Source of the DNA: Sandaracinus amylolyticus | Lineage (GTDB): Bacteria > Myxococcota_A > Polyangia > Polyangiales > Sandaracinaceae | NCBI RefSeq assembly: GCF_021631985.1 | Contig: NZ_CP070225.1 | Location: 186,001-250,000, forward strand | Length of the DNA: 64,000 bases | Direction: 5' to 3' | Part shown: one piece after another, positions 1 through 64,000 of the stretch | Layout: every line of letters begins with the position of its first letter | Numbering within the stretch: position 1 is the first letter of the stretch | Position numbers and translations under genes: made by a program | Notes under the pieces: model-generated | What the model was told of the DNA's origin: nothing | What the model saw: only the letters and a program-made list of their open reading frames with translations | Database searches by the model: none

Positions 1-241
1 GATAGTCGACGCCCATCGCCTCCATCTCGCGGAGCACGGTGTCGACCGGATAGAAGCCGAACGCGGGCTTCACGATCGGCGCTCGCGCGGCGAGCGCGCG
101 CACCGCCTCGTTGTCGGTGGGGTTGAGCCCGTTCGAGACGATCGTCGTGACGCCCGCGGCGCGCGCGTTCGCGATCACGTCGTCGACGCGCGGTGCGAGC
201 TCGGGGTGGGTGAGGTGTGCGTGGACGTCGAACAGGCCCAT
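1..241 (-). CDS. TatD-family metal-dependent hydrolase (N-terminal part; C-terminus beyond window)
   Basis: Read on the minus strand from an ATG at 241, the protein begins MGLFDVHAHLTHPEL, followed by a predicted helix with DDVIANARAAGV and the strand TTIVSNGLNPTDN. The HxH pair in DVHAHL near residues 6-8 is the first metal-binding motif of the TatD/amidohydrolase (TIM-barrel) superfamily, and the phrase FGFYPVD corresponds to the G-x-HP region of TatD proteins. Known family members are metal-dependent deoxyribonucleases or related phosphoesterases; the exact substrate cannot be told from 80 residues. No stop occurs before base 1, so the gene continues outside the window. It starts divergently from nothing obvious; the next gene, at 313-879, lies upstream on the same strand. 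Confidence 0.75.
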   Translation of the reverse strand, partial: MGLFDVHAHLTHPELAPRVDDVIANARAAGVTTIVSNGLNPTDNEAVRALAARAPIVKPAFGFYPVDTVLREMEAMGVDY

Positions 242-312
242 GAAGGGCGCAGTTCTAGGGCCCGGTCATGAGCAAGTCGATCGGCGAGAGCGACCGACTC
301 GTTCATGGGCCC

Positions 313-879
313 TCAGGGCTTCGCGGGCTCGGTGTCCTCGTCCGGCTCGTCCTTCTTGCGCGGCTCGCGACCGGTCATCCATGCGACGACGCCGAGCAGC
401 AGCACGAGGAACACGCTCGCCGCGACGACCCAGAGCCCGAGCGCGGTGTGCTGCACGAACATCGTGAGCAGCACGTAGAGCGTGTAGCCGATCAGCCCGA
501 CCGCGACGCCGACCGCGACCTGCGCCGACCAGCGGAACCCCATGAACGCAACGGCGGTGAGCGCGATGCCGAGCGCGGGCACGAGGAACAGAAGCGGCGC
601 GAGGGTGCCGACCAGCATGCCGTTCGTGCTCGTCGCGAGCGTGAGCCCGCTGTGCTCGACGAACGTGCCGGCGCGATCCCCGACGCCGCTCTCGCGGTAC
701 CACGGCAGGAAGAAGCCCACGAGGAGCGCGAGCCCGCCGAACCCGATGAGCACCCGCAGCGCGATCTGCAGCGGCGACTGCGCCTTGCTCGTCGTGCTCG
801 GTGCCGCGGGCGTCGCCACGCTCACGTCGTCGTCGTCGTCGCTCGCGCTCTTCTTCGTCGTGCTGAGGGGCTCGGCCAT
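313..879 (-). CDS. Small multi-pass membrane protein, function unknown
   Basis: This gene encodes 188 residues. The first 35 residues are polar, with a run of five Asp and Ala/Pro/Ser/Thr-rich sequence, and are probably cytoplasmic. The rest alternates hydrophobic segments: about residues 37-60 (containing LIGFGGLALLVGFFLPWY), 90-120, 125-145 and 150-175, so four or so membrane spans are likely. The C-terminus is charged (PRKKDEPDEDTEP). I do not recognise a family. It lies 71 bases upstream of the TatD-type gene on the same strand, so the two could be co-transcribed, and it is divergent from the hotdog gene at 959. Coding support is the long open frame with membrane-protein composition that its shadow frames lack. 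Confidence 0.7.
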   Translation of the reverse strand: MAEPLSTTKKSASDDDDDVSVATPAAPSTTSKAQSPLQIALRVLIGFGGLALLVGFFLPWYRESGVGDRAGTFVEHSGLTLATSTNGMLVGTLAPLLFLVPALGIALTAVAFMGFRWSAQVAVGVAVGLIGYTLYVLLTMFVQHTALGLWVVAASVFLVLLLGVVAWMTGREPRKKDEPDEDTEPAKP

Positions 880-958
880 CGCGTGAACGACCTTACCGCA
901 ACTCGCGGCGACGTGTGCGACTGGCGCGACCCATCTCCGCGCGGCAACCTCGCGCGCC

Positions 959-1468
959 GTGGACTTCCCGAGACCCGTCGATCCCGAGTTCGTCGCCGAC
1001 TGTCCCTACGGCCCGGGCGGGCTCCTCATCGATGCGATCCTCGCCGTCGATCCCGCGGCGAACATGGTGCGTGCGCGCATGCCCACGCACGACGAGCTGC
1101 CGCTGACGCGCGAGCAGCGCGCCCATCCGGTGCGTCATCCGCGCCACGTGAGCGGTGGGCTCATGGTGCACATGACGGGCATGGTCGGCTTCGCGCACGC
1201 CTACTACGTGCTCGGCCTGCGCCACGCGGACGGATGGATCGGCTACGGCGGGCGCATCCACAACGCGCGGTTCCGCGCGCTCGCGTCGCCCGGCGAGCCG
1301 ATGGAGCTCGAGTGCATCGCGAAGCTGGTGCGGCGCGGCGCGAAGCGCGTGCTCGCGCGCTACGACCTGCGCTTCTACCAGGGCGCGAAGCTGATCTACG
1401 AAGGCGATCAGACCGCGATGTGGCTGCGCGTCGAAGAGGGCATGGACCTCAGCGCGCTCGAAGACTGA
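959..1468 (+). CDS. Hotdog-fold protein, FabA/FabZ-like
   Basis: The 169-residue product starts at a GTG at 959. The pattern resembles hotdog-fold dehydratases and thioesterases: an early segment PYGPGGLLIDAILAVDPAANMVRARM, then P-RHVSGGLMVHMTGMVGFAHAYYVLGL, which corresponds to the central 'hot-dog' helix that in FabZ proteins follows H-FPG-PI-P-G-L, then paired strands with a C-terminal YDLRFYQGAKLIYEGDQTAMWL. Known relatives act on acyl-ACP or acyl-CoA substrates as dehydratases or as non-catalytic hotdog proteins. The catalytic His/Glu pair of FabZ cannot be assigned with confidence. No convincing Shine-Dalgarno sequence precedes the GTG. Its 3' end overlaps the convergent gene at 1449-2078 by 20 bases. 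Confidence 0.7.
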   Translation: MDFPRPVDPEFVADCPYGPGGLLIDAILAVDPAANMVRARMPTHDELPLTREQRAHPVRHPRHVSGGLMVHMTGMVGFAHAYYVLGLRHADGWIGYGGRIHNARFRALASPGEPMELECIAKLVRRGAKRVLARYDLRFYQGAKLIYEGDQTAMWLRVEEGMDLSALED

Positions 1469-2078
1469 TCGTGCGGGCGCGCGAGCGCGCGCCCCAGCGG
1501 GTCGTCCACTCGAGCTCGTCGCCGCGCAACGTGATCGCGTGATCTCCGCCCGCGCCGCGACGCCAGAGCGTGCGCTCGGAGAGGAGCGCGCCGTCGTCGA
1601 TGCGCAGCACCGCGAGGTGGAGCTCGGTGCCGAGCGCCGAGCAGTCGGACCAGCGCACGCGCGTGAGCACCGCGATGCGGCGCGCGTCGGGGTCGAAGCT
1701 CATCGCGAGCACCGACGTCTCGTCGGCGACGACGGGCCACGGGATCGCGAGCTCGCGCACCAGTGCTCCGTCGGCGACGCGATGGATGCGCACGAAGCTC
1801 GGCGCGCACGAGGGCGTGACCGGCACCGTCACGCCGCTCGTGCCGAAGCACGCGCCCGCGATCGCGACGAGCGTGCCCGACCGATCGAGCACCGCGTGGG
1901 TGAGGCGAGCGCGACGATGGCGCGCGCCGGTCCCGACCGATCCATCGGGACGCGGTGGGGGATAGCCGGGCACCTCGATGGCCCCGATCCGCACGTGATC
2001 CGCGGAGACGATCGGCGCCTGGGCCCGGGCCGGTGCGGCCACGATCACGACGGCGAAGGCGACGAAGAGCGCGCGCAC
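1449..2078 (-). CDS. Secreted protein of unknown function, probable beta-strand repeat fold
   Basis: Starting at a GTG (2078), the protein begins VRALFVAFAVVIVAAPARAQ, a clear signal peptide with an A-x-A cleavage site, giving a 209-residue exported protein. The mature part contains evenly spaced strands such as AVLDRSGTLVAIAGACFG, FVRIHRVADGALVRELAIPW, VLAMSFDPDARRIAVLTRVRW and LAVLRIDDGALLSERTLWR. These read like WD40/YVTN-type propeller blades with four or so units, which would be a partial propeller. No catalytic motif is visible. Four cysteines could form two disulfides. The gene converges on the hotdog gene with a 20-base 3' overlap and is divergent from the gene at 2140. Confidence 0.65.
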   Translation of the reverse strand: MRALFVAFAVVIVAAPARAQAPIVSADHVRIGAIEVPGYPPPRPDGSVGTGARHRRARLTHAVLDRSGTLVAIAGACFGTSGVTVPVTPSCAPSFVRIHRVADGALVRELAIPWPVVADETSVLAMSFDPDARRIAVLTRVRWSDCSALGTELHLAVLRIDDGALLSERTLWRRGAGGDHAITLRGDELEWTTRWGARSRARTISLRAR

Positions 2079-2139
2079 GTCGAGGGTACGTCGGAGCCCG
2101 GCTCGTCGATTCCCGCAAAATGCCCCTACGATCGCCCTC

Positions 2140-3168
2140 GTGCGGATCGTCGTGATCGGAGGGCACGGGTTCCTGGGGTCGCGGGCCGTCCGCGCCCTGC
2201 GGAACGCGAAAGGCGTCGAGGTCGTGTCCGCCGGGCGCAGCGGTGAGCTCGTGGTCGACCTGCATCGACCCGAGACGTTCGCCGCGCTCGAGGGAGCGAG
2301 CGTGGTGGTGAACGCGTCGAGCTCGCACCTCGCTCCACCCGATGCGCTCGCGGACTTCTGTCTCGCGCGCGGGCTCGTGCTGCTCGAGGCGAGCTCGGAC
2401 CGCGTGGTGGTCGAGCGCTTGCTCGACGCGTACCGCGGGCGTGACGCGCACGGCGCGCTGGTGCTGGGCGCGGGGATCTTCACCGGGATCAGCAACGCGC
2501 TCGCGGCGCACGCATCGCGCGAGGTCGGCGGCGCGACGTCGATCGAGATCGGCGTGACGAGCTCGCCCTTCTCGGGCGCGGGCGGCGGGACGATCGATCT
2601 GATGGCCGACGCGGTCGCGACGACGACGCGCGTGGTGCGCCGCGGAGCGCGGGTGGATGCACCGCCGATCGCGCCGGGGCCTTCGATGCAATTCGTCGAA
2701 GGAGAGCGCGCGACGGTGCACGTGGCGTTCGCCGAGCCGGTGATGGTGCACGCGAGCACGGGCGCGGACGACGTCGCGATGTACATGGCGCCCTCGCCGA
2801 GCTGGCTGCGCCGCGCGTTCCTGGCGCTGCCGATCGGGCTCGTGCGCAGTCGCTTGTTCGGCGCGTTCTTCCGGGCGTACTTCCGCTTCTTGCGGCGGGT
2901 GCTGCTGCGCTCGGTGGCCACGCGCGTGGGGCTGGTGGCGCGGGCGCGTCGCGAGCGGCGCGAGCACGTCGCGATGCTCTCGTTCGACGACGGATTCGAC
3001 GCGGGCGGCGTCGCGATCGCCGCGACTGCGCTGGTGCTCGCGCGACGGGGCGGACGCGTCGCCGGCACCTTCCTCGTCGACGAGCTGGTCCCGCTCGACG
3101 TGATGCTGTCGGTGATGCGCGAGCTCGACGCGGGCCTGCGGTTCGACGCGCGCGGCGTGAGCGATTGA
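2140..3168 (+). CDS. Saccharopine dehydrogenase-like NAD(P)-binding protein
   Basis: A 342-residue protein from a GTG at 2140. The N-terminus MRIVVIGGHGFLGSRAVRAL is a Rossmann nucleotide-binding strand and G-x-G-x-x-G-type loop, and it continues with VVSAGRS, ALEGASVVVNASSSH and VLLEASSD, the order of strands seen in saccharopine dehydrogenase NADP-binding domain proteins. The middle part (GAGIFTGISNALAAH... EIGVTSSPFSGAGGGTIDLM) resembles the substrate domain of the same family. Many such proteins in bacteria act as uncharacterised reductases; the substrate is unknown. It starts 61 bases from the divergent secreted-protein gene, so the gap 2079-2139 must hold two promoters. It converges on the Cys-repeat lipoprotein gene at 3194. 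Confidence 0.7.
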   Translation: MRIVVIGGHGFLGSRAVRALRNAKGVEVVSAGRSGELVVDLHRPETFAALEGASVVVNASSSHLAPPDALADFCLARGLVLLEASSDRVVVERLLDAYRGRDAHGALVLGAGIFTGISNALAAHASREVGGATSIEIGVTSSPFSGAGGGTIDLMADAVATTTRVVRRGARVDAPPIAPGPSMQFVEGERATVHVAFAEPVMVHASTGADDVAMYMAPSPSWLRRAFLALPIGLVRSRLFGAFFRAYFRFLRRVLLRSVATRVGLVARARRERREHVAMLSFDDGFDAGGVAIAATALVLARRGGRVAGTFLVDELVPLDVMLSVMRELDAGLRFDARGVSD

Positions 3169-3193
3169 GCTCCGCCGCGCGCGTGGCCGCGCC

Positions 3194-4600
3194 TCAGCAG
3201 CCGGTGTGCGTGATGCAGCGCGTGATCGGGCCGCGGCACTCGCGGGTCACGCACGAGATGTCGCGGCAGTCGCCGCCCACGAACGCGTTGATCGCGCAGT
3301 TCACGGCCTCGTCGAGGAAGACCTGCGCGCTCGGGCACGTCTGCGCGCCGCACGCGAAGATGCACGAGAGGTTGAAGTCGGGGATGCCGCCGCCGCCGAA
3401 CTCGAAGCAGCCGAGCACGCACATGAAGCTCTCGCTGCACGAGTTGAGCTCGCACATGCCGCAGTCGCTCGGGCAGTTCACGCAGGTCTCGGAGCGCGAG
3501 CTCTCGCAGCGCATGTTGCCGCAGAACGCGCACGAGCCGCAGTCCGCCGCGCAGCTCGAGCAGCTCTCGGTGCCGCTGCAGCGACCATCGCCGCAGCCCG
3601 TGCAGCGACCGCAGTCCTCGCTGCACGTGAAGCACGTCTCGCCCGCCGCCGCGTCGCACGTTCCGTCGCCGCAGGGATCGCACTCACCGCAGTCCGCGGG
3701 GCACGAGAAGCAGTCCTCGTCGGGCGGCTCGCAGAAGCCCGCGCCCGGAGTGCCCGGGCCACAGCGCGAGCACGCGCCGCAGTCCTCGGGGCACGAGCCG
3801 CACGTCTCGCCGCGCGCCGCGTCGCAGCGGCGGTCGCCGCACGTGCTGCACACGCCGCAGTCCATCGGGCAGGTGCTGCAGTCCTCGGTCGCCGCGTTGC
3901 ACGTGCCGTTGCCGCAGGTCTCGCAGCGGCCGCAGTCCTCGGGGCACGAGCTGCAGGTCTCGGTGCTCGAGCACATCCGATCGCCGCAGCGCACGCAGCG
4001 ACCGCAGTCGGTCGCGCACGTCGCGCACGTCTCGCCGCCGTCGCACATCCCGTTGCCGCAGGTCTCGCAGCGACCGCAGTCCGCCGCGCACGACGAGCAC
4101 GTCTCGCCGGTGCCGCAGGTTCCGTCGCCGCAGCGCGCGCACGCGCCGCAGTCACCGGGGCACGAGAAGCAGCTCTCGCCCTCGTTGCACGTGCCGTCGC
4201 CGCAGCTCGTGCAGGCACCGCAGTCGGCGGGGCAGCTGCGACAGCTCTCGGTGGGATCGCAGGTGCCGTCGTCGCAGGTATCGCAGATGCCGCAGTCGGT
4301 CGGGCAGATCGTGCACGTCTCGTCGTCCGAGCACGTTCCGTCGCCGCACCCGCCGCACGCGCCGCAGTCGACCGCGCAGGAGTCGCAGGTCTCGCTCGGG
4401 TTGCAGCGGCCGTCGCCGCAGCGTGCCGCGGGCGCGTCGGAGCCCGGCGCGTCGGGAGGCGGAGGGACGTCGCCGTCGACCTGTGGCCCCGCGTCGAATC
4501 CGTCGATCGGTCCGGTGCGCAGCGTGGAGCGGCCGCACGCGGACAGTGCGAGCGCTGCGATCGCGAGCGACGAGAGGAGAGCGAGGCGCGTGGAGGACAT
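3194..4600 (-). CDS. Cysteine-repeat surface lipoprotein (CGDGTC...ETC..CP.DCG.C repeats)
   Basis: From the ATG at 4600 (GGAG eleven bases upstream) the 468-residue product has a lipoprotein signal, LALLSSLAIAALALSACGRS, with Cys in a lipobox. A short Asp/Pro linker is followed by about a dozen imperfect repeats of 25-28 residues, each of the form C-GDG-x-C-x(3-6)-ETC-x2-CP-x-DCG-x-C. The repeats run almost from residue 60 to residue 400, and a distinct C-terminal domain with more cysteines follows (NSCSESFMCVLGCFEFGGG... CITHTGC). Similar repeats are known in myxobacterial secreted proteins. Regular six-Cys units imply disulfide-bonded modules outside the cytoplasm. Function is unknown; adhesion or matrix scaffolding is an inference. 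Repeat number may vary between strains. Confidence 0.8.
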   Translation of the reverse strand: MSSTRLALLSSLAIAALALSACGRSTLRTGPIDGFDAGPQVDGDVPPPPDAPGSDAPAARCGDGRCNPSETCDSCAVDCGACGGCGDGTCSDDETCTICPTDCGICDTCDDGTCDPTESCRSCPADCGACTSCGDGTCNEGESCFSCPGDCGACARCGDGTCGTGETCSSCAADCGRCETCGNGMCDGGETCATCATDCGRCVRCGDRMCSSTETCSSCPEDCGRCETCGNGTCNAATEDCSTCPMDCGVCSTCGDRRCDAARGETCGSCPEDCGACSRCGPGTPGAGFCEPPDEDCFSCPADCGECDPCGDGTCDAAAGETCFTCSEDCGRCTGCGDGRCSGTESCSSCAADCGSCAFCGNMRCESSRSETCVNCPSDCGMCELNSCSESFMCVLGCFEFGGGGIPDFNLSCIFACGAQTCPSAQVFLDEAVNCAINAFVGGDCRDISCVTRECRGPITRCITHTGC

Positions 4601-4717
4601 GATTCGTCTCCGCAGAGAAGAAGAAAGAAGAGCTTGAAGACGGTAGAGGAATCGAAACCGCTCCGCCATATCCCGTCCGACACCGCGTCCCGAACCCCTC
4701 GGCGCGGGTGAGCGACG

Positions 4718-5365
4718 TCACTCTTCGACGCGCACCCGATAGGTCGCGGGCTCCCAGCCCCCGAGCCCGAGGTTCGCGACGCCCCGCACCGTCAGCACGC
4801 CGAGCACCACGAGATCGTTGGTGCCTCCGGTCGGCGCGAGCTGATCCGTCGAGAGCGCGCCGACCCAGCGCGTCGCGACGCGGAAGAACACGCCGCCGAA
4901 CACGCCGTCGGGCAGGAAGAGCGGCACGTCGATGCCGAGGCCGAGCGCGGTCGCGAGCCCCACGTCGTCGTCGAAGGGACCGATCGCGACCCCGAGATCG
5001 ATGCCGATCGAGTCGACGAAGAGATCGAGCCACGCATCGCCCGACTGCAGGTTCAGGAGGAAGCGCAGCAGGAAGAGCGGGCGCACGTCGACGCCGATCA
5101 CGACGCGATCGTCGCCCTCGGGCCGCCACTCGGGCGCGATCACGAGGCCGCCGCTGTCGAGCAGTCGCGCGCGCAGCTCGACCGTCGTGGTGCCGGTGAT
5201 CTCCGGGCCGACGCGATCGTTCACGACCACGCCACCGCCGATGCCGGCGCTGAGCACGAGATCGCCCGAGAGCCGGCCGTACACCGTGTCGCCCCCGTCG
5301 GCGTGCGCGATCGCGGGCGCGAAGGAGCAGGCGAGGGCGATCAGCGATGGGAGCACGCGGTGCAC
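4718..5365 (-). CDS. Exported hydrophobic-repeat protein, possible outer-membrane beta-barrel
   Basis: The most plausible start is the GTG at 5365, giving 215 residues beginning VHRVLPSLIALACSFAPAIAHADG, a Sec signal peptide with A-x-A cleavage (the GTG three codons on is an alternative). The mature sequence is made of alternating amphipathic strands rich in Gly, Val and Asp: GRLSGDLVLSAGIGGGVVV, TGTTTVELRARLLDSGGLVIAPEW, DDRVVIGVDVRPLFLLRFLLNL, IGIDLGVAIGPF and GVFFRVATRWVGAL. This fits an eight- to ten-strand outer-membrane barrel. No named family was recognised. It is divergent from the zinc-ribbon gene at 5516 with a 150-base intergenic region. Confidence 0.65.
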   Translation of the reverse strand: MHRVLPSLIALACSFAPAIAHADGGDTVYGRLSGDLVLSAGIGGGVVVNDRVGPEITGTTTVELRARLLDSGGLVIAPEWRPEGDDRVVIGVDVRPLFLLRFLLNLQSGDAWLDLFVDSIGIDLGVAIGPFDDDVGLATALGLGIDVPLFLPDGVFGGVFFRVATRWVGALSTDQLAPTGGTNDLVVLGVLTVRGVANLGLGGWEPATYRVRVEE

Positions 5366-5515
5366 GGGGCGCGACTGTAGGCTCCGGATCGGTCGAGATC
5401 GAGCGCGCTGCAAAGATGTGCAGGCTCGGTCCGCCGAACGGATTGATTGCGAGGGTGCGCTCGGCCGTCGGAGCACGAGCGCTCTGATAGGCTCGCGCGC
5501 GAGGAGATGGCGTCG

Positions 5516-6640
5516 ATGGTCTTCTGTCAGTCGTGCGGTGCCCGCAACACGGACGACGCGCGCTTCTGCAACATGTGCGGCGCGCAGATCGCCGCGCCGG
5601 GCGAGCCGGGTGGGCCGATCGGCGCGACGCGCGCGACCACCGGCGCGACGAGCAGTGGGACGAGCACCGCGGCGAGCGCGGGCACCAGCACGACGATGAG
5701 CGGGTCGAGGGTCTCGCTCGAGGCGATCGGCGTGCGCTCGGGGCGTCGCACCTGGGGGATCCTGATCGCGGCGGGGCTCGCGCTGTTCGGGCTCGGCGCA
5801 GGCGGGATGTTCGTGATGATGCGGCCCGGAGAGCCGCCGCCGGTCGCCGAGGCGCCGGCCGAGACGGACGAGGAGCCGATCGAGATCGGCGAGCCGGTGC
5901 CGGCGGGCGAAGAGCTCCCGGACGACATCGACTTCGTGCCCGGCACGCCGCGCGTGACCAAGCAGACGGGCGGCACGACGCGACCGCGCGGCACCACGTC
6001 GACGGGCGGCGGAAGCGCATCGACCGGTGGGAGCGCCTCGACTGGCGGTGGATCGACGGGTGGCGGTGGATCGACGGGCGGCGGTGGATCGACGGGCGGC
6101 AGTGCATCGACTGGCGGCGGTGGATCGACGGGCGGCGGTGCATCGACGGGCGGCAGTGGATCGACGGGCGGCGGTTCATCGACCGGCGGTGCATCGACGG
6201 GCGGCGGTGCATCGGCGGGTGGCGCAACGACGCCGGTCGATCCCGGCACAGAGCCCTCGACCGGCACCGGCGGTGGCACGTCGACCGGCAGCGTCGACTG
6301 GGAGCGCGCGGGCGGCGTGCCCGAGGGCGAAGAAGAAGACGTGCTGATGGACGCGTACGCCGTGCACGTGCGTCGCTACATCCGCGAGTATTACATCCGC
6401 CGCGCCCAGATGTGCTTCGACCACGAGTCGCGCGTCGACCAGCAGGCGGTGCGGGGCACGGTCGTGATCGGCTTCACGATCCAGGGCTCGGGCGAGGTCA
6501 TCGGTGCGCGCGTGGAGCGGAACACCACGGGCCGCGACGCGCTCGCCGCGTGCCTGCAGCGTCAGGTCGAGGAGTGGCGCCTGCCGCGTCCGCCCGAGGG
6601 CGTCGACGAGCTCCCGATGCAGATGCCCTTCTCGCGCTGA
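5516..6640 (+). CDS. Zinc-ribbon, transmembrane, AgmX/PglI-type C-terminal domain protein
   Basis: The start at 5516 is chosen because GAGGAG at 5501-5506 sits nine bases upstream, whereas it abuts the in-frame ATG at 5507. The 374-residue protein opens with a zinc ribbon (FCQSCGARNTDDARFCNMCGAQI, two CxxC pairs). A Thr/Ala/Ser linker leads to one membrane segment (TWGILIAAGLALFGLGAGGMFVM) around residues 83-105. Then comes a long periplasmic Gly/Ser/Thr repeat region. The C-terminal 95 residues (YIRRAQMCFDHE... VVIGFTIQGSGEVIGARVERN... LQRQVEEWRLPRP) match the TonB-like AgmX/PglI C-terminal domain known from myxobacterial gliding and adventurous-motility loci. The topology suggests coupling of a cytoplasmic zinc-ribbon to an envelope complex. 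It is followed by a hairpin terminator. Confidence 0.8.
   Translation: MVFCQSCGARNTDDARFCNMCGAQIAAPGEPGGPIGATRATTGATSSGTSTAASAGTSTTMSGSRVSLEAIGVRSGRRTWGILIAAGLALFGLGAGGMFVMMRPGEPPPVAEAPAETDEEPIEIGEPVPAGEELPDDIDFVPGTPRVTKQTGGTTRPRGTTSTGGGSASTGGSASTGGGSTGGGGSTGGGGSTGGSASTGGGGSTGGGASTGGSGSTGGGSSTGGASTGGGASAGGATTPVDPGTEPSTGTGGGTSTGSVDWERAGGVPEGEEEDVLMDAYAVHVRRYIREYYIRRAQMCFDHESRVDQQAVRGTVVIGFTIQGSGEVIGARVERNTTGRDALAACLQRQVEEWRLPRPPEGVDELPMQMPFSR
6000..6230 (+). repeat. In-frame tandem repeat coding for Ser-Thr-Gly-Gly-Gly units
   Basis: A run of near-identical 12-18 base units built on TCGACGGGCGGCGGTGGA encodes about fifteen (A/G)STGG(G/S) units within the zinc-ribbon/AgmX protein. Units differ mainly by gca/gga and by length, so the tract looks prone to slippage. 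It forms the flexible periplasmic spacer of that protein. Confidence 0.85.
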
Positions 6641-6648
6641 TCGGCGTT

Positions 6649-6700
6649 GTCCGATCCGGCCTGGCCGTTCTGCCCGGATCGGACGTTCGCTTCTCTCTTC
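6649..6700 (+). terminator. Intrinsic terminator after the AgmX-type gene
   Basis: Eight bases after the stop codon, GTCCGATCCGG (6649-6659) pairs perfectly with CCGGATCGGAC (6674-6684) around a 14-base loop, and the stem is followed by a pyrimidine-rich tract (TTCGCTTCTCTCTTCTC). The T-run is interrupted, so efficiency is uncertain; the position before the next gene's ribosome-binding site fits a terminator or attenuator. Confidence 0.6.
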
Positions 6701-6747
6701 TCACTTCCGCGCTTCCCGACGACACTCTCGTTCGAGGAGCAACGCGG

Positions 6748-7719
6748 ATGGCGGGTGAGGAGCTGCTGATCGTCGACTCGGTGGATCGCGATCGCGAGGG
6801 GCTCCGTCGCTTCTTCGATCAGAAGGGCTTCGTCTGCACCGCGGCGCGCACCGGGCCCGAGGCCCGCGACTACGTCACGAACAAGTTCTTCCCCGCCGCG
6901 CTGATCGATCTCGACGTCGACACGCCGAGCGCCGGCCTCGAGCTCGTGCGCTTCGTGCGCGAGCGCTCGCGACAGACGGCGGTGATCCTGCTGACGAGCC
7001 GTCGCTCGTTCGAGGGCGCGGTCGCCGCGATGCGCCTCGGCGTGCAGGACGTGATCGTGAAGGCGCCCGATCAGGTCGAGCACATGCGCGCCGCGGTCGA
7101 GACCGGGGTCGCGCGGTACAAGGCGCGCGACGAGGGCGGCGAGCTGCACCGCGACGTGCGCACGGTGCTGAACGACTCGTTCAAGGTGATCCTCGAGCTC
7201 GCGCGCCGCACGTACGCCGACGTGTCGATGGCCGCGCCGCCGATGCGCCCGAAGGTCCTCTTCGTCGACGGAGACGGAGACTTCCTCAACGCGCTCGCCC
7301 CGCTCGTGACGAAGGAGAGCTGGGAGATCCTCGCCGACAACAGCGGCGGTGCCGCGCTCGATCGCGGCTCGCGCGAGCGCATCGACATCATCGTCGCGAA
7401 CGCGGAGCTCCCGGATCTGCGCGGCTCGATGGTGATCAAGACGCTCCAGGCCGAGCGCAGCGAGCTGCTCGGTCTGCTCTATCACCGCATGGGCGCGGAG
7501 GGTCACATCGATCGCATCGAGCGCGGTCAGGTCGACGGAGTGATCCGCCCCTTCGACAAGCCCGAGCAGCTGGTGAACGCGGTGAAGAAGCTGACCGGCG
7601 AGCTCGCGACGAAGGCGCAGGAGCGCCGGCTCATCCAGGCGTTCCGCGCCGAGCACACCGACTACCTGCGCCGCTTCGCGAAGGTGAAGGCGCAGATCGA
7701 CAACCTCATCGAGGACTGA
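6748..7719 (+). CDS. Double receiver-domain protein, second receiver lacking the phospho-Asp
   Basis: The ATG at 6748 has GAGGAG eight bases upstream. The 323-residue product holds two tandem CheY-like receiver domains and no output domain. Receiver 1 (about residues 4-120) has the acidic pocket in LLIVDSVDRD, a phospho-acceptor in AALIDLDVDTP, Thr in VILLTSRR and Lys in VIVKAP, so it should be competent. Receiver 2 (about residues 168-290) keeps the acidic residues (VLFVDGDGD) but has IIVANAELPD where LLLDxxMPD is normal, placing Asn at the phospho site; a Lys remains in IRPFDKPEQ. The C-terminus is a helical, basic tail with possible coiled-coil character. The protein is likely a partner or phosphate sink in two-component signalling; the cognate kinase is not in the window. 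Confidence 0.8.
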   Translation: MAGEELLIVDSVDRDREGLRRFFDQKGFVCTAARTGPEARDYVTNKFFPAALIDLDVDTPSAGLELVRFVRERSRQTAVILLTSRRSFEGAVAAMRLGVQDVIVKAPDQVEHMRAAVETGVARYKARDEGGELHRDVRTVLNDSFKVILELARRTYADVSMAAPPMRPKVLFVDGDGDFLNALAPLVTKESWEILADNSGGAALDRGSRERIDIIVANAELPDLRGSMVIKTLQAERSELLGLLYHRMGAEGHIDRIERGQVDGVIRPFDKPEQLVNAVKKLTGELATKAQERRLIQAFRAEHTDYLRRFAKVKAQIDNLIED

Positions 7720-7800
7720 GCGGTAGTTGCTCCGCCCGCCTTCCCGTCGAACACTGTCTGCCGTGATCTCCGATCACACGTCCGGCGCGCTCATGTCGAT

Positions 7801-7818
7801 GCCCCGCATCTGCGGGGC
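7801..7818. other. Perfect hairpin in the metG upstream region
   Basis: GCCCCGCA and TGCGGGGC form a perfect dyad in the 236-base gap between the double-receiver gene and metG. There is no following T-run in either direction, so it is not a good intrinsic terminator. No T-box-like structure was seen. The rest of this gap shows no open frame that I believe. Confidence 0.4.
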
Positions 7819-7955
7819 GCACGCGCCGACGACTGCCTGATCCGTTCCACTCGCATCACGCACGACCGGCCGCGCCCTTCGCGAGGCGCGCCGTCGTGGT
7901 GAGCGTGACGACGTGATCTCGGAAGAACGCGGGCCGGCGTGAGGAGCACGCCGCC

Positions 7956-9470
7956 ATGACGATCCCGTTCTACGTCTCGACCGCCATCCCCTACGTCAAC
8001 GCCGAGCCGCACCTCGGCTTCGCCTACGAGGCCGTCCTCGCCGACGTCGTCGCGCGACACGCGCGCGCTCGCGGGCACGACGTGCGCTTCGTGACCGGCT
8101 CCGACGAGCACAGCCTCAAGAACGTGCTCGCCGCCGAGCGCGCCGGCGTCTCGGTCGCCGAGCTCGTGCGCACCAACGCCGCGCGCTTCGCCGCGCTCCG
8201 CGACACGCTCGATCTCTCCACCGACGTGTTCGTGCGCACCAGCGAGCCGCGTCATCGCGCTGCGGTCGAGCGTCTCTGGCGCGCCCTCGCCGAGCGCGGT
8301 GAGCTCTATCGCGCGCCCTATCGTGGGCTCTATTGCGCAGGCTGCGAGCGCTTCGTCGACGAGGGCGAAGAGCGATGCGACGAGCACCCGCACGCCGCGC
8401 TCGAGCGCATCGAGGAGGACAACTGGTTCCTCCGCCTCTCCGCGCACGGCGAGACCATCGCCCGCGCGATCGACGAAGGACGGCTGCGCATCGAGCCCGA
8501 GGCCCATCGACGCGAAGTGCTCGCGCTCCTGCGCGCCGGCCTGCGCGACGTGAGCGTGTCGCGCTCGGTGCGTCGCGCGCGCGGCTGGGCGATCCCGGTG
8601 CCCGGTGACGACACGCAGGTGATCTGGGTGTGGCTCGACGCGCTCGCGAGCTACGCGTCGGCGATCGGGTACGGCGACGACGACGACGCGTTCCGCACGT
8701 CGTGGCGCGACGCGCGCGAGCGCGTGCACGTGCTCGGCAAGGGCATCCTGCGCTTCCACGCCGCGCTCTGGCCGGCGCTGCTCTCGGCCGCGCGCGAGCC
8801 CTGGCCCACGCGGCTCTTCGTGCACGGCTACGTGACGGTCGAAGGCGCGAAGATCGCGAAGTCGGGCGCGGCTGCGATCTCGCCGTTCGAGCTCGTCGCG
8901 CGCCACGGGACCGACGCGGTGCGCTGGTTCCTGCTGCGCCATCTCCCCGTCGATCGTGACGGCGACTTCTCGCTCGATCGTTTCGTCGCGGTGCACGACG
9001 CGGAGCTCGCGAACCAGCTCGGCAACCTCGTCGCGCGCACCGTCACGCTGATCGAGCGCGCGGGCGGGCACGTCCCGAGCGCGCACGCCGCGCACGAGGG
9101 CGAGCTCGAGCACGCGCTGCGCGCCGAGGTCGATGCGCTCGCGACCGGTGTCGACGAGGCGCTCGATCGCTTCGCGCCGCACGACGCGGCGAGCGCGATC
9201 TCGCGGGTCGTGCTCGCGGCGAACACCTACGCCGATCGCCGCGCGCCGTGGTCGCTCGCCCGCGATCCCGCGGCGCGCGCCGCGCTCGAGACCACGCTGT
9301 TCCATCTCGCCGACGCGCTGCGCGTCGTCGCGATCGTGCTCGCGCCGCTGCTGCCCACGACCGCTCGCGCGATCGCCCACCAGCTCGGCGCCGACGACCT
9401 CGACGCGCTCGACGCGCCGGGGCTGCGCGTGCGTCGAGGCGCGCCGATCTTCCCGCGCATCGCGCGCTGA
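7956..9470 (+). CDS. metG: Methionyl-tRNA synthetase (class I, single-chain, no EMAP tail)
   Basis: A 504-residue enzyme that charges tRNA-Met with methionine in the cytoplasm. The start MTIPFYVSTAIPYVNAEPHLGFAYEAV contains the class I HIGH-type signature as HLGF, followed by FVTGSDEHSLKN, typical of MetRS. The WVWLDALASYASAIGY block and the catalytic KMSKS-type loop (KIAKSG, about residue 305) follow. The helical anticodon-binding domain (NQLGNLVARTVTL... ANTYADRRAPW) runs to a typical end, RRGAPIFPRIAR. A Cys pair in YCAGCERF and a second half (CDEH) represent a reduced zinc knuckle. The C-terminal EMAP/tRNA-binding extension found in some bacteria is absent. Upstream GAGGAG gives a reasonable ribosome-binding site. 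Confidence 0.93.
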   Translation: MTIPFYVSTAIPYVNAEPHLGFAYEAVLADVVARHARARGHDVRFVTGSDEHSLKNVLAAERAGVSVAELVRTNAARFAALRDTLDLSTDVFVRTSEPRHRAAVERLWRALAERGELYRAPYRGLYCAGCERFVDEGEERCDEHPHAALERIEEDNWFLRLSAHGETIARAIDEGRLRIEPEAHRREVLALLRAGLRDVSVSRSVRRARGWAIPVPGDDTQVIWVWLDALASYASAIGYGDDDDAFRTSWRDARERVHVLGKGILRFHAALWPALLSAAREPWPTRLFVHGYVTVEGAKIAKSGAAAISPFELVARHGTDAVRWFLLRHLPVDRDGDFSLDRFVAVHDAELANQLGNLVARTVTLIERAGGHVPSAHAAHEGELEHALRAEVDALATGVDEALDRFAPHDAASAISRVVLAANTYADRRAPWSLARDPAARAALETTLFHLADALRVVAIVLAPLLPTTARAIAHQLGADDLDALDAPGLRVRRGAPIFPRIAR

Positions 9471-9545
9471 CGCGCGACACCTCGCGTGCACGAGGTGTCG
9501 ACGCCCCCGTGGTACGCGTGGTATGCGGGCCCGCTGAGGGAGCAC

Positions 9546-10049
9546 ATGGTCGATCGGAAGCACATCGACGAGGACAACCTGAAGGTCGAGGGCGACCTCG
9601 ACGCGCCGCGCGACAGCCTGGTGCCGGTCGCGGGCGGTGTGACCGTCGTCGTCACGCAGGCGTTCGGGCCCGACGGCGAGAGCCTGGTCGGCGTCGGCGA
9701 CGTCGAGTTCGACGGCCACCCCGCGGTCACGCTCAAGGTGCGCACCGATGGCCGCGAGGGGCTCGTGCATCTCTCGCCGATCCACGGAGATCGCCGCAAG
9801 ATCGGCATGACCGATCTGCCGCTCGGCGCGCGCCTCGAGCTCTTCTCACCGGTCACCGGCAAGAAGCTCGATCGCCTGGGCCCCGTCGACGACGGGAGCG
9901 GCGCCGACTACTACGCGATCTATCTGACGCCGCGCCTCAGCCAGGGTGCGTGCGTGATGGTCACCGACGTCTGGGGCCACTACCACTCGCGCATCGTCGA
10001 CGACAACGCGCTCCTCTCGTACTGGGCGCGCAACCATCCCGACGAATGA
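9546..10049 (+). CDS. Hypothetical cytoplasmic beta-rich protein
   Basis: The preferred start is the ATG at 9546 with GAGGGAG just upstream, giving 167 residues; an in-frame GTG at 9486 would add 20 residues but lacks a ribosome-binding site. The sequence has no signal peptide or membrane span. It is acidic and strand-rich: VTVVVTQAFGPDGESLVGVGDVEFDGHPAVTLKVRTDGREGLVHLSPIHGDRR, then GARLELFSPVTGKKLDRLG and a C-terminal YYAIYLTPRLSQGACVMVTDVWGHYHSRIVDD. I do not recognise a family. It follows metG by 75 bases on the same strand and may be read through from it. A long hairpin lies between its stop and the convergent lipoprotein gene. Confidence 0.65.
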   Translation: MVDRKHIDEDNLKVEGDLDAPRDSLVPVAGGVTVVVTQAFGPDGESLVGVGDVEFDGHPAVTLKVRTDGREGLVHLSPIHGDRRKIGMTDLPLGARLELFSPVTGKKLDRLGPVDDGSGADYYAIYLTPRLSQGACVMVTDVWGHYHSRIVDDNALLSYWARNHPDE

Positions 10050-10064
10050 GCGGCATGCAGCGCG

Positions 10065-10090
10065 CGCATGATGCGGCCCGGCATCATGCG
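10065..10090. terminator. Dyad between convergent genes, possible bidirectional terminator
   Basis: CGCATGATGC (10065-10074) and GCATCATGCG (10081-10090) form a perfect ten-base-pair stem with a six-base loop, placed exactly between two convergent stops (10049 and 10108). No T-run follows on either side, so it may act as a processing or pause site instead of a classical terminator. Confidence 0.45.
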
Positions 10091-10107
10091 TCGCGCGCAT
10101 GACGTGC

Positions 10108-10992
10108 TCAGCCGAAGTACACGCAGCAGCCGGTGACGCAGTAGTAGGTCGCGGGGCACCCCGGCTCGCCCGGGAGCCCGCACGCCTGCACGCCCGGCGC
10201 GCAGCGCTGCACCGGCGCGCCGCCGTCCTCGCCTTCGGTGCAGCTCGAGGGCAGGCGCGTCCGTCCGACGCACAGCTCGCACGTGTCGCACTCGTTGAAG
10301 CAGTCGAGCACCGGCGTGCACGGACGACAGCGCGTCGGATCGTCGAGCCCCGACGCGTTGCACGACGGCTCGTCGTCCTCGTCGACCGATCCGACGAACA
10401 CGAACCGATCGCTCCCCACCGGCAGGTTGCAGCACCCGAAGCAGTCGCACCCGTTGGGCGTGAGCGCCCCGCACCGCGCGTTGCACGTCTCGCTCTGGGT
10501 CTCGGGGCACCGCGCATCAGCCGGCGGCGGATCGCGCGGCGCGCAGCTGGCGCGCGGATCGGGGCCGAGTGGATCGCAGCGGTGGTCCCACTCGCACCCG
10601 TCGTCGCCCGAGCCCTGGTTGGGATCGAAGTAGCAGTCGAGCGAGCACCCCGCGCCGTCGCCGCCCGGGATCGCGACCCCGAGGATCTCCTCGCTGTCGT
10701 CGCACGGCCCGATGCACTCGGGGTCCGCGGCATCCGCGCGTCCGTCGTCGTCCTGGTCGATGCAATCGCCGCACGCGTAGGTGCGTGTGCCGCACGCGAC
10801 GGGCGTGCACTGCGGCTCGATGTCTCCGTCGGGCGCGCGCCGTCCGCCGCCGTCGGTCTCGCCGATCGTCGCCGACACGGTGCAGCCCATCGAGAGCGCG
10901 ATCGCGAGCGCGACGAGCGCGGCGCTCGATCGCGCATCGGGCTCGCGTCCCCGGCTCGGCGTCCCGGGCATCGGCGCTCGCGCGTTGCACAT
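10108..10992 (-). CDS. Cysteine-rich lipoprotein of unknown function
   Basis: From the ATG at 10992 the product has 294 residues; an ATG at 10971 (MPGTPSRGREPD) is nearly as plausible. The segment ARSSAALVALAIALSMGCTVSA is a lipoprotein signal with Cys in the lipobox. The mature protein is Cys-rich (over 30 Cys) and acidic, with short motifs such as CGDCIDQDDDGRADAADPEC, the Asp-rich loop shape of calcium-binding thrombospondin type 3-like or dockerin-like repeats, and later CNECDTCELC and ATYYCVTGCCVYFG at the end. Similar Cys-rich lipoproteins are common in Polyangiales. An extracellular, disulfide- and calcium-stabilised surface protein is inferred; no enzymatic motif is visible. It is divergent from the GNAT gene at 11037. 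Confidence 0.72.
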   Translation of the reverse strand: MCNARAPMPGTPSRGREPDARSSAALVALAIALSMGCTVSATIGETDGGGRRAPDGDIEPQCTPVACGTRTYACGDCIDQDDDGRADAADPECIGPCDDSEEILGVAIPGGDGAGCSLDCYFDPNQGSGDDGCEWDHRCDPLGPDPRASCAPRDPPPADARCPETQSETCNARCGALTPNGCDCFGCCNLPVGSDRFVFVGSVDEDDEPSCNASGLDDPTRCRPCTPVLDCFNECDTCELCVGRTRLPSSCTEGEDGGAPVQRCAPGVQACGLPGEPGCPATYYCVTGCCVYFG

Positions 10993-11036
10993 CTCGTCGC
11001 AGCTTAGCCGCCTCGCGCGCTCCGTGCGCCCTCGGT

Positions 11037-11918
11037 ATGACGTCGGCGATGACCAGCATCCGACTGCTCGCGCCGGGCGACGAGGCGCGCGCCGAGGCGT
11101 TCCTCGTCGCACACGCCGAGTCCTCGATGTTCCTGCGCGCGAACCTCCGCGCGGCCGGGCTCGTCGACGAGGGCGAGCCGCTCCAGGGCACGTGGGCCGC
11201 GGCGTTCGACGCCGATCGCATCGTCGCAATCGCCGCGCACGCGTGGAACGGCATGATCATCGTGCAGGCGCCGGTGGCCCTGCCCGACGTGGTGCACGCC
11301 GTCGTCCAGGCGACGCGCGCACGCGGGCGCGAGATCGCGGGCTTCGCGGGCCCTCACGATCAGACGGTCGGTGCGCGCGAGGCGCTCGGTCTCTCGCGAC
11401 GACCTACGACGCTCGACAGCCCCGAGCGTCTCTACGCGCTCGAGCTCGGCGCGATGCGCGTCCCCGCGTCGCTCACGACCGGCGCCCTGCGCGTGCGCCG
11501 CACCCGCGACGACGATCTCGATCGCTGCGCCTCGTGGCGCGAGGACTACTGCGTCGAGCTCCTCGGAAGGACCCGCGATGCCGCGCTCGCACGCAGCGCG
11601 CGCGCCGACGTCGAGCTGCTCCATCGGCGCGGCAATGCGTTCGTGATCGAGCACCACGGCGAGCCGGTCGCGTACTCCGCGTTCAACGCGCGGCTGCCCG
11701 ACATGGCGCAGGTGGGCGGTGTGTGGACGCCGGTCGCGCTGCGCGGTCGCGGGTATGCGCGCGCGGTCGTCGCGGGCTCGCTCCTCGTCGCGCGCGACGA
11801 GGGCGCGACGCGCGCCGTGCTCTTCACCGCGGAGATCAACGTCGCCGCGCAGCGCGCGTACGAGGCGCTCGGGTTCGAGGTGCGCGGCGCGTTCGGGCTC
11901 GTGCTCTTCGCTTCGTGA
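11037..11918 (+). CDS. GNAT-family N-acetyltransferase
   Basis: A 293-residue protein from the ATG at 11037 (a second ATG four codons on). The C-terminal half carries the acetyl-CoA-binding core: AFVIEHHGEPVAYSAFNAR, then the pyrophosphate loop VGGVWTPVALRGRGYARAVVAG (the R-G-x-G-x-A motif), LLVARDEGATRAVLFTAEINVAAQRAYEALGFEVRGAF, which contains the typical N-x-x-A-x-x-x-Y-x-x-x-GF motif B. The N-terminal half is a diverged GNAT-like lobe without the binding loop, so the protein is probably a tandem GNAT with one active site. The acceptor substrate cannot be deduced. It is followed after 26 bases by a fatty acid hydroxylase family gene, possibly in one transcript. Confidence 0.82.
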   Translation: MTSAMTSIRLLAPGDEARAEAFLVAHAESSMFLRANLRAAGLVDEGEPLQGTWAAAFDADRIVAIAAHAWNGMIIVQAPVALPDVVHAVVQATRARGREIAGFAGPHDQTVGAREALGLSRRPTTLDSPERLYALELGAMRVPASLTTGALRVRRTRDDDLDRCASWREDYCVELLGRTRDAALARSARADVELLHRRGNAFVIEHHGEPVAYSAFNARLPDMAQVGGVWTPVALRGRGYARAVVAGSLLVARDEGATRAVLFTAEINVAAQRAYEALGFEVRGAFGLVLFAS

Positions 11919-11944
11919 ACGTGTAGTCCTAGGACTCGCAACGC

Positions 11945-12610
11945 GTGCGCTCGCGCGACCTCACCGACGAAGCGAACGAAGCCGCCGCGCTCCCGTGGCG
12001 CGAGCCGGGGCTGCGCCCGAAGGGCGAGGACGCGCGCCCTTCGCTCTACCGCAGCGCGCTGCTCGACGTCTTCACCCTCTCGCACCCCGCGATGCCCTAC
12101 CTGATCGGCGTGCCGTTCGCCGCGATCTGCGCGTGGCGCGCGTGGGCGCACGGCGTCGGGGCAGGGTGGGGCGCGCTCCTCTTCGTGCTCGGCTGGGCCG
12201 CGTGGTCGCTCGTCGAGTACCTGATGCACCGCTTCCTGTTCCACGCGCGCGTGGAGAGCGAGACGCTGCGCATCGCGACGCTGCTCGCGCACGGGCACCA
12301 CCACGTGTGGCCCCAAGATCCCCGTCGCATCGCCGCGACACCGGTGCAGCTGGTGTCGATCGCGCTGCTCTTCCAAGGCCTCTTCCGCCTCGCGCTCGGC
12401 CCCGACGCGTGGTGGGCCGCGATGGCGGGCGCGACGGTCGGCTACGTCGCGTACGAGCTCGTGCACTGGGTCGCGCACCACGGACGCCCGACGACCCGGG
12501 TCATGCGCGCGCTGCACGCGCACCACATGAAGCACCACCACCTCGCGCCAGGCTCGCGCTGGGGCATCGGCACGCCGCTCTGGGACTGGCTCTTCCGGAG
12601 CGATCGTTGA
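11945..12610 (+). CDS. Fatty acid hydroxylase / sterol desaturase family membrane protein
   Basis: A 221-residue integral membrane protein from a GTG at 11945. Four histidine clusters that bind a di-iron centre are present in order: HRFLFH, HGHHH, HWVAHH and HHMKHHH. This spacing is typical of the fatty acid hydroxylase superfamily, especially the FA2H/Scs7-like group that hydroxylates acyl chains of sphingolipids or related lipids. Hydrophobic spans lie around residues 50-75, 78-95, 120-140 and 145-165. Family members use O2 and electrons from a ferredoxin or cytochrome; whether this protein hydroxylates fatty acids or carotenoids is open. Its stop lies only three bases from the end of the convergent DUF1345-like gene. 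Confidence 0.85.
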   Translation: MRSRDLTDEANEAAALPWREPGLRPKGEDARPSLYRSALLDVFTLSHPAMPYLIGVPFAAICAWRAWAHGVGAGWGALLFVLGWAAWSLVEYLMHRFLFHARVESETLRIATLLAHGHHHVWPQDPRRIAATPVQLVSIALLFQGLFRLALGPDAWWAAMAGATVGYVAYELVHWVAHHGRPTTRVMRALHAHHMKHHHLAPGSRWGIGTPLWDWLFRSDR

Positions 12611-12613
12611 ACG

Positions 12614-13309
12614 TCAGAAGATGCCGGCGACGAGGTTCATCGCGAGCGCGAGCACGCTCGTGTTGAAGTAGAACGACACGATCCCGTGCGCCGTCGCGAA
12701 GCGGCGCAGTCGCTTGCTCGTGATCACCACGTCCGCGGTCTGCGCGGCCACGCCGATCACGAACGCGAAGTACACGAAGTCGGCGTAGTCGGGCGGCTCG
12801 TCGCACTGGAAGTCGAGCCCGCCCGCGATCCGTGCCGGCACGTCGGGCTGGTCCTCGCGACCGAGCTCGTACTCGTGCGCGTAGTGCAGCGCGAACATCG
12901 TGTGCACGAGCGTCCACGACAGCACGATCGTCGCCGCGACCAGCCCGAGCTGCAGACCGCGCGGCGTCTCGTCGGACGCGAGCTCCCCCACGATCGCGCC
13001 CACGCTCGCGAACGACGCCAGCACCGTCAGCACGAGGATCGCCAGCGCGCCCTCGTCCTGCTCGATCGCGCGCTGACGCATCGTCGCGGCGTCGGACCGC
13101 GCCATCATCGTGAACGCCACCACGAGGTACGCGAGCACCCCGACGTCCCACGCGATCAGCACGCGCGTGGCCGGGCCCCACGACGCCGGCAGCGCGATGC
13201 CGAGCACCGACGACGCCAGCGCCCCCGCGAACAGGCGGGGCCGCGAGCGCACCACGCGGATCGGTCGCGCGAGGACCTCGAGCACGGAACGCGAGGGTAA
13301 CGCGGCCAT
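12614..13309 (-). CDS. DUF1345-family membrane protein
   Basis: From the ATG at 13309 the product has 231 residues (a GTG at 13330 would add seven). It shows four to five membrane spans: RLFAGALASSVLGIALPA, VLIAWDVGVLAYLVVAFTMM, ALAILVLTVLASFASVGAIV, LQLGLVAATIVLSWTLVHTMFALHYAHEY, and YADFVYFAFVIGVAAQTADVVI. The motif HYAHEYE followed by DFQCDEPPDYADFVYFAFVIG is the hallmark of the DUF1345 family. Function is unknown for the family. It is convergent with the hydroxylase gene and divergent from the TPR gene at 13399. Confidence 0.85.
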   Translation of the reverse strand: MAALPSRSVLEVLARPIRVVRSRPRLFAGALASSVLGIALPASWGPATRVLIAWDVGVLAYLVVAFTMMARSDAATMRQRAIEQDEGALAILVLTVLASFASVGAIVGELASDETPRGLQLGLVAATIVLSWTLVHTMFALHYAHEYELGREDQPDVPARIAGGLDFQCDEPPDYADFVYFAFVIGVAAQTADVVITSKRLRRFATAHGIVSFYFNTSVLALAMNLVAGIF

Positions 13310-13398
13310 GCGCCGTGCGTGAGCATCCACGTTCCCGGCCCGACGCGAGTGCGGTACTAAGGAGCGCCCGGACCTCCGCGCGAAAGGAAGCCCTGCCG

Positions 13399-14694
13399 AT
13401 GCGCCGTGTCGTCGCCGCCCTGCTCGCTGCGCTCGCTCTCACGGTGAGCGCGCCCTTCGTCGCTCCTCCTCCGACGGCGCACGCGCAGGAGACCGAGCTC
13501 GCGCGGCTGCGCACCGAGGCGCGCGCCGCGCCCCGCGACCACGCGGTCCAGCGCACCCTCGGCATCGCGCTGCTGCGCGCCGGTCGGTACCGCGAGGCCG
13601 AGGCGCAGCTCACGCGCGCCGCGCGCCTGACGCCCGGATCGCTCGATGCGCTCTTCGACGTCGCGCGCGTCGCGTTCGCGCGCGAGGATCACGCCGCGGC
13701 GGAGCGTGCGTGCCGGGCGCTCACGCGCGCGCAGGCGGACGCCGTGCTCACCCGCGTGTGCAATGCGCGCGCGGACCTCGTGTGGAACCGCAGCGCGCGC
13801 GCGTTCGAGCAGCTCGAGGTCGCGCTCGCGAGCGAGCCCACCAACTACGAAGCGCTCTACGCGCTCGCCGAGGCGCACCGCCGCCGCGCCGCGGTGAGCG
13901 ACGCCGAAGCGGCGTACCAGCGCGCGATCCAGGCGCGCCCCGCGTCGGCGGAGCCGCACCTCGGGCTCGGTCGTCTCTACGCGGCCGCGGGCCGACGTGA
14001 CGACGCGGTGCGAGCGCTCCGCCGCGCGCTCGAGCTCGACGCGAACGATCCCGAGATCCAGCTCGCGCTCGGCCGGCTGATCTCGTCGTCGGAGGAAGGC
14101 CGCACGCTCCTCGCGCGCGCCGTCGAGGGCCGTCCCGACTGGCCCGAGGCGCAGGTCGCGGCCGCCGACGCGATGCTCGCCGCGGGACAGATCGACGCTG
14201 CCGAGGCTGCGTACCGCGCCGCGATCCGCGCCCACGCCGACAACGCGCCGGCACACTCCGGGCTCGGCCGGGCCCTCGCGCAGCGCGGCGATCTCGCGGG
14301 CGCGGAGCAGGAGATCCGCCGCGCGCTCTCGCTCGTCGCGAACGACCCCGGCAGCGCGCTCGCCCTCGCCGACGTGCTCGCGCGCACCGAGCGCTACGAG
14401 GAAGCGTTCGAGCAGTATCGCCACGCCGCGGATCTCGATCCGCGCAACCCCGTCGGCCTGGTGCGCGCAGCCGAGCTCGCGATGCGCCAGAACCGCGACG
14501 TGCTCGCGAGCGGCTTCCTCGATCGCGTGCTGCAGCAGCACCCGAGCAACGCCGCCGCGCTCGCGCTCTACGGTGACGTGATGCGCGCCCGCCGCGACAC
14601 CACGCGTGCTCGCGACTACTACCAGCGCGCGCTCGCGGGCACCGGCGAGATCGATCGTCCGCGCGTCGAGCAGGCGCTGCGCGAGCTGCGCTAG
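13399..14694 (+). CDS. Exported TPR-repeat protein
   Basis: The ATG at 13399 (AAGGA ten bases upstream) starts a 431-residue protein with a Sec signal, VVAALLAALALTVSAPFVAPPPTAHAQ. The mature chain is about eleven tetratricopeptide repeats in series, for example AVQRTLGIALLRAGRYREAEAQLTRAARLTPG, AEPHLGLGRLYAAAGRRDDAVRALRRALELDAND and APAHSGLGRALAQRGDLAGAEQEIRRALSLVAND. No other domain is visible. Periplasmic TPR arrays serve as protein-binding scaffolds in assembly of envelope complexes; the partner is unknown. The stop TAG overlaps, on the other strand, with the stop of the SDR gene (shared CTAG at 14691-14694). Confidence 0.85.
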   Translation: MRRVVAALLAALALTVSAPFVAPPPTAHAQETELARLRTEARAAPRDHAVQRTLGIALLRAGRYREAEAQLTRAARLTPGSLDALFDVARVAFAREDHAAAERACRALTRAQADAVLTRVCNARADLVWNRSARAFEQLEVALASEPTNYEALYALAEAHRRRAAVSDAEAAYQRAIQARPASAEPHLGLGRLYAAAGRRDDAVRALRRALELDANDPEIQLALGRLISSSEEGRTLLARAVEGRPDWPEAQVAAADAMLAAGQIDAAEAAYRAAIRAHADNAPAHSGLGRALAQRGDLAGAEQEIRRALSLVANDPGSALALADVLARTERYEEAFEQYRHAADLDPRNPVGLVRAAELAMRQNRDVLASGFLDRVLQQHPSNAAALALYGDVMRARRDTTRARDYYQRALAGTGEIDRPRVEQALRELR

Positions 14695-15497
14695 ACCGCG
14701 GCACGCAGCGCGCGCGGGCCGCGCGGCCTCGTGAGCCGCGCGGTGATCCGCGCGGCGATCTCGCGCGACGTGAAGCGCGACACGCCGGCGAGCAGCCAGT
14801 TGCCCCACCCGGTCACGACCGTGCTGCGATCGCGGCGGAACGCGGCGAGCCCCTCGCGCACGACGTCGGCCGGGCTCGCCTTGCGCCCCACCGCGGCCTC
14901 CTCTGCGCCGACCACGTCGAAGAAGCGCGTCTCGGTCGCGCCCGGACAGAGCGCCAGCACGCGCACGTCGCGATCGCGCAGCTCGGCCCACAGCGCTTCG
15001 CTGAACGAGAGCACGAACGCCTTCGTCGCGCCGTAGGTCGCCATGTACGGCACCGGCTGGAACGCCGCGGTCGACGCGACCTGGATCACCCCACCACGCC
15101 GCGCGATCACGTCGGGCAAGAACGCGTGGGTGAGCTCGACCAGCGCGACCACGTTGAGCGCGATCGCCTCCGACTGGCGCGCGATCGGCAGCTCCTCGAA
15201 GCGCCCGTGGGTCGCGAACCCCGCGTTGTTCACCAGCACGTCGACGACGATCCCGCGCGCCCTCACGAGCTCGCGCACCTCGCTCGCCGCGCCCGAACGC
15301 GCGAGGTCGAGCGCGATCACGTCCACCCGCACGCCGTGCGAGGCGCCGAGCTCGTCGGCGAGCGCCCGCAGCGCGCGCTCGGTGCGCGCGACGAGCACCA
15401 GGTGGCTCCCCTGCGCCGCGAGCTGTCGCGCCATCTCCTCGCCGATCCCCGACGACGCGCCCGTGATCAGCACCGTCCTGCCTGCGAAGTCGAACAT
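14691..15497 (-). CDS. Short-chain dehydrogenase/reductase
   Basis: From the ATG at 15497 (GAGG upstream) the 268-residue enzyme begins MFDFAGRTVLITGASSGIGEEMARQL, with the classical SDR cofactor motif TGASSGIG. It continues with NNAGFATHG, a catalytic Ser in VIQVASTAAFQPVPYMATYGATKAFV (Tyr and Lys of YxxxK are present) and the PGATETRFF loop. This is a classical SDR of the type found in lipid and ketone metabolism; the substrate is unknown. It is divergent from a LysR gene with a 71-base intergenic region that holds a strong palindrome, so it is probably the LysR target. It may be induced through that operator. Confidence 0.88.
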   Translation of the reverse strand: MFDFAGRTVLITGASSGIGEEMARQLAAQGSHLVLVARTERALRALADELGASHGVRVDVIALDLARSGAASEVRELVRARGIVVDVLVNNAGFATHGRFEELPIARQSEAIALNVVALVELTHAFLPDVIARRGGVIQVASTAAFQPVPYMATYGATKAFVLSFSEALWAELRDRDVRVLALCPGATETRFFDVVGAEEAAVGRKASPADVVREGLAAFRRDRSTVVTGWGNWLLAGVSRFTSREIAARITARLTRPRGPRALRAAV

Positions 15498-15556
15498 CGT
15501 TGCCTCCTCGCGCCGACCCTGAGCGAGGTTCTCGTCTCTGCAAAGCAGCGCTAACC

Positions 15557-15578
15557 TGGTTTGCATCCATGCAAACCA
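15557..15578. promoter_or_regulatory. Palindromic LysR operator overlapping the LysR start codon
   Basis: Arms TGGTTTGCAT and ATGCAAACCA form a perfect ten-base inverted repeat around a two-base spacer. The ATG of the LysR gene lies at the start of the right arm. The left arm faces the divergent SDR promoter. The position suggests autorepression and control of the SDR gene, and an mRNA with almost no leader for the regulator. The T-N11-A character of LysR boxes is compatible. Confidence 0.65.
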
Positions 15579-16492
15579 CCTCTCCGGACGTCGCCGCGTG
15601 GGACGACCTGCGCGTGCTGCTCGCGGTCCAGCGCGCCGGGAGCTTCCTCGCCGCGGGCCATGCGCTCGGGGTCGCGACGTCGACGGTGTCGCGCCGCATC
15701 GCCGCGCTGGAGCGCACGACCGGGCGCCGCCTCGTGCACCGCACCGCCGACGGCGTGACGATGGAGCCTGCCGCGTCCGCGCTGCTCGCCCTCGCCGAGC
15801 ACGTCGAGCGCGCGCTCACGCTCCACGCCCGCGACGAGCCCGTGGGCGCGCCTTCGCTCGCCGGCACGGTGCGGGTCTCGATCGGCGACGGCTTCGAGCG
15901 CGGCGTGGTGCGTGCCCTCGCCGCGCTGAGAAAGGCGCACCCCGAGATCCGCGTGGAGCTGGTGAGCGAAGCGCGCGTCGCCGATCTCGCGAAGCGCGAG
16001 GCCGACATCGGCCTCCGCACCGCGACCACGCGCGCGGCGCCGCTCGTGGTGCGCGCGCTCGGCGCCCTGGGCTTCGGCCTCTACGCGTCGAGCGAGCTCG
16101 AGTCGCACGAGCGCCTCCGCGGGCGCCGGATCGGCGAGCGCGAGCTGGCGCGCCTGCCCTGCGTCGGCATGGACGGCGCGCTCGCGGCGCTGCCGGCCGA
16201 GCGATGGCTCCGCGGCTCGGGCGCGCGCGACTTCGTGCTGAGGACGAGCTCGGCGAGCGCGCTGCTCGACGCGGTGCGCGCCGGGATCGGCGTCGGCGTG
16301 ATCGCCGACGCGCTGGCGATCGAGCACCCCGAGCTCGTGCGGCTCCGCACCGAGCGCGAGCCTCCCCGTGCCCCCGCGTACCTCGCGATGCACCGCGAGC
16401 TGCGCAAGGTGCCCCGCGTGATGGTGGTCGCCGACACGCTGACCCGCGCGGTGCGCGAGAGCCCGGGGGTCCTCCCGATGCGCGCGCGGTGA
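15569..16492 (+). CDS. LysR-family transcriptional regulator
   Basis: A 307-residue regulator. The winged helix-turn-helix occupies about residues 8-70: WDDLRVLLAVQRAGSFLAAGHALGVATSTVSRRIAALERTTGRRLVHRT is the standard LysR signature. A linker helix and the periplasmic-binding-like effector domain follow (LAGTVRVSIGDGFERGVV... LVSEARVADLAKREADIGLRT, then ASSELESHERL and GIGVGVIADALA). The start is set by the DNA-binding domain; no ribosome-binding site precedes it because the upstream bases are the operator palindrome. It is likely to control the divergent SDR gene. Effector unknown. Confidence 0.9.
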   Translation: MQTTSPDVAAWDDLRVLLAVQRAGSFLAAGHALGVATSTVSRRIAALERTTGRRLVHRTADGVTMEPAASALLALAEHVERALTLHARDEPVGAPSLAGTVRVSIGDGFERGVVRALAALRKAHPEIRVELVSEARVADLAKREADIGLRTATTRAAPLVVRALGALGFGLYASSELESHERLRGRRIGERELARLPCVGMDGALAALPAERWLRGSGARDFVLRTSSASALLDAVRAGIGVGVIADALAIEHPELVRLRTEREPPRAPAYLAMHRELRKVPRVMVVADTLTRAVRESPGVLPMRAR

Positions 16493-16549
16493 GACGAGCT
16501 GCCCCAGCTGGTTGCCGACGTGTCGGGGCTCATCTAGCCTCCGCGCGCT

Positions 16550-17659
16550 GTGTCGGACCTCCGTCTCTACGCCCCCGTCGCCCTGGTGCTCGCGCTCGCC
16601 GCATGCGGCGGATCGCAGCAGGGTGCCGCGCTCAGCTATGGCGAGAGCGCCCGTCGCGACTACGAGCGCGCGCTCGCGGCGGTGGAGGACAACGACTGCC
16701 TCACCGCCACACCGCTGCTCCAGAACGTGCGGCGCGAGTATCCGTACTCGCGTTACGCCGCGCTCGCCGAGCTGCGGATCGCGGACTGCGAGCTCTCGCA
16801 GCAGCACTACACCGAGGCGATCCGCGCGTACCGCTCGTTCATCCGGCAGCGCCCCACGCACGCCGAGATCGACACCGCGAACTACTCGATCGCGCGCGCG
16901 TACTACCAGCAGATCCCCACCGACTTCTTCCTCTCCCCGCCGCCCGAGGAGCGCGATCAGGCCGCGACGCGCTCGGCGCTTCGCGTCGTGCGTCGCTTCC
17001 TCGCCGACTACCCGGAGAGCGAGCACGTCGAGGACGCGCGCCGCATCGAGCGCCAGGTGCTCGATCTGCTCGCGCGCCACGAGCTCTACGTCGCGTCGTA
17101 CTACCTGAACCGCGATCAGCCGCGGGCGACGATCTCGCGCATCCAGACCCTGCTCTCCGAGTACGACGGCAGCGGCGTGGTGCCCGAGGCGCTCCTCCTG
17201 ATGGGCCGCACCTACCTGCACATGCGCGAGCAGCGCGACGCGCGCCTCGCGTTCGGCGAGCTCGTCGATCGTTTCCCGCGCAGCGGCTACGCGGTGCAGG
17301 CGCGCAACTTCCTGCGCGCGATGGGCCCGACGGATCCCGTCGACGAGGGGGAGCCCGAGGAAGACGGGCCGCGTCGGCCCTCGGGCGGCCGCGGCATCGA
17401 GCCGGGCACCGACATCGACGACGTCGACGACAGCGATCCCGGCGGGCTCGCGGGCTCGGGCACGCCGGGCACCGACTCGCTCGAGGACACGAGCGAGATG
17501 GGCATCGAGGTGCGCGGCACCGACGTCGAGGCCGCGGACATCGAGCGGGGCCGGACCTCGGGGGCGATCGAGGAGGACATCGAGCGCGAGGAGCGCGATC
17601 GGGCCGCCGACCAGATCGAAGAAGACATCGAGGACCAGCAGCGCGAAGAAGAGCCCTGA
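16550..17659 (+). CDS. bamD: BamD-like outer-membrane assembly lipoprotein with acidic C-terminal tail
   Basis: A 369-residue lipoprotein from a GTG at 16550: the leader LYAPVALVLALAACGGS has a lipobox Cys. The body (residues 30-260) has five TPR-like helical pairs typical of BamD/YfiO: YERALAAVEDNDCLTATPLLQNVRREYPYSRYAALAELRIADCELSQQHYTEAIRAYRSFIRQRPTHAEIDTANYSIARAYYQQIP is a close match to the BamD pattern, including the conserved PxxPxxxYAxYxxA region. BamD connects BamA to the other lipoproteins of the outer-membrane assembly machine. Unusual here is an extra C-terminal tail of about 100 acidic, low-complexity residues (DIDDVDDSDPGG... EEDIEDQQREEEP). The next gene, also TPR, follows after 54 bases. 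Confidence 0.82.
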   Translation: MSDLRLYAPVALVLALAACGGSQQGAALSYGESARRDYERALAAVEDNDCLTATPLLQNVRREYPYSRYAALAELRIADCELSQQHYTEAIRAYRSFIRQRPTHAEIDTANYSIARAYYQQIPTDFFLSPPPEERDQAATRSALRVVRRFLADYPESEHVEDARRIERQVLDLLARHELYVASYYLNRDQPRATISRIQTLLSEYDGSGVVPEALLLMGRTYLHMREQRDARLAFGELVDRFPRSGYAVQARNFLRAMGPTDPVDEGEPEEDGPRRPSGGRGIEPGTDIDDVDDSDPGGLAGSGTPGTDSLEDTSEMGIEVRGTDVEAADIERGRTSGAIEEDIEREERDRAADQIEEDIEDQQREEEP

Positions 17660-17713
17660 GTTCTTTACGCGTTCCCGTCACCTCGATACCATTCGGTCCT
17701 CGAGCGGTATCCG

Positions 17714-18493
17714 ATGGACGAACGCACGAAACAGCTCCTCGCCCTCGGTCGCGAGCACTACGAGAAGCGCGAGTTCGACAAGGCGGAGCACTACCTGCGA
17801 CAGGTGCTCGAGCGCGAGACCGCGAAGTTCGCGGACGTGCTCAACATGACGGGCGTGATCCACCACGATCGCGGCCGTTTCGAAGAAGCGCAGGCAGCGT
17901 TCGAGGAAGCGCTGCAGATCAACCCGAACTACACGGAGGCCGCGCTCAACCTCGCGGTCACGTACAACGACCTCGGGCGCTACGACGAGGCGAAGCGCAT
18001 CTACCAGGCGGCGCTCGCGCGCGGCGCGGACTCGCCCGGGCAGCTCGACCCCTTCGTGAAGGGCAAGATCGCGAACCTCCACGCCGAGGTCGCGCAGGCC
18101 TACACCGACGCGGGCATGGTCCCCGACGCGATGCACGAGCTGCGCAAGGCGATCCTGCTCTGCCCCACGTTCGCCGATCTGCGCGTGAAGCTCGCGAACC
18201 TCTATCGCCAGGCCGGCGATCTCGACGCCGCGCGCTTCGAGCTCGAGGAGGCGATCAACGCGCGCCCGCGCTACGTGCCCGCGTACATCGCGCTCGGCGT
18301 CACGCTGCTCTCGATGGGCAACGGGGAGCGCGCGATGGAGATGTGGAAGCGCGCGCTCGAGGTCGACCCCGAGAACAAGGCGGCCGACATGTACCTGCGC
18401 ATGGCGCGCGGCGCATCGTCGTCGTCGCCCCCGCCGAAGCTCGACGCCTCCGCGGAGCGCGCGATCCTCGGCGGCAAGATCGACAACGACTGA
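17714..18493 (+). CDS. Cytoplasmic TPR-repeat protein
   Basis: A 259-residue protein without signal peptide, MDERTKQLLALGREHYEKREFDKAEHYLRQVLERE, composed of five to six tetratricopeptide repeats: VLNMTGVIHHDRGRFEEAQAAFEEALQINPN, AALNLAVTYNDLGRYDEAKRIYQAALARG, AEVAQAYTDAGMVPDAMHELRKAILLCP, RVKLANLYRQAGDLDAARFELEEAINARP, AYIALGVTLLSMGNGERAMEMWKRALEVDPE. The Ser/Pro-rich C-terminus is unstructured. It lies 54 bases after the BamD-like gene, so the two may form a transcription unit. Homologues next to envelope genes in myxobacteria act as scaffolds in motility or secretion, but its role here is not shown. Confidence 0.85.
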   Translation: MDERTKQLLALGREHYEKREFDKAEHYLRQVLERETAKFADVLNMTGVIHHDRGRFEEAQAAFEEALQINPNYTEAALNLAVTYNDLGRYDEAKRIYQAALARGADSPGQLDPFVKGKIANLHAEVAQAYTDAGMVPDAMHELRKAILLCPTFADLRVKLANLYRQAGDLDAARFELEEAINARPRYVPAYIALGVTLLSMGNGERAMEMWKRALEVDPENKAADMYLRMARGASSSSPPPKLDASAERAILGGKIDND

Positions 18494-18522
18494 CCGGAAG
18501 GACCGTCGTCGTCGCGCCGCGC

Positions 18523-19059
18523 CTAGAACACCTGGGCGATCGCGCTGGCGTCGACGCGCCCGAGATCGGCGCGCGCCTTGTCCGCCGTCCACATGAACGC
18601 GGTCCAGACGAGCGGGCCGAGCAGCAGGTTGCAGTACGGCACGAAGTGCAGGCACGCCGCGAGCACCGGCACGACGATCGGCACCTGCTGGCTCGATCCG
18701 CGCGTGTGCGACGCGCTGTTGATCGAATTCGCGATGCCGATGTTGCACGCGAAGATCCAGAACGCGTTGAAGCACGGGACGAAGAAGAGCGCGACCGCGG
18801 TCGCGGGGGTCACGCGCCCGACCAGCGGTGCCTCGCGGTGCTCCTCGGGGATGCTCGACCACGCGTCGTAGACCCACCACAGCGCGCAGCCGAACCATCC
18901 GATCATCGCCGGGATCGCCGGCAGCACGAGCAGGCTGCCGATGATCTCGAGGTCGCGATCGATCTCGCTCAGCACCGCCGTCGCGATGCCCCCGGCGATC
19001 GCGAATGCGAAGGTCGCGACGTACGACCCGACGAAGAAGTACTTGATGCGCGCGTTCAC
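18523..19059 (-). CDS. DUF4328-like four-helix membrane protein, paralogue 1
   Basis: The GTG at 19059 is chosen because the second copy at 19763 begins with the same VNARIK(Y/H)F sequence and both have a G-run ribosome-binding site. The 178-residue protein has spans at about residues 8-32, 38-62, 80-105 and 135-160. The motif WWVYDAWSSIPEEHREAPLVGRVTPATAVALFFVPCFNAFWIFACNIGIANSIN resembles the DUF4328 pattern (PxxxxxxFxPxxNLxxPF). It shares about half of its residues with the next gene, including the end ADxxRADLxRVDAxAxAQVF. Function unknown. Confidence 0.7.
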   Translation of the reverse strand: MNARIKYFFVGSYVATFAFAIAGGIATAVLSEIDRDLEIIGSLLVLPAIPAMIGWFGCALWWVYDAWSSIPEEHREAPLVGRVTPATAVALFFVPCFNAFWIFACNIGIANSINSASHTRGSSQQVPIVVPVLAACLHFVPYCNLLLGPLVWTAFMWTADKARADLGRVDASAIAQVF

Positions 19060-19096
19060 GAGCCCCCCCGTGGGCACGATACGCGAACGCGCACGA

Positions 19097-19247
19097 AAAA
19101 AGGCTCGCCCGCCGGCCCGCGCGCTTCGCGCGCGCCCGAGCACTCTGGCAGAGCTCAGAAAATCGGCTCGCCCGCCGGTCCCTACCGTCCGCGCGCTTCG
19201 CGCTCTCCCGTCCGGGCCCTGCGGGACGAGCACTCCGGCAGAGCTCA
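19097..19247 (-). repeat. Two tandem copies of a 3'-end-associated repeat between DUF4328-like paralogues
   Basis: Copy B (19159-19247) begins, on the minus strand, at the TGA stop of paralogue 2 and reads GCTCTGCCGGAGTGCTCG, a GC-rich variable part, and CGGGCGAGCCGATTTT. Copy A (19097-19158) is shorter, with the same two ends but a different centre, and also carries a remnant TTCTGAGCTC that looks like the end of a lost gene copy. Related elements occur at 25764, 36921 and 41547. The T-run after the CGAGC arm suggests transcription termination. Confidence 0.65.
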
Positions 19248-19763
19248 GAACACCTGCGCGACCGCCTCCGCGTCGACGCGCTCGAGATCAGCGCGTGCCC
19301 GGTCGGCGTTCCACATGAACGCGAGCCAGAACGGCGGCGCGAAGATCAACCCGGCGATTGGCACCAGCTGGACGAGGCACGCCACGATCGCGAGCGCGAC
19401 CGACACCTGCGCGCCGGTGCCGCGCGCCGCGGACGCGTGGTTGATCGAGCGTGCGAGGCCGACGTTGCACGCGAACATCCAGGCCACGTTGAGGCACGGC
19501 ACGAAGAAGAGCAGGAGCGCCGTGCGCGGCGGGACTCGCCCGAGGAACGCGGCGTCTCGGTAGTCCTCGGGGACGCTGCGCCAGGCGTCGAAGATCCACC
19601 AGAAGCCGCATGCCCAGAGGCTCAACACGGCGGCCGTCGTTGGGAGCCGCGTGAGCCACTGCAGGTCGGGCTCGAGCGCCGCCTGGAGCGGTCTCATCAA
19701 CATCCCGAGCGCGAACCAGCTCGCGTACGACGCGAGATAGAAGTGCTTGATGCGCGCGTTCAC
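19245..19763 (-). CDS. DUF4328-like four-helix membrane protein, paralogue 2
   Basis: A 172-residue membrane protein from a GTG at 19763, beginning VNARIKHFYLASYASWFALGMLM. It parallels paralogue 1 along its whole length: FWWIFDAWRSVPEDYRDAAFLGRVPPRTALLLFFVPCLNVAWMFACNVGLARSINHASAARGTGAQVSVALAIVACLVQL and the end RADLERVDAEAVAQVF. The upstream bases of both genes share a block reading GCGCGTTCGCGTATCG on the coding strand, so promoter and gene were duplicated together. Function unknown; the conserved DAW and PCxNxxWxFACN motifs are membrane-proximal. Confidence 0.7.
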   Translation of the reverse strand: MNARIKHFYLASYASWFALGMLMRPLQAALEPDLQWLTRLPTTAAVLSLWACGFWWIFDAWRSVPEDYRDAAFLGRVPPRTALLLFFVPCLNVAWMFACNVGLARSINHASAARGTGAQVSVALAIVACLVQLVPIAGLIFAPPFWLAFMWNADRARADLERVDAEAVAQVF

Positions 19764-19806
19764 GAGGTCCCCCCGGCGCCGCGATACGCGAACGCGCGCT
19801 CTTCGA

Positions 19807-20103
19807 TCACTCGGGCTCGACGACCTCGAGCGTGATCTTGCCTTCGCCGACCACGCTGATCTGGCAGCAGAGGCGCACGTCCTTGCCGTCGCCGAACACC
19901 TCGAGCACGTCGAGCTCGTCGTCCTGCGGCTTGCTGAGGAGCGGCATGCCCTCCTTCACGCGCACCCGGCAGGTCCCGCAGCTCGCGGAACGACACGAGA
20001 ACGGCACCTCGGCCTCGGGGTGCTCGTCGCAGGTGTCCACGAGGGCAGTGCCCACCTTCACATCGCACTCGTAGCCGGACGGCAGGAAACGAACCTTCGT
20101 CAT
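19807..20103 (-). CDS. Plant-type [2Fe-2S] ferredoxin
   Basis: A 98-residue electron carrier, MTKVRFLPSGYECDVKVGTALVDTCDE. The cluster ligands follow the C-x4-C-x2-C ... C pattern: Cys37, Cys42, Cys45 in SCRSASCGTCRVRV and Cys79 or Cys80 in RLCCQ. Fold and length are those of the adrenodoxin/plant-type ferredoxin family. Possible acceptors include diiron oxygenases, such as the hydroxylase family protein at 11.9 kb, but no partner is adjacent. It is divergent from the large pseudokinase gene, with a 269-base intergenic region containing the promoter of that gene. Confidence 0.9.
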   Translation of the reverse strand: MTKVRFLPSGYECDVKVGTALVDTCDEHPEAEVPFSCRSASCGTCRVRVKEGMPLLSKPQDDELDVLEVFGDGKDVRLCCQISVVGEGKITLEVVEPE

Positions 20104-20245
20104 ACGCGGCCGCGAGTATGGACGAGCGGTCGCCTCGGTCAACACCCGCGAGCCGGCCCGTGCTGGCGCGTGGCGCAGCGCCTCGATCCCCCGCGTACCT
20201 GCCCGTTCTTCGCGGCACACCGACGCGTGATCTCGCTCGCGCTCC

Positions 20246-20274
20246 TTGGACCAATTGGACCAGCCGTGTACGAT
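20246..20274 (+). promoter_or_regulatory. Sigma70-like promoter for the pseudokinase-TPR gene
   Basis: TTGGAC (20246-20251) and TACGAT (20269-20274) are separated by exactly 17 bases. The -35 hexamer sits in a short direct repeat, TTGGACCA twice in a row. The promoter points to the ATG at 20373, leaving a leader of about 90 bases. No hairpin leader structure was noted. Confidence 0.55.
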
Positions 20275-20372
20275 CCGCGCCCCCCGCGCGTGCGCGGTAC
20301 GTCCGCGTTCTGCGTTTCCTCCTCCCCAGCGCCGCACGGATCGGCTGTGGTTCCGCCAATCCGAAGGACCCC

Positions 20373-23300
20373 ATGACCGCGACGATCGACATCCTCCGTG
20401 GGGAGCTCGAGCGCCTCTTCGAGCTCGACGACATGAAGCAGCTCTCCAGCGACCTCCTGGGCATCGCGCCCGACGAGGTCGGTGCGACCAGCGGAAAGGG
20501 CGCGTTCGCGCGCGCGCTGGTGGAGCGATGCAGCGCCGACGACGCGCTCCCCGCGCTCGCCGACGCGATCGGGCTGGTCAAGAAGGGCCTCAAGGAAGGC
20601 GTCGACCTCTACGTCGCGCCCGCAGAGGAGCTCGCGGCCGGCACGACGGTCGGTGGCTTCAAGATCCAGAAGAAGCTCGGCGAGGGCGGCATCGGCATCG
20701 TCTATCTCGCCGAGAAGGGCGCCGGGTCGAACGGCGCTGCGGCCAAGGACGGAGCCGAGGGCGAGAAGGTCGCGATCAAGGTGCTGCGCGCGGTGCACGC
20801 GAAGGATCGCGCGGCGGCGAAGCGCTGGCTGACCGCGGCGCGCGCGATCTCGCGCGTCGACGAGCGCGGCATCGGTCGCATCGTCGCGACGGGCGAGCTC
20901 GAGGACGGGCGCCCCTGGGTCGCGACCGAGCACGTCGACGGTCAGTCGCTCGCGGCGCGCCTCTCGCGCACCGGGCCGATGCACTTCAACGAGGCACGCC
21001 CGATCGTGCGCGGCGCGCTCGCGGGCCTCGAGGCGCTGCACGCGAAGGGCATGGCCCACGGCGGCGTGAAGACCGAGAACGTCTTCATGCTGCGGCCCAG
21101 CGCGTCGGACAAGATGCGCAACGAGCCGAGCGGCGTGCTCGTCGATCCCGGCGCGGATCGCCTCTTCGCGCGCCCGCCGATCACCAGCCCGGATCGCAGC
21201 GGCATCGTGCCGCTCGCGGGCACGCCGAAGACCTTCGCGCCCGAGCAGGCGCGCCTCGGTCGTGCGGTCCCGAGCGGCGATCTCTACGCGCTCGGCGTCG
21301 TGCTTTACGAGGCGCTCACCGGACGCGCGCCGTTCACCGGCGAGACCGCGATCGACGTGATCGCGCAGCACCTCACCGCCGAGCCCGCCGCGCCGTCGAC
21401 CCACGCGCCGCGCGGCTGGGTCGCGCGCGAGCTCGACGAGATCGTGCTCAAGGCGCTCGCGAAGGATCCCGCGGCTCGTTACCAGAGCGCGCAGGAGCTG
21501 CGCGAGGCGCTCGAGTCGATCGGCCGCGCGTCGATCCCGCCCGCCGCGCGCAAGAAGGAAGAGCTCGATCAGGCCGCGTTCGAGAAGGCGAAGGCCGCGC
21601 TGCTCGACGCGCCGACCGACGAGTCGCTCGCCGCGCAGCTCGAGCAGCTCGTCGACGCCGCGCAGGAGTGGGGCAAGGCCGCGGAGGTCTTCACCGAGGC
21701 GGCGGCGAAGGTCGACGACGTCGAAGCGAAGAAGTCGCTGCTCTTCCGCGTCGCGCGCCTGAACGAGACCGATCTCGGCGACGCGAAGGCGGCCGAGGTC
21801 GCGTACCGCAAGATCCTCGAGGTCGATCCCGAGGACGAGATCGCGCGCGTCGCGCTCGAGGAGCTCAAGCGCCAGACCGGCGACGCCGAAGGGCTCGTCG
21901 AGCTGCTGCTCGAGAAGAGCGAGCGCGAAGAGGTCGCCTCGGAGCGCGCGCAGATCCTCCGCGAGATCGCGGAGACCTACGAGAAGCAGCTCGGCGACGG
22001 CGACAACGCGTTCGTCGCGTGGGTGCAGGCGCTCACCGACGAGCCCCGCGACGAGCGCTCGCAGCGCGAGATCGAGCGCCTCGCGTCGGGCTCGACCGAG
22101 CGCTGGAACGAGGCGCTCACGGCGCTCAACGAGGCGGTGCAGGCGAGCGAGGATCGCGACGCGCGCATCGCGCTCTACGTGCTGATGGGCCGCTGGTACG
22201 CGGAGCGCCTCGGGCGCCCCGACTTCGCGCTGCCCTGCTACGGCCAGGCGCTCGCGCTCGATCCCGCGAGCGAGGCCGCGCTCGATGGAACGGTCGAGCT
22301 CTATCGCAAGGCGCAGAGCTGGCAGGAGCTCGCGCAGATCCTCCTGCGCCGCGCCGAGGTCGCGACCTCGCAGGCGCGGGCGCGCGACTTCCTCGCGGAG
22401 GCCGCGGAGATCGTGCATCGCCGCCTCGGTGACGGCGCGCGCGCGGCGGAGATCTTCGAGAAGGTGCTCGAGGCGGATCCCGCGCACCCGAAGGCGACCG
22501 ACGCGCTCGAGACGCTGTACAGCGAGCGCAAGGACTGGGCGGCGCTCGTCGCGCTGCTCGAGAAGAAGGCCGAGAGCCAGCGCGGCGAGGAGAAGGCGGA
22601 GACGCTCGCGGCGATCGCGGAGGTCTACGAGGACCGGATCGCCGACAGCGAGAAGTCGATCACGAGCTACCAGAAGGCGCTCGCGATCGCGCCGCGTCAC
22701 CTCGGCGCGCTCAAGGGCCTCGAGCGCATCCTCGCGCAGAAGGGCCGCTTCGCCGAGCTGCTCGAGAACCTGCGCGCGCAGCTCGAGGCGGTCGCGACGC
22801 CGCGCCAGAAGATCTCGATCCTCGAGCGCGTCGGCAGCATCCAGGAAGAAGAGTTCGTCGAGCACGCGAAGGCGGCGGAGACGTACGAGCAGATCGTCGC
22901 GATCGAGCCTGGTCACGACGGCGCGAACGCGGCGCTCGCGCGCCTCTATCGCCAGCTGCATCGCTTCGACGATCTCGCGGCGACGCTCGAGCGCCACGCA
23001 CTGCGTTTCGGCGCAGGCGGCTCGGCGGACGACGCGCGCAAGATCGGTCTCCTGCTCCAGGCGAGCAAGGTGCTGATGGTCGACGTCGGCGCGCCCGAGC
23101 GTGCGATCGCGGTCGCCGAGCGCGTGCTCGCGATCGACAGCAAGCACGCGGAGGCGCTCGACTTCGTGGCGCGACTGCGGGCGCAGACCGGCGACGTGCG
23201 CGCGGCGCTCGAGGCGGTCGAGCGGCTGGCCGATTCGGAGCGCGAGCCGGCGAAGAAGGCCGAGCTCTTCGTGCGTGCGGCGCGCATCCTCGAGGACTCG

Positions 23301-25766
23301 GGCGACAAGGACGGCGCGATCGCGCGCTACAAGTCGGCGCTCGACGCGGACTCGAACAACGCGGCGGCGGCCTCGGCGCTGCGCTCGATCTACGCGGGTC
23401 GCGGCGATGCGCACGGCGCGGCGGAGATCCTGCTGCGCGAGATCGCGGTCACGTCGGGCGCGAGCGCGCAGGCGAAGCTCTACGCGGACCTCGGCTTCTT
23501 GCGTCGTGATCGCCTCAAGGAGCCGGCGGCGGCGACCGAGGCGTTCAAGAAGGCGCTCGAGCTCGACACCACGTGCACGCCCGCCGCGCGCGGCCTCGGC
23601 GACGTCGCGTTCGACGCGAACGACTTCAAGGAAGCGGCGAAGCACTACGAGCCGTTGCTCGCGCGCACCAGCGAGATGACGAAGGACGTCGCGCGCGACG
23701 TGAGCGTCCGCTGCGGCGACGCGTTCCGGAAGCTCTCGCAGTTCGACAAGGCGCAGCGCGCGTACCTCAACGCGAAGGCGTTCGCGCCCGAGGATCGCGA
23801 GGTGCTCGAGCGCGTCGCGGCGGTGACGTTCGACGCGGGCGAGGCCGACGAGGCCGCCGAGCTCTACCGCGACATCCTCGCGAAGTTCGGCAAGGACCTG
23901 GTCGGCACCGATCGCGGCAACGTGCTCTATCGTTTCGGCGAGGCGCTGCGTCGCAGCGAGCAGCTCGAGGAGGCGGCGACGGCGCTCGAGGACGCCGCGC
24001 AGCACCTGCCGGGCGCGAGCGAGCCTCTCGACGCGCTCAAGCAGCTCTTCGCGACGAAGGGCGACTGGGAGAAGGTGATCAAGACGCTGCGCCGCCGCAT
24101 GGAGTCGGCGAGCGACGACGATCGCTTCGGGCTCCTCGTCGAGACCGGCGACGTGCTGCTCCAGAAGCTCGGCGACAAGCAGCGCGCGGGCAAGAGCTAC
24201 GTCGCGGCGCTCGAGCTCAAGGGCGACGATCGCAACCTGCTGACGAAGCTGATGGCGGTCTACTCGGAGACGAGGGACTGGGGGAAGCTCGTCGAGGTCA
24301 TCCTGCGCATCGCGGATCTCGTCGAAGATCCGGCGCAGCTCGCGAAGTACTACAACACCGCGGCCGCGATCTCGCACTTCGAGCTCAAGCGGCTCGACGA
24401 GGCGGCGGACTACTACGAGCAGGCGCTCGAGCACTCGCCGCTGCTGAGCAAGGCGTTCGAGGGGCTCGTCTCGGCGCTCACCGAGAAGACCGACTGGACG
24501 CGCCTCGAGAGCGCGTACCGCAACCGCATCAAGAAGCTCGAGGGCCTCGGCGAGGGCAAGCGCCCGAGCCCCGAGGAGCTCGCGCACCTGTGGGACGCGC
24601 TCGGCGAGCTGCTCAAGCATCGCCTCAACCGCGCGAGTGACGCGGTCGAAGCATTCGATCAGGCGCAGAAGCTCGAGCCGACGAACCGCCGTCGCGCCGA
24701 GCAGCTCGCCGAGATCTACGCGGCCGAGCCGAAGCGCTGGTTCAGCAAGGCCGTGTCGGTGCACCAGCAGCTGCTGACGCTGAGCCCCTATCGCATCGAG
24801 AGCTACCAGGCGCTGCGCAAGCTCTACACCGAGGGCAAGAAGCCCGACGAGAGCTGGTGCCTCTGCCAGGCGCTCACCGCCCTGAAGAACGCGGAGCCCG
24901 ACGAGGAGGCGTTCTTCAAGAAGCACCGCTCGCGCAAGCCGCTGCCGGTGAAGGATCCGATGACCGAGGACGCATGGGCGAAGCTCGTCATGCATCCCGA
25001 TCAGGATCCGCTGCTCACCGACATCTTCACGACGATCGCGCCGGCGGTGATCGCGGTGCGCAGCCAGCCGCTCTCGTCGTTCCGCCTCGACGCGTCGAAG
25101 AAGCGCGACGCGGCGAGCGACTCGGCGGAGATGGCGCGCTCGCTCCACCACGCGTCGCAGATCACGCGCATCGCGCTGCCCGAGCTCTACTACCGCGACG
25201 ACGACGCGGGCGGCCTCTCGTTCGTGTTCGCGAGCCCGGTCGCGGTCGGTCTCGGCAAGGGCGCGCGCGCGGGTGGCCCCGCGCAGGCGCTCGCGTTCGT
25301 CGCGGCGCGCCACCTCGCGTTCACCAAGGGCGGCATGGTGCTCCGGCACCTCGTGCCGACCGGCTCGGGCCTGCGCGCGTGGCTGCTCGCGGCGATCAAG
25401 AGCGTGGTGCCGCAGTTCCCGATCCCCGGTGACCTCGCGAGCTCGGTCGAGGAGCACATGGCGGCGTTCAAGAAGCACCTGAGCGGGCCGCAGCAGGAGA
25501 CCCTGCGCAGCCTCGTGCAGAAGCTCCTGAGCGCGGCGCCCGAGCTCGATCTCAAGCGCTGGACGGCGGCGGTCGATCTGACCGCGGACCGCATCGGCTT
25601 CGTCGTCGCGAACGACCTCGAGATCGCGAGCGCGCTGGTGCGCGCGAGCCCCGAGGAGTCGAGCGCGGTGCCGCAGAAGGATCGCCTGCGCGAGCTGCAC
25701 CTCTACTCGGTGAGCGAGCAGTACCTCGCGCTGCGCCATAAGCTCGGCGTGGCGATCGGCGACTGA
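20373..25766 (+). CDS. Giant pseudokinase-TPR protein with conserved C-terminal domain
   Basis: The ATG at 20373 has GAAGGA upstream; the product has 1797 residues. Residues 100-375 are a Hanks-type kinase fold: glycine loop LGEGGIGIVYLAE, Lys136 in VAIKVL, then HGGVKTEN at 229-236 in place of HRDLKPEN and DPG at 258-260 in place of DFG. The catalytic Asp is thus Gly231, and the metal-binding motif is altered, so catalysis is doubtful. APEQARLGRAVPSGDLYALGVVLYEALTGRAPF (the activation-segment APE and helix F) is intact. From about residue 400 to 1500 there are some 25 TPR-like units of 34-60 residues. The last 280 residues form a separate alpha/beta region (ALPELYYRDDDAGGLSFVF... GKGARAGGPAQALAFVAARHLAFTKGG). 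Similar proteins are myxobacterial; a scaffold for signalling is inferred. Confidence 0.85.
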   Translation: MTATIDILRGELERLFELDDMKQLSSDLLGIAPDEVGATSGKGAFARALVERCSADDALPALADAIGLVKKGLKEGVDLYVAPAEELAAGTTVGGFKIQKKLGEGGIGIVYLAEKGAGSNGAAAKDGAEGEKVAIKVLRAVHAKDRAAAKRWLTAARAISRVDERGIGRIVATGELEDGRPWVATEHVDGQSLAARLSRTGPMHFNEARPIVRGALAGLEALHAKGMAHGGVKTENVFMLRPSASDKMRNEPSGVLVDPGADRLFARPPITSPDRSGIVPLAGTPKTFAPEQARLGRAVPSGDLYALGVVLYEALTGRAPFTGETAIDVIAQHLTAEPAAPSTHAPRGWVARELDEIVLKALAKDPAARYQSAQELREALESIGRASIPPAARKKEELDQAAFEKAKAALLDAPTDESLAAQLEQLVDAAQEWGKAAEVFTEAAAKVDDVEAKKSLLFRVARLNETDLGDAKAAEVAYRKILEVDPEDEIARVALEELKRQTGDAEGLVELLLEKSEREEVASERAQILREIAETYEKQLGDGDNAFVAWVQALTDEPRDERSQREIERLASGSTERWNEALTALNEAVQASEDRDARIALYVLMGRWYAERLGRPDFALPCYGQALALDPASEAALDGTVELYRKAQSWQELAQILLRRAEVATSQARARDFLAEAAEIVHRRLGDGARAAEIFEKVLEADPAHPKATDALETLYSERKDWAALVALLEKKAESQRGEEKAETLAAIAEVYEDRIADSEKSITSYQKALAIAPRHLGALKGLERILAQKGRFAELLENLRAQLEAVATPRQKISILERVGSIQEEEFVEHAKAAETYEQIVAIEPGHDGANAALARLYRQLHRFDDLAATLERHALRFGAGGSADDARKIGLLLQASKVLMVDVGAPERAIAVAERVLAIDSKHAEALDFVARLRAQTGDVRAALEAVERLADSEREPAKKAELFVRAARILEDSGDKDGAIARYKSALDADSNNAAAASALRSIYAGRGDAHGAAEILLREIAVTSGASAQAKLYADLGFLRRDRLKEPAAATEAFKKALELDTTCTPAARGLGDVAFDANDFKEAAKHYEPLLARTSEMTKDVARDVSVRCGDAFRKLSQFDKAQRAYLNAKAFAPEDREVLERVAAVTFDAGEADEAAELYRDILAKFGKDLVGTDRGNVLYRFGEALRRSEQLEEAATALEDAAQHLPGASEPLDALKQLFATKGDWEKVIKTLRRRMESASDDDRFGLLVETGDVLLQKLGDKQRAGKSYVAALELKGDDRNLLTKLMAVYSETRDWGKLVEVILRIADLVEDPAQLAKYYNTAAAISHFELKRLDEAADYYEQALEHSPLLSKAFEGLVSALTEKTDWTRLESAYRNRIKKLEGLGEGKRPSPEELAHLWDALGELLKHRLNRASDAVEAFDQAQKLEPTNRRRAEQLAEIYAAEPKRWFSKAVSVHQQLLTLSPYRIESYQALRKLYTEGKKPDESWCLCQALTALKNAEPDEEAFFKKHRSRKPLPVKDPMTEDAWAKLVMHPDQDPLLTDIFTTIAPAVIAVRSQPLSSFRLDASKKRDAASDSAEMARSLHHASQITRIALPELYYRDDDAGGLSFVFASPVAVGLGKGARAGGPAQALAFVAARHLAFTKGGMVLRHLVPTGSGLRAWLLAAIKSVVPQFPIPGDLASSVEEHMAAFKKHLSGPQQETLRSLVQKLLSAAPELDLKRWTAAVDLTADRIGFVVANDLEIASALVRASPEESSAVPQKDRLRELHLYSVSEQYLALRHKLGVAIGD

Positions 25767-25813
25767 GCCCCTGCCGGAGTGCTCGACCCGCGGGCGAGCC
25801 GATTTTCGGCGGT
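25764..25813 (+). repeat. 3'-end-associated repeat, short version
   Basis: Starting at the TGA of the pseudokinase gene the sequence reads GCCCCTGCCGGAGTGCTCG, then a short centre and CGGGCGAGCCGATTTT. GCTCG pairs with CGAGC over an inner CCC/GGG, and the arm is followed by a T-run, so the short copy looks like a terminator. It matches the copies at 19159-19247 and 41547-41611, which are on the other strand. Confidence 0.6.
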
Positions 25814-25834
25814 CTGCGAGCCGAGGGAATGAAG

Positions 25835-25872
25835 AGCCCCGCGACGTGCGACGTCGCGGGGCTCGTTTCTTT
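25835..25872 (+). terminator. Strong intrinsic terminator
   Basis: AGCCCCGCGACGT (25835-25847) and ACGTCGCGGGGCT (25851-25863) form a 13-base-pair stem with a three-base loop, followed by CGTTTCTTTA. It ends transcription from the pseudokinase gene, about 70 bases after the stop and after the repeat element. Confidence 0.85.
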
Positions 25873-25876
25873 ACTG

Positions 25877-25910
25877 CTACGAAATCCGTAGCGCTACGGA
25901 ATCCGTAGCG
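25877..25910. repeat. Tandem pair of 17-base dyads
   Basis: CTACGAAATCCGTAGCG and CTACGGAATCCGTAGCG lie in direct repeat; each is itself nearly palindromic (CTACGGA/TCCGTAG). They abut the stop codon of the minus-strand lipoprotein gene at 25911. On the minus strand the first dyad makes a perfect hairpin directly after the stop, so it may terminate that transcript. Confidence 0.6.
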
Positions 25911-26951
25911 TCAGCCGTCGGAGCGCAGCTCGCCCCACTCGATCACGCGCATGTCCTCGAAGCGGATCGGGCTGGTCTCGCTCATGCCGAGCATCCCGTC
26001 CGACCACGCGGCCCGCGCCTCGGGTGAGCCGTCCGCGTAGAGGTTGATCGACCCCGAGAAGTCTCCGACGTACGCGCCGTACTCCTGCAGCGCGCGCGCG
26101 ATGATGCGTCCCGTCGGCGAGAGGCCGAGCGCGTCCACGTCGATGCTGGGATCGAGCTGCACGCGCCCGCCGCACGGGACCCCGCGGTCCGGCGAGATGA
26201 TCCCGTTCGACGGATGTCCCGTGCTCGCCGGCGACGTGAAGAAGCGCTGGCGGATCCCCGGGTACGCGATGACGAGCGCGTGATCGATGCGTCCCGCGCG
26301 GATCTCCTCGACGCGCACCAGCCCCGCGATCAGCGGGAAGCCGCACGCGCGCGAGCCGTGCGACTCGTACCACGGCGAAGGTCCGCCCTTCGGCGGCCGC
26401 ACGCCCGAGCCGTTCAGATCGATCGTCGAGCAGAGCGTGCAGTCCCACGCGCCGTCGCCGCGCGGTCGCGCCTGGAAGAAGTCGTAGGCGCGCCCCGCCG
26501 CGCGATCGATCAGCGCGAGGTGCCCGTCGCCCTCGGGCGCAGGCTGCGCGCTCGAAGGCACCGGCCACATGAACGTGCGCGACTCGCCCTCGTTGCTGAG
26601 CGGCGTCATCACCCGCACCAGCGGCATCGACGCGTCGACCTCGTAGACCGGCACGCTCCACGGGTGGATCGACACGCTGAGCCCGGGGAACTCCGAGCTC
26701 GTGCGCATGTGCTCCATCAGCGCGTCGGAGTCGGGCCGGATCGCGACGTCGTCCGGGATGCGCGTGTTCCACGGGCTCGAGTCGGCGAAGGGACGCCACG
26801 CGCCTCCGCCGCCGCCCGTCTGCTGGCCCGAGTCGGACTCGCCGCCGGTCGTGCGCCCCGCGTCCGCGCCGCCGCTCACCGTCCCTGGCTGACACGCGCC
26901 ACCGAGCGCGACGAAGATCGAGATCGCGACGAGCTGCTCCCTGGTGCTCAT
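25911..26951 (-). CDS. Lipoprotein of unknown function, tandem paralogue 1
   Basis: The ATG at 26951 gives 346 residues: MSTREQLVAISIFVALGGACQPG has a lipobox Cys, followed by a Gly/Asp/Thr linker. The domain from about residue 50 onwards begins WRPFADSSPWNTRIPDDVAIRPDSDALMEHM, and contains FMWPVPSS, HLALIDRAAGRAYDFFQA, PWYESHGSRACGFPLIAGLVRVEEI, RIDHALVIAYPGIRQ and a disulfide-forming set of Cys (DCTLC, GSRACG, VPCGG). It ends GDFSGSINLYADGSPEARAAW. The fold is not recognised; the pattern of conserved Trp, His and Asp in a secreted, beta-rich domain resembles uncharacterised polysaccharide-associated proteins found in Actinobacteria and myxobacteria, but this is a resemblance only. It shares over 60% of its residues with the next gene. 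Confidence 0.8.
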   Translation of the reverse strand: MSTREQLVAISIFVALGGACQPGTVSGGADAGRTTGGESDSGQQTGGGGGAWRPFADSSPWNTRIPDDVAIRPDSDALMEHMRTSSEFPGLSVSIHPWSVPVYEVDASMPLVRVMTPLSNEGESRTFMWPVPSSAQPAPEGDGHLALIDRAAGRAYDFFQARPRGDGAWDCTLCSTIDLNGSGVRPPKGGPSPWYESHGSRACGFPLIAGLVRVEEIRAGRIDHALVIAYPGIRQRFFTSPASTGHPSNGIISPDRGVPCGGRVQLDPSIDVDALGLSPTGRIIARALQEYGAYVGDFSGSINLYADGSPEARAAWSDGMLGMSETSPIRFEDMRVIEWGELRSDG

Positions 26952-27051
26952 GGCGCGCGACTCTCTCGCGACCGCGCACGCCACGCAACGGCCCCTGAAA
27001 CGCGACGCGCGCCGCTCGGCCGAGACCGAGGGGCGCGCGTCACGCTCGCGT

Positions 27052-28269
27052 TCAGCCGTCGCTGCGCAGCGTGCCCCACTCGACGACGCGCATGCGCTCG
27101 AGCGGGATCGACCGAACGCTCGCCTCGTCGAGCAGACCGCTGTCCCACGCGGCGCGCGCCTCGGGCGAGCCGTCCGCGTAGAGGCTGATCGAGCCCGAGT
27201 AGTCACCGACGTACGCGCCGTACTCCTGCAGCGCGCGCGCGATGATGCGCGCCGAGGGCGTGAGGCCGAGCGCGTCGACGTTCACGCTGGGATCGAGCTG
27301 GATGCGCCCGCCGCACGGCACGCCGCGATCGGGCGAGACGATGCCGTTCGCCGGGTGTCCGGTGCTCGCGGGCGACGTGAACCAGCGCTGGCGGATGCCG
27401 GGGTACGCGATCACGAGCGCGTGATCGATGCGCCCCGCGCGCATCTCGTCGGTGCGGATGAGCCCGGCGACGAGCGGGAAGCCGCACGCGCGCGAGCCGT
27501 GCGACTCGTACCACGGCGTCGTGCCGCCCTTCGGCGGGCGCACCCCGCTGCCGTTCATGTCGGCGGTCGCGCAGAGCGCGCACGTCCACGAGCCGTCGGC
27601 CTGACGACGACCCGCGAAGAAGTCGTACTCGCGACCGCTCGCGGGATCGACGACGAGCAGGTGCCCGTCGGTCTCGGGATCCGCCTCGGCGCCCGCGGGC
27701 ACCGGCCAGTAGAACGTGCGGTTCTCGCCCTCGTTGCTGAGCGTCGCGAACACGCGCACCAGCGGCGTCGACGACGTCGCGCGGTACATCGGGATGCCCC
27801 ACGGACGCACGTTCACGCCGAGGCCGGGCCAGGGCGTGCTCGTGCGCAGGTGCTCGACGAGCTGCGCCGAGTCGGGACGGATCGCGACGTTCGACGCGAT
27901 GCGCGTGTTCCACGGGCTCGTCGAGCTGAAGGGGCGCCACGCCGCCGGCGTGGTGGGCGTGCCCGCGTCGGTGCCCGCGTCGACCGCGGGCGTCGTGCTG
28001 CCTGCGTCGCGCGCGACGATCACGCCCGAGTCGACCAACGGCGTGGTCGGCGCGCCGGAGTCGGTCGTCACGACGGTGCCGCTGTCGGTCGACCCCGCGT
28101 CACGTCGCGGGTGGGGCCGCCGGCGCAGCGCGTCGTAGTCGGTGGTGTCGCCGGTGCCGTCGCTCGCGGTTCCGCGCGAGAGCGACCCGGTCGCACACCC
28201 GAGGGAGAGAAGGACGAAGGAGAGCGCGACGAGACGCGGCGCACTCCTGCGGAACGTACTGCTGTCCAT
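27052..28269 (-). CDS. Lipoprotein of unknown function, tandem paralogue 2
   Basis: The ATG at 28269 gives 405 residues with lipoprotein signal LVALSFVLLSLGCATGS and a longer Asp/Thr/Ser linker (residues 30-115) than in paralogue 1. The conserved domain begins WRPFSSTSPWNTRIASNVAIRPDS and follows paralogue 1 motif by motif: FYWPVPAG, HLLVVDPASGREYDFFAG, PWYESHGSRACGFPLVAGLIRTDEM, RIDHALVIAYPGIRQRWF, VPCGGRIQLDPS, RALQEYGAYVGDYSGSISLYADGSPEARAAW and a shared end (MRVVEWGTLRSDG). The two genes lie head to tail with a 100-base gap, a tandem duplication. The strict conservation of the domain and divergence of the linkers indicates selection on an extracellular function. Confidence 0.8.
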   Translation of the reverse strand: MDSSTFRRSAPRLVALSFVLLSLGCATGSLSRGTASDGTGDTTDYDALRRRPHPRRDAGSTDSGTVVTTDSGAPTTPLVDSGVIVARDAGSTTPAVDAGTDAGTPTTPAAWRPFSSTSPWNTRIASNVAIRPDSAQLVEHLRTSTPWPGLGVNVRPWGIPMYRATSSTPLVRVFATLSNEGENRTFYWPVPAGAEADPETDGHLLVVDPASGREYDFFAGRRQADGSWTCALCATADMNGSGVRPPKGGTTPWYESHGSRACGFPLVAGLIRTDEMRAGRIDHALVIAYPGIRQRWFTSPASTGHPANGIVSPDRGVPCGGRIQLDPSVNVDALGLTPSARIIARALQEYGAYVGDYSGSISLYADGSPEARAAWDSGLLDEASVRSIPLERMRVVEWGTLRSDG

Positions 28270-28353
28270 AGGGCGGCCAGCCTGCCGGATGCCGTCGCCG
28301 CCGAGTGTCCGGGACAATCCCCTCGACGATCGGCCAGGCCGCCCGCGCGTCGA

Positions 28354-28662
28354 TCACGGCAGCTTGATCTTCGGCCGCTCCGGATGACGCCGGTAGAGCA
28401 CGAGCACGCGCCCGATCTCGTCGACGATCTGCGCGGAGAGCGCGCGGCGCAGGTGCTGCGCCATCTCGCGTCGCTCGTCCTTCTCGAGCTGAGGCAGCTT
28501 CACCTTGATGAGCTCGTGATCGTGCAGCGCTTGCCACGCGGCGCGCACGACGGCGTCGGACACGCCCTCCTTCCCGACCTGCACGACGGGGTCGAGATGA
28601 TGGGCGAGCGCCCGGAGATGACGTGCCTGACGACCGTTCAACGACGACGCGTTCCCGCGCAT
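28354..28662 (-). CDS. yhbY: YhbY-type CRM-domain RNA-binding protein
   Basis: A 102-residue protein, MRGNASSLNGRQARHLRALAHHLDPVVQVGKEGVSDAVVRAAWQALHDHELIKVKL. The order LxxxQRxxLRxxAHxLxPxVxVGKxGLxxxxxxxxxxALxxHELIKV is the CRM domain signature, with the GxxG loop here as GKEG. YhbY binds the 50S ribosomal precursor and takes part in assembly in other bacteria. The gene stands alone between the lipoprotein pair and the frameshifted citrate synthase gene, all on the minus strand. Confidence 0.92.
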   Translation of the reverse strand: MRGNASSLNGRQARHLRALAHHLDPVVQVGKEGVSDAVVRAAWQALHDHELIKVKLPQLEKDERREMAQHLRRALSAQIVDEIGRVLVLYRRHPERPKIKLP

Positions 28663-28701
28663 GAGGCCCGGACGCTACCCCGCGCCGTGCCCCCAGGCCA
28701 G

Positions 28702-29999
28702 TCAGCGCGGAAGATATCGAGCGCGCGGGCGCAGCTGGAATCCCGCCTCGCGTTGCTCGATGGCGTGCGCGATCCATCCCGCCGCGCGCCCGATCGCCAT
28801 CAGCGCGGCGGCCGATCCCGGTCCCGCGCCGAGCGCGCCCGCGAGCGCCACCAGCCCCGCGTCGACGGTCGGTGGCTCTCCGCCCGCGAGCCCCATCGCG
28901 CTGGTGAACGCGCGCACCTTGCGGAGCACCACGCTGCGCGGCGCGAGCTCCTCGGCGGCATCGAGCAGCGGCGGCGTGCGCGGATCCCCCGACGGATAGA
29001 GCGGGTGTCCGAAGCCCGGCAGCGCATCGCCGCGACGCCTGCGCTCCGCGAGGATGCGCGCCGCGTCCTCGGGCTCGCGCGCCTCGGCGAGCAGCGCCTC
29101 CATGCGATCGCAGCTGCCGCCGTGCGCGGGCCCGGTGAGCGTCGCGAGCGCGGCGAGCACGCACGCGTGCAGATCCGCGCCTGCGCCCGCCGCGACGCGC
29201 GCGGTGAACGTGCTCGCGTTCAGCTCGTGATCCGCCATCACGACGAGCGCACGATCGATCGCCGCCGCAGCGCGCTTGGTCGCGCGCAGGCCGAGCGCGA
29301 TCGCGACCGCGTGCGCGATCGTGGGCGCGGCCAGCGCCTCGTCGACACGATCCTCCTCGCCGGGCGCGAGCGCGAGCAGCGCCGCGAGCCGTCGCACCAG
29401 CGATCGCGCGCGCACGAACGTGCCCTCGCCGCCGGGCTCGACGTGCGAGCCCCGCTCCGCGGCGCCGATCAGCGCGACGCCCGCGAGCAGTCGATCGAGC
29501 GGGTGCGCGCCCTGCGCCACGAGGCGCGCCGCGCGTCGCACGTCGATCCCGAGATCGCGCGCCTCGAAGCGCACGTCCTCGTCCCAGCGCTCCGCCCAGA
29601 GCCACTCCGCGACGATCTCGAAGCGCGTGCCGCTCCGCGCGAGCTCCACCGCGCTGCGACCGCGATAGTGCGGCCCGTCCTCGCCGATGCCCGAGATCGC
29701 GGTGTCGAGCACCGGCTCGCCCACCGCAGCGCGCCCGACGCGACCGCGGCGTGGCCCGCCCGCGCCTGGCTGCGCGCGCGGAGGCGCTCGAGATCGTCGC
29801 GGCGATAACGACGCTCGCGTCCTTCGCCGGGCGCGCTGCGAACGAGCCCGCGGCTCGCGTACGCGTAGAGCGTCCCCCGCTTGATGCCGAGCAGGCGACA
29901 TGCCTCGTCCGCCGTGACCCACGCGCCCTCGAGCGCGTCGTCGTGACCGACGAATGCATCATGTTGATCGCTGGATCCACGTTGATCAACGTTTACCAT
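28702..29999 (-). pseudogene. HTH-citrate synthase family protein, broken by one apparent -1 indel
   Basis: Two frames join to one family member. From the ATG at 29999 come MVNVDQRGSSDQHDAF and a MerR/excisionase-type helix-turn-helix, VTADEACRLLGIKRGTLYAYASRGLVRS... RYRRDDLERLRARSQARAGHAAVASGALRW. At 29720-29722 (CCC on the plus strand; GGG in the gene) the frame is lost; with one more G, the reading continues GEPVLDTAISGIGEDGPHYRGRSAVELA and the citrate synthase domain to RPRARYLPR. Catalytic-type motifs include DHELNAS, PAHGG and GFGHPLYPSGDPR. HTH-citrate synthases of this type are known next to a stand-alone citrate synthase, as here. Either the gene is truly broken or the sequence lacks one G. 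The second part alone would be read from 29922 as an unnatural N-terminus. Confidence 0.75.
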
Positions 30000-30012
30000 G
30001 CATCAACGTTTC
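29962..30012. promoter_or_regulatory. Operator region between divergent citrate synthase family genes
   Basis: A perfect palindrome ACGTTGATCAACGT lies at 29979-29992, with one further half-site GTTGATC on the left (29963-29969) and ATCAACGT on the right (30003-30010). The start codon of the HTH protein lies within the cluster. Symmetric placement between two divergent starts suggests that the HTH protein controls both genes. Confidence 0.55.
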
Positions 30013-30057
30013 TCACGTCTCTCGCATCGAGTCGAGGCGACGCGAAGGAGGAGCGTG

Positions 30058-31158
30058 ATGACCGAAGGTGCACGGATCGCGAGCGGGCTCGAGGGCGTCG
30101 TGGTGGCCGAGACCGAGCTCTCGCACGTCGACGGACAGGCCGGCGAGCTGTGGATCCGCGGGCATCGCGTCGAGGCGCTCGCGGGCGCGCGTTCGTTCGA
30201 GGAGGCCGCGTGGCAGCTGTGGACGGGCGCGTTCCCCGACGACGTCGCGTCGCTGCGCGCGTCGCTCGGCGCGGCACGGGCGCGCGCGTTCACGGCGATC
30301 GATCCGAACGATCCCGCGCTGCGCGACGCCGACGGGATGGACGCGCTGCGCGCGCTGGTCGCGCGGGTGGTGATCCCCGAGGGCGCGAGCGAGCTCGATC
30401 GCGCGATCGCGCTCGCCGCGAGCGTCGCCGTCGCCGCGGCCGCATGGCAGCGCACCCAACGCGGGGAAGCGCTCGTCGCGCCGGATCCCTCGCGCTGGCA
30501 CGCGGCGGACGTGCTGCGGATGGTGCAGGGCGAGGCGCCCGATCCCGCGCGCGCCGCGGCGCTCGATCGCTACCTCGTGACCGTGATCGACCACGGCATG
30601 AACGCGTCGACGTTCGCCGCGCGCGTGGTCGCGTCGACGGGCTCCGACGACGTCTCCGCGATCGTCGCGGCGATCGGCGCGCTCAAGGGCCCGCTGCACG
30701 GCGGCGCGCCGGGCCCGGTGCTCGACATGCTCGACGCGGTGGGCGCGCCCGAGCGCGCGGGCGCGTGGGTCGACGCGGAGCTGGATGCGGGCCGTCGCAT
30801 CATGGGCATGGGGCACCGCATCTACCGAGTGCGCGATCCGCGCGCCGCGGTGCTCGAGGCGGGCATCGAGCAGCTCGAGCGCGCCGGGGTCGCGAAGGGT
30901 CGGCTCGCGCTCGCGCGCGCGGTCGAGAAGGAGGCCGAGGCGCGGCTCGCGGCGCGACGTCCCGATCGCGCGCTGCGCGCGAACGTCGAGTTCTACACGG
31001 CGGTGATCCTCGACGCGGTCGGGCTCGATCGGCGCGCGTTCACGCCGACCTTCGCGATCGGGCGCGTCGCAGGGTGGTGCGCGCACGTCGCGGAGCAGCG
31101 CCGCACCGGGCGCCTGATCCGCCCCGCGTCGCGCTACGTCGGGCCGATCCCCGGGTGA
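30058..31158 (+). CDS. Citrate synthase/methylcitrate synthase family enzyme
   Basis: From ATG 30058 (GAAGGAGGAG upstream) the product has 366 residues, similar in length to the type II dimeric citrate synthases. The catalytic residues are recognisable: His in VTVIDHGMNASTFAARV, His in GHRIYRVRDPRAAVLEAG (from IMGMGHRIYR) and an acidic residue in RANVEFYTAVIL. LKGPLHGGAPGPVLDML is the CoA-adenine and substrate loop. It condenses oxaloacetate or a related keto acid with an acyl-CoA. Citrate and methylcitrate synthases cannot be told apart from the sequence. The gene is divergent from the HTH-citrate synthase. Terminated by a hairpin shared with the convergent membrane-protein gene. Confidence 0.88.
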   Translation: MTEGARIASGLEGVVVAETELSHVDGQAGELWIRGHRVEALAGARSFEEAAWQLWTGAFPDDVASLRASLGAARARAFTAIDPNDPALRDADGMDALRALVARVVIPEGASELDRAIALAASVAVAAAAWQRTQRGEALVAPDPSRWHAADVLRMVQGEAPDPARAAALDRYLVTVIDHGMNASTFAARVVASTGSDDVSAIVAAIGALKGPLHGGAPGPVLDMLDAVGAPERAGAWVDAELDAGRRIMGMGHRIYRVRDPRAAVLEAGIEQLERAGVAKGRLALARAVEKEAEARLAARRPDRALRANVEFYTAVILDAVGLDRRAFTPTFAIGRVAGWCAHVAEQRRTGRLIRPASRYVGPIPG

Positions 31159-31163
31159 GAGAA

Positions 31164-31206
31164 ACGAAGCGGGCCGCGCTCCTCTCGAGAGCGCGGCCCG
31201 TTCGTC
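31164..31206. terminator. Bidirectional terminator between convergent genes
   Basis: CGGGCCGCGCTC (31170-31181) and GAGCGCGGCCCG (31189-31200) form a 12-base-pair stem, extended by CGAA and TTCG with a one-base bulge. It lies between the stops of the citrate synthase gene (31158) and the outer-membrane protein gene (31226). T-runs are short. Confidence 0.7.
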
Positions 31207-31225
31207 GTCGGTGCGGGTATCGCGA

Positions 31226-32524
31226 TCAGAACCCGACCATCGCACCGCGCGACGCGAGGCCCTGGCGGCGACGCTGCAGCTGCTCGGGCGAGATGTCGGC
31301 CTCGTCCTGACCGATGATCTCGTCGACCATCACGTCGAGCGCGAACGTCGCCGAGAGATAGAGCTCGCTGTCGTAGTAGTAGAACGGGTTCTGCACGTTG
31401 CCCGACTCGTTGAGCCAGGGCGTGAAGCCCGGCGAGCCCTGATAGCCGAGCTGCAGGTTGAGCCAGGGCAGCACGTCGTAGCCGACCGCGATCGTCCAGT
31501 AGTGCCCGTTGCGCCAGTGGCTCGGGCTCATGTCGGGGATCTCGTCGGGGCCACCGATCCCCGGGTTGTCGACCGTCGCGAGCCCGTGGCCGTAGCTCCA
31601 CAGCGCCGCGTACTGCGTGAGGATCGTGAGGCCGGGGATCGGCATCACGGTGAGCGTCAGCGCGGCGAAGAGACGCTCACGCTCGGTGGTCATCCCGCCC
31701 GCGGGGCAGTCCATCGCGCCGCCGTTCGCCGTCGTGCACTTCGGCGCATCGGCGAAGTTGATCGTCGCGACCGTGTCCGCCGCGAACCAGTGGCGATAGC
31801 CGCCGGTCACCGCGACCGTGAAGCTCGCGAGCTCGGGGAACACGCGCACCGCGGTGAGGCCGGCGCCGACGTTGATGATGCGATCGGCGGCGATGCTCGC
31901 GAGCGAGGTCGGCGCGGCGAGTCGCACCGACGGGATGAACACGAAGCCTTCCCACGCCTCGGTGTGACGCCACTCGAGCACGGCGTCGCTCAGCTGCGGC
32001 TCGCGCTCCGTCGTCGAGATGTCGTTGTCGGTGAACTCGACCGAGAGACCGAGCGACAGGACGAGGAAGTTCTGACGGTCGAAGTAATAACGAGGCTGCA
32101 GGAAGAACGACCAGTAGTAGGTCGGGTTGTACGTGAGCTGCGCGTCGGGGTTCAGCGTGTTGACGCTGAGGTCCTGCTGCCACGAGAAGAGCGAGCCGCG
32201 GAAGGGCGAGGGCTGCGGCGCCGGTGCTGCTTCTTCCTCTGCGGCCGCCTCTTCCTCTGCGTCGACCGGCGTCGCGCCGTCGGCCGGGGCCGCGTCGTCG
32301 ACCGGCGCCGCGCTGTCGAGCGCCTCGGCCGACTCGGGCGGCGGGACCTCCGTCGCAGTCGTCGACTCCGGTGCTCCGGCGGAGTCTTCGACAGGTGCGG
32401 AGCTCGTGAGTTCACTCTCACCTTCGCCCTCTCCGCTCGAGTCCTGCGCGCTCGCGGCGAACGCTGGCGTCAGGAGCGCAGCGCAGAGGAGGAAGAACCG
32501 CAGAGGAGATACGAAACGCTTCAC
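31226..32524 (-). CDS. Outer-membrane beta-barrel protein with acidic N-terminal linker
   Basis: The GTG at 32524 is preferred: GGAG lies eight to nine bases upstream and the product starts directly with the signal peptide VKRFVSPLRFFLLCAALLTPAFAASAQ. The 432-residue protein has an acidic, Ala/Pro/Glu-rich linker to about residue 110. Then come repeated amphipathic strands with aromatic girdles (YNPTYYWSFFLQPRYYFDRQNFLVLSLGLSVEFTDN, AVLEWRHTEAWEGFVFIPSVRLA, SFTVAVTGGYRHWFAADTVATINF, GLTILTQYAALWSYGHG, HYWTIAVGYDVLPWLNLQLGYQGSPGFTPW, ALDVMVDEIIGQ). A barrel of about 12-14 strands is likely. No porin or receptor family was recognised. It is divergent from the metalloprotease gene; the 280-base gap holds no believable frame. 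Confidence 0.75.
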   Translation of the reverse strand: MKRFVSPLRFFLLCAALLTPAFAASAQDSSGEGEGESELTSSAPVEDSAGAPESTTATEVPPPESAEALDSAAPVDDAAPADGATPVDAEEEAAAEEEAAPAPQPSPFRGSLFSWQQDLSVNTLNPDAQLTYNPTYYWSFFLQPRYYFDRQNFLVLSLGLSVEFTDNDISTTEREPQLSDAVLEWRHTEAWEGFVFIPSVRLAAPTSLASIAADRIINVGAGLTAVRVFPELASFTVAVTGGYRHWFAADTVATINFADAPKCTTANGGAMDCPAGGMTTERERLFAALTLTVMPIPGLTILTQYAALWSYGHGLATVDNPGIGGPDEIPDMSPSHWRNGHYWTIAVGYDVLPWLNLQLGYQGSPGFTPWLNESGNVQNPFYYYDSELYLSATFALDVMVDEIIGQDEADISPEQLQRRRQGLASRGAMVGF

Positions 32525-32804
32525 GTCGGTGCTCCGGGCAACGAGGGCGCGCCGCATCGCAACCCATGTGCCACGCGGAAAATGCAGGCGCGCGTGACGT
32601 GCGCGCATCCGCGAGGCGCGCGCGGTCGCTCGTCCGAGCGGCTTCGTAACGATCGATCGTCAAACGACTAACGACGCGACTCGACGTCTCGCTCTCTCGC
32701 ACACGCGGTGATTCGCGAATTGCCGCGGCGACCATGTGAGCACGCTTCTTGCGGAGCGGGCCGGCCGCCGCTTCGAATCCGACGTTCGCGGCCGAAGGAG
32801 TCCG

Positions 32805-35800
32805 ATGTCGATGTCCCGCACCTTGCACCGAGCTCAGGCACTCGCCCTGCTCGCCATCTGCGCGCTGTCAGGCGCGACGATGACCGGCTGCGCCGAGGGT
32901 CGCGAGCCGATCAATCAGGTCCAGCCCGGCGCGCTGCACCGCAGCGTCCTCGAGGGCAGCGAGTGGTTCTTCCAGCAGACGGTGATCGACTCGCCGTACT
33001 CCGCTGGCTACACGTTCGTCGGCGAGCAGGGCGAGCTCGAGCGCGTGCGCTGGGAGATCCAGGAAGAGTTCCTGGTCGCGCGTCGCGCGTACCAGCACAT
33101 CGCGGGCAGCGAGGGCAACGGCATCGCGGGCACGGGTGAGGCGACGGAGACCGGCGCGCCGGTCGCGATGTACCGCATCGAGTCGCACTTCGACATCCGC
33201 CGCGCGTACAACCCGGTGACCGGCGAGGAGATGAACATCCTCACCGAGAACAGCACCGACCGTCCCTGGTACGAGCGCGACTACATCCGCGTCGACTGGT
33301 CGGAGAACCTGATCACGAACAGCGACTTCCTCGTCCTCGCGCGCATCTTCGACGGCATCGAGACCGAGCCGGTCGCCTACTACGTCGAGAACCCGACGCA
33401 CCCGCACGCGCCCCGCTTCGACGTCCGTCAGGAGGACGGCTCGTGGGAGAACGCGCTCACGAGCACGACCGTCGACGGCCAGGAGACGGTCCAGTACATC
33501 GACATCGTCAACAAGATGTTCGTGCGCCCCACGACGGTGGAGATCGAGGGCCTCGGCCCGGTCCCGTCGTGCTTCATGCTCTACGCGGGTCACCTCGACT
33601 GCGCGCCCGGTGAGGTCACCGTGCGCAACTCGTTCCTCCGCGTCGATCACGAGGATCGCGACTACGAGCCGCAGCTCTACACGGGCGACCGCATGGAGCG
33701 CTTCGGTTACTTCGTGACCGAGCGCGCCGGGTACGACGCGCACTACGGCGTGGTCGAGCCCGCCCGCTTCCGCTTCGCGAACCGCCACAACCTCTGGCAG
33801 CAGAGCCACCGCCGCAACGGCGACGGCACGCTCGTGAGCTGCAGCGCGGACGACCAGTGCGGCGGCAACGGCTCGGTGTGCGATCTCGATCTCGCGCGCG
33901 CGATGCGCGCGGTCGACACCGAGACCGGCACGCTCCGCGGCGCGTGCACGATCCCCTACCGCGAGCGCCAGGTCCGTCCGATCGCGTACTACCTCAGCGC
34001 GAACTTCCCGGCGGACCTCGTGCCGGACGCGCAGCACCTCTCGGACGAGTGGAACAAGGCGTTCCGCGACACCGTCGCGAGCCTCCGCGAGCTCGAGTGC
34101 CGTGAGAACGGTGGCGACGCCGGCTCGTGCGCGAGCGAGCGCATGCGCGAGGACCACCAGCAGATGTTCGTGCTCTGCCACAACCCCGTGGCCGACACCG
34201 ACCACGAGGCGTGCGGCCCGGCGGGCACCAGCCCGCGCCCCGGCGATCTCCGCTACTCGATGATCGGCTGGGTCAGCGACGCGCACCTCTCGAGCCCGCT
34301 CGGCTACGGCCCCTCGTCGGCCGACCCGCTGACCGGCGAGATCATCATGGGCAACGCGTTCGTGTACGGCGCCGCGATGGAGACGCTGACGACGTTCGCG
34401 CGCGACATCATCGCCGTGATCAACGGCGACCTCGACGAGTCGGAGATCAGCTCGGGCGCGCAGGTGCAGGCGTGGGTCGAGCGCCAGGAAGCGCCGGGCT
34501 CGGACATCACCGGCCGCAGCGCGCACGATCACGTGATCGAGATCGACGGTCTCGACGCGCACGACATCAACGAGGCGATGGACTTCGCGTGGGCGCAGAG
34601 CGGCCGTCCGGCCTCGCGCGTCCCCTCGAGCCCCGCGGAGTTCATCGAGGCGATGCGCGCCGCGGAGCGCCGCCTGCACCAGCAGGGCGCGTTCGGCGAC
34701 GGCGTCGATCGTGGTGACGCGGCGCTCGGCCGTCTCGTCGGCACCGACATCGAGCGCATGATGGCGACCGACGAGGTGCGCATGGCGGCGGGCGTCGATC
34801 CCGAGCTGCCGGTCACCGAGGGTCTGCTCGAGCAGTCGTCGCCGCTCCGCGGCGGCAGCCTCGCGAACCAGCGCGCGCTCTCGCGTGCGCGCGACCGCAT
34901 GCAGCACGATCACTGCGTGCTGAACGCGGAGTTCGCCGACGAAGGCCTGCTCGGCCTCGCGCGCGAGATCGTCCGCGCGGCGGGCGCCGACGGCACGATG
35001 GAGTGGTACGGCGAGACCTACCAGCTGCGCGGCGAGGACGGCTCGCTGAACTACGAGCTCGTGCGCACGATGCTGCGCCACCCGATCTTCGACGCGGTCA
35101 CCGCGCACGAGGTCGGCCACACGATCGGCCTGCGCCACAACTTCAGCGGCAGCTACGACGCGCTGAACTACCTCCCGCGCTACTGGCAGCTCCGCGACGA
35201 CGGCACGATGGCGCCGCGCGCGTGGGATCCGCTCACCGCGGAGGAGCGCGACGGCCGCATCCTCGAGACGCAGTACTCGACCGTGATGGACTACGGCTCG
35301 AACTTCGTCGTCACCGACTCCGAGGGCATCGGTCACTACGACTACGCCGCGATCAAGATGGGCTACGGCGATCTCGTCGAGGTGTTCTCGAACGCCGCGA
35401 CGCCGGGCGACGTGGCGTGGGTCGCGTTCATCCAGAGCGCGGGCTGGCCCGTGCCGCTCCGCCTCGACGCGTTCACCGGCGGTGAGCCGAGCGCGTTCGT
35501 GTACACCGACTGGCCGGAGATCGTCGGCGGCGTCGACCGCCTCCAGCAGCGCGAGGACGTGCGCTACACGAGCCTGCGCCCCGACAGCTTCCTGTCGTTC
35601 CAGGGCATCCGCGATCCGCTCGTCGACACGGCGGGCCGCCCGATGGTCCCGTACATGTTCTGCTCGGACGAGCAGGCGGACCTGAACCCCGACTGCCAGC
35701 GCTACGACCAGGGCGCGGACGCGTACGAGTCGGTCCAGAGCGTCATCGACAACTACTGGAACTACTACATCTTCAACAGCTTCCGTCGTGGCCGCCTGGG

Positions 35801-36833
35801 CTTCTCGCCCGAGGGCCTCGCCTCGCGCGTGCACGGCCGCTACTTCGAGAAGCTGCAGCGCGCGAACCAGATCTACGCGCTCTATCGCCCGATCTTCGAG
35901 GACATCTTCGGCGGCGCGCCGGGCTACGACGCGTTCTGGACGCGCCCCGACGGCATGGGCTCGTGGACGCTCGCGGTCGGCGCGGCGTTCCAGCTGCTCA
36001 CGCGCGTCGTGGCCACGCCGGAGCCCGGCGAGTACATGCAAGCGACGCGCGGCGACGGCTCGGTGGCGCTGCTCCCGGCGGCGTTCGGCGACACCGTCGC
36101 GCTCGAGGTCGACGCGTTCGACGGTCGTTCGATCGAGACGACGTGGGACTTCAACGCGGGCTACTTCTGGTTCGATCAGCTCGACCGTGTCGGCTACTTC
36201 TACGACAAGGTCATCGCGCTCCAGGTGCTCGTCGATCCGACGACGTACTTCCTCGGTCGCGACACCGACGCGGACATCCGCCAGTACCAGATCAACTTCG
36301 GCTCGTCGTTCGGCCCCTCGCTGACGGCGTTCATGGAGGGCGTGCTCGCGGAGGACTGGGCGGTCGTATCGCCCCGCGACGTGTCCGGTGAGCTGCGCTA
36401 TCCGACGCCGCTCGAGATGCAGAACGGCACGATGCCGTCGACGCCGATCGACCCGAACGCGTCGTTCTCGATCCAGCTCTACTCGGCGGTCTACGGCATG
36501 GCGTACATCCCGCAGACCTACGATCAGAGCTTCCTCAACCGCTCGCGCATCTTCGTGCGTGGCGGCGCCGAGGAGATCGAGATCGATCCGTCGCGCGACG
36601 TGGTCACGTTCCTCGACCCCGAGAGCGGCCTGACCTACGTGGCGGTGAGCTACCCGCACCCGACGACCGGTCGTGAGACCGGCGTGGGCGCGGCGATGCT
36701 CACGCGCGCGAACGCGATGCTCGCGGGCACGCCGGCCGAGCCCGTCGTCACCCCGGAGCTCCGCCGCTACATCGACAACATCGACCTGATCCGTCGCCTC
36801 ACCTGGGAGCTCGGCTTCGGCGCCCAGCCCTGA
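32805..36833 (+). CDS. Large lipoprotein zinc metalloprotease (HExxHxxGxxH)
   Basis: The ATG at 32805 follows AAGGAG by four bases, and an ATG at 32811 is six bases further; 1342 residues. Leader ALALLAICALSGATMTGCAEG has a lipobox Cys. The zinc site is in VTAHEVGHTIGLRHNFSGSYD near residue 770: HExxHxxGLRH, followed by EERDGRILETQYSTVMDYG, the Met-turn of a metzincin-like fold. This order (HEVGHTxGLRHNF and a YSSVMDY motif) is shared with DUF4953/DUF5117-type zinc-dependent metalloproteases. Long N- and C-terminal parts are unassigned. As a cell-envelope enzyme it could degrade prey or host proteins. A strong terminator follows the stop. Confidence 0.85.
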   Translation: MSMSRTLHRAQALALLAICALSGATMTGCAEGREPINQVQPGALHRSVLEGSEWFFQQTVIDSPYSAGYTFVGEQGELERVRWEIQEEFLVARRAYQHIAGSEGNGIAGTGEATETGAPVAMYRIESHFDIRRAYNPVTGEEMNILTENSTDRPWYERDYIRVDWSENLITNSDFLVLARIFDGIETEPVAYYVENPTHPHAPRFDVRQEDGSWENALTSTTVDGQETVQYIDIVNKMFVRPTTVEIEGLGPVPSCFMLYAGHLDCAPGEVTVRNSFLRVDHEDRDYEPQLYTGDRMERFGYFVTERAGYDAHYGVVEPARFRFANRHNLWQQSHRRNGDGTLVSCSADDQCGGNGSVCDLDLARAMRAVDTETGTLRGACTIPYRERQVRPIAYYLSANFPADLVPDAQHLSDEWNKAFRDTVASLRELECRENGGDAGSCASERMREDHQQMFVLCHNPVADTDHEACGPAGTSPRPGDLRYSMIGWVSDAHLSSPLGYGPSSADPLTGEIIMGNAFVYGAAMETLTTFARDIIAVINGDLDESEISSGAQVQAWVERQEAPGSDITGRSAHDHVIEIDGLDAHDINEAMDFAWAQSGRPASRVPSSPAEFIEAMRAAERRLHQQGAFGDGVDRGDAALGRLVGTDIERMMATDEVRMAAGVDPELPVTEGLLEQSSPLRGGSLANQRALSRARDRMQHDHCVLNAEFADEGLLGLAREIVRAAGADGTMEWYGETYQLRGEDGSLNYELVRTMLRHPIFDAVTAHEVGHTIGLRHNFSGSYDALNYLPRYWQLRDDGTMAPRAWDPLTAEERDGRILETQYSTVMDYGSNFVVTDSEGIGHYDYAAIKMGYGDLVEVFSNAATPGDVAWVAFIQSAGWPVPLRLDAFTGGEPSAFVYTDWPEIVGGVDRLQQREDVRYTSLRPDSFLSFQGIRDPLVDTAGRPMVPYMFCSDEQADLNPDCQRYDQGADAYESVQSVIDNYWNYYIFNSFRRGRLGFSPEGLASRVHGRYFEKLQRANQIYALYRPIFEDIFGGAPGYDAFWTRPDGMGSWTLAVGAAFQLLTRVVATPEPGEYMQATRGDGSVALLPAAFGDTVALEVDAFDGRSIETTWDFNAGYFWFDQLDRVGYFYDKVIALQVLVDPTTYFLGRDTDADIRQYQINFGSSFGPSLTAFMEGVLAEDWAVVSPRDVSGELRYPTPLEMQNGTMPSTPIDPNASFSIQLYSAVYGMAYIPQTYDQSFLNRSRIFVRGGAEEIEIDPSRDVVTFLDPESGLTYVAVSYPHPTTGRETGVGAAMLTRANAMLAGTPAEPVVTPELRRYIDNIDLIRRLTWELGFGAQP

Positions 36834-36881
36834 AGCGTGAGCCGGTGAGAGGATCGCGCTGACACGCGATCCGCACGCGAG

Positions 36882-39328
<2,447 letters not shown>

Positions 39329-39395
39329 GGAGCTGCGATCGAAGCACGCATCGATCGTAATCGCGGCCTCGTGAGCGCGCGGGCACGGTCGGTCG

Positions 39396-41540
39396 GTGAT
39401 CGAGCGACGATGGGCGCTGTCTCTCGTGCTGCTGTGGAGCTGCCAGCGCGAGGTCCCGGCGACGTGCGAGCGCGGTTGTGAAGACGCTGCGCTCGCCGAC
39501 GCCGGGAGTGACCCGTGCACGCCCGCGCCCTGCGTCGCGCCAGCGACGTCGGTGTGCGACGACGACGCGACTGCGATCTGCGTCTGTCCCTCCGAGCACG
39601 AGCTCGCTGCCGACGGCGTGTCGTGCACCCGCATCGAGACGTGGGTGTCCGGCGACGACTTCGGCGCGACGAGCGCGCTCGGGGAGCTGCACGGGCTCGT
39701 TCGGCTCTCGTTCGACGTGACGCCCCAGCGCGCGGGCGCGACCGGGATCATCGGGTATGCGCCCTCGTCGACGACCATCGCATCGGTGGCCGATCTACCG
39801 GTGCAATTGCGGCTCGATCCCAGCGGGCACTTCGAGGCGCTCGACGGTACCGAGTACGGCGCGACGGCCGTCGTCGCCTGGCATGCCGCGCGCAACCATC
39901 ACGTCGAGATCGAGGTCGACATCCTCGGCCGCGAGTACAGCATCTTCGTCGACGAGATCCTTCTCGCCGAAGACTTCGCGATGGGGCCCGGCACCGCCGA
40001 CGACCTCGCGAGCTGCGTGCTCCACTCCGAGCGAGACGGCGACTTCAGCATCCGTCGTCACGTCGTCGGCTCGCCCCCGACGCCCGAAGCCGATGGCCTG
40101 CCGGCGCCCCTCCGCACCTTCGTGGTGAACGCCATCACGGGGCCGGGCTCTCTCGTGCAGCGCATCGACGAGGCCTCGCCCGGCGACGAGATCGTCGTGG
40201 CCGACGGCGTCTACACGCTCGACGAGCCGATCGTCGTCGAGGGGCGACACGGCACCGCGGAGAATCCGATCGTGATCCGCGCAGCGCACGTGCTCGGGGT
40301 CGAGCTCCGCGGAGGGCCCACGGTCGGTGGGTTCGTGATCGAGTCGTCGTCGCACGTCGTGGTGCGAGGCTTTCGTCTCACGCACGGTGTCGTGCCCGGC
40401 TCGCGTTACGGCATCGGACTCCGATTGAACGGCTCGACGCACTGCCGCGTGAGCCGCAATCGATTCCGACTCGAAGAAACGGGCACCTCGTCACACTGGC
40501 TCGTCATCGACGGAGTCGAGAGCGGCCATCACCGCGTCGACCACAACCGCTTCGAGCAGAAGCACACGATGAACAACTTCGTGGTGGTGTACGGGACGGA
40601 CGCCGAAGGCGAGCCTGCGATGTCGCAGCAGGACCTCATCGACCACAACTACTTCTTCGACGTCCCTCCGACGGGCCTGGACGACGGCACCGAGGCCATC
40701 CGCATCGGCGACAGCGCGCGAGGCTACATCCCGGCGCGCTCGACGTTGGAGCACAACCTCTTCGAGCGCTGCAACGGCGACCCGCGGAGCGACGGATACG
40801 AGGTCGTCTCCGTCAAGTCGTCGGACAACGTCCTTCGCTACAACACGCTGCGCGACAACGACGGCTCGCTGGTGCTGCGCCACGGCAATCGCAGCCGGGT
40901 CGAGGGCAACTTCTTCATCGGCAATCGTGGCGGGATGCGCTTCTACGGCGACGATCACGTCGTCGTGAACAACTACTTCTCCGGCACCCACGGGAGCGAG
41001 TCGCTGGAGTCGGCGCTCTACATCGGAAAGGGCCGCAACATCGACGGAGAAGCGGTCGGCACCGATGCCAATCAGCCGAGCCACGTGATCTTCGCGTTCA
41101 ACACGTTCGTGGGCAACGAGCGCAATCTCTACATCAACGGCGACGACTCGTATCCCCATCCGCCCCGCGAGCTCGTGTTCGCCGACAACATCGTCACCGG
41201 CTCGAGCGGAGCGCTCTTCGACTTCGAGACGGACCCGATCGGGTTCGTCTACGAGAACAACATCGTCCATCCGACCGGCAGTGCGTCGGTGGGAGACATC
41301 GCGGAGGGCTACCAGTCGATCGATCCGGGCCTCGCGCTGCAGCGCGACGGTGTGTATCGCCTGACCCCCGGGAGCCCTGCGATCGACGCCGCCTCGAGCG
41401 CCGCGCGCTACGAGGTCACGGAGGACGTGGACGGCCATGCCCGCGACGCGCTCGCCGATGTCGGAGCCGACGAGCACGCGGCTGGAGATCCGCTCCGCCG
41501 GCCGCTCACCCGCTTCGACGTCGGACCTGGCGCGCGCTGA
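39396..41540 (+). CDS. PL6-family polysaccharide lyase lipoprotein (alginate lyase/chondroitinase B type)
   Basis: A 714-residue protein from a GTG at 39396 with lipoprotein signal RWALSLVLLWSCQRE and a short Cys-rich EGF-like stalk (CTPAPCVAPATSVCDDDATAICVCP). Residues 60-240 are a beta-sandwich (laminin-G-like) module. From residue 240 on comes a right-handed parallel beta-helix: VNAITGPGSLVQRIDEASPGDEIVVADGVYTLDEPIVVEGRHGTAENPIVIRA. The PL6 catalytic pair is visible as Lys474 in EVVSVKSSDNVLRYNTLRDN and Arg495 in GSLVLRHGNRSRVEGNFF, spaced 21 residues apart as in characterised PL6 enzymes. The substrate is likely a uronate-containing polysaccharide. The codon usage is less extreme than in neighbouring genes, compatible with acquisition. 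Confidence 0.85.
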   Translation: MIERRWALSLVLLWSCQREVPATCERGCEDAALADAGSDPCTPAPCVAPATSVCDDDATAICVCPSEHELAADGVSCTRIETWVSGDDFGATSALGELHGLVRLSFDVTPQRAGATGIIGYAPSSTTIASVADLPVQLRLDPSGHFEALDGTEYGATAVVAWHAARNHHVEIEVDILGREYSIFVDEILLAEDFAMGPGTADDLASCVLHSERDGDFSIRRHVVGSPPTPEADGLPAPLRTFVVNAITGPGSLVQRIDEASPGDEIVVADGVYTLDEPIVVEGRHGTAENPIVIRAAHVLGVELRGGPTVGGFVIESSSHVVVRGFRLTHGVVPGSRYGIGLRLNGSTHCRVSRNRFRLEETGTSSHWLVIDGVESGHHRVDHNRFEQKHTMNNFVVVYGTDAEGEPAMSQQDLIDHNYFFDVPPTGLDDGTEAIRIGDSARGYIPARSTLEHNLFERCNGDPRSDGYEVVSVKSSDNVLRYNTLRDNDGSLVLRHGNRSRVEGNFFIGNRGGMRFYGDDHVVVNNYFSGTHGSESLESALYIGKGRNIDGEAVGTDANQPSHVIFAFNTFVGNERNLYINGDDSYPHPPRELVFADNIVTGSSGALFDFETDPIGFVYENNIVHPTGSASVGDIAEGYQSIDPGLALQRDGVYRLTPGSPAIDAASSAARYEVTEDVDGHARDALADVGADEHAAGDPLRRPLTRFDVGPGAR

Positions 41541-41546
41541 GCGATC

Positions 41547-41611
41547 GAATCGGCTCGCCCGCCGCCCCCACCGTCCCGGCCCTGCGGGACGAGTACTCCG
41601 GTAAGGGCTCA
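41547..41611 (-). repeat. 3'-end-associated repeat, medium copy
   Basis: On the minus strand it begins at the TGA of the ElaA-like gene (41609-41611), GCCCTTACCGGAGTACTCG, continues through a GC-rich centre and ends GGCGGGCGAGCCGATTCG. It fills the space between convergent stops of the PL6 and ElaA-like genes. It shares both ends with the copies at 19159 and 25764 but has its own middle. Confidence 0.6.
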
Positions 41612-42055
41612 CGCGTCGTTGCGCATGTCGACGTGGGGAATGCCGTCCTCGTCGTAGACCGCGCTGGTGCGCGCGAAGCCGAGGCTCGTGTAGAAGCCCT
41701 CGAGGTGCGCCTGCGCGGAGAGCGCGATCGGCACCGGCCCGTGTGCGGTGCGGATCGACGCGATCGCGCGCTCCATCAGCGCGCGCGCGAGCCCTCGACC
41801 TCGCGCTTCCGGCGCCACCACCACACGTCCGATCGAGCGCTCCGGGAAGCGCGCACCCTCGGGCAGGAGGCGCGCGTACGCGACGAGCTGCGCGCCCTCC
41901 CACGCGAAGAGGTGACGCGCGATGCGATCCTTGCCGTCGGCGTCGAGGTACACGCAGTCCTGCTCCACGACGAACACGCGCTGGCGCAGCGCGAGCGCTT
42001 CGTAGAGCGCGTGGGCCGAGAGCTGATCCCACGCGAGCTCTTCGAATCGCGTCAC
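41609..42055 (-). CDS. elaA: ElaA-type GNAT acetyltransferase
   Basis: A 148-residue protein from a GTG at 42055, MTRFEELAWDQLSAHALYEALALRQRVFVVEQDCVYLDADGKD. The motif LYxLLxLRxxVFVVEQxCxYxDxDGxD marks the ElaA subfamily of GNATs; IGRVVVAPEARGRGLARALMERAI is the acetyl-CoA loop. The acceptor is unknown. Its start codon overlaps the stop of the GST-like gene upstream (GTGA at 42052-42055), implying translational coupling and a shared transcript. Confidence 0.9.
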   Translation of the reverse strand: MTRFEELAWDQLSAHALYEALALRQRVFVVEQDCVYLDADGKDRIARHLFAWEGAQLVAYARLLPEGARFPERSIGRVVVAPEARGRGLARALMERAIASIRTAHGPVPIALSAQAHLEGFYTSLGFARTSAVYDEDGIPHVDMRNDA

Positions 42056-42776
42056 GAGGGCACCGGGCCGAGATCCGCGAACCAGCGTGCTCGCACGCGC
42101 GCGCGGTACGCGACGAGGTTCGTCTTCGTACGCGCGTGCTCGAGCACCCCCGAGGGATGCGGGAACCCGAGCATGCCCTCGCAGAACGCGTAGACCGTCG
42201 CGTCGTACGAGCTCGGGCGATCGCCGAGCAGGTACTCGCTCTCGCCGAGGATCCCGGAGAGCGCGTCGATGTCGCGTTTCGCGAACGCGACGATCTCGTC
42301 CTTGGTGTGGCGCCCGGTTCCCTGCCCACGGAGCGACTTCCGGATCTGGTTGCGGATCATCGGGAAGAGCAGGGGACGCAGCGCGGCCGGGAAGATGGCG
42401 CCGAACGCGGGCCGCAGGACGCGGAAGCCCTCGTCGTCGATCCAGCGCAGGTAGAGCGTCGTGAAGTACGTGCCCTCCTCGAGCATGCGCCGCACCGCGT
42501 GGCCGATCGCGCGCTGCCTCGCGTCGAGGTGCGCGTCGAGCGTGTCGCCGTGCAGGCGCACGAGCTCGTCGATCACGAGCTGCGAGTCGCCGATCAAGCG
42601 ACCGTCGAGATCGACGTACGGGACCTTTCCCTTGGGCGAGCGGAGCATGTCGGGGGGCCGCACCTCGTGCGCGATCCCGGCCATGCGCAGGTAGGTCTCG
42701 AGCTTCGTGCAGAAGGGGCTGAAGTTGGCATGCCCCAGGGACGCGGCGGCGGTTGATGGAGGACGAGCGTGCTCAT
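42052..42776 (-). pseudogene. Glutathione S-transferase family protein, N-terminus frameshifted
   Basis: From the ATG at 42776 the reading MSTLVLHQPPPRPWGMP is the expected N-terminus of this GST group, but then becomes nonsense. In the next frame the protein continues NFSPFCTKLETYLRMAGIAHEVRPPDMLRSPKGKVPYVDLDGRLIGDSQLVIDELVRLHG, with the C-terminal helical domain to DLGPVPS. One base seems missing at about 42727-42728 (ATGCC-AAC instead of ATGCCNAAC). The thioredoxin-fold motif SPFCTK and the cis-Pro KVPYVD are intact, which argues that the gene is recently broken or the base is a sequence error. This group resembles the metaxin-like/FAX-type GSTs. It is coupled to elaA. Confidence 0.75.
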
Positions 42777-42812
42777 GTCGCGCGCAGTCTACTCGCCGCG
42801 CGCGCTCTCTCC

Positions 42813-43979
42813 TCAGCGACGACGTCGGCGTGCGTCGAGCGAGACCACCCGTCGCGTCTTCTTCGCCGCGGCCGGGGTCGAGGCGCGGTGGAAGCGCTTC
42901 GCGTCCTCGACCAGTCGGCGCAGCAGCTCGGGGAACGCGAGCCCCGCGGCCTGCGCGGCGAACGGGTACATCGCGCAGTCGGCCGAGCTCTCTCCGTACT
43001 CGAGCGAGCAGTTCATGTTCACCTCGAGCACGAAGGGCCCGCGGTGATCGAGACGCATGTCGACGCGCCCGTAGCCCGCGCCGTCGATCGCGCGGTACGC
43101 GTCGCGCGCCACGCGCAGCACGCGTCGCGTCTCCGCGAGCGTGAGCGGCGCGGGACAGAGCAGCTCGAAGCTGCCGTAGAGCGGCGAGCTCGTGTCCCAC
43201 TTCGTCTCGTGGGTGCGGATGCCCTTGCCCGGCGGGAACGCATCACCGAACCGCACCTCGAGCGGCGGCAGCGCCTTCGCGCGCTCGCCCGAGCCGAGCA
43301 GCCCGACCGTGATCTCGCGGCCGTCGACGTACTCCTCGACCAGCGCCGAGCCGTAGTCGCGGAAGATCTCGCCGACGCGCGCGCGCAGCGCGACCTCGTC
43401 GTCCGCGGCGATGATCGACGAGAGGTGCACGCCCGCGCTCCCGCCCGCGTCGTGCGGCTTCACGAAGAGCGGCACGCCGCGCAGATCGTCGAGCAGCGGC
43501 TCGTCGGGCGACGCCAGGAGCTGCCACTTCGGCGTGGGCACGCCCGCGGCGGCGAAGCGCGTCTTCATCGTGACCTTCGAGATCGACGTGCGATACGGCT
43601 CGCGGCGGGATCCGGTGTACGGCAGCCCGCGCCGCTCGATCGCGTCGATCGCCTCGATGCCCGGGTAGTTGTCGATGCCCTGACCCGACCCATCACACAG
43701 GTTGAAGACGACGTCGCACTCGAGCGCATCGACGACCGCGTCGACGTTCGCGAGGTGCACCGGGTGCCAGCTCGCCTCGAACCCCGCGTCCTCGAGCGCC
43801 CGCAGGAACGCGCGATCGGCCGCCTCGGCGTGCTCGTAGTCGAAGTCCTCGTCACCGCGCGCTTTGAGCGGCGAAGCGGGATCGCAGCACAGCACGGCGA
43901 CTCGTGGTCTCCGTCGAGCTCGCGATCCCGATTGCGACGGTGGGGGGCGCTCGTCTTCTCCCGGCGGCTTGTCGCTCAT
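42813..43979 (-). CDS. ATP-grasp D-alanine-D-alanine ligase-like protein
   Basis: A 388-residue protein from the ATG at 43979. After a Pro/Arg-rich start come VAVLCCDPASPLKARGDEDFDYEHAEAADRAFLRALEDAGF and the Ddl-like CDVVFNLCDG motif. The ATP-grasp core is complete: KPHDAGGSAGVHLSSIIAADDE (glycine-rich P-loop), ALVEEYVDGREITVGLLG, the Mg2+-binding DMRLDHRGPFVLEVNMNCSLEYGESS (D..L......EVN). This resembles DdlA-like ligases which make a peptide bond from a carboxylate and an amine through acyl phosphate. It is not the essential Ddl, which has a different C-terminus. Its product is unknown. A basic tail ends the protein. Divergent from phoH. Confidence 0.82.
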   Translation of the reverse strand: MSDKPPGEDERPPPSQSGSRARRRPRVAVLCCDPASPLKARGDEDFDYEHAEAADRAFLRALEDAGFEASWHPVHLANVDAVVDALECDVVFNLCDGSGQGIDNYPGIEAIDAIERRGLPYTGSRREPYRTSISKVTMKTRFAAAGVPTPKWQLLASPDEPLLDDLRGVPLFVKPHDAGGSAGVHLSSIIAADDEVALRARVGEIFRDYGSALVEEYVDGREITVGLLGSGERAKALPPLEVRFGDAFPPGKGIRTHETKWDTSSPLYGSFELLCPAPLTLAETRRVLRVARDAYRAIDGAGYGRVDMRLDHRGPFVLEVNMNCSLEYGESSADCAMYPFAAQAAGLAFPELLRRLVEDAKRFHRASTPAAAKKTRRVVSLDARRRRR

Positions 43980-44153
43980 GGCACCTCAGTCAACACGAGC
44001 GGATCTCGTCACTCAAGCGGCTGTCGCAAGATTTCTCCCCACGAACGTCGAATTCGCGCTCTACGCGCGCGTATGCGCGCGAGCGCGCGCGAGCTGCGCG
44101 ATCTGGCAGGCCCGTTCTGGATCGGCGACGACGTGCTAGCTTCAGCCTCACGA

Positions 44154-45251
44154 ATGGCCCAGACGACTCCGAGGGAGAGCGCGAACGAGGACAACATCCA
44201 CGCCGAGGTCGAGGTCGACGAGCCCGATCTGTTGGTGCGGTTGACCGGTCCCGGCGCGAACCACCTCGACATCCTCGAGAGCGAGTTCGAGATCACGGCA
44301 GGGGTGCGCGGCAACACGATCCACCTCCGCGGCACGCGCGAGGCGGTCGAGAACGCCGAGCGCGCGCTGATGGAGATCCTCTCGATGCTCGAGAAGAACA
44401 AGGGCTTCTCGGAGCGCGAGGTCGAGCGATCGATCCGCACGCTCAAGGCGAACCCCGAGGTGCGTCTCGGCGACTTCATGAACGACGTCGTCCTCGCGAC
44501 CCCGCGCCGCACGATCACGGCGAAGGGCCCGACGCAGCACGGCTACGTGCAGCAGATGCGCGAGAACGACATCGTCTTCGGCATCGGTCCCGCGGGCACG
44601 GGCAAGACGTACCTCGCGATGGCGATGGCGGTGCGTGCGCTGCTCGAGAAGCGCGTGAAGCGCATCGTGCTCACGCGCCCCGCGGTCGAGGCCGGCGAGA
44701 AGCTCGGCTTCCTCCCCGGCGATCTCGCGGAGAAGGTCAATCCGTACCTCCGCCCGCTCTACGACGCGCTCCACGACATGATGGACATGGAGCGCGCACA
44801 GATGCTCGTGCAGCGCGGCGTCATCGAGGTCGCGCCGCTCGCGTTCATGCGCGGTCGCACGCTGAACGACGCGTTCGTCATCCTCGACGAGGCGCAGAAC
44901 TCGACCAGCGATCAGATGCGCATGTTCCTCACGCGCCTCGGCTTCGGCTCGAAGGCGGTGGTCACCGGCGACGTGACGCAGGTCGATCTGCCGAGCGGTG
45001 CGCGCAGCGGTCTCGCCGACGCGACGCGCGTCCTCGACCGCGTGCCTGGCATCGCGTTCACGTACTTCAGCGACGCCGATGTCGTGCGTCATCCGCTCGT
45101 CGCGCGGATCGTGCGCGCGTACGAGGCGCGTGATGCCGCGCGCGAGCGCGCGAAGGCGGAGCGCGAGGCCCTCGCCGAGATGGAAGCCGAGGGCATGTCC
45201 GACGCCGGCAGTCGCGAGGGTACTGTCGGTCCGGCCGACGATCAGCGATGA
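44154..45251 (+). CDS. phoH: PhoH-family ATPase
   Basis: A 365-residue cytoplasmic ATPase from ATG 44154. The N-terminal RNA-binding (KH-like) part (VRLTGPGANHLDILESEFEITAGVRGNTIHLRGTREAVENAERAL) precedes the ATPase domain: Walker A IGPAGTGKTYLAMAMAV near residue 145, LTRPAVEAGEKLGFLPGDLAEKVNPYLRPLYDALHDM, and Walker B DAFVILDEAQNSTSDQMRMFLTRLGFGSKAVVTGDVTQVDLP. This is the PhoL/YbeZ type, linked in other bacteria to ribosome maturation. No ribosome-binding site precedes the ATG; TAGCTT at 44137-44142 could be a -10 box of a nearly leaderless transcript. The HD-GYP gene follows after 51 bases. Confidence 0.93.
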   Translation: MAQTTPRESANEDNIHAEVEVDEPDLLVRLTGPGANHLDILESEFEITAGVRGNTIHLRGTREAVENAERALMEILSMLEKNKGFSEREVERSIRTLKANPEVRLGDFMNDVVLATPRRTITAKGPTQHGYVQQMRENDIVFGIGPAGTGKTYLAMAMAVRALLEKRVKRIVLTRPAVEAGEKLGFLPGDLAEKVNPYLRPLYDALHDMMDMERAQMLVQRGVIEVAPLAFMRGRTLNDAFVILDEAQNSTSDQMRMFLTRLGFGSKAVVTGDVTQVDLPSGARSGLADATRVLDRVPGIAFTYFSDADVVRHPLVARIVRAYEARDAARERAKAEREALAEMEAEGMSDAGSREGTVGPADDQR

Positions 45252-45302
45252 TGCATGCGTGATGCCCGCTCGCGCGGTTCTGCGAGCGGGTCGGGGGAGC
45301 GC

Positions 45303-47260
<1,958 letters not shown>

Positions 47261-47267
<7 letters not shown>

Positions 47268-48007
47268 GCGCTTGCGCGAGCGAGCGCGACTGCGTCGGGC
47301 CCCGCGGGATTGCGCAGCGGCGCCGACGGATCGCTCGCGGCGCGGTACACCGCCTCCGCGACGTCCGCTTCGCTCGTCACGACCGACTGCTGCCCGAACC
47401 CCGCGAGCACGCGCTGCGCGAACGACGCGTACGCATCGGGGATCAGCGTGGCGATGTCGGGCGTGTGGCTCGCGAAGCGCGTGGTGGGGCAGTAGCCGGG
47501 CTCGACCAGACGGACGCGCACGTCGAACGGCTCGAGCTCGAACGCGAGCGACGCGGTGAACCCCTCGATGGCGGTCTTGCTCGCGGTGTAGGCGGCGACG
47601 AGCGGCATCGGCGCGAGCGTCACGCTCGAGGTCACGTTGACGATCACCCCCGAGCGGCGCGCGCGGAAGCGCGGCAACGCCGCTTGCGTCATCGCCATCA
47701 CGCCGAACGTGTTGGTCTCGAACAGCTCGCGCACCAGCGACATCGGCGTGCCCTCGAACGCGCCGAGCGCGCCGATGCCCGCGTTGTTGACGAGCACGTC
47801 GATCGGCCCGGCGGCATCGAGCGCCGCGGCGATGCTCTCGGGCTTCGTCACGTCGAGCGCGAGCACGCGGATGCGCTCCGAGCGCGGCAGCACGTCCTCG
47901 CGCGGCGTGCGCATGGTGGCGACGACGTTCCAGCCGCGTGCGTGGAAGTGGCGCGCGGTCTCGAGGCCGTAGCCGGAAGAGGAACCAGTGATGAGCACGG
48001 TGTTCAT
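47261..48007 (-). CDS. Short-chain dehydrogenase/reductase
   Basis: A 248-residue classical SDR beginning MNTVLITGSSSGYGLETARHFHARGW (cofactor motif TGSSSGYG), followed by VLALDVTKPES, VLVNNAGIGALG, VNVTSSVTLAPMPLVAAYTASKTAIEGFTAS (Ser, Tyr, Lys triad) and VEPGYCPTT. Members with SSSGYG act in ketone or oxidoreductase reactions of unknown substrate. Its end overlaps the HD-GYP stop by seven bases on the other strand, and its start faces the AraC gene, which probably regulates it (the usual AraC/SDR divergent pair). Confidence 0.9.
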
Positions 48008-48102
48008 GCGAAGAGAAGTGGAGCGACCGCGCCCGGCTCACCATCACGGCGAGTCCGGATTCCATTCGCGATCGTCTGCGATGCGTCCGAGACTCCGGCA
48101 CG

Positions 48103-49020
48103 ATGACCTCGAGCTCGAACGACACCGATCCGCTGGCGACCGTCATCTCGCTGCTGCGCCCCCAGGCCGTCCTCTCGAAGCTGATCAGCGGCGCGGGGCG
48201 GTGGAGCGTGCGCTACGCGGCCCACGGCGATCCCGCGTTCTGCCTCGTGCTCGAGGGATCGTGTCTGCTCGATCTGGAGGGCGTCGGCGTGGTCGAGCTC
48301 CGCGAGGGCGACTTCGTCCTCCTGCCCACGACGCCGACCTTCACGCTCGCGAGCGACCTCGGCGTCCGACCGACGCCCGGCGTGCCGGCCGACATCCGCG
48401 AGCTCCGACACGGCACCGCGTCGGGTCCGCCGACGATGCGGATGCTCGGCGGGTACTTCCGATTCGATCGCGCGAACGCCGAGCTCCTCGTCCCGCTCCT
48501 GCCGCCGTTCGTGCACATCCCGCGCGCCGACCCGGGCGCTGCGCGCCTCATGCGGATCGCCGAGCTGATCGACGAGGAGACCGGCGCCGATCGTCCGGGC
48601 CGCGATCTGATGCTCGAGCGGCTCGTCGAGGTGCTGCTCGTCGAGGCGCTCCGGTTCCGCTTCGCGTCGACGGCGGCGGAGGAGCACGGGCTGCTCGCGG
48701 GTCTCGCGGATTCCGCGCTCGCACGGCCGCTCCACCGCATCCACGCCGACGTCGCGCGCCGGTGGACCGTCGCCGAGCTCGCTCGCGTCGCGGGCATGTC
48801 GCGCGCGGTGTTCGCCGAGCGCTTCACGCGCACCGTCGGCATGCCGCCGATGCAGTACGTGCTCGAGTGGCGGATGGCGATCGCGAAAGAGATCCTGCGT
48901 CGCGAGCGTCCGCCGCTCGCCGAGGTGGCCGAGCGCGTCGGGTACCAGTCGGCGAGCGCGTTCAGCACCGCGTTCACGCGCCTCGCGGGCTGCAGCCCCA
49001 GCGAGTTCGCGCGGGCGTAG
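48103..49020 (+). CDS. AraC-family regulator with cupin_6 domain
   Basis: A 305-residue regulator: an N-terminal cupin (LSKLISGAGRWSVRYAAHGDPAFCLVLEGSCLLDLEGVGVVELREGDFVLLPTTPTFTLASD) of the AraC-binding cupin_6 type, then a helical linker, then two helix-turn-helix motifs at residues 205-300 (WTVAELARVAGMSRAVFAERFTRTVGMPPMQYVLEWRMAIAKEILRR and LAEVAERVGYQSASAFSTAFTRLAGCSPSEFAR). Such regulators usually control a neighbouring divergent oxidoreductase gene, here the SDR at 47261-48007. A dyad follows the stop. Confidence 0.92.
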   Translation: MTSSSNDTDPLATVISLLRPQAVLSKLISGAGRWSVRYAAHGDPAFCLVLEGSCLLDLEGVGVVELREGDFVLLPTTPTFTLASDLGVRPTPGVPADIRELRHGTASGPPTMRMLGGYFRFDRANAELLVPLLPPFVHIPRADPGAARLMRIAELIDEETGADRPGRDLMLERLVEVLLVEALRFRFASTAAEEHGLLAGLADSALARPLHRIHADVARRWTVAELARVAGMSRAVFAERFTRTVGMPPMQYVLEWRMAIAKEILRRERPPLAEVAERVGYQSASAFSTAFTRLAGCSPSEFARA

Positions 49021-49028
49021 CGCCGTGA

Positions 49029-49061
49029 GGACCCAGCGTACGTATCGTTCGCACTGGGTCC
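49029..49061 (+). terminator. Hairpin after the AraC gene
   Basis: GGACCCAG (49029-49036) pairs with CTGGGTCC (49054-49061), with a 17-base loop. No T-run follows directly. It may weakly terminate the AraC transcript and separate it from the lipid operon. Confidence 0.45.
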
Positions 49062-49089
49062 GAAAGCGAGAGTGCCAATCGCGGGAGAT

Positions 49090-49110
49090 GGGCGAATATA
49101 ATTCGCTCGT
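49090..49110 (+). promoter_or_regulatory. Candidate -10 promoter element of the lipid-oxidation operon
   Basis: A perfect TATAAT lies at 49097-49102 in an unusually AT-rich patch of the 297-base gap 49021-49317. No -35 box of good quality is present at 17-18 bases upstream (TGCCAA), so an activator may be needed. It points to the tautomerase gene at 49318, leaving a leader of about 200 bases. No believable frame lies within this leader. Confidence 0.45.
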
Positions 49111-49317
49111 TGCGTCGATTTGCCGGATTCGACTCTTTACGTGCCGAGCGCGAGCGCTGTAGTGTTCTAGCCGCGAATGCCCGACGGGGGTGGGCTCTCG
49201 CGTGCACGTCTCGGGCTGAACTCGAGCGATTGCGCGGGAATTCGCCCTCAGATCGCGCGGGCGTGCGCGGCAGTTCATCCAACCGTACTCGGGCTCCTTC
49301 GAGAAGGGGGTAGGGCC

Positions 49318-49707
49318 GTGCCTTATCTGCGAATCGAGTGCAATCGCGCGCTTTCGGACGATCGAGTGGCGCAGCTCCAGAAGGAGCTCACGAATCTGGT
49401 GCACGAGATCAAGGGCGATCCCGTCGCGATGATCTCCACCGTGATCCTGCAGAGCGTGCCGGTGAGCTTCGGCGGAGACCCGTGTGAGCCCAGCTGCATC
49501 GTGACGCTCACGAACGCAGTCATGCCCCCGGCCACGACATCGGCGCTGACTCGTGCGCTGACTGCCGCGCTCGGCGCGTCCTACGGTGTTCCTCCGAATC
49601 GCATGTACATCTTCTTCCAGCAATTCAGCGATCCCACGCTCGTCGGCTGGAACGGAGTGACCTTCGACCAGGTGATCGCGCCGCAGAAGAAGGAGGGCGC
49701 CCGATGA
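49318..49707 (+). CDS. MIF-type tautomerase (macrophage migration inhibitory factor family)
   Basis: From the GTG at 49318 (GGGGG upstream) the 129-residue product reads VPYLRIECNRALSDD; after removal of fMet the N-terminal Pro would be the catalytic base of the tautomerase superfamily. Lys in HEIKGDPVAMIST lies where Lys32 of MIF lies, and the following VPVSFGGDPCEPSCIVTLTNAV, with FGG..EPC, and NRMYIFFQQFSDPTLVGWNGVTF, with the final GWNxxTF, closely follow the MIF pattern. An upstream in-frame start at 49177 would hide the Pro and is rejected. MIF-type proteins isomerise keto-enol and dopachrome-like substrates. It overlaps the lipoxygenase start by four bases (ATGA). Confidence 0.82.
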   Translation: MPYLRIECNRALSDDRVAQLQKELTNLVHEIKGDPVAMISTVILQSVPVSFGGDPCEPSCIVTLTNAVMPPATTSALTRALTAALGASYGVPPNRMYIFFQQFSDPTLVGWNGVTFDQVIAPQKKEGAR

Positions 49708-51638
49708 GCGACTTCGTGAAGCTGGTGCGCGAGCTGGTCGCGTTCGAGGCGCTCGGGCACGCGCCGCTCGACGCGCTGCTCAAGCTGCGCGATCGGCTGC
49801 GCGGCAACGGCGACCGCACCCACACGGTCCGGGGCCGCATCGTGCACCCCGGGGGCAAGCCGATCCGCGGGCTCGTCGTCGAGCTCTGGGACGATCACGT
49901 CGTGCGCGGAGACGACTTCCTCGGCGAGACCGAGACGCAGGAAGACGGCCGCTTCGAGATCGCCTATGCGCCCATGGACGACACGAGCATCGTGCTGCGG
50001 CTCTACGAGCCTCCGCAGGTCTTCTCGTCGGGCGGGCAGCGCCGCGAGCGGCGCGTCCAGATCGAGCGCATCCGCGGCCCGCGCCAGTCGCGTCAGATCG
50101 ACGTCGACCTCGGCGATCACGAGCTCGCGTATTACGAGTACGAGTCGAAGATCGCGTTCCCGTACACGTCGCGAGAGTCGATCCGGCGCGACTTCGTCCC
50201 GGGCGCGGCCGACCGATTCTTCTCCTCGCTCGCGAAGTGGGGCGTGATCCACGACGAGATCGTGCTCGGACTGCGGCTCGGAGCGAAGCCGACGACTGCG
50301 CACATCCAGAGCAAATATCCCAAGACTCGCACGCTCGTCCTCGAGGAGAAGGAGCGGGGCTCGACGCGGAGCGACGCGTACTTCGGGGATCGAATCCTGA
50401 ACGGATTCTTCCCCGCGCGATTCAAGCGCAAGCCCGGCGATCAGTCGGGGCTCCATCTCGCGTTCACCTGGTCGAAGCTCGAGCTGAACGGGCTCATCGA
50501 TCTGCCCGACATGGCCGCGCGCTTCGAGCTGAAGAGCGGACATCTCGTCCCGACCGAGATCCGCCTCGCGTTCCGCGCGCCCGACGGGCTCTCTCCGCCC
50601 GGGAAATACGCGAAGGAGACGACCTACACGGCGGCGGACGGCGCGCGCTGGGCCGAGGCGAAGCGGGTGTTCCGCACGCTCTATTTCGGCGTGTACGGCC
50701 AGCTCTACGGCCACGTCGCGCTCGCGCACTTCAACATGGAGCAGTACGCGATCGCGATGAATCGGAACCTGCGCAAGAGCCCGCTGCGCAGCATCCTGAT
50801 GCCGCACCTCAAAGAGGTGTCGAACATCAACGACAAGGGGCGGACTCTGCTGCTCGGCGCGGACGACGGGCTCTTCGCGCTCGCCAAGCCGATCACGCTG
50901 CCGAGCCAGCTGAAGTGGCTCGAGTCGAACGTGGGTCGCCACGACTGGCACGGATTCTCGCCGCGCACGCCTCTCTCTGCGCATCACGTCTACGCGCAGG
51001 CCGCGCAGCTCTACTGGGAGGCGATCCACGAGTATCTGCGCGTGGTGTTCGCCGAGCGCCGCGCCGAGCTCGAGAGCACGTGGAGCGAGGTGCTCGACTT
51101 CGAGCGCGATCTCCTGGAGCACAGCGTCGCGCTGACCGAGCGCGGCATGGAAGAGGCGGGCGACGAGCTCGCCTGGGACGATCGCAACGAGCTCGCGGTG
51201 GCGCATCCCGGTCGGGCGAAGCGGGCCGACGGGCGGGCTGCCGCGATCACGCCGATCACCGGAGGACGCCCCTTCGGCGACGAGGCGCTCGCGAACCTCC
51301 AGCAGCTCTGTGCGTACTGCATCTTCCACACGACGTTCGTGCACGGGTGGTTCCATCAGGAACAGAACAACGAGTTCGGTGAGATCGAGTACGCCCAGAT
51401 GCTCACCGGAGGCTCGATGAAGCCCGAGGGCGACCCCTCGATCCTCCCCGACGCCGAGCTGCAGAGCCTGGGGCTGCGAGTGACGCACTCGCTGACCGGC
51501 TTCGACTGGGGCTTCCTCACGAAGAACGAGGACGGCGATCTCGATCCGCGATTGATCGAGGCAGTCCGCTCGCGCGCCGATCGGTTCTCCGCGATCGGAT
51601 TCGACATCTCGACCCTGCGTTCGCGCCTCAACAGCTGA
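49704..51638 (+). CDS. Lipoxygenase-family dioxygenase
   Basis: A 644-residue protein, coupled to the tautomerase gene by an ATGA overlap. The N-terminal 120 residues form a beta-sandwich of the carboxypeptidase-regulatory/transthyretin-like type (TVRGRIVHPGGKPIRGLVVELWDDH... GRFEIAY). The catalytic helix has GHVALAHFNMEQYAIAMNRNLRKS, giving His337-x4-His342 and then the MNRNL motif as in plant and animal lipoxygenases (H-x4-H-x3-E-x7-NRxL), followed by LMPHLKEVSNINDKG. The second iron pair is His547-x3-His551 in TTFVHGWFHQEQ. The C-terminal Ile of classical lipoxygenases is not present; the protein ends RSRLNS. Iron-dependent oxygenation of a polyunsaturated fatty acid is the predicted reaction. 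The codon choice is less biased than that of neighbours. Confidence 0.82.
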   Translation: MSDFVKLVRELVAFEALGHAPLDALLKLRDRLRGNGDRTHTVRGRIVHPGGKPIRGLVVELWDDHVVRGDDFLGETETQEDGRFEIAYAPMDDTSIVLRLYEPPQVFSSGGQRRERRVQIERIRGPRQSRQIDVDLGDHELAYYEYESKIAFPYTSRESIRRDFVPGAADRFFSSLAKWGVIHDEIVLGLRLGAKPTTAHIQSKYPKTRTLVLEEKERGSTRSDAYFGDRILNGFFPARFKRKPGDQSGLHLAFTWSKLELNGLIDLPDMAARFELKSGHLVPTEIRLAFRAPDGLSPPGKYAKETTYTAADGARWAEAKRVFRTLYFGVYGQLYGHVALAHFNMEQYAIAMNRNLRKSPLRSILMPHLKEVSNINDKGRTLLLGADDGLFALAKPITLPSQLKWLESNVGRHDWHGFSPRTPLSAHHVYAQAAQLYWEAIHEYLRVVFAERRAELESTWSEVLDFERDLLEHSVALTERGMEEAGDELAWDDRNELAVAHPGRAKRADGRAAAITPITGGRPFGDEALANLQQLCAYCIFHTTFVHGWFHQEQNNEFGEIEYAQMLTGGSMKPEGDPSILPDAELQSLGLRVTHSLTGFDWGFLTKNEDGDLDPRLIEAVRSRADRFSAIGFDISTLRSRLNS

Positions 51639-51655
51639 TGTCGGGAGGAACGAAC

Positions 51656-52105
51656 ATGAGCGCTCCTTTTCCGCTGCCGATCGAGGATCGGCTCGCGCTG
51701 ATGGACGCGATCGCGCGATACAACCTGCTCGCCGATCAGAACGACATCGAGGGATATCTCGAGCTCTTCGCCGACGACGGACGTCTCTTGATGTTCGTGC
51801 CGTGGCAGCCCGCGCCGATCGTCGACGTGAAGGGCAAGACCACGCTGCGCGCGGCGCTGCACGAGGTGCTCTCGCGCCGTGAGAAGCCGATCAAGATCTT
51901 CCAGACGCACCCGGTGATCGAGGGCATCGACGCGCGCACCGCGCGGACGCAGACCGAGTTCTTCGGGTTCTGGCCGCGCACCCAGGACGAGCCTCCGACG
52001 CTGCGGCTCGGCGCCTGGTACGTCGACATCTGGACGAAGAGCGGCAGTCGCTGGCTGATCTCGGAGCGCCGAGAGCAACCGGCGAGCGCGCCCCTCGCGC
52101 ACTGA
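51656..52105 (+). CDS. SnoaL/NTF2-fold small protein
   Basis: ATG 51656 is preferred over ATG 51638 because GGGAGGAA lies six bases upstream; 149 residues. The sequence IEDRLALMDAIARYNLLADQNDIEGYLELFADDGRLLMF is the typical start of a SnoaL-like domain, and FQTHPVIEGIDARTARTQTEFFGFW and GAWYVDIWTKSGSRWLISERR give the beta-sheet of the cone-shaped fold. Members are cyclases, isomerases, epoxide hydrolases or non-enzymatic; no catalytic residues can be assigned. In this operon a role on an oxidised lipid product is an inference from context. It follows the lipoxygenase stop by 17 bases and touches the lipase start. Confidence 0.78.
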   Translation: MSAPFPLPIEDRLALMDAIARYNLLADQNDIEGYLELFADDGRLLMFVPWQPAPIVDVKGKTTLRAALHEVLSRREKPIKIFQTHPVIEGIDARTARTQTEFFGFWPRTQDEPPTLRLGAWYVDIWTKSGSRWLISERREQPASAPLAH

Positions 52106-53415
52106 TGGGTGCATCGATGGCGTACGACGTGCGGCAGACGATGCTGGTGCTCGGCTTCCTCTCGTATCTCGGGTTCGACGAGATCGAGCGGGGCGTGAAG
52201 GGCGACACGCACGTGTTTCGCCTGCTGCAGCGGGCGCTCGATGCGGTCCCGGGGCTCGACCGGCGCTGGAAGCTGGTGTGGGGCCCGGCGAGCCGGCGCT
52301 TCGCGTTCACGATCTTCGCGCAGAACCTGATGTTCGTGGTGCGCGACGAGCGCGACCCGACGCACCTCGTGGTCGTCGTGCGCGGGACGAACCCGGTCTC
52401 GCCGGTGAACTGGCTCGTCGAGGACTTCTCGATCGCGCGTCTCGAGCGCTGGCCCTATGCGCACGACGACGCGAGCGCGCGCGTCTCGATGGGGACGCTG
52501 ATCGGGCTCGGGGAGCTGCAGGCGATGCGTCCCGGCGCGGGCCTTCCGGGATCCGGTGCGTCGCTGCACGAGCTGTTGATCGACGAGGTGCGCGCCGCGC
52601 GCGGCGCGCGCGTGAAGGTGTCGGTGGTGGGCCACAGCCTCGGCGGCGCGCTCGCGCCCGCGGTCGGGCTGTGGCTCGAGGACACGCGCACCGCCTCCGA
52701 CGTGCCCGGGCTGCGGCCCTGGGATCCCGAGCGACGCGCCGACGTGCACGTGTTCTCGTTCGGCGGGCCGACACCCGGCAATCGTGGGTTCGCCGCGCGC
52801 TACGACGCGCTGCTCGGCGCGCGCACCCATCGGGTGTGGAATCCGCTCGATCCCGTGCCGCACGGGTGGGAGCGCGAGACGGTGGCGCGACTGCCGCGTC
52901 TCTACGAGCCGAAGATCCGCGTCGATGTGCTGATCGATCTGGTGTTCCGCGTCACCGGGCATCTCTCGCACGACGGCGACTATCGCCACGTGACGGGGAG
53001 CGCTCCGTCGATCGAGGGCGCGCGGCTCCATCCGAGCTTCGCGCGCTTCTGGACGCAGATGCTCTATCAACACTCGCTCGCGTATCTCGATCTCTTCGGT
53101 GTGCTCGGCCACGTCCCGCTCGCCGATCACCTGCCGTGGTCGCCCGCGATGCGTGCGCGCGTGGCGGAGGTCGAGGGCGAGGCGGTCGTGCTGGAGCGCG
53201 AGGTCGCGAGCGAGATCGAGCGCGACGAGGTGCGCGTGGCGGGCCGCATCGCGCGAGGGCTCTCGCGCTTGGTGCAGATCCCCGCGTCGGTCCTGGTGCA
53301 TGCGCTGCCTGCGCACCTTCCGCTCGCGTCGTTGATGCTGCGGGGTGCGCATCACGAGGCGCAGCCGCGTGTCGAAGCACCGGTGGTGAGCGGCGCGACG
53401 CCTCGCGCAGCGTGA
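52105..53415 (+). CDS. Lipase class 3 family protein
   Basis: A 436-residue alpha/beta-hydrolase; its ATG shares one base with the preceding stop (TGATG). The motif VSVVGHSLGGALAPAVGLWL has the nucleophile Ser178 (GHSLGG), the typical pentapeptide of fungal-type class 3 lipases. FVVRDERDPTHLVVVVRGTNPVSPVNWLVEDF gives the oxyanion-hole strand, and RVWNPLDPVPHGW supplies the acid-His region (D and H). No signal peptide is present, so it acts inside the cell or peripherally on membranes. The C-terminal 90 residues are a helical, acidic-to-basic extension (VEGEAVVLEREVASEIERDEVRVAGRIARG). Release of fatty acid from lipid is the likely role. Confidence 0.85.
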   Translation: MGASMAYDVRQTMLVLGFLSYLGFDEIERGVKGDTHVFRLLQRALDAVPGLDRRWKLVWGPASRRFAFTIFAQNLMFVVRDERDPTHLVVVVRGTNPVSPVNWLVEDFSIARLERWPYAHDDASARVSMGTLIGLGELQAMRPGAGLPGSGASLHELLIDEVRAARGARVKVSVVGHSLGGALAPAVGLWLEDTRTASDVPGLRPWDPERRADVHVFSFGGPTPGNRGFAARYDALLGARTHRVWNPLDPVPHGWERETVARLPRLYEPKIRVDVLIDLVFRVTGHLSHDGDYRHVTGSAPSIEGARLHPSFARFWTQMLYQHSLAYLDLFGVLGHVPLADHLPWSPAMRARVAEVEGEAVVLEREVASEIERDEVRVAGRIARGLSRLVQIPASVLVHALPAHLPLASLMLRGAHHEAQPRVEAPVVSGATPRAA

Positions 53416-53427
53416 GGAGCAGACGTG

Positions 53428-53682
53428 ATGTGGCGAAGGCTCCTCCGGCTCGCACACAGCCCGATCGTCGACGCGACGATCGGCGTCGTGATGGTCGGCA
53501 CCGCGCTGATCGAGATCGCCGGCGAGTGGCTCGAGCCGCTCGTCGGCGGTGCGATCGGCGCGGCGCACGGGCTCTTCGTCGTCGGCGTGGTGCACACGTT
53601 CAAAGCGCTCCCCGGGCTCGTCGAGGGCGCGGACAAGATCGAGCGCGCGAGAGAGATCGAGCGAGAGCGCGACGCTGCGTAG
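53428..53682 (+). CDS. Small two-span membrane protein
   Basis: ATG 53428 is preferred to GTG 53425 as GAGGAG lies eight bases upstream; 84 residues. It begins MWRRLLRLAHSPIVDATIGVVMVGTALIEIAGEW and continues GGAIGAAHGLFVVGVVHTFKALPGLVEGADKIERAREIERERDAA. Two hydrophobic spans (about residues 13-31 and 38-57) and a charged C-terminal helix are visible. It lies in the lipid operon, 12 bases after the lipase gene and 13 bases before the patatin gene, so it may anchor or recruit one of these enzymes to the membrane. I do not recognise a family. Confidence 0.72.
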   Translation: MWRRLLRLAHSPIVDATIGVVMVGTALIEIAGEWLEPLVGGAIGAAHGLFVVGVVHTFKALPGLVEGADKIERAREIERERDAA

Positions 53683-53695
53683 CGGGGAGGGGCGA

Positions 53696-54835
53696 ATGGC
53701 TCGCACGTTCGACGTGGTGTTCGAGGGCGGTGGCGCGCGCGGGCTCGTGCTGAACGGCGCGATCCAGCGGCTCGAGGAAGACGGCCACCGCATGCGCCGT
53801 CTCGTCGGGACGAGCGCGGGCGCGATCGCGGCGTCGCTCGTCGCGGCGGGGTTCAGCGGAGACGAGCTCGTGGAGATGAGCCGCGCGCGTCGTGCCGACG
53901 GACTGCCGGAGTTCGCCGACTACGTGAGCGAGCCCGTGCTGCCCGACGCGGAAGTCGTGCGTCGCTCGGGGATCTACAGCGCGATCATGGACGCGGAGCG
54001 CAAGCTGCACGTGCCCGCGGGGATCGCCGACACGATCGCGAGGCACCTCGGTGCGTGGCTCGCGCACGTGCCCGGTCTGCGCAGCGCGTACTCGTTCGTC
54101 GAGCACGGCGGCGTGCACAGCGGCGACGGCTTCACCGGGTGGCTCGTGCGGACGCTCGATCACAAGCGCACGGGTCTGTCTCGCGTGACGCTCGGCGAGC
54201 TGCACGCGCGCACCGGCCGGCACCTCACGGTGATCGCGAGCGACAGCACCGCGGCGCGCATGTTGGTGCTCAACCACGTGACCGCGCCCGACGTGCCGTT
54301 GGTGTCGGCGGTGCGGATGTCGATGAGCATCCCGCTCTTCTTCGACGAGGTGATCTGGCGCCGCGAGTGGGGCCACTACCTCGGCGAGGACGTGACGGGC
54401 CACGTCGTGGTCGACGGAGGTCTGCTCTCGAACTTCCCGCTGCGCTTCGTGTTGCCCGACGCCGCGGCGTACTCGCGCGCGTTCATGGGCGACCCCGGCC
54501 CCGAGCCCGCGGAGGCGCTCGGTCTCTTCATCGATCAGAAGCTCGACGTGCCCGGGGCACCGCCGTCGCGTCACTCCGCGTCGAGCCCGATCTTCGCGGA
54601 GCTGGGCCACACCAAGGTCGCCGCGCGCGTGCTGAGCCTCGTGGAGACGATGCTCGACGGCAACGACGACACCGTCGAGGAAGCACACGAGGACGCGATC
54701 TGCCGGTTGCCGGCGAAGAGCTATTTCGCGACCGAGTTCCACATGGAGCGCGAGCGCGTGGACCCGCTGATCGAAGCCGGAAGACGCGCGATGGAGGCAC
54801 ACCTCGAGTCGCGAGGTCGAGCCGCCGCGGCGTGA
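53696..54835 (+). CDS. Patatin-like phospholipase
   Basis: A 379-residue protein with GGGGAGGGG as ribosome-binding site. FDVVFEGGGARGLVLNGAIQRLEEDG is the oxyanion-hole motif (GGGxRG), VGTSAGAIAASLVAAG carries the nucleophile Ser40 (G-x-S-x-G), and HVVVDGGLLSNFP gives Asp240 of the Ser-Asp dyad. The order and spacing are those of patatin phospholipases A. It has no signal peptide and no secretion domain. It closes the lipid operon and would release acyl chains from phospholipids for oxygenation by the lipoxygenase. Confidence 0.9.
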   Translation: MARTFDVVFEGGGARGLVLNGAIQRLEEDGHRMRRLVGTSAGAIAASLVAAGFSGDELVEMSRARRADGLPEFADYVSEPVLPDAEVVRRSGIYSAIMDAERKLHVPAGIADTIARHLGAWLAHVPGLRSAYSFVEHGGVHSGDGFTGWLVRTLDHKRTGLSRVTLGELHARTGRHLTVIASDSTAARMLVLNHVTAPDVPLVSAVRMSMSIPLFFDEVIWRREWGHYLGEDVTGHVVVDGGLLSNFPLRFVLPDAAAYSRAFMGDPGPEPAEALGLFIDQKLDVPGAPPSRHSASSPIFAELGHTKVAARVLSLVETMLDGNDDTVEEAHEDAICRLPAKSYFATEFHMERERVDPLIEAGRRAMEAHLESRGRAAAA

Positions 54836-55322
54836 TCGCGGGTGCGTTCAGTGAAACGGCGGCAGGACGAGTCGCTCGCCGGCTTGCGCGAGGTCGATGA
54901 CGACCTGCGGATGCCACGGTGTTCGCAGGCTCAATCGGCCCGGGCGACGAAGCGCAGCTCACTCGAGCCCGGTGCGAAGCGCGAGCCCGATCAACTCGGT
55001 GCGATGCGCGAAGCGCGAGCCCGTCCGGTTCGAACGAGCCCGCAGAGCGGGCTCGCTCGAACCTCTTCGCCTCCAAAAAAACAAGCGCGGGGCTCCTCTC
55101 CCCGCGCGGCCGAAGCCTCACCAGCAGGGGCGGGGGGCAGGGGGTCCGAGCGCTTCCGCAGCGGCCCACCAGTCGCCCCGAGAGCACCGCGAGCGACGAC
55201 GTCGCCCGTCACCAACCCGCGCACCGCAAGCGACCCGCGAGGCTTAGCGAGGCCCCCCTGCCCCCCGCCCCGCACCGAAGCCTTCCCCCGCGCGGCCCCG
55301 AATCGCCGACACTCACCACCGA
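54836..55322. other. Long non-coding stretch with hairpins, G-runs and a minus-strand terminator
   Basis: The 487 bases between the patatin gene and the multidomain gene have no believable frame. They contain a hairpin at 55027-55063 (GGTTCGA, then CGAGCCCGC, with their complements around an AGA loop). A perfect minus-strand intrinsic terminator lies at 55072-55107: stem GCGCGGGG/CCCCGCGC, T-run TTGTTTTTTT on the minus strand. A long-range inverted repeat, GGGGCGGGGGGCAGGGGG at 55127-55144, is matched perfectly by its complement at 55254-55271. A minus-strand RNA from near 55300 to 55072 is possible. Confidence 0.6.
55072..55107 (-). terminator. Intrinsic terminator on the minus strand without an obvious gene
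   Basis: CCCCGCGC/GCGCGGGG with a seven-base loop is followed on the minus strand by TTGTTTTTTTGG. No minus-strand protein gene lies to its right, as genes from 55323 on are all on the plus strand. It may end a small RNA. Confidence 0.6.
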
Positions 55323-57645
55323 ATGCCCCGCGCAGTCCTGATCACCCAGTGTATCCAGCGCGACTTCGTCGAGCCGATCGCGCCGCACGCCGCGCCGCCG
55401 AACCTGCTCCACGTCGGTCATCGCGAGGCGTCGCGCCTCCTCGGCGCCGATCCCGCGAACGGCCCGCTCGCGCAGCTGATGCAGTGGGCCCGCGCTCGCG
55501 ATCCGCGCGAGCTCGCGATCCTGCACGTGCGCGACTGGCACGATCCCACCGATCCCGCGCAGCGCGCGCACCTCGACACCTTCGGCTCGCACTGCGTGCG
55601 CGGCACGCGCGGCGCCGAGCTCGTGCTCGATCTCGAGCAGAGCGCGCGCGAGGACGAGCGCTTCGTCGACGCGATCGGGCTCGCCGACGTGCAGGAGACC
55701 TCGCTCGCGAACCACCTCCGCGAGCTCCTCGCGGGCGAAGAGGACCCGCGCGTCGCCGTCATCGGCGTATGGACCGACGCGAAGATCACGTTCCTCCTCT
55801 ACGACCTCCGCACCCGCCTCGGGCTCCGTTCTCTCGCGACCTCGAGCGCGCTCACCGCGAGCGCGTCGCGCGCCGCGCATTTCCACTCGCTCGAACAGCT
55901 CCGTCGCGTGCTCGCGGTCGACGTCTTCGACTCGGTCGGCGAGCTCGCGGACTGGCTGCTCCCCCGACGCGCGCTTCGCGTCGTCGCGCCGCGCGCGCAC
56001 GTCCTCGATCGCGATCGAGGGCGCGCCGCTCGGCGACGAGGAGCGCGCGATCGTCTCGCACCTCTATCGCGAGAGCGCGAAGCTCACGCTCGCGTCGCTC
56101 GGCGGTGGGTTCTCGGGCGCGCGCGTGTTCGCCGCGGAGAGCGAGGACGCGCTCGGTCATCGCCAGGCGCCCTCGGTGCTCAAGATCGGTCCGCGCGCGC
56201 TGATCGGCGAGGAGCGCGCTGCGTTCGAGCGCGTCGAGCCGATCCTCGGCAACGACGCGCCGCGGCTGCTCGGCGTGGTCGATCACGATGCGCTCGGTGG
56301 CTTGCGCTGGTCGTACGCCGCGATGGGTGGTCGACGCGTGCGCACGCTGAAGTCGCTCGTCGAGGGCGATGCGCCCGTCGAGCGCATCGAGCGCGTGCTC
56401 TCGGTCGCGCTCGAAGAGGTGCTCGGCCGCTTCTACGCGGCGGCGCGCTACGAGCCGCTCCCGCTGCTCGCGTACTACCGCTTCTCTCCCACCCACGCGC
56501 GCTCGGTCGCGAAGAACGCCCGCGCCGTCGCATCACCCGACGACGCGCGCGACGTCGACGACCTGGTCGCGTTCTACGAGCACGGCCTCGACGAGCTCGG
56601 CAGCACGCCCGGCGAGCACCACTACGTCTCGTACGTGCACGGCGATCTCAACGGCGCGAACGTGCTCGTCGACGAGCGCGAGAACGTGTGGCTGATCGAC
56701 TTCTTCCACACCAAGCGCGGCCACGTGCTCAACGACGTGGTGAAGCTCGAGAACGATCTCCTCTACCTCTTCACGCGCATCGACGACGAGCGCGCGCTCG
56801 CGATCGGGCGCGAGATGATCGACGCGCTCTACGGCGTGCAGGATCTCCGCGCGCCGCTCGGCCCTTCGCCCGCGTCGGTCGCCGCGATCCCCGCGCTCGC
56901 GCGGGCCTGGGAGATCCTGCGCGTGCTGCGTCGCATCGGCGCCTCGCTGGTGCGCGAGGATCGCGATCCCACGCAGCTCCACGTCGCCGCTCTGCGCTAC
57001 GCCGCGCACACGCTCTCGTTCGACGAAGCGTCGCCCCTCCAGAAGCGGCTCGCGCTGCACGCCGCGGCCTCGCATGCCCGCGCCATCCTCGACGACGCAC
57101 GCCGCGATCGCACGCTGCGGGTCGACCTCGTCGCGCTTCCCTCGTCTCGCAGCGGCCGGCTCGGGCTCACGATCTGTCCCGGCCGCCTCGATCGTGATCG
57201 CGATCTCGACGCCGATCTCGACACCCTGTGCACGATGGGCACGCGCACCCTCGTCACGCTCCTCGGCGCGCCCGAGCTCGCGTGGGCCGGCGTGCCCGAT
57301 CTCGCGGCGCGCGCCGCGGATCACGGCCTCGAGACCATCGGCTTCCCGATCCGCGATCAGGGCGCGCCCGCCGAGGCCGACGTGCGCGCGCTCTGCCGCG
57401 TGATCGACGAGCGCCTCGCGCGGGGCGAGACCGTCGTCGTGCACTGCATGGGCGGGCTCGGACGCAGCGGGCTGGTCGCCGCGTGTGTGCTGATCGACCT
57501 CGGTGTCGACCCCGAGCGCGCCCTGGCCGAGGTGCGCCGGGCCCGCGGTCCGCGGGCCGTCGAGAGCGACGCGCAAGAGGTGTTCGTCCGTACTTATGCT
57601 GCGGGCGAGCACACGAGAAGAGACAGCGCGACCGAGTCTCGCTAG
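55323..57645 (+). pseudogene. Isochorismatase-like / kinase-like / CDKN3-like phosphatase fusion, with apparent +1 indel
   Basis: Three domains in two frames. Residues 1-215 from ATG 55323 are an isochorismatase-like fold (AVLITQCIQRDFVEPI... AVIGVWTDAKITFLLYDLRTRLG). The catalytic Asp is Cys10 and the nucleophilic Cys is Lys154, so it should be inactive. At the CCCCC run 55961-55965 the frame shifts; with four C the chain continues from GELADWLLP into DARFASSRRART... LTLASLGGGFSGARVF. The second domain is an aminoglycoside/choline-kinase-like fold (VLKIGP, YVHGDLNGANVLVD, VWLIDFFHTKRGH). The third resembles cyclin-dependent kinase inhibitor 3: VVVHCMGGLGRSGLVAACVLIDLGVDPERALAEVRRARG, with the C-x5-R phosphatase loop. 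The cysteine synthase gene starts 12 bases after. A start at 56125 for the second part would cut its glycine loop and is unlikely. Confidence 0.75.
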
Positions 57646-57657
57646 AGTGGGCGCGAC

Positions 57658-58566
57658 GTGGACGATCGCATCTACGATGGCGTGCTCGATCTGGTCGGCC
57701 GGACTCCGCTCCTCCGATTGCCGCGTCTGTCGCCGAAGAACGGCGCAGAGGTGTGCGGCAAGCTCGAGCGCAACAACCCCGCGGGCAGCGTGAAGGATCG
57801 CCCCGCGCTCGAGATGATCCTCGCCGCCGAGCGCGCCGGGGAGATCTCCGAGGGCGCGACGATCATCGAGGCGACCAGCGGCAACACCGGGATCAGCCTC
57901 GCGATGATCGCGTCGGTGCGCGGCTATCGTTGCGTGCTCGTGATGCCCGAGGACATGAGCATGGCGCGCCGCCAGATCCTGCGTGCGTACGGCGCCGAGG
58001 TCGTGCTCACGCCGGCGCAGGAGGGCATGGCGGGCGCGGTCGAGCGCGCCGAGCGCATCCTCGCCGAGACGCAGAACGCGATCATGCCGAAGCAGTTCCA
58101 GAACGTGGCGAACCCCGAGTCGCACGAGCGTGGGACGGCCGAGGAGATCTGGCGTGCGACGAAGGGCGAGATCGACGTGTTCGTCGCGGGCGTCGGCACC
58201 GGGGGCACGCTCACCGGCATCGCGCGATTGCTGAAGAGCCGCCGCCCCGAGGTGCGCGTCGTCGCGGTCGAGCCGCGCGGCAGCGCGGTGCTCTCGGGCG
58301 GCAAGCCCGGCTTGCACGGCATCCAGGGCCTCGGCGCCGGCTTCATCCCCGAGGTGCTCGATCGATCGATGATCGACGAGGTGATCACGGTGACCGACCT
58401 CGCCGCCGATCGCATGACGCGACGGCTCGCGCGCGAAGAAGGTCTGCTGCTCGGGCCCAGCTCCGGCGCGAACGTGCACGCCGCGGTGGAGGTCGCGCGA
58501 CGGCTGCGACCGGGACAGCGCGTCGTCACGATCCTGTGCGACGGCGGCGAGCGGTACCTGTGCTGA
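57658..58566 (+). CDS. cysK: Cysteine synthase (O-acetylserine sulfhydrylase family)
   Basis: A 302-residue PLP enzyme from a GTG at 57658. MDDRIYDGVLDLVGRTPLLRL is the family start; NNPAGSVKDRPALEMI carries the PLP-binding Lys; EATSGNTGISLAMIA is the substrate loop; VFVAGVGTGGTLTGIARLLK binds phosphate; GLGAGFIPEVLDRSMIDEVI and LLLGPSSGANVHAAVEVA complete the fold. It makes L-cysteine from O-acetylserine and sulfide, or a related beta-replacement. CysK and CysM types are not separated with certainty. The gene lies 12 bases after the fusion gene and is followed after 52 bases by the TPR/receiver gene. Confidence 0.93.
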   Translation: MDDRIYDGVLDLVGRTPLLRLPRLSPKNGAEVCGKLERNNPAGSVKDRPALEMILAAERAGEISEGATIIEATSGNTGISLAMIASVRGYRCVLVMPEDMSMARRQILRAYGAEVVLTPAQEGMAGAVERAERILAETQNAIMPKQFQNVANPESHERGTAEEIWRATKGEIDVFVAGVGTGGTLTGIARLLKSRRPEVRVVAVEPRGSAVLSGGKPGLHGIQGLGAGFIPEVLDRSMIDEVITVTDLAADRMTRRLAREEGLLLGPSSGANVHAAVEVARRLRPGQRVVTILCDGGERYLC

Positions 58567-58618
58567 GCGACGAGAGCGACACGCGAGCGGCCTGGGGGAG
58601 TCCGAGGAGGACGTAGGA

Positions 58619-60676
58619 GTGGAGGACCGCGACGAGCCGGGCACGCGTACGCGTCCGCGCGTTCTGATCGCGGGCATGGGCGAGCCCGACCTCGATTCGC
58701 TCTGCGCGGCGCTCGAGCGGCGCGGCATCGAGCCGATCGTGATCGAGGGCGCGCTCGAGCCCGCGGTGCGGAGCGAGCGGCCGAACCTCGTGCTGCTCGT
58801 CGGCGATGCGGCGAGCGACGACGGCGCGCGCGGCATCGACGATGCGCGGCGCGCGGGGCAGACGCCGGTCGTCGTCGCGACCGATCCCGAGCCGCTCGAT
58901 CGACGCCTCGCGCCCTTCCAGTACGGCGCGAGCGGGATCGTCGTGCGACGCGGCGATGCCGAGGAGATGGCGGGCGAGCTGCACCACCTGCTCGCGGAGA
59001 ACGCGCGGCGCATCGCGGAGCGCGGGCACGTGTCGCGCACGCCCTCGGAGCTCGACGGGCTCGTGGGTCTCGGGTCGCGCGAGCTGCGCCTGTCGCGCAC
59101 GCCGCACGAGGGGATCTCGCGACGCGCGGTGAACGAGCCGGTGGCGGCGCCATCGGAAGACCCGCTGCGTCTCTCCATCCCCTCGTGGTCGCAGGACGAG
59201 ACGCCCACGGTCGAGCGCGACGTGCGCGAGGCCGAGGCACGCGCGAGCGCGTCGCTGCCCGACTGGGACGAGGACCTCCAGACGAAGCGCCAGCACAGCG
59301 CGGAGCTCGCGCGATGGCGTCGGCTCAGCGCGGCGGACCGCAGCCTGCTGCGCACACCGGAGATGATGGCGGCGCTCGATCGCGGAGGAGCGCCGGTTGC
59401 GGGCGACGACGCGGGGCGCACGCCGCCCGACGGATCCGACACGCCCGACGACGAGCCGAGCGCTGCGCCGAGCGTGGGCGCGCCCGGTGCGCCGCTGCCG
59501 GCAGTGCTCGGCAGCGGCGGTGTCGACAGCGATCTCGACGCGCTCACCGCCGAGGCCTATCGCCAGACCGCGCGGCGCAGGGTCCCCGAGGTCGAGATCG
59601 AGCGCGCGCTCGCGCGCAATCGCGACGATGGCCGCGACGACTGGGACGTCGCGACCGCCGAAGGTCCCGCGCTGCGTGGGCCGCCGCCCTCGTCGCCTCC
59701 CGGCGCGAGCCCGCGTGCACCGCGTCCGCTCTCGTCGCCCTCGCGTCCGCCGCGTCCGAAGAAGCTCACGCCGCTCTCGACGACCCCGCCCAAGAGCGAT
59801 CCGCCGCGTCCTGCGATCGATCCGAACACGATCGCGCACACCAGCGCGCCGCCGCCGAGCGCGCCGGCTGCGACGAGCACGAGCCAGGCGCCCCCCGCGC
59901 CGACTGCGCGCGGCGCGTCCGCACCGCCGGCTCCGAGCGACGCGCCTGCGGGCGCACGCAGCGCGACGGGGGAGCACATCTCGTCGAGCGCGCTGCTCGC
60001 GATGCGACCGCCCGCGCGCGCGCCGATCGAGGATCGTGCGTCGACGCTGCGGGCGAAGGCGATGCCGCGCCGTCGCGCGAGCGTCGTGCCCGCGCTCGTC
60101 GGGCTCGTGGTCACGCTCGCGGTGGTCGTGGGGCTCGTCGTCGCGCGGATGGCCGAGCGCGACGCCGAAGAGACGCCGATCGGCTCGATCGACGAGACCA
60201 CGCCGGTGGTGCCGCCGCCCCTCGCGCCCGCGATCGAGCCGCCTCCTGCAGTCGAGCCCGCGCCCGCGATCGAGCCCGCGCCTGCGATCGAGCCCGCGCC
60301 CGCGATCGAGCCGGCCGTCGCGACCATCGACGGTCGCGAGCGCTCCGATGCGCTCGTGCGCGAGGCGCAGCTCCTGGCGCGCAGCGATCGCGATGGCGCT
60401 CGCGCGCTGCTCGAGCAGGCGGTCGCGGCGGACGAGGACAATCCGCACGCGCTCATCGCGCTGGCGCGTGCGCTCGTGACCGCGGGCGACGGCGCGAACG
60501 CGGTCCGACACGCCGAGCGCGCGGTCTCGATGCGACGCCGTCGCGCCGAGTATCACGTCGTGCTCGGCGACGCGTACGCCGCGACGGGTGACCGAGCGCG
60601 CGCGCAGGCCTCGTGGCGCACCGCGCTCGAGCTCGAGCCCGAGCGCGCGGACGCCCGCGAGCGCCTCGGCGAGTGA
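58619..60676 (+). CDS. Degenerate-receiver, transmembrane, TPR protein
   Basis: From GTG 58619 the product has 685 residues. An N-terminal receiver-like domain (RVLIAGMGEPDLDSLCAALERRGIEPIVIEG... PNLVLLVGDAAS... VVVATDPEPLDRR... YGASGIVVRRGD) has Val in place of the phospho-Asp, so it is not phosphorylated in the usual way. A long Ala/Pro/Ser/Arg linker (residues 150-480) follows. One membrane span is near residues 488-512 (SVVPALVGLVVTLAVVVGLVVARM). After a tandem AIEPAP repeat come two or three TPR units (ALVREAQLLARSDRDGARALLEQAVAADEDNPHALIALARALVTAGDGANAVRHAERA). Topology implies a signalling or assembly link between cytoplasm and periplasm. Confidence 0.8.
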   Translation: MEDRDEPGTRTRPRVLIAGMGEPDLDSLCAALERRGIEPIVIEGALEPAVRSERPNLVLLVGDAASDDGARGIDDARRAGQTPVVVATDPEPLDRRLAPFQYGASGIVVRRGDAEEMAGELHHLLAENARRIAERGHVSRTPSELDGLVGLGSRELRLSRTPHEGISRRAVNEPVAAPSEDPLRLSIPSWSQDETPTVERDVREAEARASASLPDWDEDLQTKRQHSAELARWRRLSAADRSLLRTPEMMAALDRGGAPVAGDDAGRTPPDGSDTPDDEPSAAPSVGAPGAPLPAVLGSGGVDSDLDALTAEAYRQTARRRVPEVEIERALARNRDDGRDDWDVATAEGPALRGPPPSSPPGASPRAPRPLSSPSRPPRPKKLTPLSTTPPKSDPPRPAIDPNTIAHTSAPPPSAPAATSTSQAPPAPTARGASAPPAPSDAPAGARSATGEHISSSALLAMRPPARAPIEDRASTLRAKAMPRRRASVVPALVGLVVTLAVVVGLVVARMAERDAEETPIGSIDETTPVVPPPLAPAIEPPPAVEPAPAIEPAPAIEPAPAIEPAVATIDGRERSDALVREAQLLARSDRDGARALLEQAVAADEDNPHALIALARALVTAGDGANAVRHAERAVSMRRRRAEYHVVLGDAYAATGDRARAQASWRTALELEPERADARERLGE
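60240..60314 (+). repeat. Tandem 18-base repeat coding AIEPAP units
   Basis: Four near-identical copies of GCGATCGAGCCCGCGCC(C/T) are in tandem within the TPR/receiver gene, encoding AIEPAP. The unit is in frame and probably a flexible spacer after the membrane span. Confidence 0.8.
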
Positions 60677-60682
60677 TCGCCC

Positions 60683-60698
60683 GCCCTCGCCCGAGGGC
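60683..60698. terminator. Short dyad after the TPR/receiver gene
   Basis: GCCCTCG and CGAGGGC form a seven-base-pair stem with a two-base loop six bases after the stop codon; no T-run follows. Weak terminator candidate. Confidence 0.35.
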
Positions 60699-60872
60699 GT
60701 CACCATCGTGTCCTCACAGTGTCGCGCGCGGGGCGTGCTGCCCGATCACGCGCACGCGCCACGCCCGATCAGGACCAGTCTCGGACGCTGGAATCCCACT
60801 CTGCACGTCGAGAGTGCGAATCCGACTGCGCACCTCGACTCCCACGCTCGACAGGCGCTCATCGCGAGAATG

Positions 60873-60988
60873 CTTGTTCGCGCAACTCTTGTTCGCGCCC
60901 GATGCTTGTCACGACAAGCACGCTGACTCTTGCGATCACAAGGATTCGTTGCTTGCGTCCACAAGCGTGGATTGCTTGCGATCACAAG
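60873..60988. promoter_or_regulatory. Array of CTTG-N6-CAAG dyads upstream of the mevalonate operon
   Basis: Four perfect CTTG-N6-CAAG sites of 14 bases lie at 60905-60918, 60929-60942, 60952-60965 and 60975-60988, with starts 24, 23 and 23 bases apart. Two partial sites (CTTGTTCGCG repeated) precede them at 60873 and 60888. The 60929 and 60975 sites share the same N6 (CGATCA). The spacing of about two helical turns is expected for cooperative binding by a dimeric regulator. The rest of the 381-base gap holds no believable frame. Confidence 0.75.
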
Positions 60989-61057
60989 GCTAATTCGCGA
61001 ACGGATACGTCGACATCGACTCGAGCATCCGTTACCGTCCGCGCCCTCCGGAGTACG

Positions 61058-62203
61058 GTGGAGGTGCGTTTGGGGAACGTCGCGACGACGAGTGGTATCG
61101 AGAGCGCGCGCGAGCTCATCTCGACGCGCAAAGACCATCATCTCGATCTCTGTCTGCGCGCCGATGTCGGCTCTCGCGGTCCAGCGACCGGGCTCGGCGG
61201 ATGGACGCTCGAGTACGACGCACTGCCCGAGGTCGATCTCGAGGACGTCGATCTCTCCGTCACGCTCTTCGGCAAGAAGCTCCGCGCGCCGATCCTCGTC
61301 GGTGCGATGACCGGTGGCACGGATCGGGCGGCGCTGGTGAATCGCCGGCTCGCGCGCGCGGCCGCCCGATGTGGGCTCGGCATGGCGCTGGGATCGCAGC
61401 GCGCGATGATCGTTCGCCCCGAGCTCGGCGCGACCTTCGACGTGCGGGCGAGCGCGCCCGATCTGCCGCTCCTGATCGCGAACGTCGGCGCGGTGCAGCT
61501 CAACTACGGCGTCGGCACGTCGGAGATCCGCAGCGCGATCGAGCGCGTGGGCGCGGATGCGATCGACGTGCACCTCAACGCGCTCCAGGAAGCGATCCAG
61601 CCCGAGGGCGACACGCGCTTCAAGGGTCTGGTCGCGCGTCTCGCGGACACGCTGCCGCAGCTCGGCGTGCCCGCGATCGCCAAGGAAGTCGGGGCCGGGA
61701 TCAGCGAGCGCGCCGCGCGCAAGATCGCGCGTCTTCCCTTCGCGGGCATCGAGGTCGCGGGCACCGGCGGCACGTCGTGGGCGCGCGTCGAGAGCCACCG
61801 CGCGCCGGCCGCGTCGATGCAGGCCGAGGTCGGAGAGCGGCTCGCGGGCTTCGGCGTGAGCACCGCGGAGAGCGTGCGCATCTGCCGCCGCGTGCTCGGC
61901 GCCTCCGATCCGAGTGGGCTGCAGCGCTCGGTGATCGCCTCGGGCGGCGTGCGTCACGGCATGGACGTCGCGGTCGCGATCGCGCTCGGCGCCGATGCGG
62001 CCGCGCTCGCGAAGCCGCTGCTCGCCGCAGCGGACGAGAGCGAGGACGCGGTCGTGCGCGTGCTCGAGACGTTGATCTTCGAGCTCAGGGTGATCGCGTT
62101 CTGCTGCGGCGCCCGCGACGTCGCGGAGCTGCGCGCGGTGCGCGCGATCGCGCCCGGCGCGGCGATGCCCGGTGTCGTGGATCAGGTGGAGGCCCGTCCG
62201 TGA
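61058..62203 (+). CDS. fni: Type 2 isopentenyl-diphosphate delta-isomerase (FMN)
   Basis: The start is most likely the GTG at 61058 (GGAG upstream; GTG 61064 is also possible); 381 residues. ARELISTRKDHHLDLCLRADV is the RKxxH start of the family, followed by APILVGAMTGGTDRAALVNRRLARAAARCGLGMALGSQRAMI, LLIANVGAVQLNYGVG, AIDVHLNALQEAIQPEGDTRFKG (the N-x-x-QExxxPEGDR block), AIAKEVGAGISERAARKI, GTGGTSWARVESHR and VIASGGVRHGMDVAVAIALGADAAALAKPLL. It interconverts isopentenyl and dimethylallyl diphosphate using reduced FMN. It precedes HMG-CoA reductase with a four-base GTGA overlap. Regulated presumably by the upstream dyad array. Confidence 0.93.
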   Translation: MEVRLGNVATTSGIESARELISTRKDHHLDLCLRADVGSRGPATGLGGWTLEYDALPEVDLEDVDLSVTLFGKKLRAPILVGAMTGGTDRAALVNRRLARAAARCGLGMALGSQRAMIVRPELGATFDVRASAPDLPLLIANVGAVQLNYGVGTSEIRSAIERVGADAIDVHLNALQEAIQPEGDTRFKGLVARLADTLPQLGVPAIAKEVGAGISERAARKIARLPFAGIEVAGTGGTSWARVESHRAPAASMQAEVGERLAGFGVSTAESVRICRRVLGASDPSGLQRSVIASGGVRHGMDVAVAIALGADAAALAKPLLAAADESEDAVVRVLETLIFELRVIAFCCGARDVAELRAVRAIAPGAAMPGVVDQVEARP

Positions 62204-64000
62204 CGAGCGAGCTCTCGGGGTTCTATCGGCTGTCGATGCGCGATCGCCGCGCGCGCGTCGCGCAGGTGATCGGTGCGCGCGAGGACGATCTCGCGTCGCT
62301 CTCGCCCGATCGCGGGCTCGCGGAGGTGCAGGCCGATCGCATGGTCGAGAACGCGCTCGGCGTGCTCGGGATGCCGCTCGGTCTCTGCGTGAACATGCGC
62401 ATCGCGCTCGACGGCGAGGCCGCGCGCGACGTGCTCGCGCCGATGGCGGTCGAGGAGCCGAGCGTGATCGCGGCAGCGAGCTACGCGTCGAAGCTGCTGC
62501 GCGCCGGCGGCGGCGTGCGCGCGAGCGTGAGCGAGCCGGTGATGATCGGGCAGATCCAGGTGCTCGAGGTACCGGATCCCGAGGTCGCGGAGCGCGCGGT
62601 GCGCGCCGCGAAGGACGAGCTGATCGCGAGCGCGAACTCCGGCCATCCCTCGCTGATCGCAGCGGGAGGCGGGGCACGCGACGTGGAGGTTCGTCATCTC
62701 GCGCAGCTCGGCGAGGACGATCCCTGCGGCGCGATGATGGTCGTGCACCTCGTCGTCGACGTGCGCGACGCGATGGGCGCGAACGCGATCAACACGATGT
62801 GCGAGCGGCTCGCGCCGCGCGTCGCCGAGCTCACCGGCGGTCGCGTCGCGCTGCGCATCCTCTCGAACCTCACCGATCGCCGCACCGTCACGGTCGAAGG
62901 GCGCGTGCCGTTCGCCGCGCTCGAAGGGCAGGGCGCCTCGAGCGGTGAAGCGCTGGCCCGCGCGATCGAAGAGGCGAGTGTGTTCGCCGAGCGCTGCCCG
63001 TGGCGCGCCGCGACGCACAACAAGGGGATCATGAACGGCGTGGACGCCGTGCTGCTCGCGCTGGGGCAGGACTGGCGCGCGGTCGAGGCCGGCGCGCACG
63101 CGTTCGCCGCGAAGGACGGCCGCTACACCGCGATGGCGCGCTGGCGCGTCGAGAACGGCGCGCTCGTCGGTCGCATGACGCTGCCGATGGCGGTGGGCAC
63201 GGTCGGCGGCGTGATCCGCGTGCACCCGCAGGTGCAGATCAACCGCCGGATCGCGAAGATCGAGCGCGCGCCGGAGCTCGCGGCGATCGTCGCGGCGGCC
63301 GGGCTCGCGCAGAACCTCGGCGCGCTGCGCGCGCTCGCGGCCGAGGGCATCCAGAGCGGCCACATGCGCCTGCACGCGCGCAACGTCGCGGTCGAAGCGG
63401 GCGCGACGAGCAGCGAGGTCGAGCAGGTCGCGAACACGATCGCCGATCGCCGCGAGGTGAACCTGCGCGCCGCGAAGGAAGCGCTCGCGGCGCTGCGCGC
63501 GCGGCCCATCGCGAAGGTCGAGCCGATCACGATCGCGACACCCACGACGACGCGCCCGGCGCGCCGCCCGCCGACGCCTCCGATGCCGGAGAGCGCGCGA
63601 GCGTCGATGTCGAGCGGAGAGAGCACCAGCGGGGAGAACAGCATGACGAGCAGCGATTCGGTCACGCAGAAGCGTTACGAGCGACAGCCGCACCGCGAGC
63701 TCGGCGGCAAGGTGTTCGTCACGGGGGCCGCGGGGCACCTCGGCGCGAACCTGGTGCGCCGCCTGCTCGAAGAGGGCCGCGACGTGCGCGTGCTCCTGCG
63801 CAACGGGAGCCACAACGAGGCCATCGACGGGCTCCCCGTCGAGAAGGTCTACGGCGATCTCCGCGACGGCAAGCGCCTCGTGGAGCTGATGCGCGGTTGT
63901 CAGACTGCCTATCACGCGGCGGCGCAGGTCTCGACGGTCGTCGCCACGCCCGAGCTCGAGCGCGACATCTTCGAGTGCAACGTCCTCGGCACGCGGAACC
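62200..64000 (+). CDS. mvaA: Class II HMG-CoA reductase fused in frame to an NAD-dependent epimerase/dehydratase (3' end beyond window)
   Basis: From the GTG at 62200 (overlapping the fni stop) the frame stays open to the window end. Residues 1-440 are a class II HMG-CoA reductase: DRMVENALGVLGMPLGLCVNMRI, catalytic Glu85/86 in MAVEEPSVIAAASYASK, VHLVVDVRDAMGANAINTMCE, Lys275 in ATHNKGIMNGVDAV, and His388 in SGHMRLHARNVAV, near the numbering of the Pseudomonas enzyme. It makes mevalonate or, in reverse, degrades it. A Pro/Thr/Ser linker follows to about residue 480. From residue 500 an SDR-type epimerase begins: GGKVFVTGAAGHLGANLVRRLLEEGRDVRVLLR. An internal ATG at 63643 with GGGGAG six bases upstream may also give a free epimerase. 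Confidence 0.88.
   Translation, partial: MTSELSGFYRLSMRDRRARVAQVIGAREDDLASLSPDRGLAEVQADRMVENALGVLGMPLGLCVNMRIALDGEAARDVLAPMAVEEPSVIAAASYASKLLRAGGGVRASVSEPVMIGQIQVLEVPDPEVAERAVRAAKDELIASANSGHPSLIAAGGGARDVEVRHLAQLGEDDPCGAMMVVHLVVDVRDAMGANAINTMCERLAPRVAELTGGRVALRILSNLTDRRTVTVEGRVPFAALEGQGASSGEALARAIEEASVFAERCPWRAATHNKGIMNGVDAVLLALGQDWRAVEAGAHAFAAKDGRYTAMARWRVENGALVGRMTLPMAVGTVGGVIRVHPQVQINRRIAKIERAPELAAIVAAAGLAQNLGALRALAAEGIQSGHMRLHARNVAVEAGATSSEVEQVANTIADRREVNLRAAKEALAALRARPIAKVEPITIATPTTTRPARRPPTPPMPESARASMSSGESTSGENSMTSSDSVTQKRYERQPHRELGGKVFVTGAAGHLGANLVRRLLEEGRDVRVLLRNGSHNEAIDGLPVEKVYGDLRDGKRLVELMRGCQTAYHAAAQVSTVVATPELERDIFECNVLGTRN

Follow-up and report, generated by a model that had tools for sequence, protein, structure and literature searches.

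A tautomerase-lipoxygenase operon of Sandaracinus amylolyticus as a candidate bacterial oxylipin cassette

Lipoxygenases (LOXs) are known from bacteria, but for most of them neither the physiological product nor the partners are known, to our knowledge. Here we ask what is made by a six-gene operon that carries a LOX gene in a 64,000-nucleotide stretch of the Sandaracinus amylolyticus genome (the window). Our preferred reading, to which we give a probability of about 0.65 from comparison of gene families and neighbourhoods, is that these genes make up a bacterial cassette for oxylipin production.

Layout and surroundings of the operon

The six genes are co-directional on the plus strand and tightly packed. 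They encode a tautomerase of the MIF family (T, 49318..49707, with a GTG start and a protein that begins M-P), a LOX (49704..51638), a SnoaL_4 (NTF2-fold) protein (51638..52105, start probably 51656), a class 3 lipase (52105..53415), a small membrane protein with two hydrophobic segments recognized by eye (53428..53682) and a patatin-like phospholipase (53696..54835). The intergenic distances are −4 (T/LOX), −1 (LOX/SnoaL, or +17 if the start is 51656), −1 (SnoaL/lipase), +12 (lipase/membrane protein) and +13 (membrane protein/patatin). A sequence-only reading had named these packed genes and their families; all the ORFs were present, and Pfam scored five of the proteins above cut-off, while the membrane protein matched no Pfam family at that level. 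The motifs it had listed (Pro-1, H-x4-H, H-x3-H, GHSLGG and the patatin pair S40/D240) were likewise all found. For GC-rich loci, genes were predicted with a custom codon-usage script, which set the T start wrongly.

A plus-strand gene for a Cupin_6/AraC-type protein (48103..49020; Cupin_6 122.8 bits, HTH_18 76.7 bits) lies 297 bases upstream of the operon and is a possible regulator of it. A search limited to promoters of the sigma-70 type found none for the operon, and positions 46000-58000 gave no Rfam match at gathering level. Mobile origins were considered and rejected: the five proteins compared (all but the LOX) had no PHROG match, PLSDB contained no relative of T or of the LOX from cyanobacterial locus L015, and six exact peptide patterns retrieved no relative of the window LOX from IMG/VR.

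The lipoxygenase and its tautomerase partner

The identity of the LOX is secure because its phmmer alignment to PDB 5ek8 spans residues 49-643 (E 7.6e-103), including the transthyretin (TTR)-like region; the Pfam Lipoxygenase family (PF00305) matched residues 277-387 only, with 29.0 bits (cut-off 23.6). From the matching residue numbers Tyr360, Ile397 and Gly401, 5ek8 is taken to be CspLOX1 of Cyanothece PCC 8801. The iron-ligand motifs H337-x4-H342 and H547-x3-H551 are present, and H337, H342 and H547 are common to all 32 aligned LOXs, 5ek8 having the same three His; unlike 5ek8, the window LOX has His rather than Asn at position 551. The Gly/Ala stereo site is Gly in both enzymes (G379 in the window, Gly401 in CspLOX1). 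Residues 50-88 are transthyretin-like at 23.0 bits, below the Pfam cut-off of 24.9, and no PLAT domain was matched by Pfam in the window LOX. The window enzyme is assigned to the CspLOX1 (9R-LOX) type known from Cyanothece.

The final residue of the window LOX aligns with the final residue of 31 other LOXs, in the column of the terminal carboxylate iron ligand. This residue was Ser in all five T-linked LOXs, against Ile (23), Val (2) and Leu (2) among the 27 others; the CspLOX1-type relatives L095-L097, unlike the window LOX, end in Ile. A LOX review describes the terminal residue as usually Ile and very occasionally Val, a customary rather than strictly defining feature (PMC13059375), and Ser is outside the range described there. 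Neither this Ser nor the TTR-like region had been mentioned in the sequence-only reading. When a tree was built with the last two residues removed, the five T-linked LOXs formed one clade, with support of 100/100. A contig scan with the window LOX alone gave 0 loci and one with a five-member alignment gave 19. L018, L029, L030 and L009 duplicate L008, L010, L011 and L025, and each such pair was counted as a single locus. Among cyanobacteria, 17 genomes matched, and the C-terminus was read in the nine near full-length sequences, the other eight matches being partial or weak.

T scored 33.8 bits against Pfam MIF (PF01187, cut-off 22), and a four-member T profile (A5) matched the solved MIF structure 1uiz (E 9.2e-14). 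Pro directly follows the start in 5/5 LOX-linked T proteins. The window T gave 87-92 bits against the LOX-linked T proteins of four cyanobacteria, versus 30-48 bits against five other cyanobacterial MIFs, and the LOX-linked proteins form a divergent MIF subfamily. In the alignments T has Asp in the column of the MIF-specific Lys32 (GKP), its 'KGDP' sequence being a variant of the MIF active-site loop; because this Lys is replaced, MIF chemistry may not carry over to T.

T lies directly upstream of a Ser-terminated LOX in all five known loci (the window, L014, L015, L016 and L094), with a 4-base overlap or gaps of 23-151 bases. Our genome searches scored only the best 3, 5, 6 or 10 candidates per genome, and therefore genome counts are lower bounds. 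Read as such, T was found in two of 386 cyanobacterial genomes at E<=1e-20 (G490 and G589), with a Ser-terminated LOX adjoining it in both, and in one of 240 Myxococcota genomes at E<=1e-10 (G000). Among the best candidates scored in two other genomes of the host genus there was neither a LOX of the window type nor T. The cyanobacterial T/LOX association value of 1.3e-5 was set aside as partly circular, since G490 had contributed to both profiles; the independent T-LOX match is G589. A literature search returned no description of a T-LOX operon. The conserved neighbourhood argues for a functional link between T and LOX. The flanking sequence is short in two loci (2.7 kb before T in L014, 3.1 kb after LOX in L016).

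The third protein scored 53.4 bits against SnoaL_4 (PF13577, cut-off 24) and matched PDB 2rgq (E 1.8e-4); its better start, 51656, lies 6 bases after GGGAGGA. The cyanobacterial T-LOX operons contain SDR genes, and each of the four has, after T and LOX, a gene or domain that resembles the SnoaL fold. This cyanobacterial protein had no Pfam match at cut-off, the gene after LOX giving a weak Polyketide_cyc2 score in L015 (15.8 bits, cut-off 27.4) and none in L016, so that it is only tentatively SRPBCC-like; the half of a predicted model that covers it had low confidence. Compared with it by hhalign, the window SnoaL protein gave a probability of 7.9%, which is consistent with a common fold at best.

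Lipid release, fatty acid supply and haem enzymes

The window lipase scored 52.7 bits against Lipase_3 (PF01764, cut-off 22), with GxSxG as GHSLGG, and its residues 5-342 matched PDB 2ory (E 9.1e-51). No homologue was detected in the four cyanobacterial T-LOX loci. Two of these have a hydrolase-like gene with no convincing Pfam match and an unusable predicted model (pLDDT 36.7), which may be read as a lipase from the motifs LLVHGIGE and LSHSLG, spotted by eye.

The patatin scored 89.6 bits against PF01734 (cut-off 27.7) and has the GxSxG and DGG dyad, S40 and D240 being invariant in a three-member alignment (A2). It gave 229-265 bits against LOX-adjoining patatins of three other genomes (G097, G099 and G250). 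Patatins of the A2 type were found in 13/377 Myxococcota genomes, 11 of them within the strict set of 56 with LOX, all lower bounds (hypergeometric 1.9e-8, uncorrected for kinship); the patatin and LOX counts are taken to cover one and the same set of 377 genomes because their numbers and labels agree. The strict set was obtained from 64 LOX-positive genomes by removing eight that matched only via the N-terminal TTR-like region (G217, G222, G338, G378, G405, G409, G433 and G473). In one of those removed, G433, a LOX does lie close to the patatin. A LOX was found within about 3 kb of the patatin in 7/13 genomes, and none near it in the other six, four of which have the patatin on contigs of 3.8-8.2 kb. 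The small membrane protein recurs in such loci, with homologues at 43 bits (L010, 9437-9733) and 31 bits (L065, 13891-14142). The gene order in G250 is LOX-patatin-LOX-membrane protein, and G097 has the same gene kinds with the membrane gene on the opposite strand. The expectation that LOX, MIF tautomerase and patatin would co-occur elsewhere was thus borne out in pieces, T-LOX in four cyanobacteria and LOX-patatin-membrane protein in other Myxococcota, but among all loci read the exact set of six was seen in the window alone.

The host encodes a PfaA-type polyunsaturated fatty acid (PUFA) synthase (1633 bits, cut-off 1010; 0/14 control genomes above cut-off) and has 11 desaturase-family matches. 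A PUFA supply for the LOX is plausible, as had been supposed.

In plant jasmonate and animal eicosanoid pathways a lipase and a LOX are followed by an isomerase or cyclase. The earlier comparison of the operon with these pathways goes no further than a likeness of logic for the downstream steps and, unlike those pathways, the window LOX has no neighbouring P450 or catalase-like gene: none was found within 6 kb with four representative queries, nor by Pfam among eight flanking proteins. We know of no established place for MIF or SnoaL folds in either route.

Related LOX loci have other partners, often a phospholipase together with a P450 or a catalase-like protein. Instead of T and SnoaL, cyanobacterial CspLOX1-type loci carry a Tle1-like phospholipase (5/6) and a P450 (5/6). 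Myxobacteria also have LOX pairs, in M. xanthus and M. fulvus (LOX1/LOX2), and in 13/13 myxobacterial loci of one LOX clade (Corallococcus, Pyxidicoccus, Archangium, Sorangium and Myxococcaceae) the LOX is accompanied, unlike that of the window, by a P450 and another LOX; queries with T, SnoaL and patatin had no match within 6 kb there. This survey used single representative queries, and its patatin counts are biased because L123, L125 and L129 entered it through the patatin search. The LOX studied in M. fulvus is reported to be a 12S-LOX acting on arachidonate (PMC6612559), and in Nostoc punctiforme a 10S-dioxygenase works with a catalase-related hydroperoxide lyase (PMC13049297). The Nostoc system, as described there, resembles the one proposed here in having a fatty-acid oxygenase and a separate hydroperoxide-processing enzyme; it consists of a haem dioxygenase and a catalase-related lyase, whereas the window has a non-haem LOX and partners without likeness to haem enzymes.

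Within the reach of the contigs, none of the T-linked LOXs, five in all, was found to have a P450 or catalase-like gene as neighbour, which would fit T, with SnoaL, replacing the usual haem hydroperoxide-processing enzyme. This argument is suggestive only, because a detected haem enzyme was also absent from 12/33 LOX loci without T and several haem assignments are weak (L125 and L129 below the Pfam cut-off, L066 with no Pfam match).

Proposed route and alternatives

The observed genes, families, linkage, clade and ligand residues suggest a route in which the substrate, product, order of steps and role of the operon are predicted as follows; the sequence-only reading's complete path ending in rearranged lipid messengers is likewise a prediction. 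The patatin and the class 3 lipase would release PUFAs from glycerolipids; the inner membrane is the probable site, with the small membrane protein acting as an anchor there. The LOX would convert the PUFAs into hydroperoxides. The product is predicted to have R configuration, 9R on linoleate-like chains, because of the kinship with CspLOX1 and Gly379. T, with Pro-1 as base, and SnoaL would then isomerize, dehydrate or cyclize the hydroperoxide or a derived ketone or aldehyde; from position and co-occurrence, the two may be a haem-free counterpart of the P450 or catalase-like enzyme that may have this task in the sister loci. A more specific proposal, to which we give somewhat less than even odds, is a haem-free oxylipin branch in which T, with its KGDP loop, acts directly on the LOX hydroperoxide or oxo-lipid and, with SnoaL-fold and cyanobacterial SDR partners, yields rearranged or cyclic lipid signals. 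Because no secretion signal was noticed in the six proteins by eye, a secreted weapon seems less likely than a lipid signal inside the cell or a modified lipid of the membrane.

The best-surviving alternative, though an unlikely one, is that the operon serves feeding or predation: lipase, patatin and LOX would degrade lipids of prey or of the cell itself, and T and SnoaL would detoxify the reactive aldehydes and ketones that lipid peroxidation yields. Myxobacteria prey on other microbes, and the operon has two lipolytic genes. Nutrient mobilization is among the possible LOX roles named in the M. fulvus study (PMC6612559). However, the lack of a secretion signal noticed by eye speaks against this explanation, T and LOX pair in cyanobacteria too, and a general detoxifier would not need the restriction observed for this T subfamily, which our searches located exclusively next to one LOX subfamily.

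Less probable still is membrane remodelling or a stress response, in which the LOX would oxidize esterified lipids and, as a repair step, the patatin and lipase would remove the oxidized acyl chains, no dedicated messenger being made. Complex ester lipids are reported to be open to oxygenation by some human LOXs (PMC13246792), and in Myxococcota the patatin and the membrane protein are repeatedly found with LOX, but the strict T-LOX pairing and the SnoaL-like and SDR genes of the cyanobacterial operons would be left unexplained. That six functionally unrelated genes are adjacent by chance would fit a set seen once and the weak match between window and cyanobacterial SnoaL proteins, but is very improbable given the overlapping starts and stops and the conserved linkage of T-LOX in two phyla and of patatin and membrane protein with LOX in other Myxococcota. 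An anti-phage or conflict system with the patatin as effector can be dismissed as the least probable, since PADLOC gave only weak matches to defence phospholipases at the patatin N-terminus (20.0-24.5 bits) and NCBIfam scores (19-22 bits against cut-offs of 200-400; VpdC effector model 41 of 1000 bits needed) reflect general patatin likeness, while the other five proteins have no PADLOC match at E 0.001, the operon has no nucleotidyltransferase or sensor gene and the co-occurrence with LOX points to lipid oxidation.

If the operon is an oxylipin cassette, the product of this soil-type bacterium is probably a hormone-like lipid, formed along a so far undescribed route. Genes that bring together steps for releasing, oxidizing and rearranging lipids would make the question of the LOX product testable with a few purified proteins, and the Ser-terminated clade is a natural test of the importance of the customary terminal Ile. 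The natural substrate of the MIF tautomerase site is unsettled, and the T-LOX pairing points to a concrete class of candidate substrates for a protein of this family. If the haem-free branch is true, T would be, as far as we know, the first MIF relative with a metabolic role within a lipid-mediator pathway.

The six-gene operon and its conserved tautomerase-lipoxygenase pair

Positions 49318-54835 are filled by six plus-strand open reading frames. The first, encoding a MIF-family tautomerase, begins at a GTG codon (49318) and shares 4 bases with the lipoxygenase (LOX) frame. The SnoaL frame overlaps LOX by 1 base, or follows it after 17 bases if translation starts at 51656, the better start, with GGGAGGA 6 bases before it. 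The lipase frame overlaps the SnoaL frame by 1 base, and the membrane protein and patatin frames follow after gaps of 12 and 13 bases respectively. Five of the six proteins score above Pfam cut-offs (MIF, Lipoxygenase, SnoaL_4, Lipase_3 and Patatin); no Pfam family exceeds its cut-off for the 84-aa membrane protein. Residues 5-342 of the lipase match the solved lipase 2ory (E 9.1e-51). By Pfam, the families of eight flanking window proteins (D-Ala ligase-like, PhoH, HD/GAF, isochorismatase-like, kinase/phosphatase-like, PALP, TPR and FMN dehydrogenase) differ in kind from those of the operon. Just upstream, at 47261-49020, lie a divergent short-chain dehydrogenase and a Cupin_6/AraC-type gene, possibly a partner and a regulator of the operon respectively.

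Four cyanobacterial loci carry a co-directional tautomerase homologue immediately upstream of LOX, separated from it by 23-151 bases: L014 (a Synechococcales MAG), L015 (Scytonematopsis contorta), L016 (Phormidesmis priestleyi) and L094 (genome G589). After LOX, L014 and L016 have a tentatively assigned SRPBCC-like gene and genes for a short-chain dehydrogenase and a SnoaL-like protein. The tentative SRPBCC-like and the SnoaL-like parts are fused in one protein in L015, the dehydrogenase frame of L094 is only 84 aa, and L014 and L094 have an additional hydrolase-like gene without a convincing Pfam match. Modelled with pLDDT mostly 70-90, the SnoaL-like half of the L015 fusion has NTF2/SnoaL-fold proteins, including 3b8l and 2rgq, as the best PDB matches of its predicted structure; 2rgq is also the best PDB match of the window SnoaL. 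The SnoaL-like proteins of L014, L016 and L094 are 48-54% identical to this half, and the window SnoaL has weak sequence kinship to the cyanobacterial proteins.

In the loci known, the pairing was seen with LOXs whose last residue is Ser. In genome searches, where the best candidates per genome were scored and counts are lower bounds, the LOX profile matched 17 of 386 cyanobacterial genomes at 1e-10. Nine of these matches were near full-length, two of them Ser-terminated (G490 and G589), and exactly these two of the 386 genomes had the tautomerase at 1e-20. Among 240 Myxococcota genomes, one matched the tautomerase at 1e-10 (G000, apparently the host). In a chosen set of 22 genomes (17 with a window-type LOX and five relatives of the host), tautomerase scores above 200 bits were found in G000 and G589 only; other MIFs, at 41-65 bits, came from three cyanobacteria, and the remaining genomes gave no tautomerase or MIF match at 0.001. 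The five LOX-linked tautomerases share the active-site loop KGDP and RMYIFF, whereas five other cyanobacterial MIFs have a GKP or SKP loop; the window protein scores 89-94 bits to the former versus 30-48 bits to the latter.

Iron site and phylogeny of the linked lipoxygenases

The Pfam Lipoxygenase match of the window LOX covers residues 277-387 only, and phmmer aligns residues 49-643 to PDB 5ek8 (E 7.6e-103). This structure is taken to be CspLOX1 of Cyanothece PCC 8801, because the residue numbers Tyr360, Ile397 and Gly401 match those given for it in PMC5437038; CspLOX1 is a 9R-LOX. In an alignment of 32 LOXs (frames of the 38 compared loci scoring >400 bits to LOX profile A1), H337, H342 and H547 (window numbering) are kept in all. 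Two iron-site columns set the five tautomerase-linked LOXs (window and four cyanobacterial) apart: all five have His at position 551 (N 24, H 3 in the 27 others) and Ser as the last residue (I 23, V 2, L 2). According to a 2026 review (PMC13059375), the terminal residue is usually Ile and very occasionally Val. The stereo-site residue is Gly in all five, as in CspLOX1 (A 20, G 7 in the others). With the last two residues left out, the five form one clade in a maximum-likelihood tree (support 100/100); with them included, SH-aLRT is 100. The window LOX has a long branch (1.41) and is 40-41% identical to its four cyanobacterial counterparts.

Locus types, patatin and haem enzymes

Three recurring locus types were found across the 38 LOX loci. 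Cyanobacterial CspLOX1-type loci (L095-L100) have a Tle1-like phospholipase in 5/6 (in L095, PF09994 at 269 bits) and a P450 in 5/6. The myxobacterial loci L017, L019-L028, L031 and L032 have a second LOX and a P450 in 13/13; L063, of the same clade, has neither on its 4.6-kb contig. Patatin-type loci are L010, L011, L065, L101, L123, L125, L129 and the window. LOX-patatin-LOX is followed by the membrane protein on one strand in L065 (G250); L010 (G097) also has LOX-patatin-LOX, but its membrane protein lies behind a divergent LOX, and L011 (G099) is a short contig with LOX-patatin-LOX.

The patatin profile matched 13 of 377 Myxococcota genomes at 1e-30. Twelve were among the 64 LOX-positive genomes (hypergeometric 2.6e-9), and 11 among a strict 56 that omits matches in the N-terminal domain only (1.9e-8), both values uncorrected for kinship. 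LOX lies within ~3 kb of patatin in seven (G000, G009, G097, G099, G250, G433, G453). It was not seen nearby in G431, G344, G464, G328, G238 and G408, four of which (G431, G328, G238, G408) have patatin on contigs of just 3.8-8.2 kb.

Several loci showed other arrangements. In L123 (G453; 2920-6589), a Polyketide_cyc2, C2 and Lipoxygenase fusion directly adjoins a window-type patatin, with a short SnoaL-like frame nearby (by eye). L125 (G433; 4291-9922) has LOX, a catalase-like protein (21.7 bits, cut-off 25) and patatin in series, an order reminiscent of coral allene oxide synthase logic. L101 (G520, sampled among cyanobacteria; 7179-10893) has three consecutive genes, for patatin, a putative membrane protein of 266 aa, and LOX. 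In L008 (G010; 9142-16726), LOX is the last gene after two large AAA+ proteins (ClpB-like by eye), an unusual partnership.

Of the 33 loci without the tautomerase, 21 have a P450 or catalase-like gene no more than 6 kb away, versus 0/5 with it, where the flanks of L014 and L016 are short. The 21 include L066, where the assigned protein itself gave no Pfam match. The P450-like protein of L129 scores 18.4 bits (cut-off 22.8). Ten more neighbouring proteins, from L014, L015 and L094, are by Pfam neither P450 nor catalase-like. This difference, from a small sample of non-independent loci, suggests that the tautomerase and its partners substitute for a haem enzyme.

Substrate supply and proposed route

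In the host, a myxobacterium belonging to the order that includes Sorangium, a single PfaA-type synthase exceeds the cut-off (1633 bits with in-frame neighbours; cut-off 1010), and there are 11 matches to the desaturase family, which also includes other oxidases. Sorangium cellulosum So ce26 has a synthase that we label PfaC-like (ketosynthase, four FabA-like and acyltransferase domains) immediately ahead of an acyltransferase gene and LOX, an arrangement that ties window-type LOXs to PUFA making. The So ce26 stretch (L025, NZ_CP012673; 362-17194) continues with a hydrolase-like gene (by eye), a P450 and a second LOX, and is possibly a PUFA-to-oxylipin supercluster. Another host LOX with a strong Pfam score (L012, 4054-10636; C1:8883053-8889635) adjoins a FAD-linked ALO-type oxidase, with a fatty acid desaturase ~4 kb away. 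A third, very divergent LOX-like protein (L067, 9003-10772; C1 ~7148500-7150270) scores 127 bits to the LOX profile, with no Pfam match at 0.01. The small second contig of the host, C2, has at ~46000-84500 a run of large frames, the longest of 3649 aa, that give ketosynthase-type matches and are probably a polyketide cluster.

In the proposed route, the lipase and patatin probably release PUFAs, LOX would probably convert these to an R-hydroperoxide, and the tautomerase, using Pro-1 as its base, probably rearranges it together with the SnoaL-fold protein. Direct support is at the level of genes, families, conserved linkage and residues; the mechanism steps are proposals. The change of Lys32 (MIF numbering) to Asp in the tautomerase argues for a substrate unlike the model substrates of MIF. 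The rivals to an oxylipin cassette are roles in predation, repair or defence, and chance.

Among the matches listed, taken from literature that excludes most subscription journals, titles and abstract starts mentioned no tautomerase-LOX operon; the topics covered were LOX with MIF, tautomerase or SnoaL, LOX with lipase, DUF2235, patatin, operons or bacterial gene clusters, bacterial LOXs and oxylipins, and allene oxide synthase gene clusters. The component families are individually known. What is new is the link between the tautomerase and a Ser-terminated LOX, along with the haem-free cassette that this pairing suggests.
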